Source: Tubulanus polymorphus (taxonomy: Eukaryota; Nemertea; Palaeonemertea; Tubulaniformes; Tubulanidae). Taken from it: a stretch of DNA of 64,000 nt. Below are positions 1 through 64,000 of this stretch, piece by piece. The stretch is from contig NC_134034.1 of assembly GCF_964204645.1 (NCBI RefSeq), positions 744,001 to 808,000 on the forward strand, read 5' to 3'. The notes under the pieces are model-generated. The model was not told the DNA's origin. It did no database searches and saw nothing but the letters and a program-made list of their open reading frames with translations. Position numbers and translations under genes: made by a program. Position 1 is the first letter of the stretch, and each line of letters opens with the position of its first letter.

Positions 1-98
1 CGTGTTGCACGCGCTATTTCAATTCTAACTCTGTATCGTGATCATTAGCAATTTCTGGACCCAGTTCCGAATCTTTGCCTCGAGGATTTTAAAAAAGA

Positions 99-438
99 AC
101 GAGAAGGTCGTCATTAGTAACTAATTATAATTTTACTGAATCGTTGAAGTCATTGAGAATGAGAAGGTCGTCATTAGTAACTAATTATAATTTTACTGAA
201 TCGTTGAAGTTGTCGAGAATGACAAGGTCGTCATTAGTAACTAATTATAATTTTACTGAATCGTTGAACTCATCGAGAATGAGAAGGTCGTCATTAGTAA
301 TTAATCATACTTTTACTGAATCGTTGAAGTCGTCGAGAATGAGAAGGTCGTCATTAGTAACTAATCATAATTTTACTGAATCGTTGAAGTCATCGACAAT
401 GAGAAGGTCGTCATTAGTAACTAATCATAATTTTACTG
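99..438. repeat. 60-bp minisatellite
   Basis: About 5.6 copies of a 60-bp unit containing GGTCGTCATTAGTAACTAAT lie head to tail with few substitutions. Because 60 is a multiple of three, one frame stays open through the array, but the peptide is only a periodic reading of the repeat. Confidence 0.95.
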
Positions 439-1937
439 ACTAATCGTGATTTCACCAAAGAAGGCCAATTTCATATAGATATAGCTTGTAAAATACAAGA
501 TTAAGACGATTAGAATCAGTTTTTAGATAGCTTCAAGTAAAGAAAAAGTCAAAAGTTAAAAGTAAGTCGACCCACATATTTTACCTGTCTCTGCGTCGTG
601 TCCCGCTCTCTATTCAACGTTAATATGATTAAATCCTAAATCCCGTTTAAATCCTATTCAAACGTTTAACAAAACGTCAAATTCAATTCAAACGCGTTTA
701 ACGCGTAATAAAAACGTTTGCCTTAACTTTACAACCCGATATTAGTTTATAGCCTTTTCCTAATTATCGCTAATGTTTCGTTGGTGTCTTTGATTAGTGT
801 TAGTCGATGTCGTCCTGTCATAAAAACTAGTTCTAATGTGGTCAGTTTTATGATAGTCTTTAACTATTATTAGAGACATTCATTGTGATTTACTGAAGTG
901 CCATAGCTGCGGGAAGGGGGTTGGGGTGCAGATTGCGAGTCACTGGCGCCACTTTTGTTTCAAACTAACTCAAATTCAGTTCCACAGTTCTGCAATAAGT
1001 TCTTCATTTGACTCCAGAAAAACAACAATATCTGTGCTTCGATTTCCGATTTCAAAACGAAACCCCCTGTATCGATCCCGGCAGGTGTGTGGTCGGTTTG
1101 TAGGGACACCATCAAACAAATCAAACGAAATCTACCAAACGAATAAATAACAAGGTCAATCCCTATTTCAAGATAAAAAAAATTTCGAATAAAATTAACT
1201 CAAACTAGAGTGAAACTGGGGAGTGAAACCCGGGAGTGAAACCGGCCAGAACTGTGAAACCAGATCATGATTTAAAAACGATATATATCATAGTATATAC
1301 TTATTACTCATCACAGTTGTACAAACTGGTCTGATGGGAAAAATAATTTTACAATAGTTTTACAGATGGCAGTCTACTGACGACTGCGGAATAAGAGTAT
1401 GACAAAAGGTTATGTTATAGGTTAAACATCATACAGAGATGATTAATTTTCTGATATATAATTCTAGAACTGTAGAGTGGTCATTAGTACAAATTGACGA
1501 CGAACTGGTTTTTAGAAGGAATTAGCTTCCTTATTTTCTAGCGATTTCCCACGCAATAAAACTGTCAACTGAACACAATAAACTCGAATTGAATATAACA
1601 GAATTCACGCGGTGCTCATACATATATCATTAATATATACGTCAACTTCCTGGTTCGCGGTGAATTCATTTAAAAACCGTCAAGGCGTATAAAAATAACA
1701 CCGAGCTATAGTCGTTAGATTTGATCGATTACAATAAACATTAACAACGGGTCAACTACAGGAGATTATTATTAAAAAGGTCACGTACGCACATCAAACG
1801 GCACCCTTAACCGTAAATCCACCTGATGTGGTTCAGGGGGTACTATCACACCAGGAAAGTGCTCAGGTGCTCTCTGAAAAATATCCTTTGAATACAAAAT
1901 CTAAGTCCAGAATATTCAGAAATATTGTGTCCCATTG
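439..1937. other. Intergenic DNA without recognisable genes
   Basis: AT-rich unique-looking sequence. Open frames are short and show no recognisable domain or splice-consistent continuation. I see no RNA gene or clear promoter here. Confidence 0.6.
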
Positions 1938-2660
1938 CTAGTGGTCAGTTACAGATCCTGGTGATCAGTTGCGGTTCCTAGGGGTCAGTTACATATCCTA
2001 GTGGTCAGTTGCGGTTGCTAGGGGTCAGTTACATATCCTGGGGGTCAGTTACAGTTCCTAGGGGTCAGTTACATATCCTGGGCCACCTTCGGTTATCTGA
2101 GTTAGTCGACTATAGTCGAACTAAACGAAACCGAATGTCCGTTAGTCGGAACTATATTCCGGAAATAGTAAGAAAATTAAGCGCATTCGGTTATTAGTTC
2201 CGACCACTAGTCGACTAGATACGAAACCCGAATTTGGCCCTGGTGGTCAGTGACGGTTCCTAAGGGTCAGTTACATATCCTAGTTGTCATGTTCGGTTCC
2301 TAGGGGTCAGTTACAGATCCTGGTGGTCAGTTACAGTTCCTAGGGGTCAGTTACAGATCCTGGTGGTCAGTTACAGTTCCTAGGGGTCAGTTACATATCC
2401 TGGTGGTCAGTTACAGTTCCTAGGGGGCAGTTACATATCCTGGTGGTCAGTGACGGTTCCTAGGGGTCAGTTACATATCCTGGTGGTCAGTGACGGTTCC
2501 TAAGGGTCAGTTACATATCGTAGTTGTCATGTTCGGTTCCTAGGGGTCAGTTACAGATCCTGGTGGTCAGTTACGGTTCCTAGACACATGTTACAAACCC
2601 TAATGGTCAGTTTTGGTTCCCAGTGGTCAATTGTTGTAGAGGCTAGCTAGTGGTCAGTTA
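1938..2660. repeat. Interrupted ~20/40-bp minisatellite (GGTCAGTTACATATCCTGGT type)
   Basis: Two blocks (about 1938-2079 and 2236-2660) of alternating ~20-bp units, GGTCAGTTACAGATCCTGGT and GGTCAGTTACAGTTCCTAGG, are separated by about 155 bp of non-repeat sequence. Units differ by a few substitutions, which suggests an older, higher-order 40-bp array. Confidence 0.9.
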
Positions 2661-3150
2661 CGTTTCCTGATGGAATCTTGACCGTATAGATATTGCTCCA
2701 TAGCAGCAGCAGCAGAGTCAGTGAGCGCTGGCCTGAATAACTAGGTTCCCTGCCCTCCTTTACACAGCTGTGACGCTGTTTTCTATAATAACCCGCTAGG
2801 AGACCCGGTCTCCACAGCTGCGAACCCAACACACTGCGAAATAACGTGTAAAATGCACAATTTATACAAATTGTCACATGAAAGATAAGATTAATGAGTT
2901 TTTTCAATGCGACACATGTGGCCTGTGAACCACAACGCTGGATCGTATAAACAGCTGTTCGCTATAATTATTGATAAATTATGCGCGACATTTTTAAAGC
3001 ACTAAAACAAACTTAAATGAATAAATACGAAATCGATTGCCATTTTTGATTCCTCACATGACGTCACCATATCATAATGGTATCTTTTTTATCGAGTTTT
3101 TCTAATCTATATATGATCAAACCTAATTAAGTTACTTGTTTTAGAGATCT

Positions 3151-3223
3151 GGGGCCGGTTTCACAAAGCATAATAAACTTTAATCATGATTAAGGGTTAA
3201 TTAGGTTTTGTGAAACCGGCCCC
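3151..3223. mobile_element. Short fold-back element (GGGGCCGGTTTCAC ends)
   Basis: A 73-bp hairpin with perfect 17-bp inverted ends, GGGGCCGGTTTCACAAA at 3151-3167 and its reverse complement at 3207-3223. A related longer hairpin occurs at 9055-9174, which points to a non-autonomous MITE-like family. No transposase is present. Confidence 0.7.
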
Positions 3224-4180
3224 TGTGATATTCTTTCAACTTAAACGTGTAGTGGTTCTTTAACTAAGTATACAATCTATCTTTCTTTTTACCGGAACGG
3301 TTTTTGTGCGTGTGTCGACCGACGACGTAAAACCTGTTCTACGCGAGACGAGGCCGGAATCATCGCAGTAAAAACCAGCACGTCGTCCCGGAGGTCGTTG
3401 TTAGGTTCGTTCATTGCCGAGTTACGGAACTATTGACGGCGGTGATGGGGAGTTTTGAAGTACCGTCTGTCCGCACATTAAATAAAGCCGTCTGCTGTGG
3501 TTAGGAAGTGAGTGAATGTGTATTTTGTCGTGTTACACGACGATATAAAATGAAACACACGAAACGCATTGTATGCCGGTAATGACCGCGGCAGTGATTG
3601 ATTCCCGCTGGGATTTCCCCGGTAATTCCGCCATCCGGGTCTTAATCTTATATATCGCTTGATTGCTTCTTGAGAGAGACCCGCGCCGAATCCTGTACGC
3701 GACACCAGCAGAACTTGTCCTAGAAATGTCGAGATATTCGATCTTGGGAAAAATAGTGGAATAATTCAACCTCTGGTTGATTGATCGATTCTATTCGACA
3801 CACGGTGGCGTTAGAAAAACGTTTTCGACTACACTAAATGTTTTTTTTTGCAAATCAAGCAGGTGCTTGTTTCGTTTGTCTGTTCGGTGTTTTGAGTTAT
3901 GACTCCTCCGCACACGGCGTAACGGAACACGAATCGAGGACGTTTTCTATGGCAAAAAAACGTTTATTCCTCGCCGTGTGCGCGTTGGAATGAAGGGGTT
4001 ATGTCCGTTTCTTTTTAAATTTCTTTGTCGTTTTCCACACGGCTGCTGTCGGGTTTTTTGTAAAGTCACCCCGAGAAAGCGAGCTATAGTCGCATGGCGA
4101 TAGACAGGTGTTATAACCTGCAGTAAGTTTGCGATTGCTAACAGAACCAAATTTCAGCCACATCTCGAAATAAAGCGAAC
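3224..4180. other. Intergenic DNA without recognisable genes
   Basis: Moderately GC-rich sequence with overlapping short minus-strand frames between 3478 and 4150. None has a recognisable domain, signal peptide or supporting splice sites. I call nothing here. Confidence 0.55.
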
Positions 4181-4292
4181 AGGATCCAGTTCCACAGTTC
4201 CGAGTTAAGATTTAACTCAGAGATAACTCATTGAAAATGAACCGATCTTAACCCAGAGTTAACTTTAACTCAGAACTGTGGAACTGGATCCT
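4181..4292. mobile_element. Hairpin MITE, 'AGGATCCAGTTCCACAGTT' family
   Basis: A 112-bp fold-back element has perfect 20-bp inverted ends (AGGATCCAGTTCCACAGTTC at 4181-4200 and its complement at 4273-4292). Partial copies of one arm continue to about 4372. Full hairpin relatives lie at 32834-32943 and 37347-37455, and tandem arrays built from one arm lie at 15655-15935, 22625-22775, 28310-28745 and 31800-32145. Confidence 0.8.
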
Positions 4293-4849
4293 GAGTTCAC
4301 AGTTAACTCTAACTCACAACTGTAGAACTGGATCCCGAGTTCAGAGTTAACTCTAACTCCTGTGGAACTGGAGAATTTTTCCAGAATCAATTATTATTAT
4401 TTTTGCTTCTATTGACGACGATGAAAGAATCGTGGCAGAAAATGACGTATTATATTCTAGTTGTAACCACTAGTTACGCACGAGTGATTTATTCTCAGAG
4501 GGGGATCTCGACAATTGGCATTTCCGGCTGATAACGCTCCAGCGAACAAGCGAGCCTTACTTACATTCAGCGCCCCCTAGGGAGCTAAGGTGGAATAATC
4601 GAGCCGAACGAACGATGCAGATTCGATATAGAATGATTACGTGCACGTGGACGGTGACTAGTGGCGTCCCCTGTGGATTGGAATCAACATTAAGTGCTGG
4701 AATTGAGTTTCCCGATCGGTGCAGGTGAGAATGGAAATGAGAGAGGACGGCACACAGACTAACTGACTACTGATCGTGACCTAACTGAACCTAATGATGA
4801 GGCCCTCACTCGGCATCCAGCTCGAACAACCTGCTAGAGCCTGCGACCC

Positions 4850-4976
4850 TTCAGACAATCTGTAGCCTGGAACCTGCACCCATTCAGACAATCTGCAGCC
4901 TGTAACCTGCACCCATTCAAACAATCTGCAGTCTAGAGTCTGCAGCCTTTCAGACAATCTGCAGCCTAAGCCCCAA
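4850..4976. repeat. Short array of a CAGACAATCTGCAGCCTG repeat
   Basis: About three diverged units alternate CAGACAATCTGCAGCCTG with TAACCTGCACCCATT. The same family forms a much larger array in ANKRD28-like intron 4 at 23680-24055. Confidence 0.8.
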
Positions 4977-5718
4977 CCTATTTACATTTCAAAGCCTGAA
5001 TGATTACTTATTTTAAAGTTTACTGACAAAATGTCTAATATCTGGTGCTTGTAGTTCATTTTCAATTAAAAATGTAATGTGCTAATGTATTAGGTGAAGC
5101 CCTGAACACATGTGAAGTGTGGATGATCAGTGTTTGAAAGTGTGCTGATAAAGTTTCTGATGTCTAATTTTTGCAGTCTATTTTCAATGGACTATGTCTC
5201 ACGTGAAGCACTGAACACATGTGAAATGTGAATGAGAATCAAGACGCGCGGCATCCGTTCCTCTAACCCTGCGAATTAGAAATCCGTATGACTTTCGCGC
5301 CACCAATCGCATTCATTCCTGCGCAATGAAACATGAATTGATCATGATTTAAAAAGAAAAAAAATGAATTTTCATTAATGTCGATCTGGAGGCCATTTTC
5401 TCATCGAGCGACAACTGAAATTAACGGATGAAAAATCTCGGTAAATTGGGTTTTATTTGCTCCGGTAAAAAACTGCTCCGAATAAAAAACCGTTACGAAT
5501 TCTACTCGCACCGGAAATGGTTTAATACGCGACGATAAATAATCTCAACGAGACTACTTCCGGTTGAGATGGGCGCCGCCATTTTGTGCACGACACGCGA
5601 ACGCCGGCCGAGTTGATGGAAAATCAATAATGGGTTTTTACTCTGGTTACTGATTTTGTAAAAATTAAATTTGTTATTTACCAAAGGCCCAGTTGCACAG
5701 TCATGGCTTGGATTCATA

Positions 5719-5945
5719 AGATCAGTATCCTGGTTTTATAGCCAATCTAACAACTTAAGACCAGTCTAAGACCAAGTTCTATAACGAAATTGACAACTTG
5801 AGATAAGTCTAAGCTAGCCAATCTAACAGCTTAAAACCAGTCTAAGCTCATTTTGGTTCTATAGCCAATCTAGCGACTAAAGACCAGTCTAAACTCATTC
5901 TGGTTCTACAACCAATCTAACAAGATAAGACCAGTCGTATGACTT
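5719..5945. repeat. 47-bp dispersed minisatellite family, copy 1
   Basis: Diverged units of a 47-bp sequence contain AATCTAACAACTTAAGACCA and CTAAGCTCATTTTGGTTCTA. The family recurs inverted at 9795-9985, in pieces near 19317-19420, 33220-33535 and 49560-49680, and as a long array at 27170-28030. Confidence 0.85.
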
Positions 5946-6757
5946 CGTCGCAACTGTTCCAATTTCAAAAAGTTGACCCTAAGACAGATCTGCTCTTCAG
6001 GTTAAGGTCATGACCGTTTATCCGTCTTCTAGTTTAATGAATCAAGTCATTTCCCGGGTGGTTTAAAAGGTTCTATTTGTGTAAGTCGACTGCGAACTGT
6101 AGTTTCAGTGATGGACAATCATCTCAAACGACCTCCATTAATTGAGAGACAACAAGTCGTTAACAGCGGTCGCCACCAACATCAACAACAACAGCAGCAG
6201 CAGCAGCAGCAGCTCCAGCAATTCGGCGTATGTTTGTTGTTTACAGCGAGTAAAACCGGAAATCAATTCACCGGCTCTTATCGTCTGCTCGCGATAACCA
6301 GCTAGATCCGTCTGTCTGTGATTGAGGGAGAGGGAGATGGATCAATGGACGAGAAGGCAATGTTCAAATAAATGTACAATTAACCGCCGAAAAACAAAAT
6401 CAAGCTGATGTGAGTTGTTTATATATACCACTAGATCAATGTACAATCAACACAGGTTCCATAGTTGCTCAGAAGGTTTAATTCAAAACTGTTTGAAAAT
6501 GATTCAATTCTAACTCTATAAAAAAATGAACTATATCATATAGACTAGAGAGTATTGCGGTATTCGAGAAACGACGAATACGGAAAACGCATAACGTCTA
6601 ATTCTAGAAAATTCTGTGAAATGTTTATCTAAAATCTGAAAAAAAAATTATATAACTTGTGCAACTGTTTCCTTCGTGTCGGTGTTTAGCAAGTTTAAAT
6701 AATTCGAGGTTACGGTTGAGGGTGATTTTAAAAAGCTATCGGTCCAGGGTTCTGCAT
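5946..6757. other. Intergenic DNA with an interrupted CAA/CAG microsatellite
   Basis: Contains an interrupted CAA/CAG run near 6176-6214 that would read as polyglutamine on the plus strand from an ATG at 6108. The surrounding frame is not otherwise protein-like and lacks splice support, so no gene is called. Confidence 0.6.
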
Positions 6758-7135
6758 GTGACTGTCTACCAAACCTGTCTATTTGTTGACTGTCTACCAA
6801 ACCTGTCTATTTGTGGACTGTCCATCAAACCTGTCTATTTGTTGACTGTCTATCAAACCTGTCTATTTGTTGACTGTCTACCAAACCTGTCTATTTGTTG
6901 ACTGTCTACCAAACCTGTCTATTTGTTGACTGTCTATCAAACCTGTCTATTTGTTGACTGTCTATCAAACCTGTCTATTTGTGGACTGTCCATCAAACCT
7001 GTCTATTTGTTGACTGTCCATCAAACCTGTCTATTTGTTGACTGTCCATCAAACCTGTCTATTTGTGGACTGTCCATCAAACCTGTCTATTTGTTGACTG
7101 TCTATCAGACCTGTCTATTGATAGACTGTCTATCA
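6758..7135. repeat. 28-bp minisatellite
   Basis: About 13 copies of a 28-bp unit containing CAAACCTGTCTATTTGTTGA. Since 28 is not a multiple of three, several frames remain open for long distances in turn, giving repetitive pseudo-peptides that are not genes. Confidence 0.95.
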
Positions 7136-8154
7136 ACGTTCAATATAAAACCGATCTGAATTGCCCATCGTACGCAATCTTACTCCAAATCCACCCACTT
7201 AGACTTGATAGAAGATTCAGTCAGTTTGTCTGGTTTATTTTCTTTACGAGTTGTATTTATTTGGCGTCAATCTATCGACCCAGTCTGATCCGAGTTAAAC
7301 ACTAAATCGATAGCTATACGCGGCCGGCCCGGACTCAAGGCTCCCAACTCGACAAAACCGATCGATCGATTAGAAAACACGTTTTCCTGTGGCTGAAGCT
7401 AGGCAGCTTTTTGAAATTACGTAACAATCGAAGCGGCCAAACAAAGTATATCACTTTCGTCGCCTAACCACACAATATAAGCTAAACTGATCCTCAAGTT
7501 TGACAAGGGGTGAACCTAACTCCAATCTATAACCCTCTACTCTAATCTACTTCTCATTGGGGCAATTTATTTCACACACAAAAAAAAACAGTAAAGACTT
7601 GTTGTAAATTGCAGGTTGTTAAAGGGTGATTTAGTTTGTACTTCAAATATCGAGCCGAGCGCCATATGGCTGGCGACGATCTCTCGCGGAATCTCGCAGA
7701 CTCTCGTGAATTACCGCACACTTCGAAATGTAAAACCACTCCGCAATGTTGTAGTAAATGAATTATCAGCAGATATCGTGAGCGAGGATATATTCACGTC
7801 TTGTTTTTATCTGATTTATCGCCGCCGTATAAACGGAATGCGAGATTTTTTCCGCGGTGCCCTCCACGGCGCTCAATGTCTCGTCTCGGTCGCTCTCAAC
7901 GCTCTACAGTTTAAATATTGTTGATTTACGGCGGGATGAAAATCGAGAAAGTTGAAATAGTGAAATAAATATGCACGGTTCGAGTTGTCGAGTCGGTTGC
8001 GGCGGAATATTTGTAATTCCGGTTCCCATCATCGGCGGCTGAGTTGCGGTTTGTTTTACAAGCATGAACAGAATTCTTATGAATTCGTTTTTAGGTGTTC
8101 CTTGGGGTGATTGATGATGATGAACCTGATTAGAAATTCGAATCACTGAGAGGC
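7136..8154. other. Intergenic DNA; one unexplained GC-rich open frame
   Basis: A 102-codon plus-strand frame at 7616-7924 and an antisense frame at 7904-8146 are open, but neither shows a domain, a signal peptide or splice context. The GC-richer patch at 7640-7920 could be regulatory or a relic. Confidence 0.45.
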
Positions 8155-8395
8155 GGGTATTGTCACCACACCTGACTGGTCACCGCAGGCTAGCACAATG
8201 GGTCACCACACTGACCAGACTGACTTATAAACTCTCCCTTTAAACTACTGAACTATGGTTTAGTGGTTAGCATACTCAACTGTTAAGCTGGAGGTCGACG
8301 GTTCGAGTCCTGCTAGGGTTAGGGTTTTCGGCGAACTGGGGTTAAGATTGCAGTTACCATATATGGGCCTCTGCACTTGGTTGTGTTCATTTTTG
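8155..8395 (+). mobile_element. tRNA-derived SINE
   Basis: The region 8258-8320 has a tRNA-like A box (TGGTTTAGTGGTTAGC) and B box (GGTTCGAGTCC) at tRNA spacing, but the anticodon stem does not pair well and no acceptor stem closes. A CAATGGGTCACCAC segment lies upstream, as it does at 51671-51870, so the two are copies of one SINE family with a shared 5' part. Confidence 0.7.
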
Positions 8396-9054
8396 TGATT
8401 AGGAACAATAACTGTTCAAAGTTAATACGCATCCAACGGAGTTGAAATTTTATTCAGGTCTTTAATTAGCTCTTTGAAAATGCAGCTGAAGAGACAAATC
8501 TTTAATACTGTCGAATTATGTCCTTAGTTAAGAGTTAACTGTAACCCGCCGACTATGGAAGTGGATCCTGAGTTCAGAGTTTACTCGAACTCTTACAACT
8601 CTTGAGTTATGTGGTACTGGGTCCTGAAGTATAGAAGATTATGATTGGTATTTGGATGATGACTTGACTCGTCATTTTGTATTCCGCTGGTCGGATCCTA
8701 GCATGTCACTGTGCCCTGACCCAATCAATCAAACCAGTCAGTACCGGTCGGACAGCCGACCACTGAGCGGTAACTTGTTTGAGTGTAATTGATCGGTTAC
8801 CGACGGCTGGAGGGGTCCATTGATTCCCCTTAAGACAATCGGGTTCGAAAAACCGAAATATATCTACGCGTTCTACACAAATAAAGATTGATCACCGAAA
8901 ATATCGATGTATTTAGACTCAGAATTCTGAGCATGATTGTCCCAGATGATTGTCAGCTTTGATTGTCCGATATCATTGTACGGGTCGGTAATGATTGTCC
9001 TTGAAGGTTGTCTGAGAATAAGATCATTGTCTAAGACTTGTGTTCTACAGCTCA
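8396..9054. other. Intergenic DNA, partly repeat-derived
   Basis: Includes a degraded piece of the CCAGTTCCACAGTT hairpin family near 8540-8640 and a loose GATTGTC-rich stretch near 8930-9020. No gene is seen. Confidence 0.5.
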
Positions 9055-9174
9055 GGGCCCAGTTTCACGAAAAGGTTTAACTCTTAAATCGATTTAATTT
9101 CTACATTAATTCAGTTAAATTTGTATTTATCTTAAAACGATTAAGGCCTTAATCCTTTTTGTGAAACAGGGCCC
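9055..9174. mobile_element. Fold-back element (GGGCCCAGTTTCAC ends)
   Basis: A 120-bp imperfect hairpin whose ends GGGCCCAGTTTCACGAAAAG and the near-complement at 9149-9174 pair. The TTTCAC core is shared with the hairpin at 3151-3223. Non-autonomous. Confidence 0.65.
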
Positions 9175-9794
9175 AGAACTGAAAAAGAACTGATCTTAAC
9201 GAGTTTTTTAAACTTTATAACTCACAGCACTGTAGTACTGATTGTCTGTAGAGTGATTGTCCAGTAGCGAGACGATTGTCAACATAATTGTGGAATTTTT
9301 TAAGAAATTGATAAACGGATTAAGACAAGGCATCAAAGATGATCTTAAATCTTCGATGATATCCGAACCCGCGGAGGGAAACTCAAACTCAAAATCTATA
9401 TCTAATCTCTGATTTAATTTAACGTCTAGACGCAGATCCTTCATTAAAATTCAGGACACGAATCGCGTTTATTTGATTCAATCAAATCAAATCAGAAAAA
9501 AGTAAAATTTCTAGAAAACAAAAATTCTCGTTCCAGTCGCAAGCCGTAAAAATGTCATTGTTTGAAAAATATACTGACATTCAACACCGTAAATTCTTAA
9601 AAGAATTGTTTCTAATCATTTTCGTGGCAATAGTCGAATGTTTTTCTACAAGAAACGTTTGTCTCAACTCGACGGTCATCAAATCTTGCGTTTTCTCCAA
9701 TGAAAATACATCAAATTCTAGAACGCAGTTTCTTTTAGATTTCTTACGATTGAACAAGAGAAATCATCAGTGAAATTGGCTTAGTGAAATTGAT

Positions 9795-9985
9795 TATCGG
9801 CCCAGTTGACGTAGATTCTAAAATGAGCTTAGACTGGTCTTAGTTAGTTGTTAGATTGGCCATAGAACCAAAATGAGCTCAGACTATGGCCTTGCTGTGC
9901 CTTGGGTTTTAAATGTTCTTGTTGTAAGATTGACTTAAGAACTAAGAAAGTCTTAGACGGGTCTTAAAGCTAAGCCATGACTGGT
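9795..9985. repeat. 47-bp minisatellite family, inverted copy
   Basis: Diverged units such as AAAATGAGCTTAGACTGGTC are the reverse complement of the 47-bp family at 5719-5945. Confidence 0.75.
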
Positions 9986-10083
9986 GTAACTGGAGTCTGG
10001 AGCGCTAAATGACTGCTGGGGCTAAATGTCTGGTTTCCTCAAGTTTAGACGCATTACTTTATGCACTGATGTCAGGAGTTTTT

Positions 10084-10435
10084 TTAATTCAACACCCTTC
10101 GACCCGTCTCCCTCCCTGTCCCTCCCCTCTCTCCTCTCCCTATCCCTTACTCTCCCTCTCTCCCCCTCTCTTTCACTCTCTCCCTCTCTCTCTCTCCCTC
10201 TCTCTCTCTTTATCCCTCCTCCTCTGCTCCCTCTCTCTTTCTCCCCCCTCTCTCTCTTCTTCTCACGGATGAATTGTTTTAAGCCGATTGGAATCATGTT
10301 TCCGCAGTGATGCACGATACAAGGTCAACTCATCCGGGGGCCGTCAGCTCCACACACACGCGAGCTCCACTCTTCAGCGGAATATCGCGCAAACTAGAAC
10401 TACAGTTATAATCGCCTTAACCGCGCGCGCGCGCG
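10084..10435. repeat. CT-rich tract and CG dinucleotide run
   Basis: A pyrimidine tract (CTCTCCCT-type) spans about 10100-10262. It is followed after about 160 bp by an alternating CG run at 10421-10435, a sequence able to adopt Z-DNA. Open frames across the tract are low-complexity shadows. Confidence 0.9.
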
Positions 10436-10939
10436 ATACGACGGGGTTTCAACGACCGATTCGAAGGCGATTTAAACGTTTAACCTGACTACAACTAATA
10501 GGTTTATGAGTTGAATCACGCGACGCAATTGAATTAATTCCGAAATCGCTTTTCCGAACTAGAATTTGATGGCGATTCTCCCTGATGCGTCAAAAACAAA
10601 TTCGGGTTCATTGACCGCGCAGTAACGAGGGAGGCTGCAGCATTCTGAGAGTACCCCTCCACCCCGTCAGCCCCGCCACCATTACCTGCTGCTTACACAA
10701 TCACCCCTACTCAAAAGCAAATTAAATATTTATTCCTAGTAAATGGAAAGCGAAACGAAAGGGTAAACACTCGTTAAAGCCGGATAAACCTAATAGAATA
10801 CAACTTATCCTTCCTGCTTATCCTGCCACTTATCCGGGGCATGATGAGATCAGCTCAATGATTGTTTAGTGAACGGTTTAAATGTTTACCTGGTGGGTTC
10901 AAACCACAATAAACAGTAACACTGACTCGCCGCACAGAC
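10436..10939. other. Intergenic DNA, nothing recognised
   Basis: Unique-looking sequence without a credible coding frame or structural RNA. Confidence 0.5.
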
Positions 10940-11256
10940 TCTGACAGTCGAGACGATGACCCGGACACAAAGCTACTCTGGCAGTCAAGCATGACTTCTG
11001 ACAACGGTTGCAGTCGAGGGTGACTCCGGACAGTGTAACTGTGGCAGTCGAGAATGACTCCGGGATGTCTTACTGTGGCAGTCGAGGATGACTCCGGGAA
11101 GTGTTACTGTTGCAGTCGAGGATGACTCCGGGATGTCTTACTGTGGCAGTCGAGGATGACTCCGGGACGTCTTACTGTGGCAGTCGAGGATGACTCCGGG
11201 AAGTGTTACAGTGGCAGTTGAGGATGACTCCGGGAAGTGTTACTGTGGCAGTCGAG
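10940..11256. repeat. 34-bp minisatellite
   Basis: About nine copies of a 34-bp unit containing GGCAGTCGAGGATGACTCCG. The first copies are the most diverged and the later ones nearly identical. Confidence 0.93.
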
Positions 11257-13170
11257 CGGGGGTGGATGTGTCTCTGCGGATGGCTGCTCGGTTTCTATCA
11301 GACGACGATCTCGTTCTCGGTTAATTACAACAATCGTGACGGTTAATTAGACTTTATTAGTAACAGTAATCAACTGAAAATAATTGCTATTTTCCCAAAC
11401 ACAGTCGCTGAGTACCCGGATGAGTACCCCCATGAGTACATCTATGAGTACCCTTCACCCACTCGCCAGGAATTCAAATAGCAATAAGATTATACACTCC
11501 GATAAGATGTAGTTATAATTATAGGCTCTCTATCTAGCTCTGTATCGATGCTCTTTTCTCCAGTCCCCGTCAATCTAAGGTTTGTTTAAACTGATTATTC
11601 ATCAATACTTGATGCGCATCTCCCGTAAACAAATCGTACATTAGAATGCGTTTCGCATCGAATCTGAATCCGATCTAGAATTATGAAATCGTATTTATCC
11701 CTGCTGAAGATCTGTAAAATTATCATATATTCAAATTATGCCTTTTACTATGCAAATTTATTCAATATTTCTCAGATAAAAACGGACGAAAACTTCTTGC
11801 GAGAAAGAAAATCTAATATTTAGAGATTATCTGATCATTTGTTATGAATAAATGGAAATTAGAAGACTCGGATTCTTGGCGAACTCATTTCATAGATGTG
11901 GCGGCCCCTAGTGACTAGAACAGTCACTATAGAAAAAATCTATCAATCTGTTATTATCAATATATTATTAATATTATTATCTATCAAAGCTACGTAGCAA
12001 CTCCTTGTGACTAGAACAGACACTGGGATTATTGTTGAGCCCTCTTACAGCTTTGGCGACCCCTAGTGACTAGAACAGACATTATGGTTCTCTGGGAACT
12101 TCCCTCACAGCTGTGGTGACCCCAGCAGCAGCAGCAGCCAGTGACGGGCGGTCGGCAGCGGTTTAAGTAGGTGTGTAATTCATTAAATCTGGTGATGTTG
12201 TGTTGATGACAATTTGAAGATGCCGCCACCGCCGCCGCCGCGGGAGCCTGGGGAGTAATTTGACATTTAATGACGTACGACCAGTTTCATTGTTTAAATT
12301 CCACGATTACTCCGTCAGAACATACGCATACACTCACACGAGGAGCAGACGATCTCAATGATTCAAAAAACAAAACGTAACCGATGATAATCGATCATGC
12401 CTGCTCGAAAACAACATCTCAAGATGGCGCCATTTTATTCCGGATGCTGGACAGACGAACTTATGATTGATAATTCGCCTTTCCGTGAAATAAACTTGAA
12501 TTTGAATATCAATGTGAAATTGTAGTTGTGCTACTTGTATTTGGACATCAGTCGCGTTCATGTTGGCCTACTTCGACTTGTATTTGTAATTCAACTTTAG
12601 AATTTGAACTTGAATTTGAACCTGGACTTGTAGTTGTACTGGATTTTACCCCACACGACTTTTGCGCGGATCGAAGCTGAACAAGTGATTGAAGAACCCA
12701 GATGCCACAGACCGGCGAATAATGTCACAGGCGACCACGAGCTCCTTTACAATATCGCGTATATAGAACGCATAGGTTTCCCTCGTGGAATCCACGCGTA
12801 AAGTGAAACCATTTAACACCGGACACAGATGATTGTAATAAGCCATAAATAAATATGAGTCGATGTGTATTTATACGTGATATAAAGGAAGGCCTTTAAT
12901 TTATTTATGTAGAGATAAGTATAGCGTTGTAAGTCCTGTTTGCTCCGGCGCTGGTGCACAGGAAGAACAAAGCGAGCAAGGTACGTGAGAGTGCAGAGAA
13001 ATGACCGTGACATTCAATGCAATCCCGGATGAAATACTAACCCGATAAAGTGTGTAAACTTGATGCATTATTAAACAATGTAAACACACTAGGCTATGAG
13101 AACTAAACCAGATAGCTAAACCAGATACTTTTGAAATAAGCTTTTTAATAACGATTGTAACTGGATTATC
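11257..13170. other. Intergenic DNA; one unassigned minus-strand frame
   Basis: Mostly unique AT-rich sequence. A minus-strand frame at 12646-12846 (66 codons, starting MAYYNHLC) has a protein-like composition, but no AG acceptor lies close upstream and I recognise no family. A GTGACTAGAACAGACAC motif recurs three or four times between 11910 and 12090. Confidence 0.5.
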
Positions 13171-13273
13171 AGCTGGTCAGTTCGTCGACTGCTGATTGTC
13201 AGCTGCCGACTGTCGACTGCTGATTGTCGACTGCTGATTGTCGACTGCTGATTGTCGGCTGCTGATTGTCGGT
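13171..13273. repeat. 15-bp repeat (GACTGCTGATTGTC)
   Basis: About six imperfect copies of a unit containing GACTGCTGATTGTC, grading into unique sequence on the right. Confidence 0.85.
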
Positions 13274-14213
13274 TGCCGCCGTTTGATGTTAAACGCTGAT
13301 TATTTCTGCGGTTTGTTTTGCGTCGTTCGCCGTTTGGTTCGTCGACCGGAAGTTGACCGTAGCGTACTATCAGCGGGGTTTATTTCCGGTAAGGAATGCC
13401 GGGAACACAATCACAAAGATGTCACACTGTTAACGAGGCGGAATATTCAACGAAGCTAGACACGGTTGGACAAGCATTTTTATGCTCCTAAAAAGAGACT
13501 TTTCTTTTCCCGAAATATCCGCCTACCTGTTCACGGAGTTGTCGACGCTACCGGTGGTTTTTGTACCGAAGCTGAAATGTCGAAGGTTAGAAGCTCGACA
13601 CTGAGTGTCTCCGAACTCGCGGATAGAATCTGAGATCGTGCTGAACTGAACCGATAGAATATCCGTGAATTCCTGAATCAGAAATTTGAAGAAATAATGG
13701 CAGCAGAATCCGAGAGAGTATTTTTAGATTCGAGTTGATTCTTAAACCACCCCATCCCCCCCACCCATTTGGCCCGAACCAAAATCGTCGGACCAGGCTC
13801 GAGCCCAAATTTTAGCACGGGTCAAATTATTGCGCGTGACCTGCAATTGGTTCCGTTGGAGCATTGTTTAGTATCGAGTGAGTGTTTTATGTGATCGCGG
13901 CTTATCAACGGTATGTTCAACTGAGTAATTGAACGAATCCGTTAGAATTATCTTGAAGCGTCGGGTTGATATTAGATACTGTCTGTCCACGTTTAACTAA
14001 TATAACACCAAGTAGCCAAACGAGATCTTTGTGTAGCTGAACAAATTATTAACAGGTTACACCCTAAAACTTTTAGAGAGAGAGACAAAGATGCGTCTAG
14101 CTTGTGTAAGAATCATGCGACCACCGGGATGTGAGGAGCGATAATGAGTAATTACCTCTGCTAATGGTATTGATACAGATGCCTTACAGACCCCTCGGGT
14201 AACATCAGCAGCA
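13274..14213. other. Intergenic DNA, nothing recognised
   Basis: Contains a C-rich patch at 13745-13770 that gives a Gly/Trp-rich minus-strand reading. No splice-supported gene is seen. Confidence 0.5.
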
Positions 14214-14578
14214 GCAGCGCTCTCTCCTCTCTTTCTCTCTTCTCCTTCTCTTCTCTCTCCCCTCTCTCTCTCTCTCTTCTCTCTACTCTCTCTCCGCTCT
14301 CCTCTCTCTCTCTCTCTCTTCTCTCCCCTCACTCTCTCTCCTCTCCCCTCTGCACTCTGATTTTCTCCTCTTCTCTCCCTGTCCCCTCTCACTATCTGCC
14401 CTCACTCTCTATCACTCTCTCCCCTCTCGCCTCTCTCCTCTCCCCTCTCTCCTCTCTCCTCTCTTCTCTCATCTCCCCTCTCTCCTCTCTCCTCTCTCCT
14501 CTCCCACTCCCTCTCCCCTCCCCTCTCCCTCTCTCTCTCCCCTCCCCTCTCCCCTCCTCTGTCTATTTCTCCATTCTC
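14214..14578. repeat. CT-rich low-complexity tract
   Basis: About 360 bp composed almost entirely of C and T on the plus strand (CTCTCTCC-type), broken near 14353-14400. Minus-strand frames here read as Arg/Glu-rich and are artefacts of the tract. Confidence 0.95.
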
Positions 14579-15654
14579 TCGCTTTTTACCAAGCGATTTG
14601 GTCAGACAGTAAATTAATAAGTAACTTTGTGCATCAGCAAACTTGGCCCGGGGGTTCATAATACACCGAGAAACTTTCCATCCATCGCCACCAAATGATG
14701 AAAATTATATCACCAGCGACAAAGAGACAGAATTAATTAAATTTTAACATCAATTGCAGCCCAACAATGAAGCAATTTGGGCTGGAAATTGGCTGGAAAT
14801 ATGTTCCACCGGATCAAACCGAGGAGAGGTCGAGGAAGCTTTATCCGTTAGTGATCGGAGCAGAGTGGGTAGTGCCGAGCTATTGGGGGGGGGGAGGGGG
14901 GCTCACAGAAGTGTGAAATTTCTACAAATCTTTTTGTGTAAAGATTAACAAAACCTTGTTAATGATGTACTAAGCACATGGGACTAGATTCATTTCATCA
15001 CTTCGGCTTGTGCTCGGTCTATAAGACTATCTTTTTTAGCTGTAGCTAACAAAGGACAAAATCCACCATTCATTTATTTGATGATTATTTTTCGGATATT
15101 TTGAAGTTTTGACTAAACTACATCAGCAAAGAAACGAAAATAACAACGTGATGGTGATGAGGAACTCGTAGAAACTGAACCTCAGTAATTCAGAGATAAT
15201 GAGTAAAATCCCATCTCTGTTGATCATTAAAGCATTCATTTTTTACTAAATTTCATCATCAAATTCGAAACCGTGTCAGGAAAATAAATTGTTGAATCAT
15301 CACCTGTGGTTTTAACTCTGAGATCAATGAGTCTAACAGTAAATCTAAACCAGTCTTGAGATCAAAGATAACTTTCGGTTTAAAGTTACATGTATGGAAC
15401 TGACCAGTTGGAAACAAAAACTATAATTATTTAGGAATCGATGTTGTCGTGTAAATGTCAGTAATTGCCGTTTGCCAGCAATTCGATGCAATGTGATATT
15501 GTATAATACATGCATGCCGGATATTTGTGCATTTCTAATTATGCTTTCTATGCGAGACTAATTAGAAATTTGGATAGAACTGTCAGTTAGATTTGACTTC
15601 CGGATAGCGAGTTAACAATTAGTTCATTCGCGAGTGAAATTTTAATTTGTCGAG
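14579..15654. other. Intergenic DNA with a G-run
   Basis: Contains an interrupted poly-G run near 14885-14901 that could form a quadruplex. No gene is supported. Confidence 0.5.
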
Positions 15655-15935
15655 CTGAACTGTGGAACTGATTCCTGACCTGTGGAACTGATTCCTGAAC
15701 TGTGGAATTGAGCCCTGAACTGTGGAACTGATTCCTGATTTGTGGAATTGAGCCCTGAACTGTGGAACTGATTCCTGAATTGTGGAACTGAGTCCTGAAC
15801 TGTGGAACGGATTCCTGAACTGTGGAACTGAGTCCTGAACTGTGGAACTGAGTCCTGAACTGTGGAACTGATTCTGAATTGTGGAACTGATTCCTGAATT
15901 GTGGAACTGGATCCTGAATTGTGTAATTTGGTCCA
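15655..15935. repeat. 20-bp minisatellite (CTGAACTGTGGAACTGATTC)
   Basis: About 14 copies of a 20-bp unit derived from the arm of the CCAGTTCCACAGTT hairpin family. The open minus-strand frame across it (period of three units) is not a real protein. Confidence 0.95.
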
Positions 15936-17512
15936 GGATTGTGGAGCTTAGTCTTCGACGAGTCCCCTCTATAGTTTAAATGCTGGGAAAAGCGGCAACA
16001 ATTTTGAAAAACCTTCATTCATTCAAAAATTCCATCATTCTTCGTTTCTCGACGATTTATTTCTACGATATTTGACACAAGATGAATTCCTTCTAAATTG
16101 TCTCTCACTCCCTCAGTTTCCTCCGCGCTGGAATCCGCAAATCTCCGCTTAAAAGATTCCAGCGGTTTTGGAGGCGCTAACACAGGGGTCATATTTCAAT
16201 TTGCGTCAGCAGCTGCAGCAGCGACAGCAGCAGCAGCAGCCTGCTCGGATCGACGGGGATAGACCACACATTGATAAAAGGGTGATGCTAATAGTCATGA
16301 GGTGTAACCTAAACCCCGGACACTGATATGACAGTCTAATAGCTTCCAGATTATATCAAGAGGTAAAGACAGTCCATTTACGCGATTTAATTATTTAAAG
16401 TGATCGTCTGACAGAGAGAGAGAGAGAGAGAGACGGAGAGTGAGAACGGGTTTTAAATTGTCAGAGGAGTCATCTCCGGAACTGCGGCCGCTGAAATAAC
16501 CATGGTCATGAATGTGCAAATTTGTGGTTTCTTGCGTATCAGGCGGCCCATCTGTACTCTATATTGCTGAAGAACACCTCAGCAAGAACCCTGGGTTCTT
16601 CGAGGAACCGTTTGGGCGTATAGGCAATTCATTGATTATTTTTTCTAGACTCAATTGTGTTGAATTTTAATATCATACCATCCTTGCGCCTTGCACCTTA
16701 CAAAATCGTAGGAAATAAACACATCAGTTTTCTTAGAAGCAAACTCATCCTAATAGATGATGAAAAATGGAAAAGGCAGAAATTAATTGAATCAGAGAAT
16801 CGCGTGTAAAACGGCGATATTTGCGGCTACGGCTGGTGCGGTTTACCGGTTCCACTTCGCTAGAAAATAAACCTTAATTACATAGACCGCGTAGCAGACA
16901 GATCCACCGTTAATTTATTAATTGATTTGTTAATTAGCTATGGATTAAACCGTGCAGCGGCCGTACGAATAGTCGCAATAATCCGATATTTATGAAAATG
17001 ATGACCATCCAGACAACTAAATCATCAACATCGACCATAATTACACACGTGTAATTCAAAACTTTACTGGCGCGGGAGCGAAATCAAATTAACACGACCG
17101 TTAACTGCCAATCAATTTTCCGATGTTAATTAATCAAATCAATGGTTTCACTAATTGATAAGGAAAACGTATAACCGTATTGTGGTTCCTAAACCGCGCC
17201 TATCTCGCCGAGCGAAATGTTGAATTCGCGTGAATGGACGGACAGTATTCTTCAAGCGCTTACAGAAAGCATGATGTAAAAACTATCGTTTCTGAAATAT
17301 GACCCAGGATTAAAGAAACTCCCTCGGGCAAATTCCGTACTCTATTTTTCGTAACTGGCTTTTAAGAGCTGCTTTTAGATTTGATATATCATCAGTTGTC
17401 GCATTCATACTCGCTCCATTCATTCAACTGTGTACGCGGCCCTACATTATTTATTTCTATATCCATCAAGCAATAACTGAGATCACTCTGATATAATATC
17501 TTTAATAAAACC
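15936..17512. other. Intergenic DNA with CAG-rich and GA microsatellites
   Basis: Contains an interrupted CAG cluster at about 16206-16241 and a GA dinucleotide run at about 16411-16433. The rest is unique-looking without recognisable coding content. Confidence 0.6.
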
Positions 17513-17722
17513 TCTCCATCTCCCTCCCTCCCTCTCTCTTCTCTCCCTCTCTCCTCGCATCCATATATCCTCTCATTTTCCTCTCTATCTCTCTCTTCTT
17601 TCCTCTCTCTCATCTCCCTCTCTCCCCTCTCTCCCTCTCTGGTCTCCTTCTCTACGTCTCTCCCTCTCTCCTCCATCTCATCTCTTTCCATCTCTTCTCT
17701 CTCTAACCCACTCTCCCTCTTT
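17513..17722. repeat. CT-rich low-complexity tract
   Basis: Pyrimidine-rich tract of the same type as 14214-14578. The minus-strand frame is Arg/Glu-rich filler. Confidence 0.92.
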
Positions 17723-19551
17723 TCTCCTTCCTACTCATATCTAAGATGTACAGATCAAAGCTATAGGTTTAAGTATTCGTTGTGAAGTTCGATTCCGCTG
17801 ATGCATCTTTTTACTTGAACACATGAAAGCCAGAAATTATTAGAAAGTGACGATAAAAACCCGAATAAAAGCCGATCTCAGACGCTGACTGCTGCTGAGG
17901 TTTAATATACATACATCAATAACAAATCAATGCGAGAAAAAACAACAAGTTTATAGACGAATATAAAATGAACTCCCCTACCCTATACAGATCATAGAAC
18001 TGAACAGTTCTCTCTCTCTCTGGCCTGCTTCTCATCCGACCGAGCCTAGCACCATAAATACATCCGACGTACTACTAAAATTTATTTTCTAAACTATAAC
18101 TATATCCCTATCGACGAGTGTTGATGTATCGAGGCTTTTTGTGGAACTTTTACATCATTTTCATGATTTACCCGACCACAGTTATTGGTCTGTACATGTC
18201 AAGTTGAAACAAGTTCAAATGTAATTTTTTCATCTTCAAATAAAGACCTCTGTCTATTTTTCTAGATTTGATTTCTATCTACTTATTTGTAGTGTCCCTT
18301 ACAAACCCACCAAGTCACGCCTGCTAGGCACCAGTCACACCTATCGGGACTGAAACTGAGTAGGTTTGGTTTTAATTTTATATCTCTTTTTGGGATCTAT
18401 GTAAGCGATGTTGCACCTACCACGCATCAAGTGTTCAGAAAAAAGTTCGAGCAAAGAATCGCCGATCTTCATCCGAAAGCTGGAGTTGTCTAACCTGGAA
18501 AAACGGAATCAAGTTTCGCGTCCCTCGTGGGTGAGACAGTGTTGAAAATTAGATTAAAAAATTGAAGCTGTCAGACAGTAAATACACCTCGCAAAATAAC
18601 GAAACAATCTTCCCTCGAGCCTGACAGACACTTCGGTCTAAATACACATTCAATATTCAATTAACTTTCAATCAGGATCCTAGTCTCACGGGGGACACTC
18701 TAAAGTCAGAAACTTCGAATAAATATGTGTATATTACGTATGTTTGAGTTTTTATTAGAATGGTTGCATATTTACGCAGACGATTCTCCTAGACCGCGAA
18801 CAAACATCGTATTGATCGAAGAAAGACAGGTAAATCTCTCCGCTGACACAAGGAGGAATTCAAAATACGACTTCTCTTTCATTATACGTACTAAGTATAC
18901 ACTGAGACAAGATCTGGTACAGACAACCATGGACGTATAAACTAGATTATACGTCCATGGGACAACCAACCAGACAAGGCAGCGGTTTCTGCACGTGGTG
19001 GTGTATTCGAGGGCATGTCGAAAAAGGTTCCCCTCCCCCCATTGTAAATCTGAAAATCTGAATCTGAAGTTGCTTGGCTTTGCATTTATACCACAAGGTC
19101 AGGTAAAGACAGACAGGGCATTATTCACTTGGCTCGTGTATATATATATCTTTATGATAGGAAAAACCACGCCAAGTTTAATGTAGACATCAACTAACGA
19201 TTTTAGACACAATAACTCGTTCAGTGGCAACAACAGAGCGATGCCCCAGATTCCAGTTTAAACAGATACCTGAATTAAATCCAAACGTAGAGTGAATCCT
19301 GTGAAGTTTTAAAATAGATTGGCTATTGAACTAAATTCGTCTTAGACTGGTTTTAAAACTAAGCCATGACCGGCGTGAAAGACGGGTTTTAAAACTAAGC
19401 CATGACTGGCGTGAAACTGTAGATTGAACTAAGCATATCAGTTTTATAGATCGGTTGAACCACCAATGAGTCGCGGTAACATGGGACATCTAAAAACGCC
19501 GTGTAAAATAACGGACAATATTATTGAAATATCTATTTGAAAATGACTTAC
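17723..19551. other. Non-coding DNA, possibly intron of the 19.6-kb gene
   Basis: No domain recognised. Includes 18930-18962, a palindrome around TATACGTCCATG and its complement, and pieces of the 47-bp family at 19317-19420 that belong to the last 240 bases. Confidence 0.45.
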
Positions 19552-19626
19552 CGAATTTGACGAAGCGATGAGCACCAAAACGAGCGATAAAACCATCAAC
19601 ATATTGATGTAGATAATTGAGTCCAC
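19552..19626 (-). CDS. Orphan first exon encoding a signal peptide (secreted protein, partial)
   Basis: From the ATG at 19626 a 25-codon frame encodes a charged start (MDSI) followed by a hydrophobic stretch rich in Leu/Val ending in IASSNS. It stops exactly at a consensus donor, TCG|GTAAGT, in phase 0. This is the pattern of a signal-peptide exon, as in the secreted-protein genes farther along the window. The rest of the gene should lie at lower coordinates on the minus strand. One possible continuation is an AG-preceded frame near 18500 that reads VRQLQLSDEDRR and then stops, but it has no recognised homology. The product is unknown. It could also be a chance hydrophobic frame. Confidence 0.4.
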
Positions 19627-20489
19627 GAATCGCGTCCGAATCTACACCAACTTTAGAATTCCATAAGTGACGAGACGCTAGTCAGAGCTGCTCGCGCGCG
19701 CGTGAGTAGATACAACTCCGTGACTCTGTCACTGCGCATTCATCGTCATTTAGAACAATATCACAAGTTGTGTATCGCTGGTTTTAACTTCCTTATAATC
19801 TGCAGCCAGGTTTTTGTCACGATTTCAGTGATGAACTCGACAGCCTGTCTACCGCCACATTCTATCGTTATGTGAACGATGGAAGGAGGTGATGAAAGTT
19901 TAATTTGACCGCGCATCGCAACTCGCTTGCCGGCGCCACCGCATCACGTCACGTCGATCCGATACAACTGCTTCACATTGCGGCTGCCAGATCACTGGCG
20001 GCGTACACGCACACGCACCACGCATGCACGCACGCACGCATGCGGTCGGAAGTTTAGTCAATTTATGGCTTCTTTTTCAAACGACTTAAAAGCTTCCTGA
20101 GACCGTGAGAAATTTACCCTACTTTATAAACTCGACTGGTGCAGTCAGCCACAGCGCCAACCTGAAATCACTAGGTCCACTAGGAGGCACGCTCGTCTAG
20201 GCTGAACTAACACGATTAACCTTAAACTAACTTTATTCATAGTAAATTTATCGCAAGCGGTGAAAATTTACATAATTTCAAACACGAGATTTTTTTGTCA
20301 TTTCAGTTCATTGAAAAACCAACAGAGGGCGTAAAACGCATCCTTTAAACCTGAAAAACCCAACGGTCAACTTAGCTAAATTCATTAAGACCGGCTTAGA
20401 TGTATATAGATCCCTCCAATAGTATATATAGTATTGTAAATAGTTGATGTATATATATTTTGTTAAGTTTTCATTCTCAAAATTTTAAT

Positions 20490-20612
20490 CACTTCAGTGT
20501 TGTTTTGTAAGTATTTGTAAATACATGTGTAATAGTTTTCCTCCATATACCATGGAAATGTTTGGAGTGTAAATAAATCGTAATCGTAATCGTAATCGTA
20601 ATCGTAATCGAA
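20490..20612 (+). mobile_element. Probable non-LTR retroposon 3' tail with AATCGT repeats
   Basis: The stretch ends in TGTAAATAAATCG followed by five to six TAATCG units (20576-20611). A polyadenylation-like AATAAA directly followed by a short tandem tail is typical of some non-LTR retroposon 3' ends. No coding part is seen upstream. Confidence 0.45.
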
Positions 20613-22001
20613 ACCACAGAGGAAACTACAAACATGCTATATTAACAATATTCAAAATGCATCGGTTATCAAAAGATACAGTATAAAATAAGAATGATAA
20701 TATATTTTCTTATATAACGTGGTTATAAAAACTAAACCACCGCGGTTTACGTTCGAAAACTACATTTGAAAAGTATAAGTTAAAGATTAAACACGATTTT
20801 ATGAGTTTATAAAAAGAAAATCTGGATTTGAAGGCTGAGACAGATGGAGACTCTGAACAGGCAGATGGAAACGCTCTTATGCTACGAGGTAGTTTATATA
20901 GTACTAACTACTAGTTGATTAGGCAACGCAACTATTTTAGAAACGACGACTGTGCAGTATTTCAAAATGTTAAGTACAATCGGCTGAGCTTACAAGATTT
21001 GCAACATTGAGATTAATCTATAACGTTTATTATATAGAAATATATGAGACCATGTAGAAAAGCGTGCTGAGAGTAACTTAGACTTCACCGTAAAACTTTA
21101 AGTTCAGTTGTATCCGATAGATGGCGAACTAGTGGCGCATTCACACGTTCCGTAAGTTTATAATTTTTATTAGTTTAGATGATGCTGTGATTGTTTCGTT
21201 TGCTTTTGTATGTTTTCGGCTTTATGTCGCTTGGTTTCCCAAGACTATAACCCTATTGGATTAGTAATCAACGTCGTTTCCGATAGATGGCGTACTAGTG
21301 GCGAGGTTGTACTCAATATGAAGTATTAAATTGATTTGAATCCCAAACGCTTTGGATCAAAATCGCAGTATAAATATCAGGGATATAAGACGCGTTTATG
21401 AGCAATAAGACGCCGCCGGGCCCGAAACTCAACTCCAAAACCGTCCGGTGCTGCCATCTATATACGTTTCGACTACTAGCAGTGTTGGTTTCAGTTTTAG
21501 GAAATGATTCACCGGGCGTTCCCTTAGGTGTCCGATGCGTATAGCCGCCTTCTTTATAATTGAAGAAATCGCCAGGCTAGAACCTAGCGCAAGGATATTC
21601 GGCGCCTTTGTAAACACACACCAGTCGATTGCCAGACCACTGCGTTCAAATTGCTAATACATTTGTATGGAAACGACGAAATAATTCAATTATAATTCTT
21701 GTCGATTTTAATTATAGATTCTGTATATAATAAACAATTTTAGATTCAATTCATTGTCTCTTGAAATTTTTTATAGAAATCAGGCTTTGAAGATGGTTGT
21801 TTTGAGAACGTGTGACTATAAGGCGTACGATCTAAACTCGACTATAGTTTACATGTAGTGACAAGTTTTTACTTCCTGGTTCCGTGAATTTCGCGTTTAT
21901 TTCCCCGACCCGAGGATTTTCTGGTGTTTTGTGAATGATGTCATCCTAGGCCGCTCGAGCCTATTGATCAACCGAAACTGGAGTTTGAAAGTTTAAAGAT
22001 T
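20613..22001. other. 5' flank of the ANKRD28-like gene
   Basis: AT-rich sequence with no clear TATA box or CpG-dense core. A CGATAGATGGCG..ACTAGTGGCG motif occurs twice (about 21115 and 21280). Transcription start and any 5' untranslated exon cannot be placed from sequence alone. Confidence 0.45.
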
Positions 22002-25000
22002 ATGGTTCTACAACAACTTGTTGATGAGGTAAAGAACGCTCCCTATTTTCGACCCGACCGACGAAGTCGAAACGAAGTCTGATCCCCAGCCCCCACCCGA
22101 CCTACACCTTTACCCCTCCCCACCGAACTTGAGACTTGATCTCCCCTCTTCCTACCTGTATTCCCAGACCCCAGCCCCTCCCACACAGCAACCAGGCCTG
22201 TTCACGAAGGTAGGGTCGACGGAAATGTCCTCTCTAGTGAGAGTGTCTATATCTGTCTCCTCAGCATCGATCACCCATCAATGTGTGCCTGGTTTCGTGA
22301 TTCATATAATGATCTTATCCCCCTCTGTGTACACAGCTATCTGTGGCCTTGGAATTATTGATTGAAATGTTAATTTCTCATCTGTTTTAGCCGCCTCTAG
22401 TACAGGCATGTTTCCACGGCGACCCGGATGAAGTACGCGCTCTTCTCTACAAAAAAGAGGACGTTAATTATCAGGTAGAAAAATTACCGAATTCGCTTCG
22501 ACAGTATCGATGATGTCATAGGGGGATTTATGGAGGCACACATAGTTCTAGAATTTGCGATAGAAATTGAGTTGATTTCAGCTTATTTAGGCCTACAATA
22601 TCTTGACTTTAAAGTCAAGTTTTAACTCGGAGAACTGTGGACCTGGGTCCACAACTGTAGAATTGGGTTTAGAACTGTGGATCTGGGTCCACAACTGTAG
22701 AACTGGGTTTAGAACTGTGGATCTGGGTCCACAACTGTAGAACTGGGTTCAGAACTGTAGAATTGGGTTTAGAACTGTGACTGGTAGTGATGAGACTGTT
22801 GAGATAGTGATATGTTGATTGTTGTTTTTAGGACGGCGAGAGGCGAAGTCCCCTTCACGCTGCTGCGTTCTGCGGTGAAGCTGAAATCGCTGATTTATTG
22901 ATTCTAAGCGGAGCTCGAGTTAATACTAAAGATAATAAATGGTTGACACCGTTACATAGAGCATGCTGCAGTAACAGTGATGTAAGTATTGATGATGTCA
23001 TAGGGGGATTTATGGAGGCAGACATCTTTCCTTGAAGTGTCTATAGATCAAATCACTACTAGACAATATGATGATGTCATAGGGGGATTTATGGAGGCAG
23101 ACATCTTTTCTAGAAGTGTCTATAAATCTAATCACTAGTAGATAATTTGATGATGTCATAGGGGGATTTATCGAGGCAGACATCTTTTCTAGAAGTGTCT
23201 ATAGATCAAATCACTAGTAGACAATTTGATGATGTCATAGGGGGATTTATGGAGGCAGACATAGTTCTAGAACTTAAGTGTCTATAGATGAAATCACTAG
23301 TAGGTAGTCTGATGATGTCATAGGGGGATTTATGGAGGCAGACATAGTTCTAGAACTTAAGTGTCTATAGATGAAATCACTAGTAGGTAGTCTGATGATG
23401 TTATAGGGTGATGTAAAGGTAGCTCTATGGGTTGTTGTATATTTGTTGTAGGAGACAGTAGAAGTGTTATTGAGGCATTCAGCTGATGTAAACGCTCGTG
23501 ATAAGAACTGGCAGACGCCGTTACACGTCGCTGCTGCTAATAACGCTATCAAATGTGCCGAGTATATTATACCATTGTTAGCTAACGTGAATGTATCGGA
23601 TCGGGCCGGGCGGACATCTTTACATCACGCGGCTTATAACGGACATGCTCAGGTACGTCGTGTTACTTTTACTTATCAGCCTGGAACCTGCACTCCTTCA
23701 GACAATCTGTAACCTGCAGCCCTTCAGACAATCTGCAGCCTGTAACCTGCAGCCCTTCAGACAATCTGTAACCTGCAGCCCTTCAGACAATCTTTAACCT
23801 GCAGCCCTTCAGATAATCTGCAGCCTGTAACCTGCAGCCCTTCAGACAATCTGTAACCTGCAGCCCTTCAGACAACCTGCAACCCTCAGACAATCTGCAG
23901 CCTGGAACCTGCAGCCCTTCAGACAATCTGCAGCCTGTAACCTGCAGCCCTTCGGACAATCTGCAGCCTGTAACCTGCAGCCCTTCAGACAATCAGCAGC
24001 CTGTAACCTGCAGCCCTTCGGACAATCAGGAACCTGCAACCCTTCAAACTCCTGCTGATTGATACCGGTAGATTGCTCTGTCACTGTCTGTTATGTAGAT
24101 TATGTTGATTATGTAGATTATGTATTGATTATGTTTTGTAGATGGTGAAACTATTATTAGAACACGGAGCAACAATAAACGCGTTTGATAAGAAAGACAG
24201 ACGTGCGATTCATTGGGCGGCGTTTAGAGGTCATCAGGAGGTCATTAGAGTTCTCGTACAGAACGGAGCCGAACTCAACTGCAGAGATAAACAGGTGAGT
24301 TTCAACACAAACCCTGGCAGGCGAGCATCAACCCCTAGAACCAGACCATTTTACAATGATTAGATACAAGAGTTACTGCACGTCACTGTCAGTCTTACCC
24401 AGCAGCAGTCAACTCAGTTAAACAGCTCTCAAGTCATGAGTGAATTGAAAAAAGATTTCTGTAAACGAAACATCAACTTTATAAATCACAATTGAATCGC
24501 TAGATAAAAGATTACCTGCAAATGTCAGATACTTCATAAACCAACTGAATTTTACTAGAACTTATGAAAAAGGCTATTTCTTTATCTAAAACAGTTAACT
24601 ATATTTCAGTAAACCAAACATTAAATTTAGGATTCACTTGTTTTAGTGTTGTATGGGGGTTAACGCTATTTATGTTATTTACAGATGTTTACGCCGCTGC
24701 ACGCGGCCAGCGCGGGAGGTCAGGTCAGCACGGTTAGAGATCTATTAGAGTTAGGAGTTGAGGAAGATGCAGTGAACGCCTGCGGTAACACGGCGCTACA
24801 CGTCGCGTGTTTAAACGGTCAGGATATGGTCGTTAACGAGGTCATCTGTCACGGAGCCAATATCAACGTCACCAATCACCAGATGATGGTAAGTCTGAAT
24901 CATCCGTAATTCCCCCTATGACATCATTGTCAGCGTTTTACATAGGATACTGTAGAGGAGGCGGGAATCTCATCGTTGAAAAAATCTGATCTAAAGAAAA

Positions 25001-28000
25001 GATGTCTGACTCTGTTAATCTCACTATAACATCATAAGAATTTCTAGTTAAGTGATTTTATCTAAAAATGATTTAAGAAAAAGATGTCTGCCTCTATAAA
25101 TCCCCTATGACATCATCAAATTGTCTACAAGTGATTTGACCTATACGCACTTCTAGAAAAGATATCTGCCTCCATAAATCCCCCTATGACATTATCAAAA
25201 TACCTACTAGTGATTTGATCTATAGATACTTCTAGAAAAGATGTCTGCCTCCATAAATCCCTCTTTGACATCATCAAATTGTCTACTAGTGATTTGACCT
25301 ATAGACACTTTGAGAAAAGATTTCTGCCTCCATGAATTTTCCTTTGATCTCATGATTACTGAAACTTCATCTACAGACATTTCACTACAAAAATGATGGC
25401 GTCTTCCTTTAATCTCCCTATGACATCACAGAATTGTCAACTCTTCCAGAGAAGATACCTGAAAAGATGAAATCACTTTAGACAATATGATGATGTCATA
25501 GGGTGATTAATGGAGTCAGCCATGTTATTCTATGATTGTTGTATGATTTCAGACACCGTTACACTACGCGGCAGCTGCGACTCACGGCGCCATGTGTTTA
25601 GAGATCATCGTAAACGAGGGAGCAGACGTCAACGCTAGGGTACGTCACCATCAACGCCACCTGCTGGCGAATACGGCGAACTACGACCTCGTAATCGTCG
25701 CGCCGGTCGCGTTTTACGTTATTAATCGGTTATGACTATTTGCAGGATCAGGATAATCGGACTCCGTTGCACATGACGGCGTTGCACGGACGGTTCACGC
25801 GCGCTCAGTCACTGTTACAACACGGGGTCAACGTCGACGCCGTGGATTCGCACAATAATACAGCGTTACACATAGCGGCGCGATACGGGCACGAGTTGAT
25901 GATTGACACGCTTATAGCTAATGGGGCGGAGCCTATCAAGTAGGTTTATAGTATGATACACTCCCCCTCATCTGTACCTACCCGACAGACTGAAGCTACC
26001 CGGCCTCATCTGTACCTACCCGACAGACTGAAGCTACCCGACCTCATCTGTACCTACACGACAGACTGAAGCTACCGGGCCTCATCTGTACCTACACGAT
26101 AGACTGAAGCTACCCGGCCTCATCTGTACCTACCCGATAGACTGAAGCTACCCGACCTCATCTGTACCTACCCGACAGACTGAAGCTACCCGACCTCATC
26201 TGTACCTACACGACAGACTGAAGCTACCGGGCCTCATCTGTACCTACACGATAGACTGAAGCTACCCGACCTCATCTGTACCTACCCGACAGACTGAAGC
26301 TAAGTGTTAAATGTTGTTGTTCATGTTTAGGACGGGACCGTGTGGAATGTTACCGATTCACCTAGCTGCGTTGAATGGTTACCTCGATTGTTGTAAGAAA
26401 CTCCTCGGCGCCGTTCGACAATTCGACATCAATACAACCGACGATCTCGGACGAACTTGCCTCGACGCTGCAGCCTGTCAGGGGTAGGTGTACAACTGTT
26501 ATCCTAATATTCTACATAGTTAATGATGTCATAGGTGGATTTATGGAGGCAGACATCTTTTCTCAAAGTGTCTATAGATCTAATCACTAGTAGACTATTT
26601 GATAATGTCATAGGGGGATTTATGGAGGCAGACATCTTTCCAGAAGTGTCTATAGATCAAATCACTAGTAGACTAATTGATGATGTCATAGGGGGATTTA
26701 TGGAGGCAGACATCTTTTCTAGAAGTGTCTATAGATCTAGTCACTAGTAGACAATTTGATGATGTCATAGGGGGATCTACTACTTGAGGTGGCCATGTTG
26801 AATGAGATTAATGTGTGATATTTCAGTAATGTCGAAGTGGTTGATTATCTACTATCGGCTGGCGCTGATTTCCGGTTAAGAGATGCGTCCGGTCGCACAG
26901 CGCTGCATTACGCGGCGGCTAATACCAATCATCAGTGCGTTATATCTCTAATGGCCGCCAGGTCGAATATAGATCTACAGGATCAGAGAGGATGTACGGC
27001 GTTGCACTATTCCGCTGCATTCGATAGCGACGCCAAGTGAGTATTAAATACATCCTACAATTCATTAGAATTGAATTTGAAACTATAAAGACTTAGACAC
27101 TGATGACTTGCTGCCTGAAAGTACTGCTTACTACCTCACAACTCATGTACACAGACAGAACCTAATACCAGTGTTAAGACCATTTTGGTTCTATAACCGA
27201 TCTAACAACTTTAGGACCAGACTAAGCTCATTTTGATTCCATAACCAATCTAACAACTTCAGACCAGTGTTAAGACCATTTTGGTTCTATAACCAATCTA
27301 ACAACTTAAGACCAGTCTAAACTCATTTTGGTTCTATAACCAATCTAACAACTTAAGACCAGTCTAAGCTCATTTTGGTTCTATAACCAATCTAACAACT
27401 TAAGACCAGTCTAAACTCATTTTGATTCCATAACCAACCTAACAACTTAAGACCAGTCTAAACTCATTTTGTTTCTATAACCAATCTAACAACTTAAGAC
27501 CAGTCTAAGCTCATTTTGATTCCATAACCAATCTAACAACTTAAGACCAGTCTAAGCTCATTTTGGTTCTATAACCAATCTAACAACTTAAGACCAGTCT
27601 AAGCTCATTTTGGTTCTATAACCAATCTAACAACTTAAGACCAGTCTAAGCTCATTTTGATTCCATAACCAATCTAACAACTTAAGACCAGTCTAAGCTC
27701 ATTTTGGTTCTATAACCAATCTAACAACTTAAGACCAGTCTAAGCTCATTTTGATTCCATAACCAATCTAACAACTTAAGACCAGTCTAAGCTCATTTTG
27801 GTTCTATAACCAATCTAACAACTTAAGACCAGTCTAAGCTCATTTTGGTTCTATAACCAATCTAACAACTTAAGACCAGTCTAAGCTCATTTTGATTCCA
27901 TAACCAATCTAACAACTTAAGACCAGTCTAAGCTCATTTTGGTTCTATAACCAATCTAACAACTTAAGACCAGTCTAAGACCATTTTGGTTCTATAACCA

Positions 28001-31000
28001 ATCTAACAGCTTGAGATCAGTCGAAGCTCATTTAGTTTATCTAACAAGTCCAGTCTCTAGATTTAGGACCACTTATGGGCATACTCAAGTCATAACTGGA
28101 TACTTGTCCTGTTTTAGCCTTCGGCTTACTTTAGTAAATACTTTATTTTACAGACTTTGAAGTCAGTTATTGTAATTATTTTGTAGAGTTGTTGAGTTGT
28201 TATTGCGTCACAATGCAAACGCTTGTCTTCGTGATGAAGATGGGTTCAATGCCGTCCACTACGCTTCATTAAACGGCAATAAGGCTGCCGTAGAAATGGT
28301 ACGTATCATGATCTAGTTAGAGTTAACTCTGAACTCGGGATCCGGTTCTACAGTTCTGAGTTAAGAGTTAACTGTGAACTCGGGATCCGGTTCTACAGTT
28401 GTGAGTAAGAGTTAACTGTGAACTCTGGATCCAGTTCCACAGTTCTGAGTTAAGAGTTAACTGTGAACTCAGGATCCAGTTCTACAGTTGTGAGTTAGAG
28501 TTAACTCTGAACTCGGGATCCAGTTCCACAATTGTGAGTATGAGTTAACTGTGAACTCTGGATCCAGTTCTACAGTTGTGAGTTAAGAGTTAACTCAGGA
28601 TCCAGTTCCACAATTGTTAGCAAGAGTTAACTGTGAACTCGGGATCCAGTTCCACAATTGTGAGTAAGAGTTAATTGTGAACTCAGGATCCAGTTCCACA
28701 GTTGTTAGTAAGACTTAACTGTGAACTCAGGATCCATTACCACAGGGTTGTGAATTTTGTTGAAATCAGTTCATTTTCAGTGTTTTAATATCTTTATGAG
28801 TCAAATCTTAACTCTGAACTGTGGAACTGGATGCAGTTAGTTATCCACATGTTAATTCTAACCAACCTCCTTTTAACTGCAATTCCCCGCCTGTTTACTA
28901 TATAGAATTGAATTGAATTATTTGCTATTTTGTTTTTTAGTTGCTTGATTTGGCAGCTACTGAATTACTATGTCACAGTATAGGATCTCCAACCACTCCT
29001 TTACATATAGCAGTAAGTACTATTGAATACTACAATATCAAATCACCTTCATCATTTATTGATCACTCTTACTCTTACTGGAATAACAGCGGTCTAGTTG
29101 TTTCGGGTTATGTTTCTTTATCAATACTTCATTCAGTAAAAAATGAATGAATCGTAACATTTTATAACTAAAAATTTCTCTGATTAACTCGAGGAATTTT
29201 GTATAAATCACATGGAAACCCTACTGTAGTTCCTAGAAATGACGCTAAAGAGCGAGCTGGAAATTTCCTAGAAATTACTCTATTCCAATTTCCTGTTCGT
29301 AATTCCTAGAAATGGCTATGGAATCAGGGTCAGGGTTAACGTTAGTTTTGTTATTACAGGCTTACAACGGTCACTCAGGAGTTGTGAATATACTAATGCA
29401 CTATTTAGCCAATATAGATATACAAGATTGCCAGGGTAAGTGTGTCGGTCTGATCAGGCCCATAGAGAGCCCTTAGAGGCCGGTAGAGATGTCAGTCCCT
29501 ATAGAGAGCGGTTAGAGGCCGGTAGAGATGTCAGTCCCTATAGAGAGCCCTTAGAGGCCGGTAGAGATGTCAGTCCCTATAGAGAGCCATTAGAGGCCGG
29601 TAGAGATGTCAGTCCCTATAGAGAGCCCTTAGAGGCCGGTAGAGATGTCAGTCCCTATAGAGAGCCGTTAGAGGCCGGTAGAGATGTCAGTCCCTATAGA
29701 GAGCCCTTAGAGGCCGGTACAGATGTCAGTCCCTATAGAGAGCCATTAGAGGCCGGTAGAGATGTCAGTCCCTATAGAGAGCGGTTAGAGGCTGGTAGAG
29801 ATGTCAGTCCCTATAGAGAGCCATTAGAGGCCGGTAGAGATGTCAGTCCCTATAGAGAGCCGTTAGAGGCCGGTCGAGTTGATAATGTGTATGTACGGTA
29901 TGTATTTCAGGACGAACCCCTCTTCACGTTGCTGCTGGTAGTGGACATATCGATATCTGTGACAATCTATTATCGCAAGGATCGCTGTTACTAGTGAGAG
30001 ACGCAATTACTAGAGCTACACCTATACATATTGCTGGTCAGTACAATCTCATCATCAAATTGTCTACTAGTGATTTGATCTACAGACACTTCTAGAAAAG
30101 ATGTCTGCCTCCATAAATCCCCCTATGACATCATCAAATTGTCTACTAGTGATTTCATCAATAGACACTATAGAAAAGATGTCTACCTCCATGAATCCCC
30201 CTATGACATCATGGAAAAAACACTTCAGTGAATGATCTATAGACACTAACAGAAAAGATGTCTGCCTCCATAAATCCCCCTATGACGTCATCAAATTGTC
30301 TTCTATTGATTTGATTAATCTATACGGGTAGACACTTCCAGAAAAAATGTTTTACTCCATCAGTCTATCTAGGGCTTTGATCTATAGCCAGTAAAGATGA
30401 CTGCCTCTATAAATCCCCCTATGACATCATTGTTTTCTGTGTGTTTCAGCTGCGTACGGGCAGACGGAATGTTTGAGAGTTTTTCTAGAAAGTTCTGACG
30501 ATCACCAAATTATTGATTGTTTGGACGATCAAGAAAGGTACGAATTAACATCAACAATCGCTCAACAATCATTCACAGTTACCGATCAATATTAATCATT
30601 GTTCGATTCCTCGTAGGACGCCTCTTCAGATTGCTATTGGTAACGGTCACACAGAGACTAGTTTATACCTCATTATAGGTGGCGCTAGTATTTCATCTGT
30701 AGATGTGTTCGGACGCACTGCATTACATAGAGCTGTAAGTAAAACAAACTCTTACCTCCCCTCACTCTCCTCTCTCTGCTCTTCTCCCTCTTTCTCTCCT
30801 CTTTCTCTCTCTGCTCTCTTCTCTCTCTTCCCCTCACTCTCTCCTCTCTTCTCTCTCTTTCTCGATATCTCTCCGTCTCCCCTCTCTCCCCTCTCTCTCT
30901 CTCCCCTCTCTCTCTCTCCCTCTCTCCCTCTCTCTGCTCTCTCTTCTCCCTCTCTCCTCCCTCCCTCCCTCCCCTCCCTCCCTCCCCTCCCTCCCTCTCC

Positions 31001-34000
31001 CTCCCTCTCCCTCCCCTCTCTCCCTCCCTCTCTCCCCCTCTCCATCCTGTAATCACTGTAATTACTGATTATTGATATCTAGGCTGCTAACGGTCATGAA
31101 GTTTGCGTTGAGGATTTACTACAACACGGAGCTGATCCGACGGTTAAAGATGGCCGAGGACGAACACCCTGCCACCTAGCGGCCATGTGTGGAAACGTTG
31201 TTGTACTGAACTCGCTATTACAGGTGAAGTAAAGTCTAATATCTGGTGTTTGTCGTTCATTCATCGATCAAAATTCGAATTATCATTTTTGATGTTTCTG
31301 ATATTTTGTAGTCGGGTCCGCTGAGTTATAATCAGTTATTAGATCACCATGGTTACACTCCGTTACACTGGGCGTGTTATAACGGCCACGACACCTGCGT
31401 AGAGTTATTGCTTCAACAAACTCAACATAAGAAATTTTTCGGGAATCCTTTTACTCCGTTACATTGCGCTGTGTAAGTTTCACGCGATGATGTCATAGGG
31501 GGATTTTATGGAGGCAGACATCTTTTCTAGAAGTGTCTGTAGATCAAATCACTAGTACACAATATGATGATGTCATAGGGGGATTTATGGAGTCAGACAT
31601 CCTTTCTGGAAGTGTCTTGCTCAAATCACTAGTAGACATAGGGGGATTTTAATGGCAGGTATCTTGTAAAAAACCTAATTGTCATTGCAGGATAAATGGT
31701 ATCGATACTTGTACAGAATTATTATTAGATGCTTCCAATGGTCCAATATCGAATCTTAAAGACAGCAAAGGCAGGTCAGTGATAGTACCGGTATACCAGT
31801 TGGAATCCACACAACTGTGGAACTGGGTTCAGATTCACATAGAACCCACGCAACTGTGGAACTGGGTTCAGATTCACAACCCACGCAACTGTGGAACTGG
31901 GTTCAGATTCACATAGAACCCACACAACTGTGGAACTTGATCCAGAGTCAAATCAAACCCACGCAACTGTTGAACTGGATTCTGAGTCAAATCAAACCAA
32001 CACAACTGTGGAACTTGATCCAGAATCGTTTCAACCCACACAACTGTGGAATTGTATCTAGAATCATTTCAACCCACACAACTCTGGGATTGGATCCAGA
32101 ATCACATTAAACCCACACAACTGTGGAACTGGATCAGAATCACATTAGATGAATGTGTTTATATTCTGCTGTCCATACCGCTGTCTATTTTTTATATTTT
32201 ATAGAACTGCTGTCCATACCGCTGTCTATTGTTTATATTTTATAGAACTGCTGTCCATGCTGCTGCCTACTCAGGACAATGTGAATCTCTACAGTTGTTA
32301 TTAACTAATGGTGCTGATGTGAATGTAGTTGATGAAATGAATCGTAGTTCGTTGATGATGGCTGCGACGAGTGGAAACTGTTCGGCTATCGGTACGTTAC
32401 ACCGGTTCCTAGTTATATCTCATTTCATTTTGCTGTCAAATTCGCTTAAGTCATTAAGTAGTTGTGCTGATCATTTTGTTGACGACTTTTCCAAATGCAC
32501 TTAATGCGATGAATTGCAAATAGAAATTGAGACTATGAAATAGAGATGACTTCAGAAATGTGATGATTTTATCAATGAATTGAGTTGGAAAACATGAATT
32601 TGGACTCAAAAATAAAGACAACTTCAGTAATGACTTTTGCGACCATGACTTCAGCGAGTCTTACTGTAAAGTCATTCTAAATGTCTTGGATCTTCATTAC
32701 TTGAGCGGGGGCTGCATTTGGTCAAAAGTTATTATAGTTAACCAGTAGATAGTGACAATCAAAAATTCATTGTTACTACGATTTTCATCCGCTGGTCAAA
32801 TCTTCGACGAACTCTTCAGTGACTGCTGACCACGACCCAGTTCCACAGTTGTGAGTTAGAGTTAACTCTGAGTTAGAATTAGTTCATTTTCAATGAGTTA
32901 AAACTCAGAGTCAAATCTTAACTCACAACTGTGGAACTGGGTCCTGTATATTTAATATATATTGAATGGTGTGTTTTATTGTTTTTATATAGAGTTATTA
33001 TTAGAACATGAAGCTGATGTATCGTTGTGTGATATCCATCAGAACAATGTTCTGCATTACGCGTGCGCATTCGACGACGACAGCGCCGCCATTTTACTTC
33101 TTGATAAAATCGACGATAAGAACATCATCAACGCGGCGAACTGTGAACATAAAACGTTAGTAGACAATTTCTGGAATCGAGGGCTGATTCCATAGTCATG
33201 GCTTACACTTACGAACCAGTTCTATAATCTAACAGCTTAACCCTTTTAGTGCCGACTAATTAATACCCTATAGTGCTTAAGAAAATGTGAAAATTTGGGA
33301 AAATTCCGCCCTTGTGTGTTGAATAACCGGAATACCGCTACAGTGCGTCTACACCACGGCGCGGTTTATCATTAGTTACTGATATTTCACTATGTTTTAC
33401 AGGTGCTGCCATCTTTCAATAGAGATAATTACTGATTACATCAATACTCCGCAGTGCGGTGTACTAGCAAAATTCATCACCGATTTATACACTGCACTGC
33501 GGTGTAGACGCACTGAAAGGGTTAAGACCAGTTTTGATATTTAAGACTGAGTTTGGACTTAAGTCTCGACTATGGTACCGGCCCCTAATTATTAGATCTA
33601 ATTTACAGGGGTGGATTTACGACGTGGTTCTCCGAACCCACACCCATAACAAGGATTGGGACTAAGATATTTGTTTATGTAGTGTTACCCATGTTTCAGG
33701 CCTCTGCACCTGGCCGCTAAGAATGGTTTAGTCACCGTCGTTCAAATGTTGATAACAAGTGGAGCCAGTATCCTTGCGGTCGATGACAACGGGCACACGC
33801 CGGCATTGTCGTGCGCGCCTAACAACCGCGTCGCCGACTGCTTAGCGATAATCCTCGCGAATATGATGCCGTTTTCGAATTCAACGCAAGCGATTAGAAT
33901 CGGTAAAAATAATCTGAGCGGAACTTATAGCTTGGGTAAGTCATTCACTCATTAACGGTTAACGTGGCCTCTCAACAACTCAAATCATTTATCTCTAACC

Positions 34001-34114
34001 TTGATTTGTATTATAGATGGCACCGCTGATAATCGAACTGCGAACGCTGCTGATACCGATAAAGACCTTGACCTTCCGAGTTCTCATCAAAGTTCTGATT
34101 CGGAGTTTTTTTAA
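22002..34114 (+). CDS. ANKRD28: Protein phosphatase 6 regulatory ankyrin-repeat subunit (ANKRD28/44/52 family), 23 exons
   Basis: Ankyrin-repeat scaffold that, in vertebrates, binds the PP6 catalytic subunit and its SAPS partners. Exons: 22002-22028, 22391-22474, 22832-22981, 23452-23652, 24142-24294, 24685-24888, 25553-25639, 25746-25939, 26331-26483, 26827-27036, 28187-28298, 28941-29012, 29360-29435, 29911-30036, 30450-30537, 30617-30734, 31083-31223, 31312-31472, 31691-31774, 32246-32391, 32993-33155, 33700-33935, 34017-34114. All junctions are GT..AG with matching phases, giving an unbroken 1,027-aa frame; family members are about 1,000-1,080 aa. Near-continuous ankyrin repeats (TPLHx[23 protein letters not shown]) run from about residue 10 to 960. 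The end has the family hallmark [19 protein letters not shown] and an acidic SDSEFF tail resembling the vertebrate SDSETY. Exon 1 (9 aa) and the start are the least certain part. Fit to 28, 44 or 52 is not resolved. Confidence 0.96.
22625..22775. repeat. 40-bp array in intron 2
   Basis: About four copies of a 40-bp unit with GAACTGTGGATCTGGGTCC and ACAACTGTAGAACTGGGTT, both versions of the CCAGTTCCACAGTT hairpin arm. Confidence 0.88.
22983..23411 (+). repeat. ~80-bp GATGATGTCATAGGGGG array, forward, intron 3
   Basis: Five to six copies of a roughly 80-bp unit with GATGATGTCATAGGGGGATT, TATGGAGGCAGACATC and a palindrome-like TTTCTAGAA, ending in AAATCACTAGTAGACAA. A single partial copy is also seen at 22510-22570. 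Taken as forward orientation for the family. Confidence 0.93.
23680..24055. repeat. CAGCCCTTCAGACAATCTG array in intron 4
   Basis: About fifteen imperfect copies of short units (CAGCCCTTCAGACAATCTG plus CAGCCTGTAACCTG). Related to 4850-4976. Open frames on both strands are repeat artefacts. Confidence 0.92.
24900..25520 (-). repeat. ~80-bp GATGATGTCATAGGGGG array, mostly inverted, intron 6
   Basis: Units read TCCATAAATCCCCCTATGAC, the reverse complement of the intron-3 array. The last unit, at about 25488-25525, is in forward orientation, so the array itself contains an inversion near the exon 7 acceptor. Confidence 0.88.
25966..26302. repeat. 38-bp minisatellite in intron 8
   Basis: About nine copies of a 38-bp unit containing CCTCATCTGTACCTACCCGA and CAGACTGAAGCTACC. 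Variation is confined to a few positions. Confidence 0.93.
26520..26785 (+). repeat. ~80-bp GATGATGTCATAGGGGG array, forward, intron 9
   Basis: Three and a half copies of the same unit as in intron 3, in the same orientation. Confidence 0.9.
27170..28030. repeat. 47-bp minisatellite array in intron 10
   Basis: About 18 copies of the 47-bp family (AATCTAACAACTTAAGACCA, CTAAGCTCATTTTGGTTCTA). Central copies are nearly identical and alternate two variants, GGTTCTATAACC and GATTCCATAACC, which indicates higher-order amplification. It occupies most of intron 10. Confidence 0.95.
28310..28745. repeat. ~53-60-bp array of hairpin arms in intron 11
   Basis: About eight copies of GATCCAGTTCCACAGTTGTG followed by AGTTAAGAGTTAACTGTGAA. 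This is one arm of the hairpin elements at 4181 and 32834, repeated head to tail. Confidence 0.92.
29450..29878. repeat. 39-bp minisatellite in intron 13
   Basis: Eleven copies of a 39-bp unit with GGTAGAGATGTCAGTCCCTA, highly uniform. The period is a multiple of three and keeps one frame open with a [13 protein letters not shown] periodic reading, but the frame is not that of exon 13: reading on from exon 13 meets a stop within the first unit. Confidence 0.96.
30045..30435 (-). repeat. ~80-bp GATGATGTCATAGGGGG array, inverted, intron 14
   Basis: Four to five units read as AATCCCCCTATGACATCATC, reverse complement of the arrays in introns 3, 9 and 18. Confidence 0.9.
30757..31046. repeat. CT-rich tract in intron 16
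   Basis: About 290 bp of almost pure pyrimidine on the coding strand, filling intron 16 up to 36 bp before the exon 17 acceptor. Open frames on both strands are low complexity only. Confidence 0.95.
31484..31650 (+). repeat. ~80-bp GATGATGTCATAGGGGG array, forward, intron 18
   Basis: About two copies of the unit in forward orientation, the second truncated. Confidence 0.88.
31800..32145. repeat. ~37-bp array in intron 19
   Basis: About nine copies of ACCCACACAACTGTGGAACT followed by GGATCCAGAATCACATT variants, again related to the CCAGTTCCACAGTT hairpin arm. Confidence 0.9.
32163..32245 (+). repeat. 41-bp tandem duplication of the exon 20 acceptor
   Basis: The 41 bp carrying the polypyrimidine/TATAG acceptor and the first exon bases (AACTGCTGTCCAT) are present twice, with AG at 32203-32204 and again at 32244-32245. 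Only the downstream AG keeps the ankyrin frame, because 41 is not a multiple of three. Confidence 0.9.
32834..32943. mobile_element. Hairpin MITE, CCAGTTCCACAGTT family, intron 20
   Basis: A 110-bp fold-back with at least 24-bp near-perfect arms, GACCCAGTTCCACAGTTGTG at the left and its complement at the right. It sits about 50 bp upstream of the exon 21 acceptor. Same family as 4181-4292 and 37347-37455. Confidence 0.85.
33241..33521. mobile_element. piggyBac-like MITE with TTAA target duplication, intron 21
   Basis: A 281-bp non-autonomous element with inverted ends CCCTTTTAGTGC and GCACTGAAAGGG is flanked on both sides by TTAA (33237-33240 and 33522-33525). It also has subterminal inverted GTGCGTCTACACC copies. 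The TTAA site and CCC ends are features of the piggyBac superfamily. The flanks together rebuild a unit of the 47-bp repeat family (..AATCTAACAGC-TTAA-GACCAG..), so the insertion site is visible. Confidence 0.85.
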
Positions 34115-34671
34115 CGTTCAAATAATCGATGAATTATTCGAGAGGAAAAACAGACTTTTCCGTCTGTTGTTTTTAGCGTGATGTGTGTTACTGCGTGTAT
34201 AATTCGATCCTCGCCGAGATTCAAACTCTGCTGCCATTGATTTTAGATCTATCGCCATTGATTCAATGAGAAATCTCATAAAATCAATGTTGGCCGAACC
34301 AAAATCAATGGTTTTGCGATGTCTATTCTATTTTAAAGTTCTGGTTCTGCAACGATTGCTTTCGAGATATCTTGCAATATAGGATACTCAACTGTTGCCT
34401 TTAGGAGATATTTCAATGTTCTGGATCTGTGACCATTGATTCTGGATCTGTTAACATTGATTCAGTGAGAAATCATATAGAATCAATGTTAACGAAACCC
34501 GAATCAATGGTGTTTATTATCATGTAGGGTACGCGAGTCGACATCGGAGGTTTGAGTCCCGACGAGGTTTCAATGATGATAAACCTTTTAAATTTTCTTG
34601 TTTACGAGTTTAGAGAAAAAATAATGATGATATAGATTTTAGTTTTTCATAGAGATCTCATACACAGTGAA

Positions 34672-34723
<52 letters not shown>

Positions 34724-35770
34724 TGCTCCAGTCCCTTTCTATAATCCTCTTACTAACTAAATCGGTATCACTGATTCTATCTTCCTCTCTCTCTCTCTCT
34801 TTCTTCATGAATTCTCAAACTCTTACTCCAGTAATTGAGTCTTAGTTGCGACAGAATTTCGACTGGATTCAGGTCTTCAGGATCTGTATTCCTATCACAC
34901 TTGTTAAAATGTACAGGATGTTTATATGTATTGTGTACGCGCGTTTATATACTAGAAATATTACATTCCTTTTAGGTTTATTCAATTCTAGAGTATATTC
35001 TATATTTTTGTTAATATATTGTTATTTATTACTGAGTTAACGTCATCTCAAAATAGAGATAAGGAAAACATTCTCTCAAACCAACTCAGAGTGAAGGGGG
35101 GAGGGTGGTTACTTACTGGAACCAGGCGACCTTACGTCAGTTTGATGAATACTGAATTTTTATTTCATTAATAATTGATCCTAATCAAGTGGAAGGTCGT
35201 ATTAATTATTCATGACCTTGTTCAGCTCCACTGAACCTTGGTATCGGTTCAAGGTTAAACTTAAAGGTTTTCTTCAATATTTTGAGATGGTCTAACTTTT
35301 TATTATAGTGTATTCAATTCTTTCTTTAGAGAATCTTAAGAGAAAGGGTTTATTTAAACAATATAGTTCTAAAAGTATGTATAGAGACTACCTAAAACAA
35401 GATGGCTGTCTCTATAAATCCCCCTACGACATCATCAGATTGCGCCTATTAAGGATCTACCGGTATATAGACACCCCCAGAAAACATGGCTGTCTTTCAA
35501 TGAATACCCCTAGGAAATTGCTTCACAATTTTGAAATTCATCATGTCTGTGGTGCAGAGCATGTCTGTGGTGATTAGTGATGTCATAGGGGGATCTCGAG
35601 GCGTTGGCCATCTCAAAATTTAGATTTTATATAAAGTATCATGTGTATACCTCGGAGTGGGGAGGTGTCCAGCAAGGACAAATAGATATATCAAAGCACA
35701 TAGAGACTTATCAATGAAAGGGGGAGGGGTATGGTCCTGGGGGGGGGGGGGGCGGCGTAATGAATAAAAG
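34115..35770 (+). other. Probable 3' UTR and downstream flank of the ANKRD28-like gene
   Basis: Two related fold-back segments with CCATTGATT..AATCAATGG arms lie at about 34236-34313 and 34435-34512. A CT run lies near 34782-34802, a decayed member of the ~80-bp array family at 35395-35600, and a poly-G run of about 14 near 35740. The first clear AATAAA on this strand is at 35762-35767, so the length of the UTR is uncertain. Confidence 0.5.
34675..34722 (+). repeat. (CAG)16 microsatellite
   Basis: Sixteen uninterrupted CAG triplets, downstream of the ANKRD28-like stop codon. If transcribed it would be in the 3' UTR. Confidence 0.97.
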
Positions 35771-36307
35771 GCTTGTATACATACTTAATGAACAAACCTC
35801 TAATTTTTAGAGTTTATAAATTTGCTCAATAATATTCCGTTATATGAATTTAAATATAGATATTTTAAGTTATGATAATGTCTAGTAATGCAAGAGAGTT
35901 TAACCACAGTGAATGCATGGGACGGATTTTCATTTTAGGGCGTCACAATAAAACCTCAGTTTGACTAGTACGACAACCTGAACGTAAACCACACGATTTG
36001 GAATTCAGAATCTAAAACCTGTTGAAATCAATACATACGAATTCTTTTTTTAAGAAAAAAAAAACAATTTTGCAGAACGGCCTACATAAAACCAAATCTT
36101 TTTTTGTTATAACGTATTTGTTACATCGATTACTAAACAATATTTTTCCATCCAAAATGAATTGTTCTTCTAGTTATAACTTGTAAAATGTATGGAAATT
36201 ATCCAGTAACATAAAAAAAAAGAATTGTTGATTTATGAGAAATAGAGATTGGTTATAACTTCATCGTTTTGTGATGTCATATTTTTAGTTCGCCGTGAAC
36301 CCTAGTT

Positions 36308-39257
36308 TCAAACTGTATAAACAGAATTCCGGTACCATCCGCCACACATCACGTGCTCGTTACCACGGCAACCTTCGTTACATTCAGAATCAGGTACGCG
36401 ACCTTGGTTGCCATAGAACTTGCCGCAGTAACATTCATCCCTATGTTGTACTGCCGCGTAGTAGTAACCTGGAGAAAGTCAATTAAAAACCGATCAAGGT
36501 GTAGAATTGTGAATTATATAAAAATCTGAATAACAAGTTCGTCTACTCAACATCAATTATATATGAAATATTTATAATATATAATATAATAATACATGTC
36601 ATATACGTTGCTGGGCCGATTGTAAAGCCGCGATAGAGGCTGTATCCCAAAGGGACCCGAGCACACAGAAAAAAAGATTAATTTCATTAACAGTATCCAA
36701 TATTATTTTTCATCCGTTACGAAATGTCTCCCTCTGGCCGTAGTATTGCTTCGATATACGGCCAGTATGACGTCATAGAGCGTACCTTTTTGCCCGCAGC
36801 TTTTTCTGCATAAGTCCGGATGTTGCGGGTTGTGATGTCCGGTCGTGAAGGGGAAATCCCTTGTTTCATTGTCGCGATAGCAACCTCGATAAACTGTGGA
36901 GATACAATCATAAATGTGGATTATATTATCACTATCTACAGTTCCACAATTTGTGGATATTTGTGGATTAGTTATAGAATCCTACTTTACTAGCGACACC
37001 TGGTGGATCAGCCCCCACATGCTATGGATATCGACGGATGCTGCTATGACAATGATACGAAGTAAAATAGATTTTTTTTCTAGAATGAGCAGACGATCAG
37101 GGGACAGCAAACCGTTTTCAGAGACTGTTCCTGACAATCAGAGGACAGTAAACCATTTTCAGAGACTGTTCCTGACAATCAGGGGACAGTAAACCATTTT
37201 CAGAGACTGTTCCTGACGATCAGGGGACAGTAAACCATTTTCAGAGACTGTTCCTGACAATCAGGGAACAGTAAACCATTTTCAGAGACTGTTCCTGACA
37301 ATCAGGGAACAGTAAACCATTTTCAGAGACTGTTCCTGACAATCTGGGTCCAGTTCCACAGTTCTGAGTTAAGATTTGACCCTGGGTTAAAACATCGAAA
37401 ATGAACTAACTTTAACTCAGAGTTAACTCTAACTCACAACTGTGGAACTGGGTCCAGGGGACAGAAACTGTTGCTGACGGTCAGAGGACAGACGTCTCTA
37501 TTAACAGTTTGATGATTGAGTTTGTTGGACTGCAGACTGTGGTTTGTTTTTGCTGCTAGACGACGCTGTCCTCCGATTCATCAATTTGCTTGACGTATGT
37601 GAATAATGTATAGAATAGAAACAGCAGAACCATCAATTTTTCCACTGAGAATTTTCAACGATTATCAATATGTGAACTAATGATTCTGTGGCCAAAGAAA
37701 AAAGTTTTCCATCACGTTATTTGTGAATTTATTGACTTGACGAGTCTAGTCCTGAGAACATCCTGATCTTGTTTGACTAACGAGTAAATTAAACCTGGAC
37801 ACAAATGGGGAACTAGTACTGTAAGAGTCATATTGAACTGAACCCGCACTAGTGGAGAACAGGACGCAGAGACAAGTAGAAAACTCCATTTGTAATAATG
37901 AACAACGAAGAAATTACTAGTCAAATAAAACGATGTTGCCTAATCCGTGTGTCTTAATTCGTGGTAGATAACTTGGATTTCGAAAGTTTACTATCTTGAC
38001 CCGTCAAGGGATTCGAACCCACTACGCTAAAGCTGTTCGCCGAACCCCTTGACCTCACGAATCGTTGGAGTCGTTACTAGCCGACCAGAATCCGGTCGTA
38101 CCAATCACAGCGCTTGTAACAAACCGTCAGTAGACTTCTGTTGGTTTTCCATTTAAATGGACCAATCAGCGAACGTTTTACCGAACAAGGAAGTATTTCG
38201 CAAATCGATATATGACGTCACGCGCAACAGCGCCAGTAATGAAATCACGCTTCGTGAGGCCAGGGGGCTGGTGGAAGCGAGTTCGGGAGTGATACCGGAC
38301 CCCTGGCAAGCGAGGATGAAAGTTTACAAGAAAGGGTTGAAACTGCTGTCTCTTGTGAATGTCTGTACAGGGATGGATGGATAAGTTTCGATTTCTCTAA
38401 GTCAAATTGGTAATTGGTAGTAAAATCGTGATTAGCGACCCCACTTTCTACAGTACCCTTTGTTGTTTTTATCGCTAGTTCTGTTAATTGTTAGTTCTCA
38501 GTGGCGGATCCAGAGGCATAAAATGACTACCGCATTTCGGCAACCGAGCGCCGAAGGCATGAGATGTGCAATACGAGTGCCTACGGGGGTTTGGGGGTCC
38601 TCCCCCAGATAATTTTGAAAAATTTAAAGGGCTGAGATGACATTTCCTGGGTTTTGGAAGAGAAAATTCCTGTTTTAATATGGGTACTTTTTTCTAAGTC
38701 GAGTCCATCCATGAAATAAATAAAATGTTGTTAGAGGAAAAATGTTGACTACCGCATTAGCGGCAAGTGCGGTAGGCTAAATCCGCCACTGGTTCTGACA
38801 CGTAGCTTCTGTAGTTTATGTGGTCGTTCAGGTCACATTCCACCTGATGATGGCCGTTCGTCGTCAACAGCCGAAACGTTCTGGTTTCATAATTAATAAA
38901 TTCAATCATATAAAATTCTATTATTGAACTTCTTAATTCAAAGAAATTACCTTTGCCGTAAGTAATCATCTGCTCGCTTGCCGGAGTCGGTGTTTGAAGT
39001 TTACGGGATGAATCCTTATAGAGTTCACATGTACCTGAAATAGATCTGTAGCCATCACAGTTCCGGTCATTGCCACACGCCCATGCGCAATCTATCCAAT
39101 ATCTGACCGGAACAGACGAGACTTTAACACCCGGGTCTTCATCCAGTTTCAACCGGCGAAACCTGAACGATTCATCAGTCCCTTGACCACCGGTCATCAG
39201 AGCTGACCAACACATCACCATAGCAACGATAAAAACTAAACTCAAACTGGTTTTCAT
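36308..39257 (-). CDS. Secreted PAN/apple-like + WSC domain protein, 3 exons
   Basis: Exons on the minus strand: 39257-38951, 36893-36786, 36468-36308 (stop TGA at 36310-36308). Phases 1 and 1 agree at both GT..AG introns, giving 191 aa. Residues 1-25 are a signal peptide (MKTSLSLVFIVAMVMCW). Residues about 50-80 hold four Cys (57, 61, 67, 77) in the spacing of a PAN/apple core ending CELYKD. Residues 103-191 are a full WSC domain: YRGCYRD start, GYYYAAVQHRDECYCG core, CGGW near the end, with eight Cys at 107, 131, 135, 151, 153, 168, 172 and 180. WSC modules bind carbohydrate in known proteins; PAN modules bind protein or carbohydrate. The product is likely an extracellular lectin-like protein; its biological role is unknown. 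A TATAAGG lies about 40 bp before the ATG. Confidence 0.88.
37085..37345. repeat. 41-bp minisatellite in PAN-WSC intron 1
   Basis: About six copies of a 41-bp unit with CAGAGACTGTTCCTGACAAT, in the 2-kb first intron. Confidence 0.93.
37347..37455. mobile_element. Hairpin MITE, CCAGTTCCACAGTT family
   Basis: About 109-bp fold-back whose arms GGTCCAGTTCCACAGTTCTG and the near-complement flank a GAAAATGAACTAA loop similar to the loop at 4230-4240. It is inserted in or beside the 41-bp array. Confidence 0.8.
37985..38062 (-). mobile_element. tRNA-like SINE fragment
   Basis: On the minus strand a B box GGGTTCGAATCCC is followed by TTGACGGGTCA, and GAGGTCAAGGGGTTCGGCGAAC lies on its 5' side. It is tRNA-like, but the stems do not close as a functional tRNA. 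In PAN-WSC intron 1. Confidence 0.45.
38157..38384 (+). other. Unassigned 75-codon open frame in the PAN-WSC intron
   Basis: An ATG-to-stop frame opposite to the host gene has a mixed, protein-like composition (EITLREARGLVEASSG). It could be a small gene, a relic of a mobile element, or chance. I recognise no family and no splice context. Confidence 0.2.
38499..38791. mobile_element. hAT-like MITE with 5-bp target duplication
   Basis: A 293-bp element with ends CAGTGGCGGATC and ATCCGCCACTG (inverted) is flanked by direct repeats GTTCT at 38494-38498 and 38792-38796. The CAGTGGCGG terminus is a common hAT-type end. It lies in PAN-WSC intron 1, just beyond the exon 1 donor. No transposase. Confidence 0.82.
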
Positions 39258-39292
39258 AGTAACTGGTCGTATATACTGTTGTGGATACGGAT

Positions 39293-39299
39293 CCTTATA
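39293..39299 (-). promoter_or_regulatory. TATA-like box of the PAN-WSC gene
   Basis: TATAAGG on the minus strand 36-42 bp before the ATG at 39257. This implies a very short 5' UTR. Confidence 0.35.
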
Positions 39300-40024
39300 G
39301 TTTTAATGTATGCCGATATTCAGAAAAATCGGAGTGGACTTCACAACAGACGAGAGCTTGTTGAATAGAGGCATGGGAAAAAAACACTAGTAGGTCTCGC
39401 GAATACGCGTTTGCTCCACGAGTGTACTGTTTTTTCTTTATTGAGTATATCGGTCTATACCGCAACTTAGATAGTTATCTAGTCCTGTAAGTGTGGCTGT
39501 CTCCACGTCGCTCTACGATTCTAGTGTACTCTGTGGTATAACAGACACTAAGGTTCTTGGTGAACTTAGACTGGACCTCAGGTGAGGTCAGTTCCCGTAG
39601 TACATGGCCAACACAGAGGTTGAACTTACGTGACGTCACGGACGTTTGGGTCATTAAAGTCGGGATACTTTCACTGAGATTCGAACCCAAAGTAAGACAA
39701 ACAAGTTAAGACAATGGAAATATGTAAGATTTACGATGTTTATTGTGAAATGTTGTAATATTTCAAATTTGTCTCCAAAATAAAAAGATACATTCAACTA
39801 CGGATCCTCGATTGCCAGAGGAAGAATCGGTTGACTGTCGTACACAAAAAACCACTAGCACACCTGGTGGATCCTCGATTGCCAGAGGAAGAATCGGTTG
39901 ACTGTCGAACACAAAAACCACTAGCACACCTGGTGGATCCTCGATTGCCAGTACATCAGCTATATGTATTATTCACAATGTGGAAATTTCAACAAATATC
40001 TAACAATTATTGATATCATGCGAT
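39300..40024. other. Intergenic DNA with a 67-bp repeat
   Basis: Between the PAN-WSC and glutamate receptor genes. At 39803-39955 a roughly 67-bp unit starting GGATCCTCGATTGCCAGAGG is present two and a half times. No gene is seen. The minus-strand AATAAA at 40030-40025 probably belongs to the receptor gene. Confidence 0.6.
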
Positions 40025-40030
40025 TTTATT
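40025..40030 (-). terminator. Polyadenylation signal candidate for the glutamate receptor gene
   Basis: AATAAA on the minus strand about 330 bp beyond the stop codon of the alternative last exon (40362). The signal is generic and frequent by chance in AT-rich DNA. Confidence 0.35.
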
Positions 40031-40361
40031 TAGTTCAATAGAATTCCGCCAGAGGTAGTCAAACATCGAAACGCCAATAATAGTTTTGAAATCTGCATCT
40101 CAAGAATCTGTCAAACAGAACATGGAACATGAACAAAAATATGAGGTCTAGAAAAACATAATCTACAAGGCAAAACACGCTACTACTGAATTTCATACGT
40201 TAGAGGCAAAAGCCTCGGTCGGTTCAACACCAGGACCAGCAGAGTGTTAGTAAAAATCAATTCACTAATGTCTAATTTCGTGGAACTGGTTGCCGACTAA
40301 TGTAGGTGGCTCTGCTGTCTCATCGATCCGTCTGTCTGTGTTCCCGCTGTCTACATCAGCT

Positions 40362-40487
40362 CTAAGCACCTTGTTTGAGTTCGGACGGTGACGCGGATCT
40401 CGGAGGTGGGGTTACATCTCGTGTCGTAGAACAACAACCGCCGACTGATCGCTTCTGATCCGAGCTGAACTGATCACTAAACGTCGA
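40362..40487 (-). CDS. Probable alternative last exon of the ATD-less glutamate receptor
   Basis: After a good acceptor (TTCTGATTTTGTAG) a phase-0 frame of 41 codons plus TAG starts STFSDQFSSDQKRS and is Ser/Pro/Arg-rich, like a cytoplasmic tail. An internal phase-0 donor in the preceding receptor exon (AAG|GTTCGT, last exon base 41029) would join to it directly. The resulting receptor would be 490 aa with a 41-residue tail in place of the read-through tail. The donor is weak at positions +3 and +4, so the splice is inference. Confidence 0.5.
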   Translation of the reverse strand, partial: STFSDQFSSDQKRSVGGCCSTTRDVTPPPRSASPSELKQGA

Positions 40488-40499
40488 CTACAAAATCAG

Positions 40500-40516
40500 A
40501 AATATTAATGATAATG

Positions 40517-40614
<98 letters not shown>

Positions 40615-40700
40615 TTATTTCTTATATAGCGCATAACTAAAATAATAATCTATGCGCTGTACAAAGGGTTAATACATTTACATAAAATGAAGAACTTAAT
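40500..40700. mobile_element. (ATA)n microsatellite plus short hairpin element
   Basis: About 110 bp of ATA/AAT repeats (40503-40613) run into TTATTTCTTATATAGCGCAT. An 8-bp palindromic pair AGCGCATA (40628-40635) and TATGCGCT (40651-40658) follows, with GTACAAAGGGTTAATACATT beyond. Microsatellite followed by a TATATAGCGC hairpin is a recurrent dispersed element type in invertebrate genomes. Confidence 0.6.
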
Positions 40701-40929
40701 AACATAGCATATGATAAAACATCAGGAGCAAAGACACAGTAAAATAACTTACAATATATATTAAACATTTATATTCAAATGAAACAATATGTAGAACGGT
40801 AACTTTCGGGACCATCAATATTCATCCGATATAAGCGATTATCCGACTTTCGCTGATCCGTGACTTACGCAAGGTTGGGTACTTTACAAATTCATAATCA
40901 TATCCCTTTGCTCGGAGGTAAAAAGTAAG

Positions 40930-43900
40930 CTATACCGTATAAAACCGTATCCGTACGCGGGAACCAATCGGTGGGCAGTATAGCCAGCGAAAGTAGCGCG
41001 TACGATGACGTATATGCAAATTACGAACCTTTTTATCTTTAGATCTTTGCGCGGCGCGATATAAACACTCAAATATGGCGACGACGACCGCTACGATAAC
41101 ACCGAGCACCAGAATGACGAAGGCTCCTCGTATTTCAGACACTCCGATGTTTACATGACGCGGAAGCTTATCATCGTCATCCTGCACGCAGCTGTTCGAG
41201 TGAAACCATTTCCGATAGAGTTGATGCAACCTTCCACTTTCTTGTAATTTCAACAGAGCCAAGTTGACCGAATCCTTGTATGGGGATCCTTTCAAAAATT
41301 TGAAAACGAATAATTACTCATTTGATATCTTTTACATTCAACGAGGACCCCATCTCTTTATAAACAAATTATTTTACCAGCAATGCCTTCACTTTGATTT
41401 CTATATTCTTAATCGCAAACGTTAAAGATTAGTCATGTCTTTAGATAAGTATTGATTTTTGGGGCTTATATATAGCGCCATCTTTGTTCATTGTTTAACA
41501 GTCATTTAGAGTCTCACTGTAGCACCATTTGCTCCCATCGAGAATGGCACGGTCCGTGCTGTGGCTGGAGGATAGTAATGCTATCAGGTTCGAGTCCCGA
41601 CCGGGGGAACATGCTGTAGCATATTTACCTTTCGGGAAAGCGAGTCCATAACCTTTCGAATCGAGAAGACCTCCGACTTTCATCAGGGAGCATTCGCGCT
41701 GGACGATGTAATCGATCGTCGTCGATTCGGCGATAAAGGCGTAATTTCCTCTTCTGGCGCGTTCGAATCCTTCTTTACTTGTTCTCACAAATACAGACGG
41801 CTCATGCGTGCTCATAAACTGCCACATCTTCTCGTAGACAGATATCTTTGACTGCAATAAGATACAATTCACGTGCGGTTATTAGGAACTTAATCTTTAA
41901 ATATTATACTCGGATCATCTTTAACAACATGGATGGAAGGATAGCACACTTCAACTTTGCTCAAGGAAGAACTAAATTGCTTAAGTATCAAAATTCCCAT
42001 AGAGGAACTTCTATAGAGGTAATTTGGGGTTCTTCAACATTTCCTTTCGAGCTACATTTATAATCCCTCCACCGCCTCAGCTGTTCTCTGGTGAAGGAAT
42101 AGACCCAAAATCTTGAAAGAAATGTTCTTTTCGAGCTAAAGTTTCAAGTCTATACTTTGACTCATCTTCAATGATATTGGAACTTCAAACGTCATTAGAA
42201 ACACAAAAAGGGGACGCTAGTTCTACATGAAGGGTTTCTGACTTTAAAAGATTGAAAATCATTACTGTTTTGAAAAACGTCATCGTTGAACCGCCAGCTA
42301 TTGTTCCGTACTTGATTTTGGTCTGAGCTGCGAGGTCAGATGCACTTTCTACGGTTGGTTTCGGCATACTGTTGGAAACGACCCCGATTATTGACGAGAG
42401 CGAAGCCACATAGGTGGCAAATACAAAAAATGAAAATATCCACCAGACGGCGCTGACTATACGAACTGATAACGAGATTGGTGTCAAACCTGTAAATAAA
42501 AATCAATCCCATGTACAATAAACTTGTTTTGATTACACAATTCTCTGAGTTTAAGGCGTTGAGTGTGGCTTCAATACTCTGATATGGCTGCTTTGCGGCC
42601 ATTTTGAATATTCAAATTAATTACAAGTTATTCACAATCAAATCCTCTCTTAAAATATGGAAGGTCCTAGTATAGATAAGCATCAAATTTTTTCAGATAG
42701 CCGCCTTGTGGCAATTTTAGCTTTGATTCTATTTACCAGCTTTGCCCGGAAATCCGAACAGAAACCAAGCGCTGTTGAGGCACGAGAATGCGTTTCGTTC
42801 CTCGATATCGGAGTGATCGGAGTTTGGGTTTTGTTGCCACTCTGTGAATCTGCCGAGTAGGAATAGTATGAAACTCATAACGGCGTACGCGATAACTATA
42901 AACACCCAAACCTCCACCTCAAACGGGGCCAATATTGCGAACATCGACGACTGGCGCTCCCTGGTGGGTTTCCGCATAAGTATAGTAGTGCCGAGCTTCA
43001 AGTAAGGTTTGCTGAAATCTACAACTTGTGATCTGATGTAGGATATCGTTAAAGCTGCAGCCGACATATCCACTGTCTGAAATAACGAGAAAAAAACCAA
43101 TCAATACTTGACGACAGCGTCTACAGTATGCAAATTACTTGACTACAGTGTATACAGTATGCAAATTACTTGACGACTGTATCTACCGTATGCAAATTAC
43201 TTGACGACTGTATCTACAGTATGCAAATTAGTTGATGACAGTATTTAACAGTATGTATGATCACCTGCTTAAATATGATAATTACCTAGACGAAAATTAA
43301 CTTTCCCATATTCAAATTAATTTTACGAGAGTTCCTAGAAGACATGTATATGCAAATTACCTTGTTGAGCAGTTCGCCAATCATCCCGTTCCATTTGCCG
43401 TCTGGCGTGAGAGCCCCGTATCTCCCGTCGGCGACTAACTTCAATTTGTACTTGAAACCGACTTCATCAGCGAGAGCGTTCACTAAATCAACGATATATC
43501 CTTCAAAAGTCCCGGCAGAAGTTATCATGAGAAACGGTTTCTCCTGAATCAAATAAATCATACATTTTAAAATGAACTGTTAATTACATTAAAGCGGCCA
43601 TCTCGGATCTCGCACAATTTCGATTAGACCACGCGAGACTTTATCAAAATCCAAGATGGCCGCTGTAATGTGAAATAGGCCGGTTAACAGCACTTACTGT
43701 AATTGTAGTGATTTTCAGTTCACCGGGAGGCTCTGAAAGTATATTGATTACAAGACTCATACAGAACAATAATCGCAAAAACCGACAATATATACACAGG
43801 ATCTGGTTGAGAGGACATTTTCACGAGTCCTTCTCAGGAAAGAAATTGTGTAAACCTGCTGCAAATTTGACACCGATTCTCTGGAAATTGCATGTTTTCC

Positions 43901-44431
43901 TATGCATTCGTATTTTCGAAGAATCCTAACACCAATAGGGAAACCCTGCACCCATTTATTCATTAAGTTTTTGAACTGTTCGCTGACGAATTGAGGTCCT
44001 TTGTCACTGACTAAGATATCAGGAATACCAAATCATGCCAAATGATCCTTCAGTTTACTAATGACCACGTTCGATTTCGTGGAGTATCTCGGTCATCTCC
44101 CAGTAATTGCTCAAATAATCGACTGTTATCAGGTAATCTACCGCGTCTATTTCGAAAAGGTCACAACCTATTTTTTCCCAGGGTCGCGATACGGTTTTCG
44201 GCAAAAATTCACAGTCCGGTGTCATATGCGGGCTCGAAACTTGAATGTAGTGCAGGCTATCTCAAGGGCGAGGGGGGAATTACGGAACAATTCTTGATCA
44301 ACGTTCTGTTCACGCATATGTTATAGAAAATGTTTTAGAGAGAACTTACTTGGTGTCGCCTGAGCTGCAGTCATCGAGGTCGCTGTCACCATCAGTAACA
44401 GAAAACTAACCAACAAATTCATTGCATCCAT
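40930..44431 (-). CDS. Ionotropic glutamate receptor subunit lacking an amino-terminal domain, 7 exons
   Basis: Ligand-gated cation channel family. Exons: 44431-44350, 43732-43698, 43543-43361, 43076-42737, 42489-42266, 41851-41629, 41288-40930; phases agree and give 481 aa. Residues 1-25 are a signal peptide. At residue 33 the ligand-binding S1 lobe already begins (LKITTIT-EKPF), so the ~400-residue amino-terminal domain of standard subunits is absent. Glutamate-contact residues are kept: R115 in [10 protein letters not shown]281-T282 in [10 protein letters not shown]330 in FIAEST. M1 is about 156-175, pore loop 196-214 ([14 protein letters not shown]), M3 227-250, M4 417-438. The gate motif is [10 protein letters not shown] instead of SYTANLAAF, and Lys212 aligns with the Q/R site. 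Closest in layout to kainate-binding-type short receptors; kainate class is suggested by QTxIxYGTI..GSTMTFF. Tail uncertain (see alternative exon). TATATAAT 53-60 bp before the ATG. Confidence 0.92.
41555..41613 (+). mobile_element. tRNA-like SINE fragment in receptor intron 6
   Basis: A B box GGTTCGAGTCCCGACC is preceded by an imperfect A box (GTGGCTGGAGGATAG). It lies 16 bp from the exon 6 donor, antisense to the receptor gene. Not a functional tRNA by stem pairing. Confidence 0.45.
43105..43250. repeat. ~35-bp repeat in receptor intron 3
   Basis: About four copies of ACTTGACGACTGTATCTACA followed by GTATGCAAATTA. It includes repeated octamer-like ATGCAAAT sites. Confidence 0.85.
43940..44235 (-). 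pseudogene. Decayed Ty3/gypsy-type retrotransposon integrase fragment in receptor intron 1
   Basis: On the same strand as the receptor, frames read [15 protein letters not shown], then VDYLSNYWE, then [14 protein letters not shown], the core of a retroviral-type integrase with the first two acidic catalytic positions. The third catalytic acid lies beyond the break. The frame shifts near 44070-44080 and is stopped by TGA at 44035-44033, so it is dead. No LTRs are seen nearby. Confidence 0.82.
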
Positions 44432-44483
44432 TTCATAAAATCACTATTCAACTTCACGCAATGAACCGTGAAGCTAAAACTCG

Positions 44484-44491
44484 ATTATATA
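44484..44491 (-). promoter_or_regulatory. TATA-like box of the glutamate receptor gene
   Basis: TATATAAT on the minus strand 53-60 bp before the ATG at 44431, at a suitable distance for a start site near 44455. Confidence 0.35.
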
Positions 44492-44499
44492 TTAATATA

Positions 44500-45343
44500 G
44501 TTTGTAGCGCGCAGTACGGCTTATCCCCGAATAGCAGTAACAGGTAATATATAGATACTGTGTGTAGAACGCAGCCGCGTCAAACAGTGAGGTAAACCCG
44601 CCGCGGATTCATGCTGAGATAACAATACTCAATTGGGTTACCGCTGCTACTGGCTGCTGCTGCTGTTGTTGTTTTTTGAAAAGTAGGACGAACATCAACG
44701 GAAATAAGTATTTATCGAAAATTGCGGTCACACAATAATTAAAGTCAATCGTTTCTGTCCCGCGCGGTCGCAGACGCAATCTGGCGGTGACGACTGTAAT
44801 ACTATAATGGTCAAAGTGAAAGTGTAAAATAAAAATGAATGCAGTAAAAAAAGAATTGTTTGATTTATTACGAGAAATATAACTTCATTGAATATCGTTT
44901 TATATGAATCTATACATCGGTTAACGTAGACTGGTTGCCAGTCCCATTCAATATGTAATATCTAATATCTAATTGAATATAGAGACCGGTAACCAAACCG
45001 GACGATAGCCTAAACTGGTGACGACTTCAGTCAAAACTTCCAGACATCTAGAGCAACGACTATACCGTCAGGTGCTGCCGCCATGCTCGATGTTGGCGGG
45101 TCTTTCATAAACTAACGTGAAAAGGAACCATTCCGACTCAGGCAATCGAGTTCGATTAACTGCTAACAACTTCCGTACAATAACAACTACAAGGAATTAG
45201 ATGAAATAAGTTGTATATTCACAATTTTATTTTAACGTAAAATATCTTTTTATTCAATTAACAGTGCAAAAATACACATTAAAAACCACTAAAAAATTTA
45301 TAATAAATTTGAATCGAGTGATGAAATAAATTTGAATCGAGTG
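44500..45343. other. Intergenic DNA, left flank of the large duplication
   Basis: No gene recognised. The last 40 bases contain a doubled TTTGAATCGAGTGAT motif directly next to the duplication breakpoint at 45343/45344. Confidence 0.55.
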
Positions 45344-45671
45344 ATACCGAATCCAGTGTTCACTTCACGACGGTTACGCAATATGAAGCTAATTTACCAA
45401 AGGCCCTGAATTTATCGGCAAAGAAAGATATAATTCACGTTACATCAGTAGTTTCAAGGCACCGCCTGGTCTAGTCTATTAGATCTAGCCGCGGCCGGTT
45501 CTAGAGGGGTCCGTAACAACGTCCTGGTTGTCCAGATTAAAAATTGTTTATAGGCCTACATCCTCGCTTGCCAGGGTTTGATTGCGATGAAATTCTGGAT
45601 AGACATTGTCATCATCCACGACAACTATTCCGAAGTGAGGGTATCCCAAAATTAAACTAATTTTAGTCTTG

Positions 45672-45750
45672 TGCAGTTAGCTAGCTCAGTTGGTTGAGTG
45701 GAGGTCTGCGAACCGAGAGGTCCTTAGTTCGAAACCACCTCTGGCATTGG
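45672..45750 (+). mobile_element. tRNA-derived SINE head
   Basis: An A box TAGCTCAGTTGG and a B box AGTTCGAAACC are at tRNA-like spacing, but the anticodon region does not fold. The 3' part runs on to about 45850. Second copy at 55455-55533. Confidence 0.6.
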
Positions 45751-45941
45751 ATGTCGAGACACATACATGGACTAAGCTCTGCTAACTTAAGTCAGGTTGT
45801 GAGCCATAACAACCTATAAAAAGGCTCTGGCCGTCTCTTAAGACCCACTAGAGTTACACTGTTACTTGCAGTTGGGACGTACAACTCTTCTAAACTTTAC
45901 ACCAGGATAAAACAACTAATTCATATCGACATTAAATACTA

Positions 45942-45947
45942 TTTATT
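45942..45947 (-). terminator. Polyadenylation signal of TOMM7
   Basis: AATAAA on the minus strand, 88 bp after the TOMM7 stop. Copy at 55725-55730. Confidence 0.5.
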
Positions 45948-46034
45948 GTAATAACTTTGTACAAAAAACAATTTATACAATATGTTGAATAAAATCTGGT
46001 CTGGTGTTGATTGTAGAATTCTGGCTGCCGTTCG

Positions 46035-47501
46035 TTATTGCCACAATAAACTAAAATAGAGACAAAAACATCATAAATCACTACCTAGCAACTATGATGG
46101 GAAGGGTGAGACAACAGGCGCGGATCCAGACTATCGATCATGCAGCACGTGCGGTAGTCGCAGTTTTCAAATGCCTTTAAAAAATTCATGTTTCGGGAAA
46201 AAAGTAAATAAAAGGGCACACAATTTGTGCGCCATAAAAAATAATTGCCCTTCTGTACTAGGACTAAAGCAAAATGTGAATGAAAATAAATTGCCCAAAA
46301 TAAAAAAGGCAATCTAAGGCATTTTTCTTTACTCAAACGGGCACTATTCTAAAAGAGACATTATTGTTGCTCTATAAATCTAATCGAAAAAGGGCAAATT
46401 TCGCCAAAAATCTAAAAAAGGTACACAAGTGGCATGATACAAATAAATGGCACTCAAAATCAAACTCAATCGCTGGACATTAATACTGGCCATTTTCAAA
46501 GTTGGTGCCCTTTTTTCACTGTGCCGTAGTCACTGAATGGACCTGGATCCACGCCTGGACAATAGCAACAACAAAGTCTCTAAATCCTGAAAGGGCAATT
46601 TCCATCTTCCAGCGTGAAATCCAGTATCAATGACCCCCCGGTGACAGTGTGGATCCAGTTATTGCTGTGACATGTCGTTGTGGTTTCTCCTATAGAGGCC
46701 TACGTACGTACCTGAGTACTGTTATTTCTGGCATACCCGGTTCTGCGCCTTTCTTGAAACCTGACAAAAATTAAAACCCAACATTCAGTAAAAACGTCAA
46801 AATCTCTTCTTCATATCACCTGCAACCATTGAACTGTATGTACACCAAAATAAACTTGCGTTTGAACGGAATAGTATCTCGGTCAAAAGTAACCCGGACA
46901 AAGAGGAACTCACAATTTTCGGATATTCAATAAAATTCATCAATTCGGGGTATATTTAGATCCTATAACCGAGTCGTACACAAAATGGTGGCTTTTTCAA
47001 ATGATAAGATCAGAAGGGTTAGTATCAAGAGGGTTTAGGGTTAGGTGAGGCTTTAGGGTTAGTATTAGGTGAGGCTTTACAGTTTATTACTATAAGGTAG
47101 CTTAAGGTAAGATTATATGAAGTTATAAAACCAGTGAACTGGCAAGCTAGCATCGCTAGCACCTCGGGATAGCGTTATGCTTGCGCTCACATGGTTGCGT
47201 GTTCGAGTCCTGATTTTTAGTTACTTTTCAAGAGTTTTCTAAGTCCAGGCAGTGCGCATGCGCGACGAGTCAGTTATAGGATCTAACATCTACCCCAGTA
47301 CCGGGTTAGGAGTAGTTTACCGGTACAAAACGTAGTATATATCAATTTCATTAGCAAATAAACTGAATTTAAATTGTGTTTTGACTGTTCTCGCTTACCT
47401 AGATATAACACGGTAGGAATGAATCCCCAATGAAACGCTGTTTTACCAATAGAAAATACCGTCGAAATTCTCTTCTTCATCGCTGTACTTAATTTAACCA
47501 T
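46035..47501 (-). CDS. TOMM7: TOM7, mitochondrial import receptor subunit (copy 1), 3 exons
   Basis: Small tail-anchored subunit of the outer-membrane TOM translocase that modulates assembly of the TOM40 complex. Exons: 47501-47399, 46760-46712, 46050-46035 (TAA at 46037-46035); junctions are in phases 1 and 2 and spliced length is 168 nt, giving exactly 55 aa as in human. The start MVKLS, the membrane segment with WGFIPTVLYLG, then GFKKGAEPGMPE and the final LSLLWQ all match the family along its whole length. The last exon encodes only five residues, so it would be missed by ORF-based annotation. The first two exons are separated by a 638-bp intron. It lies at the left of the duplicated unit, upstream of and on the same strand as the Kunitz genes' direction of transcription. 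Confidence 0.95.
47150..47218 (+). mobile_element. tRNA-like SINE fragment in TOMM7 intron 1
   Basis: A tRNA-like stretch with B box TGTTCGAGTCC and upstream GCTAGCACCTCGGGATAGCG. Just 5' (46990-47085) is a GGGTTAGG-type telomere-like series. Copy at 56933-57001. Confidence 0.5.
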
Positions 47502-48239
47502 GATTTCTGTGAGATTTATTCGCTGTTCTTTTCGTGTGAAATGTTTTCAATACGGCGAGGTAAGACTGAACTGAAGAACGCGCAGCTCAAGCGCGGTGGA
47601 ATCGTGAGCGTCTGTGTAGTGTAACACCACGAAAACTCCAACACGAAATGTCGAGTCATTAGAAAAATCAAATATAAATCAAATTATATTGGGTCCGTTG
47701 CCCTCTACATGTTTCCCTGGTCCGAAGGGGTTGTTCAGATTGTAGATTGATACCCGCTGCGAGTCGTGCGAGAAATTAAATCAAAAGAAGTTTGATATGT
47801 TTCAAAAAATGAAAAGAAAACGGCTAACAAAATTGATACGTTTCTACAGGCCCGCGGCCGTCGCGACTCGGCCGGCCGCCTCTCAATACATTACTTTTTT
47901 CTAAAATCATGATTTAACAGACCCGGCAGTTATAGAAATGAACTGATTTTAAAACCGATTACACTGGAACGCACCTGCCTGAAAGAGTTTCAGATGGAAC
48001 TGATCTTTTACAATCCTCAATCGGTTTGTGAAACGGGATTTCTGGCGGAGTTTTAAGTCATCGAAAAAAATATCGTCAAGTGTCTCTGGTATATCAGACA
48101 CTGGATAAACACTAAATTTCTAATCGGGAGAAGTCATCACATTACTGAAGTCTTTATTTTTGAGTCCTATTACAATTCAACTAACGACTTCAGAGCTTGA
48201 ATGTATTTCATACAATGATTTGCACTATTGGACCTGACT
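47502..48239. other. Spacer between TOMM7 and Kunitz gene A
   Basis: Includes the TOMM7 5' region, a GC-rich CCCGCGGCCGTCGCGACTCGG patch near 47852-47880, and a decayed fold-back related to the GTTTCAC family at about 47915-48040. No gene is seen. Confidence 0.5.
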
Positions 48240-48781
48240 CTATTTAGAACAGGCCTTCAAGCAAGCTTTCTTCGTTTGGAAGTTGTTCGCGTTTCCTTTG
48301 CAGCCTCCGTACACGAATTCTTCACAAGTTCCCGTGGCGGAATTATAGTGGAATCGAATAAACATGGCCTCACATGGTCCAGTCGATTTGGGCAGGTCAC
48401 ACGGTGCTGAAATATATCAAAATTATACCAAGCCTTACTACTGGGAGTTGCCGAATAGATTATGCAAATTACGATAAAATGTTTAGTATGAGCTTACACT
48501 TTGACGCCTGTATTCTGCTGCCCGCTAATATCGTCTGCAATGAATATTAAAGGCGTAACTTCATTTATGATACCGGCAGCTTTTACTTGAATTTTTCTAA
48601 AACCTGCGAAAAGGTCTCCTAGTTCAACAATTAACCATTCCAGTTAAATCTGGACTCAATATTCTGGAACCAGTTCCACAATCGACCCATTCAAACAAGA
48701 ATGACGGTATCTAAAAGAGTTAAAATAACTTACGCACAAAAGAACGCAAATTATAATTGAACTCGGTCGTGAATGATGCAT
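48240..48781 (-). CDS. Kunitz-domain secreted protein A (copy 1), 3 exons
   Basis: Kunitz/BPTI fold, typically a serine-protease inhibitor. Exons: 48781-48734, 48534-48498, 48406-48240 (TAG at 48242-48240), phases 0 and 1, 83 aa. Exon 1 gives a signal peptide (MHHSRPSSIIICVLLC), exon 2 a 12-residue linker, exon 3 one complete Kunitz domain. Cys spacing is canonical (8, 15, 7, 12, 3 residues between successive cysteines), with GPC before the reactive site and YGGCKGNANNF. The P1 residue after the second Cys is Glu, not the Lys or Arg of trypsin inhibitors, so the target is unclear and function may not be protease inhibition. TATAAAA lies 49-55 bp upstream of the ATG. It is the simplest member of a four-gene same-strand cluster. 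Confidence 0.92.
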
Positions 48782-48829
48782 CTTTCAGAAATCAACGTGT
48801 GAACTATGAGTACCGCCACGTCCAGCCTG

Positions 48830-48836
48830 TTTTATA
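48830..48836 (-). promoter_or_regulatory. TATA box of Kunitz gene A
   Basis: TATAAAA on the minus strand, 49-55 bp before the ATG at 48781. Genes B and C have TATA-like boxes at comparable distances. Copy at 58613-58619. Confidence 0.55.
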
Positions 48837-48837
48837 T

Positions 48838-48992
48838 CGAGTCAAATCGATAATTTTTACTAGTCATCATTTTTCAAATCTGTTTCTAATTTATTTGTTT
48901 TGTGTCGTCTGCCGTAGATACAGGAGATAACGGAAACACGTGACGTTTTTCTCATTAAGTGATATTCGAACAGGGGTCGGGCGGGAAGGCGG
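48838..48992. repeat. ~155-bp duplicated upstream segment, first member
   Basis: GTCAAATCGATAATTTTTAC through GGTCGGGCGGGAAGGCGGTAGA is repeated, with about 6 differences, at 51333-51487. One lies just 5' of the gene A TATA box, the other about 500 bp 5' of gene B. Both contain ACACGTGACG, an E-box core. Confidence 0.85.
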
Positions 48993-48999
48993 TAGAGGT

Positions 49000-49165
49000 C
49001 TCACGCTGCTGAAAGGGTGTCTCCAGGCGGAGAGGCCGGTTCCACGCTGCTGAAAGGGTGTCTCCAGGCGGAGAGGCCGGTTCCACGCTGCTGAGAGGGT
49101 GTCTCCAGGCGGAGCGGAGAGGCCGGTTCCACGCTGCTGAGAGGATGTCTCCAGGTGGAGGATGG
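49000..49165. repeat. 41-bp minisatellite upstream of gene A
   Basis: About four copies of a unit with CACGCTGCTGAAAGGGTGTC and CAGGCGGAGAGGCCGGTTC. The open minus-strand frame across it is an artefact. Copy at 58783-58948. Confidence 0.9.
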
Positions 49166-49460
49166 TTCCAGCTACGAGAGCGTGTGCCTTCCGGACTGCT
49201 GAGAAGGTGCCTTCAACAAGGTGCAGGAGATTTTTAGCCCTCATTGGTGCTGTTTAACGTCAAAAGATAATCAATTCCAGTTTAAATTCGAATTTTATTT
49301 GATACAGAAAAAACAATTTCTAGTAACGGAAAAATGAATTCAAAACAAACATTTGCTATATCATCACATACAACGATATAACTTATAAATCAACAATCTT
49401 CAAATGACATAGTTTTCAGTAATCGCCCCAGGAGAGACCAGTCCCGCATAGTAATATCAC

Positions 49461-50833
49461 CTATTCTGCCTGCAAGAAATAGAATTTTATGGTGGTATTT
49501 CATTAATTTCATATGGATTGTTGAAGCGACAAGGTAATGATCCTCCGGGTCAATTCCGTAGTCGAGACTTGAAACTAAAATCCTAAGACTGGTCTTAAAT
49601 AAAACATTAGATTGTCTACAGAAGAAAGATGGTCTCGGTCTATACCTCTAGACTATGGGACCAGCCGCTGGTTTTGATATCAAATTTCTATATTTCAAAC
49701 TAATATGATTTGTTATTTCAAACTGCTGAACAAACCTTCACAATACAAGAGCCTTGTTTTAATAACGCGGCGCATCTTTCGCAATCTTTCGGTTCTTCTG
49801 GTATCATTGTTCTGTAAAAAACAAACAAACATAATTTCTCAATGTGCCATATTCACCATTAAGGCTTAAGTCATGATCAAGCTAAACTATAATCAACAGA
49901 CCCGGTAGTTATAGAAATGAACTGATTGCGGTTTACAAAAGTGACCCGGCCGATTAGGAGAAACAAGGTATCATTTTCAGCCCAATCATTGGTTTCTGAG
50001 ATGAGGGCTCAGAGTTGTGATGGGTTCATGATACAGTTTTACCCATATTAGACCAGTAATGCTCGGACAATGGTTGATATTTACTTGTAAATGCAGCGGG
50101 CCTCGCAAAGTTCCTTGGCTAGGAAGTTATTTTTATTTCCCTTACATCCGCTGAAATAGAACTTTTCGCAGTTCTTGGTCTCGTGGTTGAAGAAATATCT
50201 CAGCGTTTTGAATTCAAAAATAACATCCATACAAACACCTTTTATTGCAGGTAGGTAACACTCCACTATAGATTATAAATAGAAAAACACTTTCATTTCA
50301 TATCAGGCCTACTTAAACACGACCTGAGCTCAATGGAGGATTTGTGTGGACTTGGATGGACAACTATGGAATAGATTGAAAAACTCGGAAGTTGTGAATG
50401 GACAGGCGCGGGACTGGTTGGACTTGGTGTGCGGCCGGACCGTTACAGAACTTAGTGGACAAATGTGGGTTTTCACCCAGTCCTGGAAGTGGTTGTAGCA
50501 CCAGTGGACTCCGTCGATCCAGGATCCTCTGTGGTCTTAAACATCAGACACTTCGGTGCTCGGGTGGACAACTGTGGAACTTAATAGGCAACAACTGTGT
50601 TGGCATGGCCACTTGCGGGTTGGGTGCACAGCTTCAAAAAATGCTGAAATACAAAATGGCAGATATTACTTACTTGGTCTTAGCTCAATGCATTGACTGT
50701 AGGCGAAAATAGTCTGAAAAATTTGAAATAGACATAAGAATTAGTGCTGAATCTAGGACTGCTCCATGGTTACCGAATATACGTAGGTTGCACATACCCA
50801 TAAACAGATAACTCCTATTGAAAGGTTGTTCAT
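49461..50833 (-). CDS. Kunitz-domain secreted protein B with extended loop and CxxC tail (copy 1), 5 exons
   Basis: Exons: 50833-50798, 50713-50674, 50265-50085, 49811-49736, 49469-49461; every junction is GT..AG and in phase (0, 1, 2, 0), giving 113 aa. Exon 1 is a signal peptide (MNNLSIGVICLW; a second in-phase donor at 50783 would add VCATY). Exon 2 adds one Cys. Exon 3 is a Kunitz domain with six Cys, but 20 residues lie between the second and third Cys rather than 15, an insertion just after the P1 residue (Met). The end is normal (CKGNKNNF..LCEARC). Exon 4 encodes KDCERCAALLKQGSC, which gene D shares almost exactly, and exon 5 only Ala-Glu-stop. Likely an extracellular inhibitor or ligand; target unknown. 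TATATAG 47-53 bp before the ATG. Confidence 0.85.
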
Positions 50834-50879
50834 CGTGTTGAAGGTTGACTGATATTGAGTCTACTCGGCATCCTGCTCT

Positions 50880-50886
50880 CTATATA
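50880..50886 (-). promoter_or_regulatory. TATA-like box of Kunitz gene B
   Basis: TATATAG on the minus strand 47-53 bp before the ATG at 50833. Copy at 60663-60669. Confidence 0.45.
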
Positions 50887-51109
50887 TTCAATCGTCCATA
50901 TAAATATCATTCATTATCATTTGTTTGATCCACACGTAAAAAATTGTGTAACAGTTCGACGATAGAGCACATAGTCAACCGGGTATGGATTAATTTTTAT
51001 GTTTACCAAACATGTCCTATCTCTCAAATTGTTTCTAGTGCATCTGAAGTCGTTCTCTCTCCATTCCTGTCGAGACAGTGATTATAGGCTGGGAGAGGGT
51101 GGCTCCAGC

Positions 51110-51200
51110 ATGAAAGTGGCTGACGCGAGAGAGCGGAGCGAGGGAGAGAGGGAGACGGAGGGAGACGGAGGGAGAGGGAGGGAGACGGAGGGAGAGAGGG
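51110..51200. repeat. GA-rich tract
   Basis: GGGAGACGGAGGGAGAGGGA-type purine tract about 300 bp upstream of gene B. Frames on both strands here are low complexity. Copy at 60893-60983. Confidence 0.85.
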
Positions 51201-51332
51201 TGCTAGGATATCCCCCGACAAAAATGCAACCAAAAATAATTCACAAGTTTGTTTCAATTTTTGATAAAACTTTTATTTAATGATTTTTGTACATAAGATG
51301 CAACTTCATTTGCTGTTCATATAAGGAGCTTC

Positions 51333-51487
51333 GTCAAATCGATAATTTTTACTAGTCGTCATTTTTCAAATCTGTTCTTAATTTATTTGTTTTTTGTCGT
51401 CTGCCGTGGATACAAGAGATAACGGAAACACGTGACGTTTTTCTCATTAAGTGATATTCGAACAGGGATCGGGCGGGAAGGCGGTAG
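51333..51487. repeat. ~155-bp duplicated upstream segment, second member
   Basis: Paralogue of 48838-48992 (TTTTTACTAGTCGTCATTTT, ACACGTGACG, GGCGGGAAGGCGGTAGA). Confidence 0.85.
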
Positions 51488-51670
51488 ACATCCGCAATGG
51501 CAAACTCACTAACAACCCAATGAATTTTCCGGCACAACAAACAATATTTAAAGCAGTATTCAACCATTATCCGTCGGATGGGCTCTTGCGAAACTTATGA
51601 TATGGATATCTTAATAAATAATCATACTAAATAATGTATTATAATATACTATCAAACTATCATTACCAAT

Positions 51671-51870
51671 CACCATGTCTAACTGGTTACTACCGCAATG
51701 GGTCACCACCATGTCTGACCAGATTCCTGACCAGCCAAGTTTACCAATTTCGTCCGGTTCTATGGTCTAGTGGTTAGAATGCTCGACTGTCATGCTCGTG
51801 GTCGAGGGTTCGTGTCCGGTTCAGGGTTCCCCGCTGGACCGATTTGCCTGTGCCACCGAGGTGTCCCTTT
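51671..51870 (+). mobile_element. tRNA-derived SINE (Asp-like head)
   Basis: At 51755-51825 an A box GGTCTAGTGGTTAGAATGC, a loop CTGTCAT with GTC in the anticodon position and a B box GGGTTCGTGTCC resemble tRNA-Asp, but stems are mismatched. The upstream CAATGGGTCACCAC links it to the SINE at 8155. Copy at 61454-61653. Confidence 0.65.
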
Positions 51871-52189
51871 TTGGTATATGGAACATTTTTTTTCTTCAAA
51901 TTAAGCACGTAAAGACAAACAAACTTTCGACTGAAATTAAGACTAACTTCGGTGACAACCACTTGGATGAGAATAAGTCGGACAAATCACGAAATAACAC
52001 GAAAAACCAACAATATACGATAACGATGACAACGCGAGTTGTGATGAATAAATTTATTCATTTTATGAAGAATTCAAAACATCAATATCAATCAGTTGTG
52101 GTCATTCTGCGCATGCGCCTGTGGTCAGCAACTGGTCACGTCCATCTACAAATATAGACATGTTTAAATTCCCGTACTCAATGTAAATA

Positions 52190-52400
52190 TGACTGCTTTC
52201 ATTAATCCCCCTATGACATCATGTAATTCTTATGTGCTCTGATCTATAGACTCTTCTAAAAAAAGATGGCTGCCTCCAAAATTCCGCCAATTACATCATA
52301 ATATAAACGTGCTCTGATCTATAGACTGTTCTAAACAGATGTCTGCCTCCATAAATCCCCCTATGACATCATCAAATTGCCAACTAGTGACTTGATCTAA
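52190..52400 (-). repeat. ~80-bp GATGATGTCATAGGGGG family, three diverged inverted units
   Basis: Units read AATCCCCCTATGACATCATG. Same family as in the ANKRD28-like introns, here just downstream of Kunitz gene C. Copy at 61973-62183. Confidence 0.85.
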
Positions 52401-52449
52401 TAGAGCCTTTTAGACCTGTTCTAGAAGTCTCTTAACTTACCTAGATGTT

Positions 52450-52963
52450 TCAACATTCTTTCTGGCACTGTTCCAGCGTGAGGAAGTTATTTGCATTTCC
52501 CTGGCAACCTCCGTACGTGAACGACTGACAGGTCTTTGTTGATTGGTCAAAGTAAAATCTCGGCATCAGCGCCATACACGGTCCGGTATCCTTTGGTAGG
52601 AAGCAGGCAGCTTGAGGGAAGAGAAATAGAATAACATCTTGTTTCAATTCAAAACTTGAGACCACTCAAAAATTGAATATACACGTTTTGCGAGACTGCT
52701 TACTTGAGTGTAACGCCGCCTGGGAACACACGAAAACCGTCTACAAAAAATACGAATAAAATTCATGTAGTCAATTTGAATTTCTCTAGAAAAAAAAAAC
52801 AAAGATGGCGCTGCCTCCACGGTTTCTGGAAATGTCAACATTAGGCCTGAATATATGAAACAGGGTCGCATTGGGCCCAGTATAAGTTCAAGTCAATAAA
52901 ATCAATAAGATATCTACTTACGCATAGCAACGCGACACAAATCAATAATTTATTCGACGCCAT
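52450..52963 (-). CDS. Kunitz-domain secreted protein C (copy 1), 3 exons
   Basis: Exons: 52963-52922, 52740-52704, 52610-52450 (TGA at 52452-52450), phases 0 and 1, 79 aa. Exon 1 encodes a signal peptide start (MASNKLLICVALLC) and exon 2, 37 nt as in gene A, continues it (TVFVCSQAAL). Exon 3 is a single Kunitz domain with canonical spacing of 8, 15, 7, 12 and 3 residues, GPC at the reactive site, TYGGCQGNANNF, and the stop directly after the last Cys. P1 is Met, compatible with elastase-, chymotrypsin- or subtilisin-like targets rather than trypsin; this is inference from family knowledge. A consensus donor lies 12 bp after the stop, so an intron in the 3' UTR is possible. TATAAAA 58-64 bp before the ATG. 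Confidence 0.92.
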
Positions 52964-53020
52964 TGTAAAGGGATTGCGATCTAACAGTCATGTATCTAAC
53001 AGTCGACTGAACTCACGTTG

Positions 53021-53027
53021 TTTTATA
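53021..53027 (-). promoter_or_regulatory. TATA box of Kunitz gene C
   Basis: TATAAAA on the minus strand 58-64 bp before the ATG at 52963. Copy at 62804-62810. Confidence 0.6.
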
Positions 53028-53172
53028 CCCGAACCGGCGGAAACGGAATCCCGGACGTTATCACCACTATCTACTATAACGACGATTTAAAATTCACCGA
53101 AATCAAATGTATTTTTATCTTTTTCATTTTTTCGAGATTAACGATTTTCATTATTCAATACGCAATCCGACA

Positions 53173-53206
53173 GGTCACGTGACCGTGCGAAACGTTGCAC
53201 GTGACC
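53173..53206. promoter_or_regulatory. Paired palindromic E-boxes upstream of gene C
   Basis: GGTCACGTGACC (53173-53184), a perfect 12-bp palindrome, is followed 12 bp later by GCACGTGACC (53197-53206). GTCACGTGAC is the site known for bHLH-zip factors of the TFEB/USF type. About 150 bp upstream of the gene C TATA box. Copy at 62956-62989. Confidence 0.5.
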
Positions 53207-53513
53207 TTCCCTAGCAGACGGCAAACAAAATCATCAACCACCTCTACTACATACTCGACTGTGAAGCTAGAGATGGTGGCTCGGGGGCCAAGGGCCCGTT
53301 CCATAGTCAAGAACTAAGGCAAATTGGTGTTCGATTGGTCGCAGAAGTAATTTTCCAGATTGGTTATAGAATAACATTAGATAAAAAATACGTCAAAAAT
53401 GTATCTGTCTTGTGAAATGGTTTTTATGATAATGGAACAATTAATCGGATTTTTAAATCAATTCTATCATAATTTCCAGAATTCCAGTTCCCCAGTTGTT
53501 GAATTGTTGCTGC

Positions 53514-54453
53514 CTATTCGTCCAAATCCTGAAAGAAATAAGACTTGTCAGATCTATAATATATTTTGTTATGGTGACCACGTCGTTGTGTCGTCACTCG
53601 AAACCCTAGAGTTCCACGACAGGTCTGTCGGTAAAGATTTCGAATATTTTTAACTCATTTCGAATATTTCAGAGTTAACTCAACAAACCTTCATTGTACA
53701 AGAGCCTTGTTTCAGTAAGGCCGCGCATCTTTCGCAATCTTTCGGTTCTTTTTCTACGATGACCGATCTATAAAATAACCAAACACAGTCTCAATCATTG
53801 TGCCCTACACGCAGCACGCACGCACGCACGCACGCACGCACACCAATATTTTCAAATTATTTGTGTTAAGTCTGTAGGCTAACCCTGAGTTTGATTGGTC
53901 GAGATACGATTGTTTCTTGTTGACCAGGGCGTCAGAGTGGTGGACCCATACTGATCAAGTTGTTGGCCTATATTGTCGAAGTTGTAGGCTCACGTCGTTT
54001 AGGCCCGCCATATTAACAAAGTTGTTGTTGTGGACACATATTGGCGTGCGCATTGATGGCTGGAGGATGGGCGCTTACACGAGATGGGGCGCTTTATTTA
54101 ATCCCACAATAAATTCAGCCAAAAATGAAAAGTTCTATATTAAAATGATTATATTTCGAGCAACATTTCGGCTAAGCCATCATCGGGCGTACTGGACCTT
54201 CATTTTTGGCTCAATCTATTTTGGGATCTCTCTCGTAAAAGCAGTCATAATTTGATTTGTGATAATTACTTGTCAATGCAGTATGCCTCGCAAAGATCCT
54301 TGGCGATGAAATTATTGCTATTTCCATTGCACCCTTCGTATAGGAACTTTTCGCATTTCTCGGTCTCTGTGTTGTAATAATATCTATAAGGTTTAGTGAA
54401 GCCATATGGGGTGTAAAGACAGTGACCAACTTCTAAAGGCAGATAACAAACCA
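53514..54453 (-). CDS. Kunitz-domain secreted protein D with extended loop and CxxC tail (copy 1, 5' end not found)
   Basis: Exons found: 54453-54270, 53767-53689, 53528-53514 (TAG at 53516-53514), joined in phases 2 and 0. The Kunitz exon begins in phase 1 (as in A, B and C), so signal and linker exons should lie upstream between 54454 and 55126, but I could not identify them; an ATG frame at 54826 is a weak candidate. The domain reads CYLPLEVGHC then 21 residues to the third Cys (6 more than usual), then CEKFLYEGCNGNSNNF and LCEAYC. P1 is Leu. The next exon shares EPKDCERCAALLKQGSC with gene B, and the last encodes DLDE-stop. It is thus a close paralogue of B. Inverse possibility: a truncated gene whose 5' end was lost at the duplication border. 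Confidence 0.75.
53806..53845. repeat. (ACGC)n microsatellite in gene D intron
   Basis: About seven CACG/CGCA tetranucleotide units. The copy in the second unit (63589-63628) has exactly the same length. Confidence 0.93.
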
Positions 54454-55126
54454 CTGAAAATCAGACAGAAAAAAAAACAATGTCAGTTCATCGCAAAGTA
54501 GTGAAACTCGTTATGGAGGACAGCTTATGCGGTGGTACTAGATAGTGAAACGGGGTTTACAGACATTTCTACCGAGTTGAGGGAAATATAGAAATGAGGT
54601 AATTGTGGAACTGAGGAATGAACAACAGAGTTTGGTAGACAACTGTGAGCTGGGTGGATAACACTATCGACAGTGAGCATTGGAGAGAACGGAGGACTTG
54701 GTCATTGCACAACTTAAATGAAGGACCATATGGGTCCAGTAGGATCAAAAGAGTTACTTTTGGGGACAAAAATCGATTTGTTCCAAGATTTGCAATTACG
54801 TAAACAGCTGATAGGGATGAAATCATGGTGCACTGTGTACATTTTCAACTTTGATGATATAGCATGGTATAAGACTCACTGGCATATGGTAGAACAATCA
54901 GTACTATGTTCTTGATAAGGATATCTCTGGGAAAGCCCTTCTTAAGAGATTTCCAAGTGATGTCTTCATGGAGGGCTTTCCCTGTGATGTCATGAAACAA
55001 GGTCAAGCATCGATTAGCAGAATAGGGAAAAATTCTGTGAAGTTTTGCACATTTTCTCCCCCAGCACTTCCAAACGGCTTAGAGCTGATGGACGAAACTT
55101 TCCAGATCAACACCTATCTCCCTCCT
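54454..55126. other. Region 5' of gene D up to the duplication border
   Basis: Should contain the missing exons of gene D. Contains a CTGTGAGCTGGGTGGATAAC-type repeat-like stretch and short open frames, none convincing. Ends at the unit junction 55126/55127, which one plus-strand frame crosses (54968-55192). Confidence 0.5.
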
Positions 55127-55454
55127 ATACCGAATCCAGTGTTCACTTCACGACGGTTACGCAATATGAAGCTAATTTACCAAAGGCCCTGAATTTATCG
55201 GCAAAGAAAGATATAATTCACGTTACATCAGTAGTTTCAAGGCACCGCCTGGTCTAGTCTATTAGATCTAGCCGCGGCCGGTTCTAGAGGGGTCCGTAAC
55301 AACGTCCTGGTTGTCCAGATTAAAAATTGTTTATAGGCCTACATCCTCGCTTGCCAGGGTTTGATTGCGATGAAATTCTGGATAGACATTGTCATCATCC
55401 ACGACAACTATTCCGAAGTGAGGGTATCCCAAAATTAAACTAATTTTAGTCTTG

Positions 55455-55533
55455 TGCAGTTAGCTAGCTCAGTTGGTTGAGTGGAGGTCTGCGAACCGAG
55501 AGGTCCTTAGTTCGAAACCACCTCTGGCATTGG
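55455..55533 (+). mobile_element. tRNA-derived SINE head, copy 2
   Basis: Identical to 45672-45750. Confidence 0.6.
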
Positions 55534-55817
55534 ATGTCGAGACACATACATGGACTAAGCTCTGCTAACTTAAGTCAGGTTGTGAGCCATAACAACCTAT
55601 AAAAAGGCTCTGGCCGTCTCTTAAGACCCACTAGAGTTACACTGTTACTTGCAGTTGGGACGTACAACTCTTCTAAACTTTACACCAGGATAAAACAACT
55701 AATTCATATCGACATTAAATACTATTTATTGTAATAACTTTGTACAAAAAACAATTTATACAATATGTTGAATAAAATCTGGTCTGGTGTTGATTGTAGA
55801 ATTCTGGCTGCCGTTCG

Positions 55818-57284
55818 TTATTGCCACAATAAACTAAAATAGAGACAAAAACATCATAAATCACTACCTAGCAACTATGATGGGAAGGGTGAGACAACAG
55901 GCGCGGATCCAGACTATCGATCATGCAGCACGTGCGGTAGTCGCAGTTTTCAAATGCCTTTAAAAAATTCATGTTTCGGGAAAAAAGTAAATAAAAGGGC
56001 ACACAATTTGTGCGCCATAAAAAATAATTGCCCTTCTGTACTAGGACTAAAGCAAAATGTGAATGAAAATAAATTGCCCAAAATAAAAAAGGCAATCTAA
56101 GGCATTTTTCTTTACTCAAACGGGCACTATTCTAAAAGAGACATTATTGTTGCTCTATAAATCTAATCGAAAAAGGGCAAATTTCGCCAAAAATCTAAAA
56201 AAGGTACACAAGTGGCATGATACAAATAAATGGCACTCAAAATCAAACTCAATCGCTGGACATTAATACTGGCCATTTTCAAAGTTGGTGCCCTTTTTTC
56301 ACTGTGCCGTAGTCACTGAATGGACCTGGATCCACGCCTGGACAATAGCAACAACAAAGTCTCTAAATCCTGAAAGGGCAATTTCCATCTTCCAGCGTGA
56401 AATCCAGTATCAATGACCCCCCGGTGACAGTGTGGATCCAGTTATTGCTGTGACATGTCGTTGTGGTTTCTCCTATAGAGGCCTACGTACGTACCTGAGT
56501 ACTGTTATTTCTGGCATACCCGGTTCTGCGCCTTTCTTGAAACCTGACAAAAATTAAAACCCAACATTCAGTAAAAACGTCAAAATCTCTTCTTCATATC
56601 ACCTGCAACCATTGAACTGTATGTACACCAAAATAAACTTGCGTTTGAACGGAATAGTATCTCGGTCAAAAGTAACCCGGACAAAGAGGAACTCACAATT
56701 TTCGGATATTCAATAAAATTCATCAATTCGGGGTATATTTAGATCCTATAACCGAGTCGTACACAAAATGGTGGCTTTTTCAAATGATAAGATCAGAAGG
56801 GTTAGTATCAAGAGGGTTTAGGGTTAGGTGAGGCTTTAGGGTTAGTATTAGGTGAGGCTTTACAGTTTATTACTATAAGGTAGCTTAAGGTAAGATTATA
56901 TGAAGTTATAAAACCAGTGAACTGGCAAGCTAGCATCGCTAGCACCTCGGGATAGCGTTATGCTTGCGCTCACATGGTTGCGTGTTCGAGTCCTGATTTT
57001 TAGTTACTTTTCAAGAGTTTTCTAAGTCCAGGCAGTGCGCATGCGCGACGAGTCAGTTATAGGATCTAACATCTACCCCAGTACCGGGTTAGGAGTAGTT
57101 TACCGGTACAAAACGTAGTATATATCAATTTCATTAGCAAATAAACTGAATTTAAATTGTGTTTTGACTGTTCTCGCTTACCTAGATATAACACGGTAGG
57201 AATGAATCCCCAATGAAACGCTGTTTTACCAATAGAAAATACCGTCGAAATTCTCTTCTTCATCGCTGTACTTAATTTAACCAT
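55818..57284 (-). CDS. TOMM7: TOM7, mitochondrial import receptor subunit (copy 2)
   Basis: Exons: 57284-57182, 56543-56495, 55833-55818; 55 aa, identical to the copy at 46035-47501, with its AATAAA at 55725-55730. Two intact identical TOMM7 genes 9.8 kb apart would be unusual for a single-copy housekeeping gene, so this copy is also a test of whether the duplication is real. Confidence 0.93.
56933..57001 (+). mobile_element. tRNA-like SINE fragment, copy 2
   Basis: Identical to 47150-47218, in intron 1 of the second TOMM7. Confidence 0.5.
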
Positions 57285-58022
57285 GATTTCTGTGAGATTT
57301 ATTCGCTGTTCTTTTCGTGTGAAATGTTTTCAATACGGCGAGGTAAGACTGAACTGAAGAACGCGCAGCTCAAGCGCGGTGGAATCGTGAGCGTCTGTGT
57401 AGTGTAACACCACGAAAACTCCAACACGAAATGTCGAGTCATTAGAAAAATCAAATATAAATCAAATTATATTGGGTCCGTTGCCCTCTACATGTTTCCC
57501 TGGTCCGAAGGGGTTGTTCAGATTGTAGATTGATACCCGCTGCGAGTCGTGCGAGAAATTAAATCAAAAGAAGTTTGATATGTTTCAAAAAATGAAAAGA
57601 AAACGGCTAACAAAATTGATACGTTTCTACAGGCCCGCGGCCGTCGCGACTCGGCCGGCCGCCTCTCAATACATTACTTTTTTCTAAAATCATGATTTAA
57701 CAGACCCGGCAGTTATAGAAATGAACTGATTTTAAAACCGATTACACTGGAACGCACCTGCCTGAAAGAGTTTCAGATGGAACTGATCTTTTACAATCCT
57801 CAATCGGTTTGTGAAACGGGATTTCTGGCGGAGTTTTAAGTCATCGAAAAAAATATCGTCAAGTGTCTCTGGTATATCAGACACTGGATAAACACTAAAT
57901 TTCTAATCGGGAGAAGTCATCACATTACTGAAGTCTTTATTTTTGAGTCCTATTACAATTCAACTAACGACTTCAGAGCTTGAATGTATTTCATACAATG
58001 ATTTGCACTATTGGACCTGACT

Positions 58023-58564
58023 CTATTTAGAACAGGCCTTCAAGCAAGCTTTCTTCGTTTGGAAGTTGTTCGCGTTTCCTTTGCAGCCTCCGTACACGAA
58101 TTCTTCACAAGTTCCCGTGGCGGAATTATAGTGGAATCGAATAAACATGGCCTCACATGGTCCAGTCGATTTGGGCAGGTCACACGGTGCTGAAATATAT
58201 CAAAATTATACCAAGCCTTACTACTGGGAGTTGCCGAATAGATTATGCAAATTACGATAAAATGTTTAGTATGAGCTTACACTTTGACGCCTGTATTCTG
58301 CTGCCCGCTAATATCGTCTGCAATGAATATTAAAGGCGTAACTTCATTTATGATACCGGCAGCTTTTACTTGAATTTTTCTAAAACCTGCGAAAAGGTCT
58401 CCTAGTTCAACAATTAACCATTCCAGTTAAATCTGGACTCAATATTCTGGAACCAGTTCCACAATCGACCCATTCAAACAAGAATGACGGTATCTAAAAG
58501 AGTTAAAATAACTTACGCACAAAAGAACGCAAATTATAATTGAACTCGGTCGTGAATGATGCAT
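58023..58564 (-). CDS. Kunitz-domain secreted protein A (copy 2)
   Basis: Exons: 58564-58517, 58317-58281, 58189-58023; identical 83-aa product with P1 Glu. TATA box at 58613-58619. Confidence 0.9.
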
Positions 58565-59243
58565 CTTTCAGAAATCAACGTGTGAACTATGAGTACCGCC
58601 ACGTCCAGCCTGTTTTATATCGAGTCAAATCGATAATTTTTACTAGTCATCATTTTTCAAATCTGTTTCTAATTTATTTGTTTTGTGTCGTCTGCCGTAG
58701 ATACAGGAGATAACGGAAACACGTGACGTTTTTCTCATTAAGTGATATTCGAACAGGGGTCGGGCGGGAAGGCGGTAGAGGTCTCACGCTGCTGAAAGGG
58801 TGTCTCCAGGCGGAGAGGCCGGTTCCACGCTGCTGAAAGGGTGTCTCCAGGCGGAGAGGCCGGTTCCACGCTGCTGAGAGGGTGTCTCCAGGCGGAGCGG
58901 AGAGGCCGGTTCCACGCTGCTGAGAGGATGTCTCCAGGTGGAGGATGGTTCCAGCTACGAGAGCGTGTGCCTTCCGGACTGCTGAGAAGGTGCCTTCAAC
59001 AAGGTGCAGGAGATTTTTAGCCCTCATTGGTGCTGTTTAACGTCAAAAGATAATCAATTCCAGTTTAAATTCGAATTTTATTTGATACAGAAAAAACAAT
59101 TTCTAGTAACGGAAAAATGAATTCAAAACAAACATTTGCTATATCATCACATACAACGATATAACTTATAAATCAACAATCTTCAAATGACATAGTTTTC
59201 AGTAATCGCCCCAGGAGAGACCAGTCCCGCATAGTAATATCAC

Positions 59244-60616
59244 CTATTCTGCCTGCAAGAAATAGAATTTTATGGTGGTATTTCATTAATTTCATATGGA
59301 TTGTTGAAGCGACAAGGTAATGATCCTCCGGGTCAATTCCGTAGTCGAGACTTGAAACTAAAATCCTAAGACTGGTCTTAAATAAAACATTAGATTGTCT
59401 ACAGAAGAAAGATGGTCTCGGTCTATACCTCTAGACTATGGGACCAGCCGCTGGTTTTGATATCAAATTTCTATATTTCAAACTAATATGATTTGTTATT
59501 TCAAACTGCTGAACAAACCTTCACAATACAAGAGCCTTGTTTTAATAACGCGGCGCATCTTTCGCAATCTTTCGGTTCTTCTGGTATCATTGTTCTGTAA
59601 AAAACAAACAAACATAATTTCTCAATGTGCCATATTCACCATTAAGGCTTAAGTCATGATCAAGCTAAACTATAATCAACAGACCCGGTAGTTATAGAAA
59701 TGAACTGATTGCGGTTTACAAAAGTGACCCGGCCGATTAGGAGAAACAAGGTATCATTTTCAGCCCAATCATTGGTTTCTGAGATGAGGGCTCAGAGTTG
59801 TGATGGGTTCATGATACAGTTTTACCCATATTAGACCAGTAATGCTCGGACAATGGTTGATATTTACTTGTAAATGCAGCGGGCCTCGCAAAGTTCCTTG
59901 GCTAGGAAGTTATTTTTATTTCCCTTACATCCGCTGAAATAGAACTTTTCGCAGTTCTTGGTCTCGTGGTTGAAGAAATATCTCAGCGTTTTGAATTCAA
60001 AAATAACATCCATACAAACACCTTTTATTGCAGGTAGGTAACACTCCACTATAGATTATAAATAGAAAAACACTTTCATTTCATATCAGGCCTACTTAAA
60101 CACGACCTGAGCTCAATGGAGGATTTGTGTGGACTTGGATGGACAACTATGGAATAGATTGAAAAACTCGGAAGTTGTGAATGGACAGGCGCGGGACTGG
60201 TTGGACTTGGTGTGCGGCCGGACCGTTACAGAACTTAGTGGACAAATGTGGGTTTTCACCCAGTCCTGGAAGTGGTTGTAGCACCAGTGGACTCCGTCGA
60301 TCCAGGATCCTCTGTGGTCTTAAACATCAGACACTTCGGTGCTCGGGTGGACAACTGTGGAACTTAATAGGCAACAACTGTGTTGGCATGGCCACTTGCG
60401 GGTTGGGTGCACAGCTTCAAAAAATGCTGAAATACAAAATGGCAGATATTACTTACTTGGTCTTAGCTCAATGCATTGACTGTAGGCGAAAATAGTCTGA
60501 AAAATTTGAAATAGACATAAGAATTAGTGCTGAATCTAGGACTGCTCCATGGTTACCGAATATACGTAGGTTGCACATACCCATAAACAGATAACTCCTA
60601 TTGAAAGGTTGTTCAT
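59244..60616 (-). CDS. Kunitz-domain secreted protein B with extended loop and CxxC tail (copy 2)
   Basis: Exons: 60616-60581, 60496-60457, 60048-59868, 59594-59519, 59252-59244; identical 113-aa product. TATA-like box at 60663-60669. Confidence 0.83.
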
Positions 60617-61453
60617 CGTGTTGAAGGTTGACTGATATTGAGTCTACTCGGCATCCTGCTCTCTATATATTCAATCGTCCATATAAATATCATTCATTAT
60701 CATTTGTTTGATCCACACGTAAAAAATTGTGTAACAGTTCGACGATAGAGCACATAGTCAACCGGGTATGGATTAATTTTTATGTTTACCAAACATGTCC
60801 TATCTCTCAAATTGTTTCTAGTGCATCTGAAGTCGTTCTCTCTCCATTCCTGTCGAGACAGTGATTATAGGCTGGGAGAGGGTGGCTCCAGCATGAAAGT
60901 GGCTGACGCGAGAGAGCGGAGCGAGGGAGAGAGGGAGACGGAGGGAGACGGAGGGAGAGGGAGGGAGACGGAGGGAGAGAGGGTGCTAGGATATCCCCCG
61001 ACAAAAATGCAACCAAAAATAATTCACAAGTTTGTTTCAATTTTTGATAAAACTTTTATTTAATGATTTTTGTACATAAGATGCAACTTCATTTGCTGTT
61101 CATATAAGGAGCTTCGTCAAATCGATAATTTTTACTAGTCGTCATTTTTCAAATCTGTTCTTAATTTATTTGTTTTTTGTCGTCTGCCGTGGATACAAGA
61201 GATAACGGAAACACGTGACGTTTTTCTCATTAAGTGATATTCGAACAGGGATCGGGCGGGAAGGCGGTAGACATCCGCAATGGCAAACTCACTAACAACC
61301 CAATGAATTTTCCGGCACAACAAACAATATTTAAAGCAGTATTCAACCATTATCCGTCGGATGGGCTCTTGCGAAACTTATGATATGGATATCTTAATAA
61401 ATAATCATACTAAATAATGTATTATAATATACTATCAAACTATCATTACCAAT

Positions 61454-61653
61454 CACCATGTCTAACTGGTTACTACCGCAATGGGTCACCACCATGTCTG
61501 ACCAGATTCCTGACCAGCCAAGTTTACCAATTTCGTCCGGTTCTATGGTCTAGTGGTTAGAATGCTCGACTGTCATGCTCGTGGTCGAGGGTTCGTGTCC
61601 GGTTCAGGGTTCCCCGCTGGACCGATTTGCCTGTGCCACCGAGGTGTCCCTTT
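61454..61653 (+). mobile_element. tRNA-derived SINE, copy 2
   Basis: Identical to 51671-51870. Confidence 0.65.
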
Positions 61654-62232
61654 TTGGTATATGGAACATTTTTTTTCTTCAAATTAAGCACGTAAAGACA
61701 AACAAACTTTCGACTGAAATTAAGACTAACTTCGGTGACAACCACTTGGATGAGAATAAGTCGGACAAATCACGAAATAACACGAAAAACCAACAATATA
61801 CGATAACGATGACAACGCGAGTTGTGATGAATAAATTTATTCATTTTATGAAGAATTCAAAACATCAATATCAATCAGTTGTGGTCATTCTGCGCATGCG
61901 CCTGTGGTCAGCAACTGGTCACGTCCATCTACAAATATAGACATGTTTAAATTCCCGTACTCAATGTAAATATGACTGCTTTCATTAATCCCCCTATGAC
62001 ATCATGTAATTCTTATGTGCTCTGATCTATAGACTCTTCTAAAAAAAGATGGCTGCCTCCAAAATTCCGCCAATTACATCATAATATAAACGTGCTCTGA
62101 TCTATAGACTGTTCTAAACAGATGTCTGCCTCCATAAATCCCCCTATGACATCATCAAATTGCCAACTAGTGACTTGATCTAATAGAGCCTTTTAGACCT
62201 GTTCTAGAAGTCTCTTAACTTACCTAGATGTT

Positions 62233-62746
62233 TCAACATTCTTTCTGGCACTGTTCCAGCGTGAGGAAGTTATTTGCATTTCCCTGGCAACCTCCGTACG
62301 TGAACGACTGACAGGTCTTTGTTGATTGGTCAAAGTAAAATCTCGGCATCAGCGCCATACACGGTCCGGTATCCTTTGGTAGGAAGCAGGCAGCTTGAGG
62401 GAAGAGAAATAGAATAACATCTTGTTTCAATTCAAAACTTGAGACCACTCAAAAATTGAATATACACGTTTTGCGAGACTGCTTACTTGAGTGTAACGCC
62501 GCCTGGGAACACACGAAAACCGTCTACAAAAAATACGAATAAAATTCATGTAGTCAATTTGAATTTCTCTAGAAAAAAAAAACAAAGATGGCGCTGCCTC
62601 CACGGTTTCTGGAAATGTCAACATTAGGCCTGAATATATGAAACAGGGTCGCATTGGGCCCAGTATAAGTTCAAGTCAATAAAATCAATAAGATATCTAC
62701 TTACGCATAGCAACGCGACACAAATCAATAATTTATTCGACGCCAT
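62233..62746 (-). CDS. Kunitz-domain secreted protein C (copy 2)
   Basis: Exons: 62746-62705, 62523-62487, 62393-62233; identical 79-aa product with P1 Met. TATA box at 62804-62810 and paired E-boxes at 62956-62989. Confidence 0.9.
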
Positions 62747-63296
62747 TGTAAAGGGATTGCGATCTAACAGTCATGTATCTAACAGTCGACTGAACTCACG
62801 TTGTTTTATACCCGAACCGGCGGAAACGGAATCCCGGACGTTATCACCACTATCTACTATAACGACGATTTAAAATTCACCGAAATCAAATGTATTTTTA
62901 TCTTTTTCATTTTTTCGAGATTAACGATTTTCATTATTCAATACGCAATCCGACAGGTCACGTGACCGTGCGAAACGTTGCACGTGACCTTCCCTAGCAG
63001 ACGGCAAACAAAATCATCAACCACCTCTACTACATACTCGACTGTGAAGCTAGAGATGGTGGCTCGGGGGCCAAGGGCCCGTTCCATAGTCAAGAACTAA
63101 GGCAAATTGGTGTTCGATTGGTCGCAGAAGTAATTTTCCAGATTGGTTATAGAATAACATTAGATAAAAAATACGTCAAAAATGTATCTGTCTTGTGAAA
63201 TGGTTTTTATGATAATGGAACAATTAATCGGATTTTTAAATCAATTCTATCATAATTTCCAGAATTCCAGTTCCCCAGTTGTTGAATTGTTGCTGC

Positions 63297-63550
63297 CTAT
63301 TCGTCCAAATCCTGAAAGAAATAAGACTTGTCAGATCTATAATATATTTTGTTATGGTGACCACGTCGTTGTGTCGTCACTCGAAACCCTAGAGTTCCAC
63401 GACAGGTCTGTCGGTAAAGATTTCGAATATTTTTAACTCATTTCGAATATTTCAGAGTTAACTCAACAAACCTTCATTGTACAAGAGCCTTGTTTCAGTA
63501 AGGCCGCGCATCTTTCGCAATCTTTCGGTTCTTTTTCTACGATGACCGAT
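63297..63550 (-). CDS. Kunitz-domain secreted protein D (copy 2), last two exons only
   Basis: Exons 63550-63472 (CxxC exon) and 63311-63297 (DLDE-stop) are present. The Kunitz exon would begin at 64236 and lies beyond the window end. Confidence 0.7.
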
Positions 63551-64000
63551 CTATAAAATAACCAAACACAGTCTCAATCATTGTGCCCTACACGCAGCAC
63601 GCACGCACGCACGCACGCACGCACACCAATATTTTCAAATTATTTGTGTTAAGTCTGTAGGCTAACCCTGAGTTTGATTGGTCGAGATACGATTGTTTCT
63701 TGTTGACCAGGGCGTCAGAGTGGTGGACCCATACTGATCAAGTTGTTGGCCTATATTGTCGAAGTTGTAGGCTCACGTCGTTTAGGCCCGCCATATTAAC
63801 AAAGTTGTTGTTGTGGACACATATTGGCGTGCGCATTGATGGCTGGAGGATGGGCGCTTACACGAGATGGGGCGCTTTATTTAATCCCACAATAAATTCA
63901 GCCAAAAATGAAAAGTTCTATATTAAAATGATTATATTTCGAGCAACATTTCGGCTAAGCCATCATCGGGCGTACTGGACCTTCATTTTTGGCTCAATCT

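Follow-up and report, generated by a model that had tools for sequence, protein, structure and literature searches.

An ionotropic glutamate receptor gene of Tubulanus polymorphus with a conserved ligand pocket, an altered gate motif and no amino-terminal domain

INTRODUCTION

The vertebrate kainate-binding proteins of frog, chick and fish pass from a signal peptide directly to S1, with no amino-terminal domain (ATD), and they keep the gate motif SYTANLAAF; in work ascribed to Villmann and dated 1997, they are said to have functional channel domains. The rotifer receptor AvGluR1 has no ATD either. The pore of AvGluR1 is described as K+-selective (PMC11479355), and the ATD-less layout is reported for most IRs (PMC2924276, PMC12837371). 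SYTANLAAF has been described as essential to gating, and M3 as the domain that is best conserved in these receptors (PMC6307864, PMC11479355). The motif is poorly conserved in the Lambda and some Phi receptors (PMC6307864), and four of eight gate-motif residues differ in plant GLRs (PMC11479355).

Several surveys bear on how often such genes have been seen. A metazoan survey of 2018 excluded sequences with fewer than four of the nine motif residues (PMC6307864). Twelve receptors of 794-1224 residues were described in oyster (PMC10642201), SYTANLAAF was found highly conserved in 12 genes of Aplysia (PMC5225553), and at least one iGluR model of Biomphalaria, marked as not full length, had no ATD (PMC4890853). 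In the accessible parts of the open-access literature, outside which lie most subscription papers and supplements, we found no description of an AMPA/kainate-like receptor that lacks the ATD and combines a retained glutamate site with an altered gate.

Here we describe a receptor gene of the nemertean Tubulanus polymorphus located in the window, the whole stretch of 64,000 nucleotides that was analysed (C10:744001-808000). An earlier note on this DNA had presented it as a kainate-like receptor without an ATD; that note does not mention the rebuilt gate and pore, exon 8 or the relatives elsewhere in the genome.

RESULTS

The gene occupies 44431-40362 on the minus strand in eight exons, all seven introns being GT-AG, with a coding length of 1473 bases or 490 codons (490 aa) and TAG as the final codon. 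Exon 1 (44350-44431) carries the ATG, nine bases downstream of an in-frame TGA, and a signal peptide of 27 aa, all of them the same in the L043 piece of a paralog described below. Exon 2 (43698-43732), 35 bp long, encodes a short linker and the first S1 strand in 12 aa; it aligns to the first S1 strand of GluK receptors and has counterpart exons in the related loci L039 and L040. The S1 ligand-binding half lies in exon 3 (43361-43543) and continues in exon 4 (42737-43076), which holds the Thr and Arg contacts, M1 and the start of the pore loop, FGFPGKAG, whose Lys is the Q/R site. Exon 5 (42266-42489) encodes the remainder of the pore loop, which is shorter by two residues, then M3 with the motif TYVASLSSI and the start of S2 with the Ser-Thr contacts. 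The Glu contact and the first Cys of the S2 disulphide pair are in exon 6 (41629-41851), the end of S2 and M4 in exon 7 (41029-41288), and the cytoplasmic tail with its TAG stop in exon 8 (40362-40487), which is 94% identical over 124 bases in the L048 piece of the paralog.

The first two exons and the start of the third had been placed at the same positions before. The gene end formerly given, 40930, corresponds to exon 7 read through into intron 7, with exon 8 following as one further exon; a shorter isoform ending within intron 7 may exist. Several features support the model beyond chance: 490 open codons over eight exons, a phmmer E value of 1.7e-116 to a solved receptor, and a paralog that keeps the splice sites of exons 1-7. 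Judged by sequence comparison, the model is borne out by its relatives, since both this paralog, about 90% identical, and the distant relative L040 have the same layout. Intron 1 contains an open frame (44032-43757) that resembles by eye a piece of a retroelement integrase, with no Pfam match.

Pfam finds Lig_chan-Glu_bd at residues 32-137 (1.6e-35) and Lig_chan at 154-426 (1.9e-26) of the protein, and no ANF_receptor match. The signal peptide, M1, M3 and M4 are visible in its hydropathy, the ligand-binding domain is complete with both lobes, and both Lig_chan profiles together with the order S1-M1-M2-M3-S2-M4 place it in the ionotropic glutamate receptor superfamily. The S1 strand LKITTIT starts at residue 33, bearing out the earlier view that the signal peptide runs into S1 with no room for an ATD. 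Upstream ATD exons, which that view held to be the evidence that would count against it, were looked for in genomic DNA and none was found. Pfam searches of the three minus frames of 44432-54000 gave no ANF_receptor match at E up to 1. The GluK2 ATD, a query identical in sequence to PDB 5kuh, yielded over the whole window only two tblastn pieces (E 3.2 and 8.9) and nothing with phmmer. Genome-wide, across 267.8 Mb in 77 contigs, ANF_receptor gave 89 matches (115 of 127 candidates scored); none of them falls in the window, and the closest on C10 is at 444334-446808. On these searches, made with Pfam over 44432-54000 and with the other two over the whole window, and given the TOM7 and Kunitz exons found upstream, missed ATD exons were rejected.

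Directly upstream of the receptor lies an exon of the mitochondrial import protein TOM7 (47477-47382, minus strand), with a further exon near 46759 recognized by eye, and then Kunitz-type inhibitor exons (48401-48249, 50260-50093 and 52608-52453, minus strand). The TOM7 and Kunitz exons are carried by an exact tandem duplication (45344-54217 and 55127-64000; unit 9783 bp, 0 mismatches over 8874 bases) that is cut by the window end and is either a very recent event or an assembly artefact. Elsewhere in the window there are ankyrin-repeat matches at about 29910-33856 on the plus strand, spread over three frames in the manner of a gene with several exons, and a WSC domain match at 36472-36338 on the minus strand.

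We aligned the protein with GluA2, whose residue numbers are used for the contacts; P478 makes its contact via the backbone. E402, Y450, T480, R485, S654, T655, E705 and Y732 are all retained, including the Arg, Ser-Thr and Glu contacts reported before, as are both S2 cysteines. The P478 position is Ala, as in GluK5 and GluD2, and the M708 position is Thr, as in GluK2. At the positions of GluK2 E524 and R775, which belong to the ligand-binding domain dimer interface, the protein has Ser and Lys.

The channel is another matter: compared with six receptors, all vertebrate, that form our reference set, the protein keeps 28/33 reference-invariant columns in the ligand domain versus 6/14 in M3 (Fisher p 0.0098). 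Its gate motif TYVASLSSI shares three of nine residues with SYTANLAAF, whereas the six references have 9/9, and its M3 is 34% identical to that of GluK2, compared with 93% between GluK2 and GluA2. As a control, M3 columns invariant in the other five references were kept at 14/14 by GluK5 and by GluA2, at 14/16 by GluD2 and at 14/20 by GluN1. The pore loop, FGFPGKAG then LTPISLS, is two residues shorter than in GluK2. It is not unusually divergent overall (13/29 residues identical to GluK2, with 48% identity between GluK2 and GluA2), and it keeps all four reference-invariant columns. A mis-spliced pore loop was considered as the cause of the gap and rejected: no alternative donor or acceptor that would supply two more residues was seen by eye near the junction, and the paralog has the same junction. 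Because the FGSPGNAG loop of L040 is full length, the Q/R position is fixed as Lys here and Asn in L040. The ATD, the SYTANLAAF gate and the Gln/Arg at the Q/R site, all traits of kainate receptors, are absent from this gene.

Its affinities within the superfamily were addressed by similarity searches and trees. Among the best 60 of 387 matches to solved chains, phmmer scored 7ysv at 393 bits (listed as 'Glutamate receptor' and presumably GluK1), GluK2 at 392, GluK1 at 389, GluK3 at 380 and GluK5 at 364, with GluA chains at 363-353. These scores favour the earlier label 'kainate-like', but GluK1 and GluA2 tie in S2 identity to the protein (52% each; GluK2 51%, and 49% between GluK2 and GluA2), and approximately unbiased (AU) tests reject neither a kainate (p 0.161) nor an AMPA placement (p 0.516). 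On these comparisons, the label is too narrow.

A phylogeny had been proposed earlier as a check on the assignment. The rows of our trees were pieced from exon matches, so their ends may hold intron-derived residues. In a tree of 41 rows (two of 43 dropped for coverage), the gene groups with L039, L040 and L041 (99/98), beside AMPA plus kainate receptors (94/84), in a 14-row fork (94/99); the seven remaining gate-altered rows fall outside that fork as a second group (86/89). In a tree of 38 rows, built with the M2-M3 columns removed and L016, L036 and L050 also omitted, the gene groups with L039 and L040 (93/99), L041 floats, and AMPA plus kainate receptors exclude them (97/85) inside a 20-row fork (90/88) that here also includes the second gate-altered group. 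The best trees place the gene nearest AMPA and kainate receptors, either of which may be the nearer, and the AU test does not reject an IR-like placement (p 0.106, 13.3 log units worse when grouped with four IR-like rows). Neither did it reject a grouping with GluD2 in a seven-row set (p 0.284) or a single clade of the gate-altered loci (p 0.211 with 11 rows, p 0.433 with 10).

Exon-by-exon profile searches of the genome gave 76 Lig_chan and 77 Lig_chan-Glu_bd matches. From these, a subset of 37 own-genome rows was read; L054 is without M3, leaving 36 loci scored for the gate. L017, L018, L038, L042 and L046 lie outside this table, the first four scoring 6, 6, 6 and 5 separately, and there are uncounted loci, for example on C9, C11 and C12 and several on C1, C5, C7 and C10. 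The gate score was at least 5 in 25 of the 36 loci and at most 4 in the remaining 11: the window gene, L039, L041 and L051 (3 each), L040, L045 and L052 (4 each), L049 and L050 (2 each, the latter poorly aligned), and L044 and L053 (1 each). All five tabulated contacts (Tyr, Thr, Arg, Ser/Ala-Thr and Glu) are present in five of these 11, namely the window gene, L039, L040, L041 and L045, and the other six miss at least one. A separate group is made up of L030, L033, L035 and L037, where the M3 motif reads TYTADLAAY and the Glu contact is replaced by Asp. Pattern searches gave 37 hits in contigs of bacterial genomes and 11 in viral contigs, with no relative confirmed.

We surveyed 41 loci for an ATD, taking as criterion an ANF_receptor exon no more than 30 kb upstream and in the same orientation. 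Such an exon was present at all six AMPA/kainate-like loci (L009, L012, L019, L020, L027 and L028), at 446-4290 bp, and at two of the three NMDA-like loci; within 30 kb upstream, none was found at the 11 gate-altered loci, at L054 or at the 20 other loci. Fisher's test on 6/6 versus 0/11 gives 8e-5, with related genes treated as independent. Since none of the 20 other loci has one, and four of these, L010, L011, L014 and L015, score 9, 9, 9 and 6 on the gate, the gate-altered family is not alone in lacking a detectable ATD.

The paralog (L039, C10:1318800-1322800, with L043 and L048) lies about 0.53 Mb from the window gene, and 404 of 446 aligned residues are identical. L043, a 4.2-kb piece with exon 1 and its upstream DNA, yielded no ATD. 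For the 446 codons compared, we obtained a dN of 0.052 and a dS of 0.123, and the resulting dN/dS of 0.43 points to purifying selection. Amino acid changes are unevenly distributed, with one in 111 codons of M1-M3 (110/111 the same) and 34 in 252 codons of the ligand domain, the latter including the positions of GluA2 M708 and Y732. As dS is 0.013 in M1-M3 versus 0.167 in S1 plus S2, and introns 1-6 are only 51-86% identical, local gene conversion in M1-M3 is likely, and identity there is by itself no proof of constraint. Upstream of exon 1, a 134-bp stretch (45039-45172 in the window, 1060-1193 in L043) is 96% identical, above the level of introns 1-6, and is a candidate promoter or 5' UTR.

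L040 (with L047, C1:5366500-5373000) is a more distant relative that has its own signal-peptide exon and short second exon, and the same intron phases (1, 0, 0, 1, 0, 1) at six junctions. The 3.5-kb L047 piece gave no Pfam match. Identity to the window protein stands at 55% for M1, M2 and M3 alike, 48% for S1, 50% for S2 and 42% for M4, and the pore motif FG(F/S)PG(K/N)AG is common to both. This shared motif, and M1-M3 identity of 55% versus 48-50%, a small difference on segments of 29-36 columns, suggest that the altered channel has not been left to drift. At the position aligned with Y732, L040 carries Leu. The locus lies on the plus strand of C1, gate-altered and with no ATD detected, tail to tail with L012, a minus-strand gene of the canonical kainate-like type that does have an ATD exon, the outermost matches being about 2 kb apart.

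DISCUSSION

The gene described here shares with AMPA and kainate receptors the order of S1, S2 and M1-M4, the ligand contacts, the S2 disulphide cysteines and, among the best 60 of 387 solved chains, its closest sequence matches. It differs from them in having no ATD, three of nine gate residues, Lys at the Q/R site, a pore loop two residues shorter, an S1 loop 1 seven residues shorter and an M3-S2 linker three residues longer. The lack of an ATD beside an intact ligand domain is shared with the vertebrate kainate-binding proteins, and AvGluR1 is likewise an invertebrate glutamate receptor without an ATD; AvGluR1 has a K+-selective pore, while by eye the window gene carries no K+-filter sequence. 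Protostome IRs also have a short N-terminus and no ATD (PMC2924276), but have lost some or all of the glutamate contacts that are retained here. Plant GLRs, set beside the gene by description and of plant lineage, likewise depart from SYTANLAAF.

We think it somewhat likelier than an even chance (about 0.55) that the gene encodes a working, unconventional ATD-less subunit of an ionotropic receptor for glutamate or an amino acid, and that it belongs to a small lineage within this genome. The subunits would assemble by means of their ligand-binding and membrane domains only. Binding of glutamate or a related amino acid would close the clamshell, and this closure would pull on an M3 helix whose closing and opening depend on contacts other than SYTANLAAF. 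The filter would carry a ring of lysines, and Ca2+ flux should be poor by analogy with edited receptors that have Arg at the Q/R site (PMC12226733). In a tested chimera, a viral potassium pore put under the control of a glutamate-binding domain was gated without SYTANLAAF, and a form deleted of its NTD still responded; gating relied on the viral channel's own gate (PMC6385376). By this example, neither loss of the ATD nor loss of the gate motif forbids gating. Against a working channel, conduction could be abolished by the loss of two filter residues and six of nine gate residues, a subunit retained just for glutamate binding or assembly would also have its membrane segments preserved, and gene conversion may explain the near-identity of M1-M3 in the paralog pair.

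A tentative possibility is that the gene encodes a chemosensory receptor that works in the manner of protostome IRs and is tuned to amino acids in solution, its lineage having diversified by the ligand domain. This would fit the lack of an ATD, as in most IRs (PMC2924276), the 11 gate-altered loci among 36, the non-rejection of an IR-like grouping and the concentration of changes between the paralogs in the ligand domain (34/252 codons versus 1/111 in M1-M3), at the M708 and Y732 positions among others. However, the low dS of M1-M3 points to gene conversion for that last pattern, all core glutamate contacts are retained, unlike in IRs, and the best trees place the gene beside AMPA/kainate receptors. 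As this proposal concerns where, not whether, the channel works, it overlaps with a working subunit, and the probabilities of the several readings do not sum to one.

It is rather unlikely, in our estimate, that the product is a non-conducting glutamate-binding membrane protein with a role like that of vertebrate kainate-binding proteins, buffering glutamate or damping receptors by joining them. The contrast between kept ligand contacts and a lost gate (28/33 versus 6/14 invariant columns, p 0.0098) and a filter two residues short argue for such a role, whereas pore and gate are about as conserved as the ligand domain between this gene and L040, the L040 pore loop is full length and the window pore loop keeps 4/4 reference-invariant columns. 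Truncation or decay of what was once an ordinary kainate receptor gene, with the ATD exons lost or missing from the assembly, would account for the absence of both ATD and gate but is very improbable given the gene's own signal-peptide exon, intact frame and dN/dS of 0.43, a paralog with the same exons, the same exon phases in L040, and neighbouring genes that occupy the upstream DNA.

Returning to a working subunit, a bolder proposal, which we regard as doubtful, is that these loci form a lineage of their own, glutamate-gated channels that open by a gate different from SYTANLAAF and conduct through a PGxAG filter ringed by Lys (window gene, L039) or Asn (L040), possibly permeable to monovalent cations or even anions, and that they escaped sampling because sequences retaining fewer than four gate residues were left out of one broad survey. 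Under that rule, 8 of the 11 gate-altered loci found here would be dropped, the window gene included, and other animals may therefore hold comparable genes that have gone uncounted. With its intact glutamate pocket, three of nine gate residues and no ATD, this receptor constitutes a natural test of the parts needed for gating and assembly.
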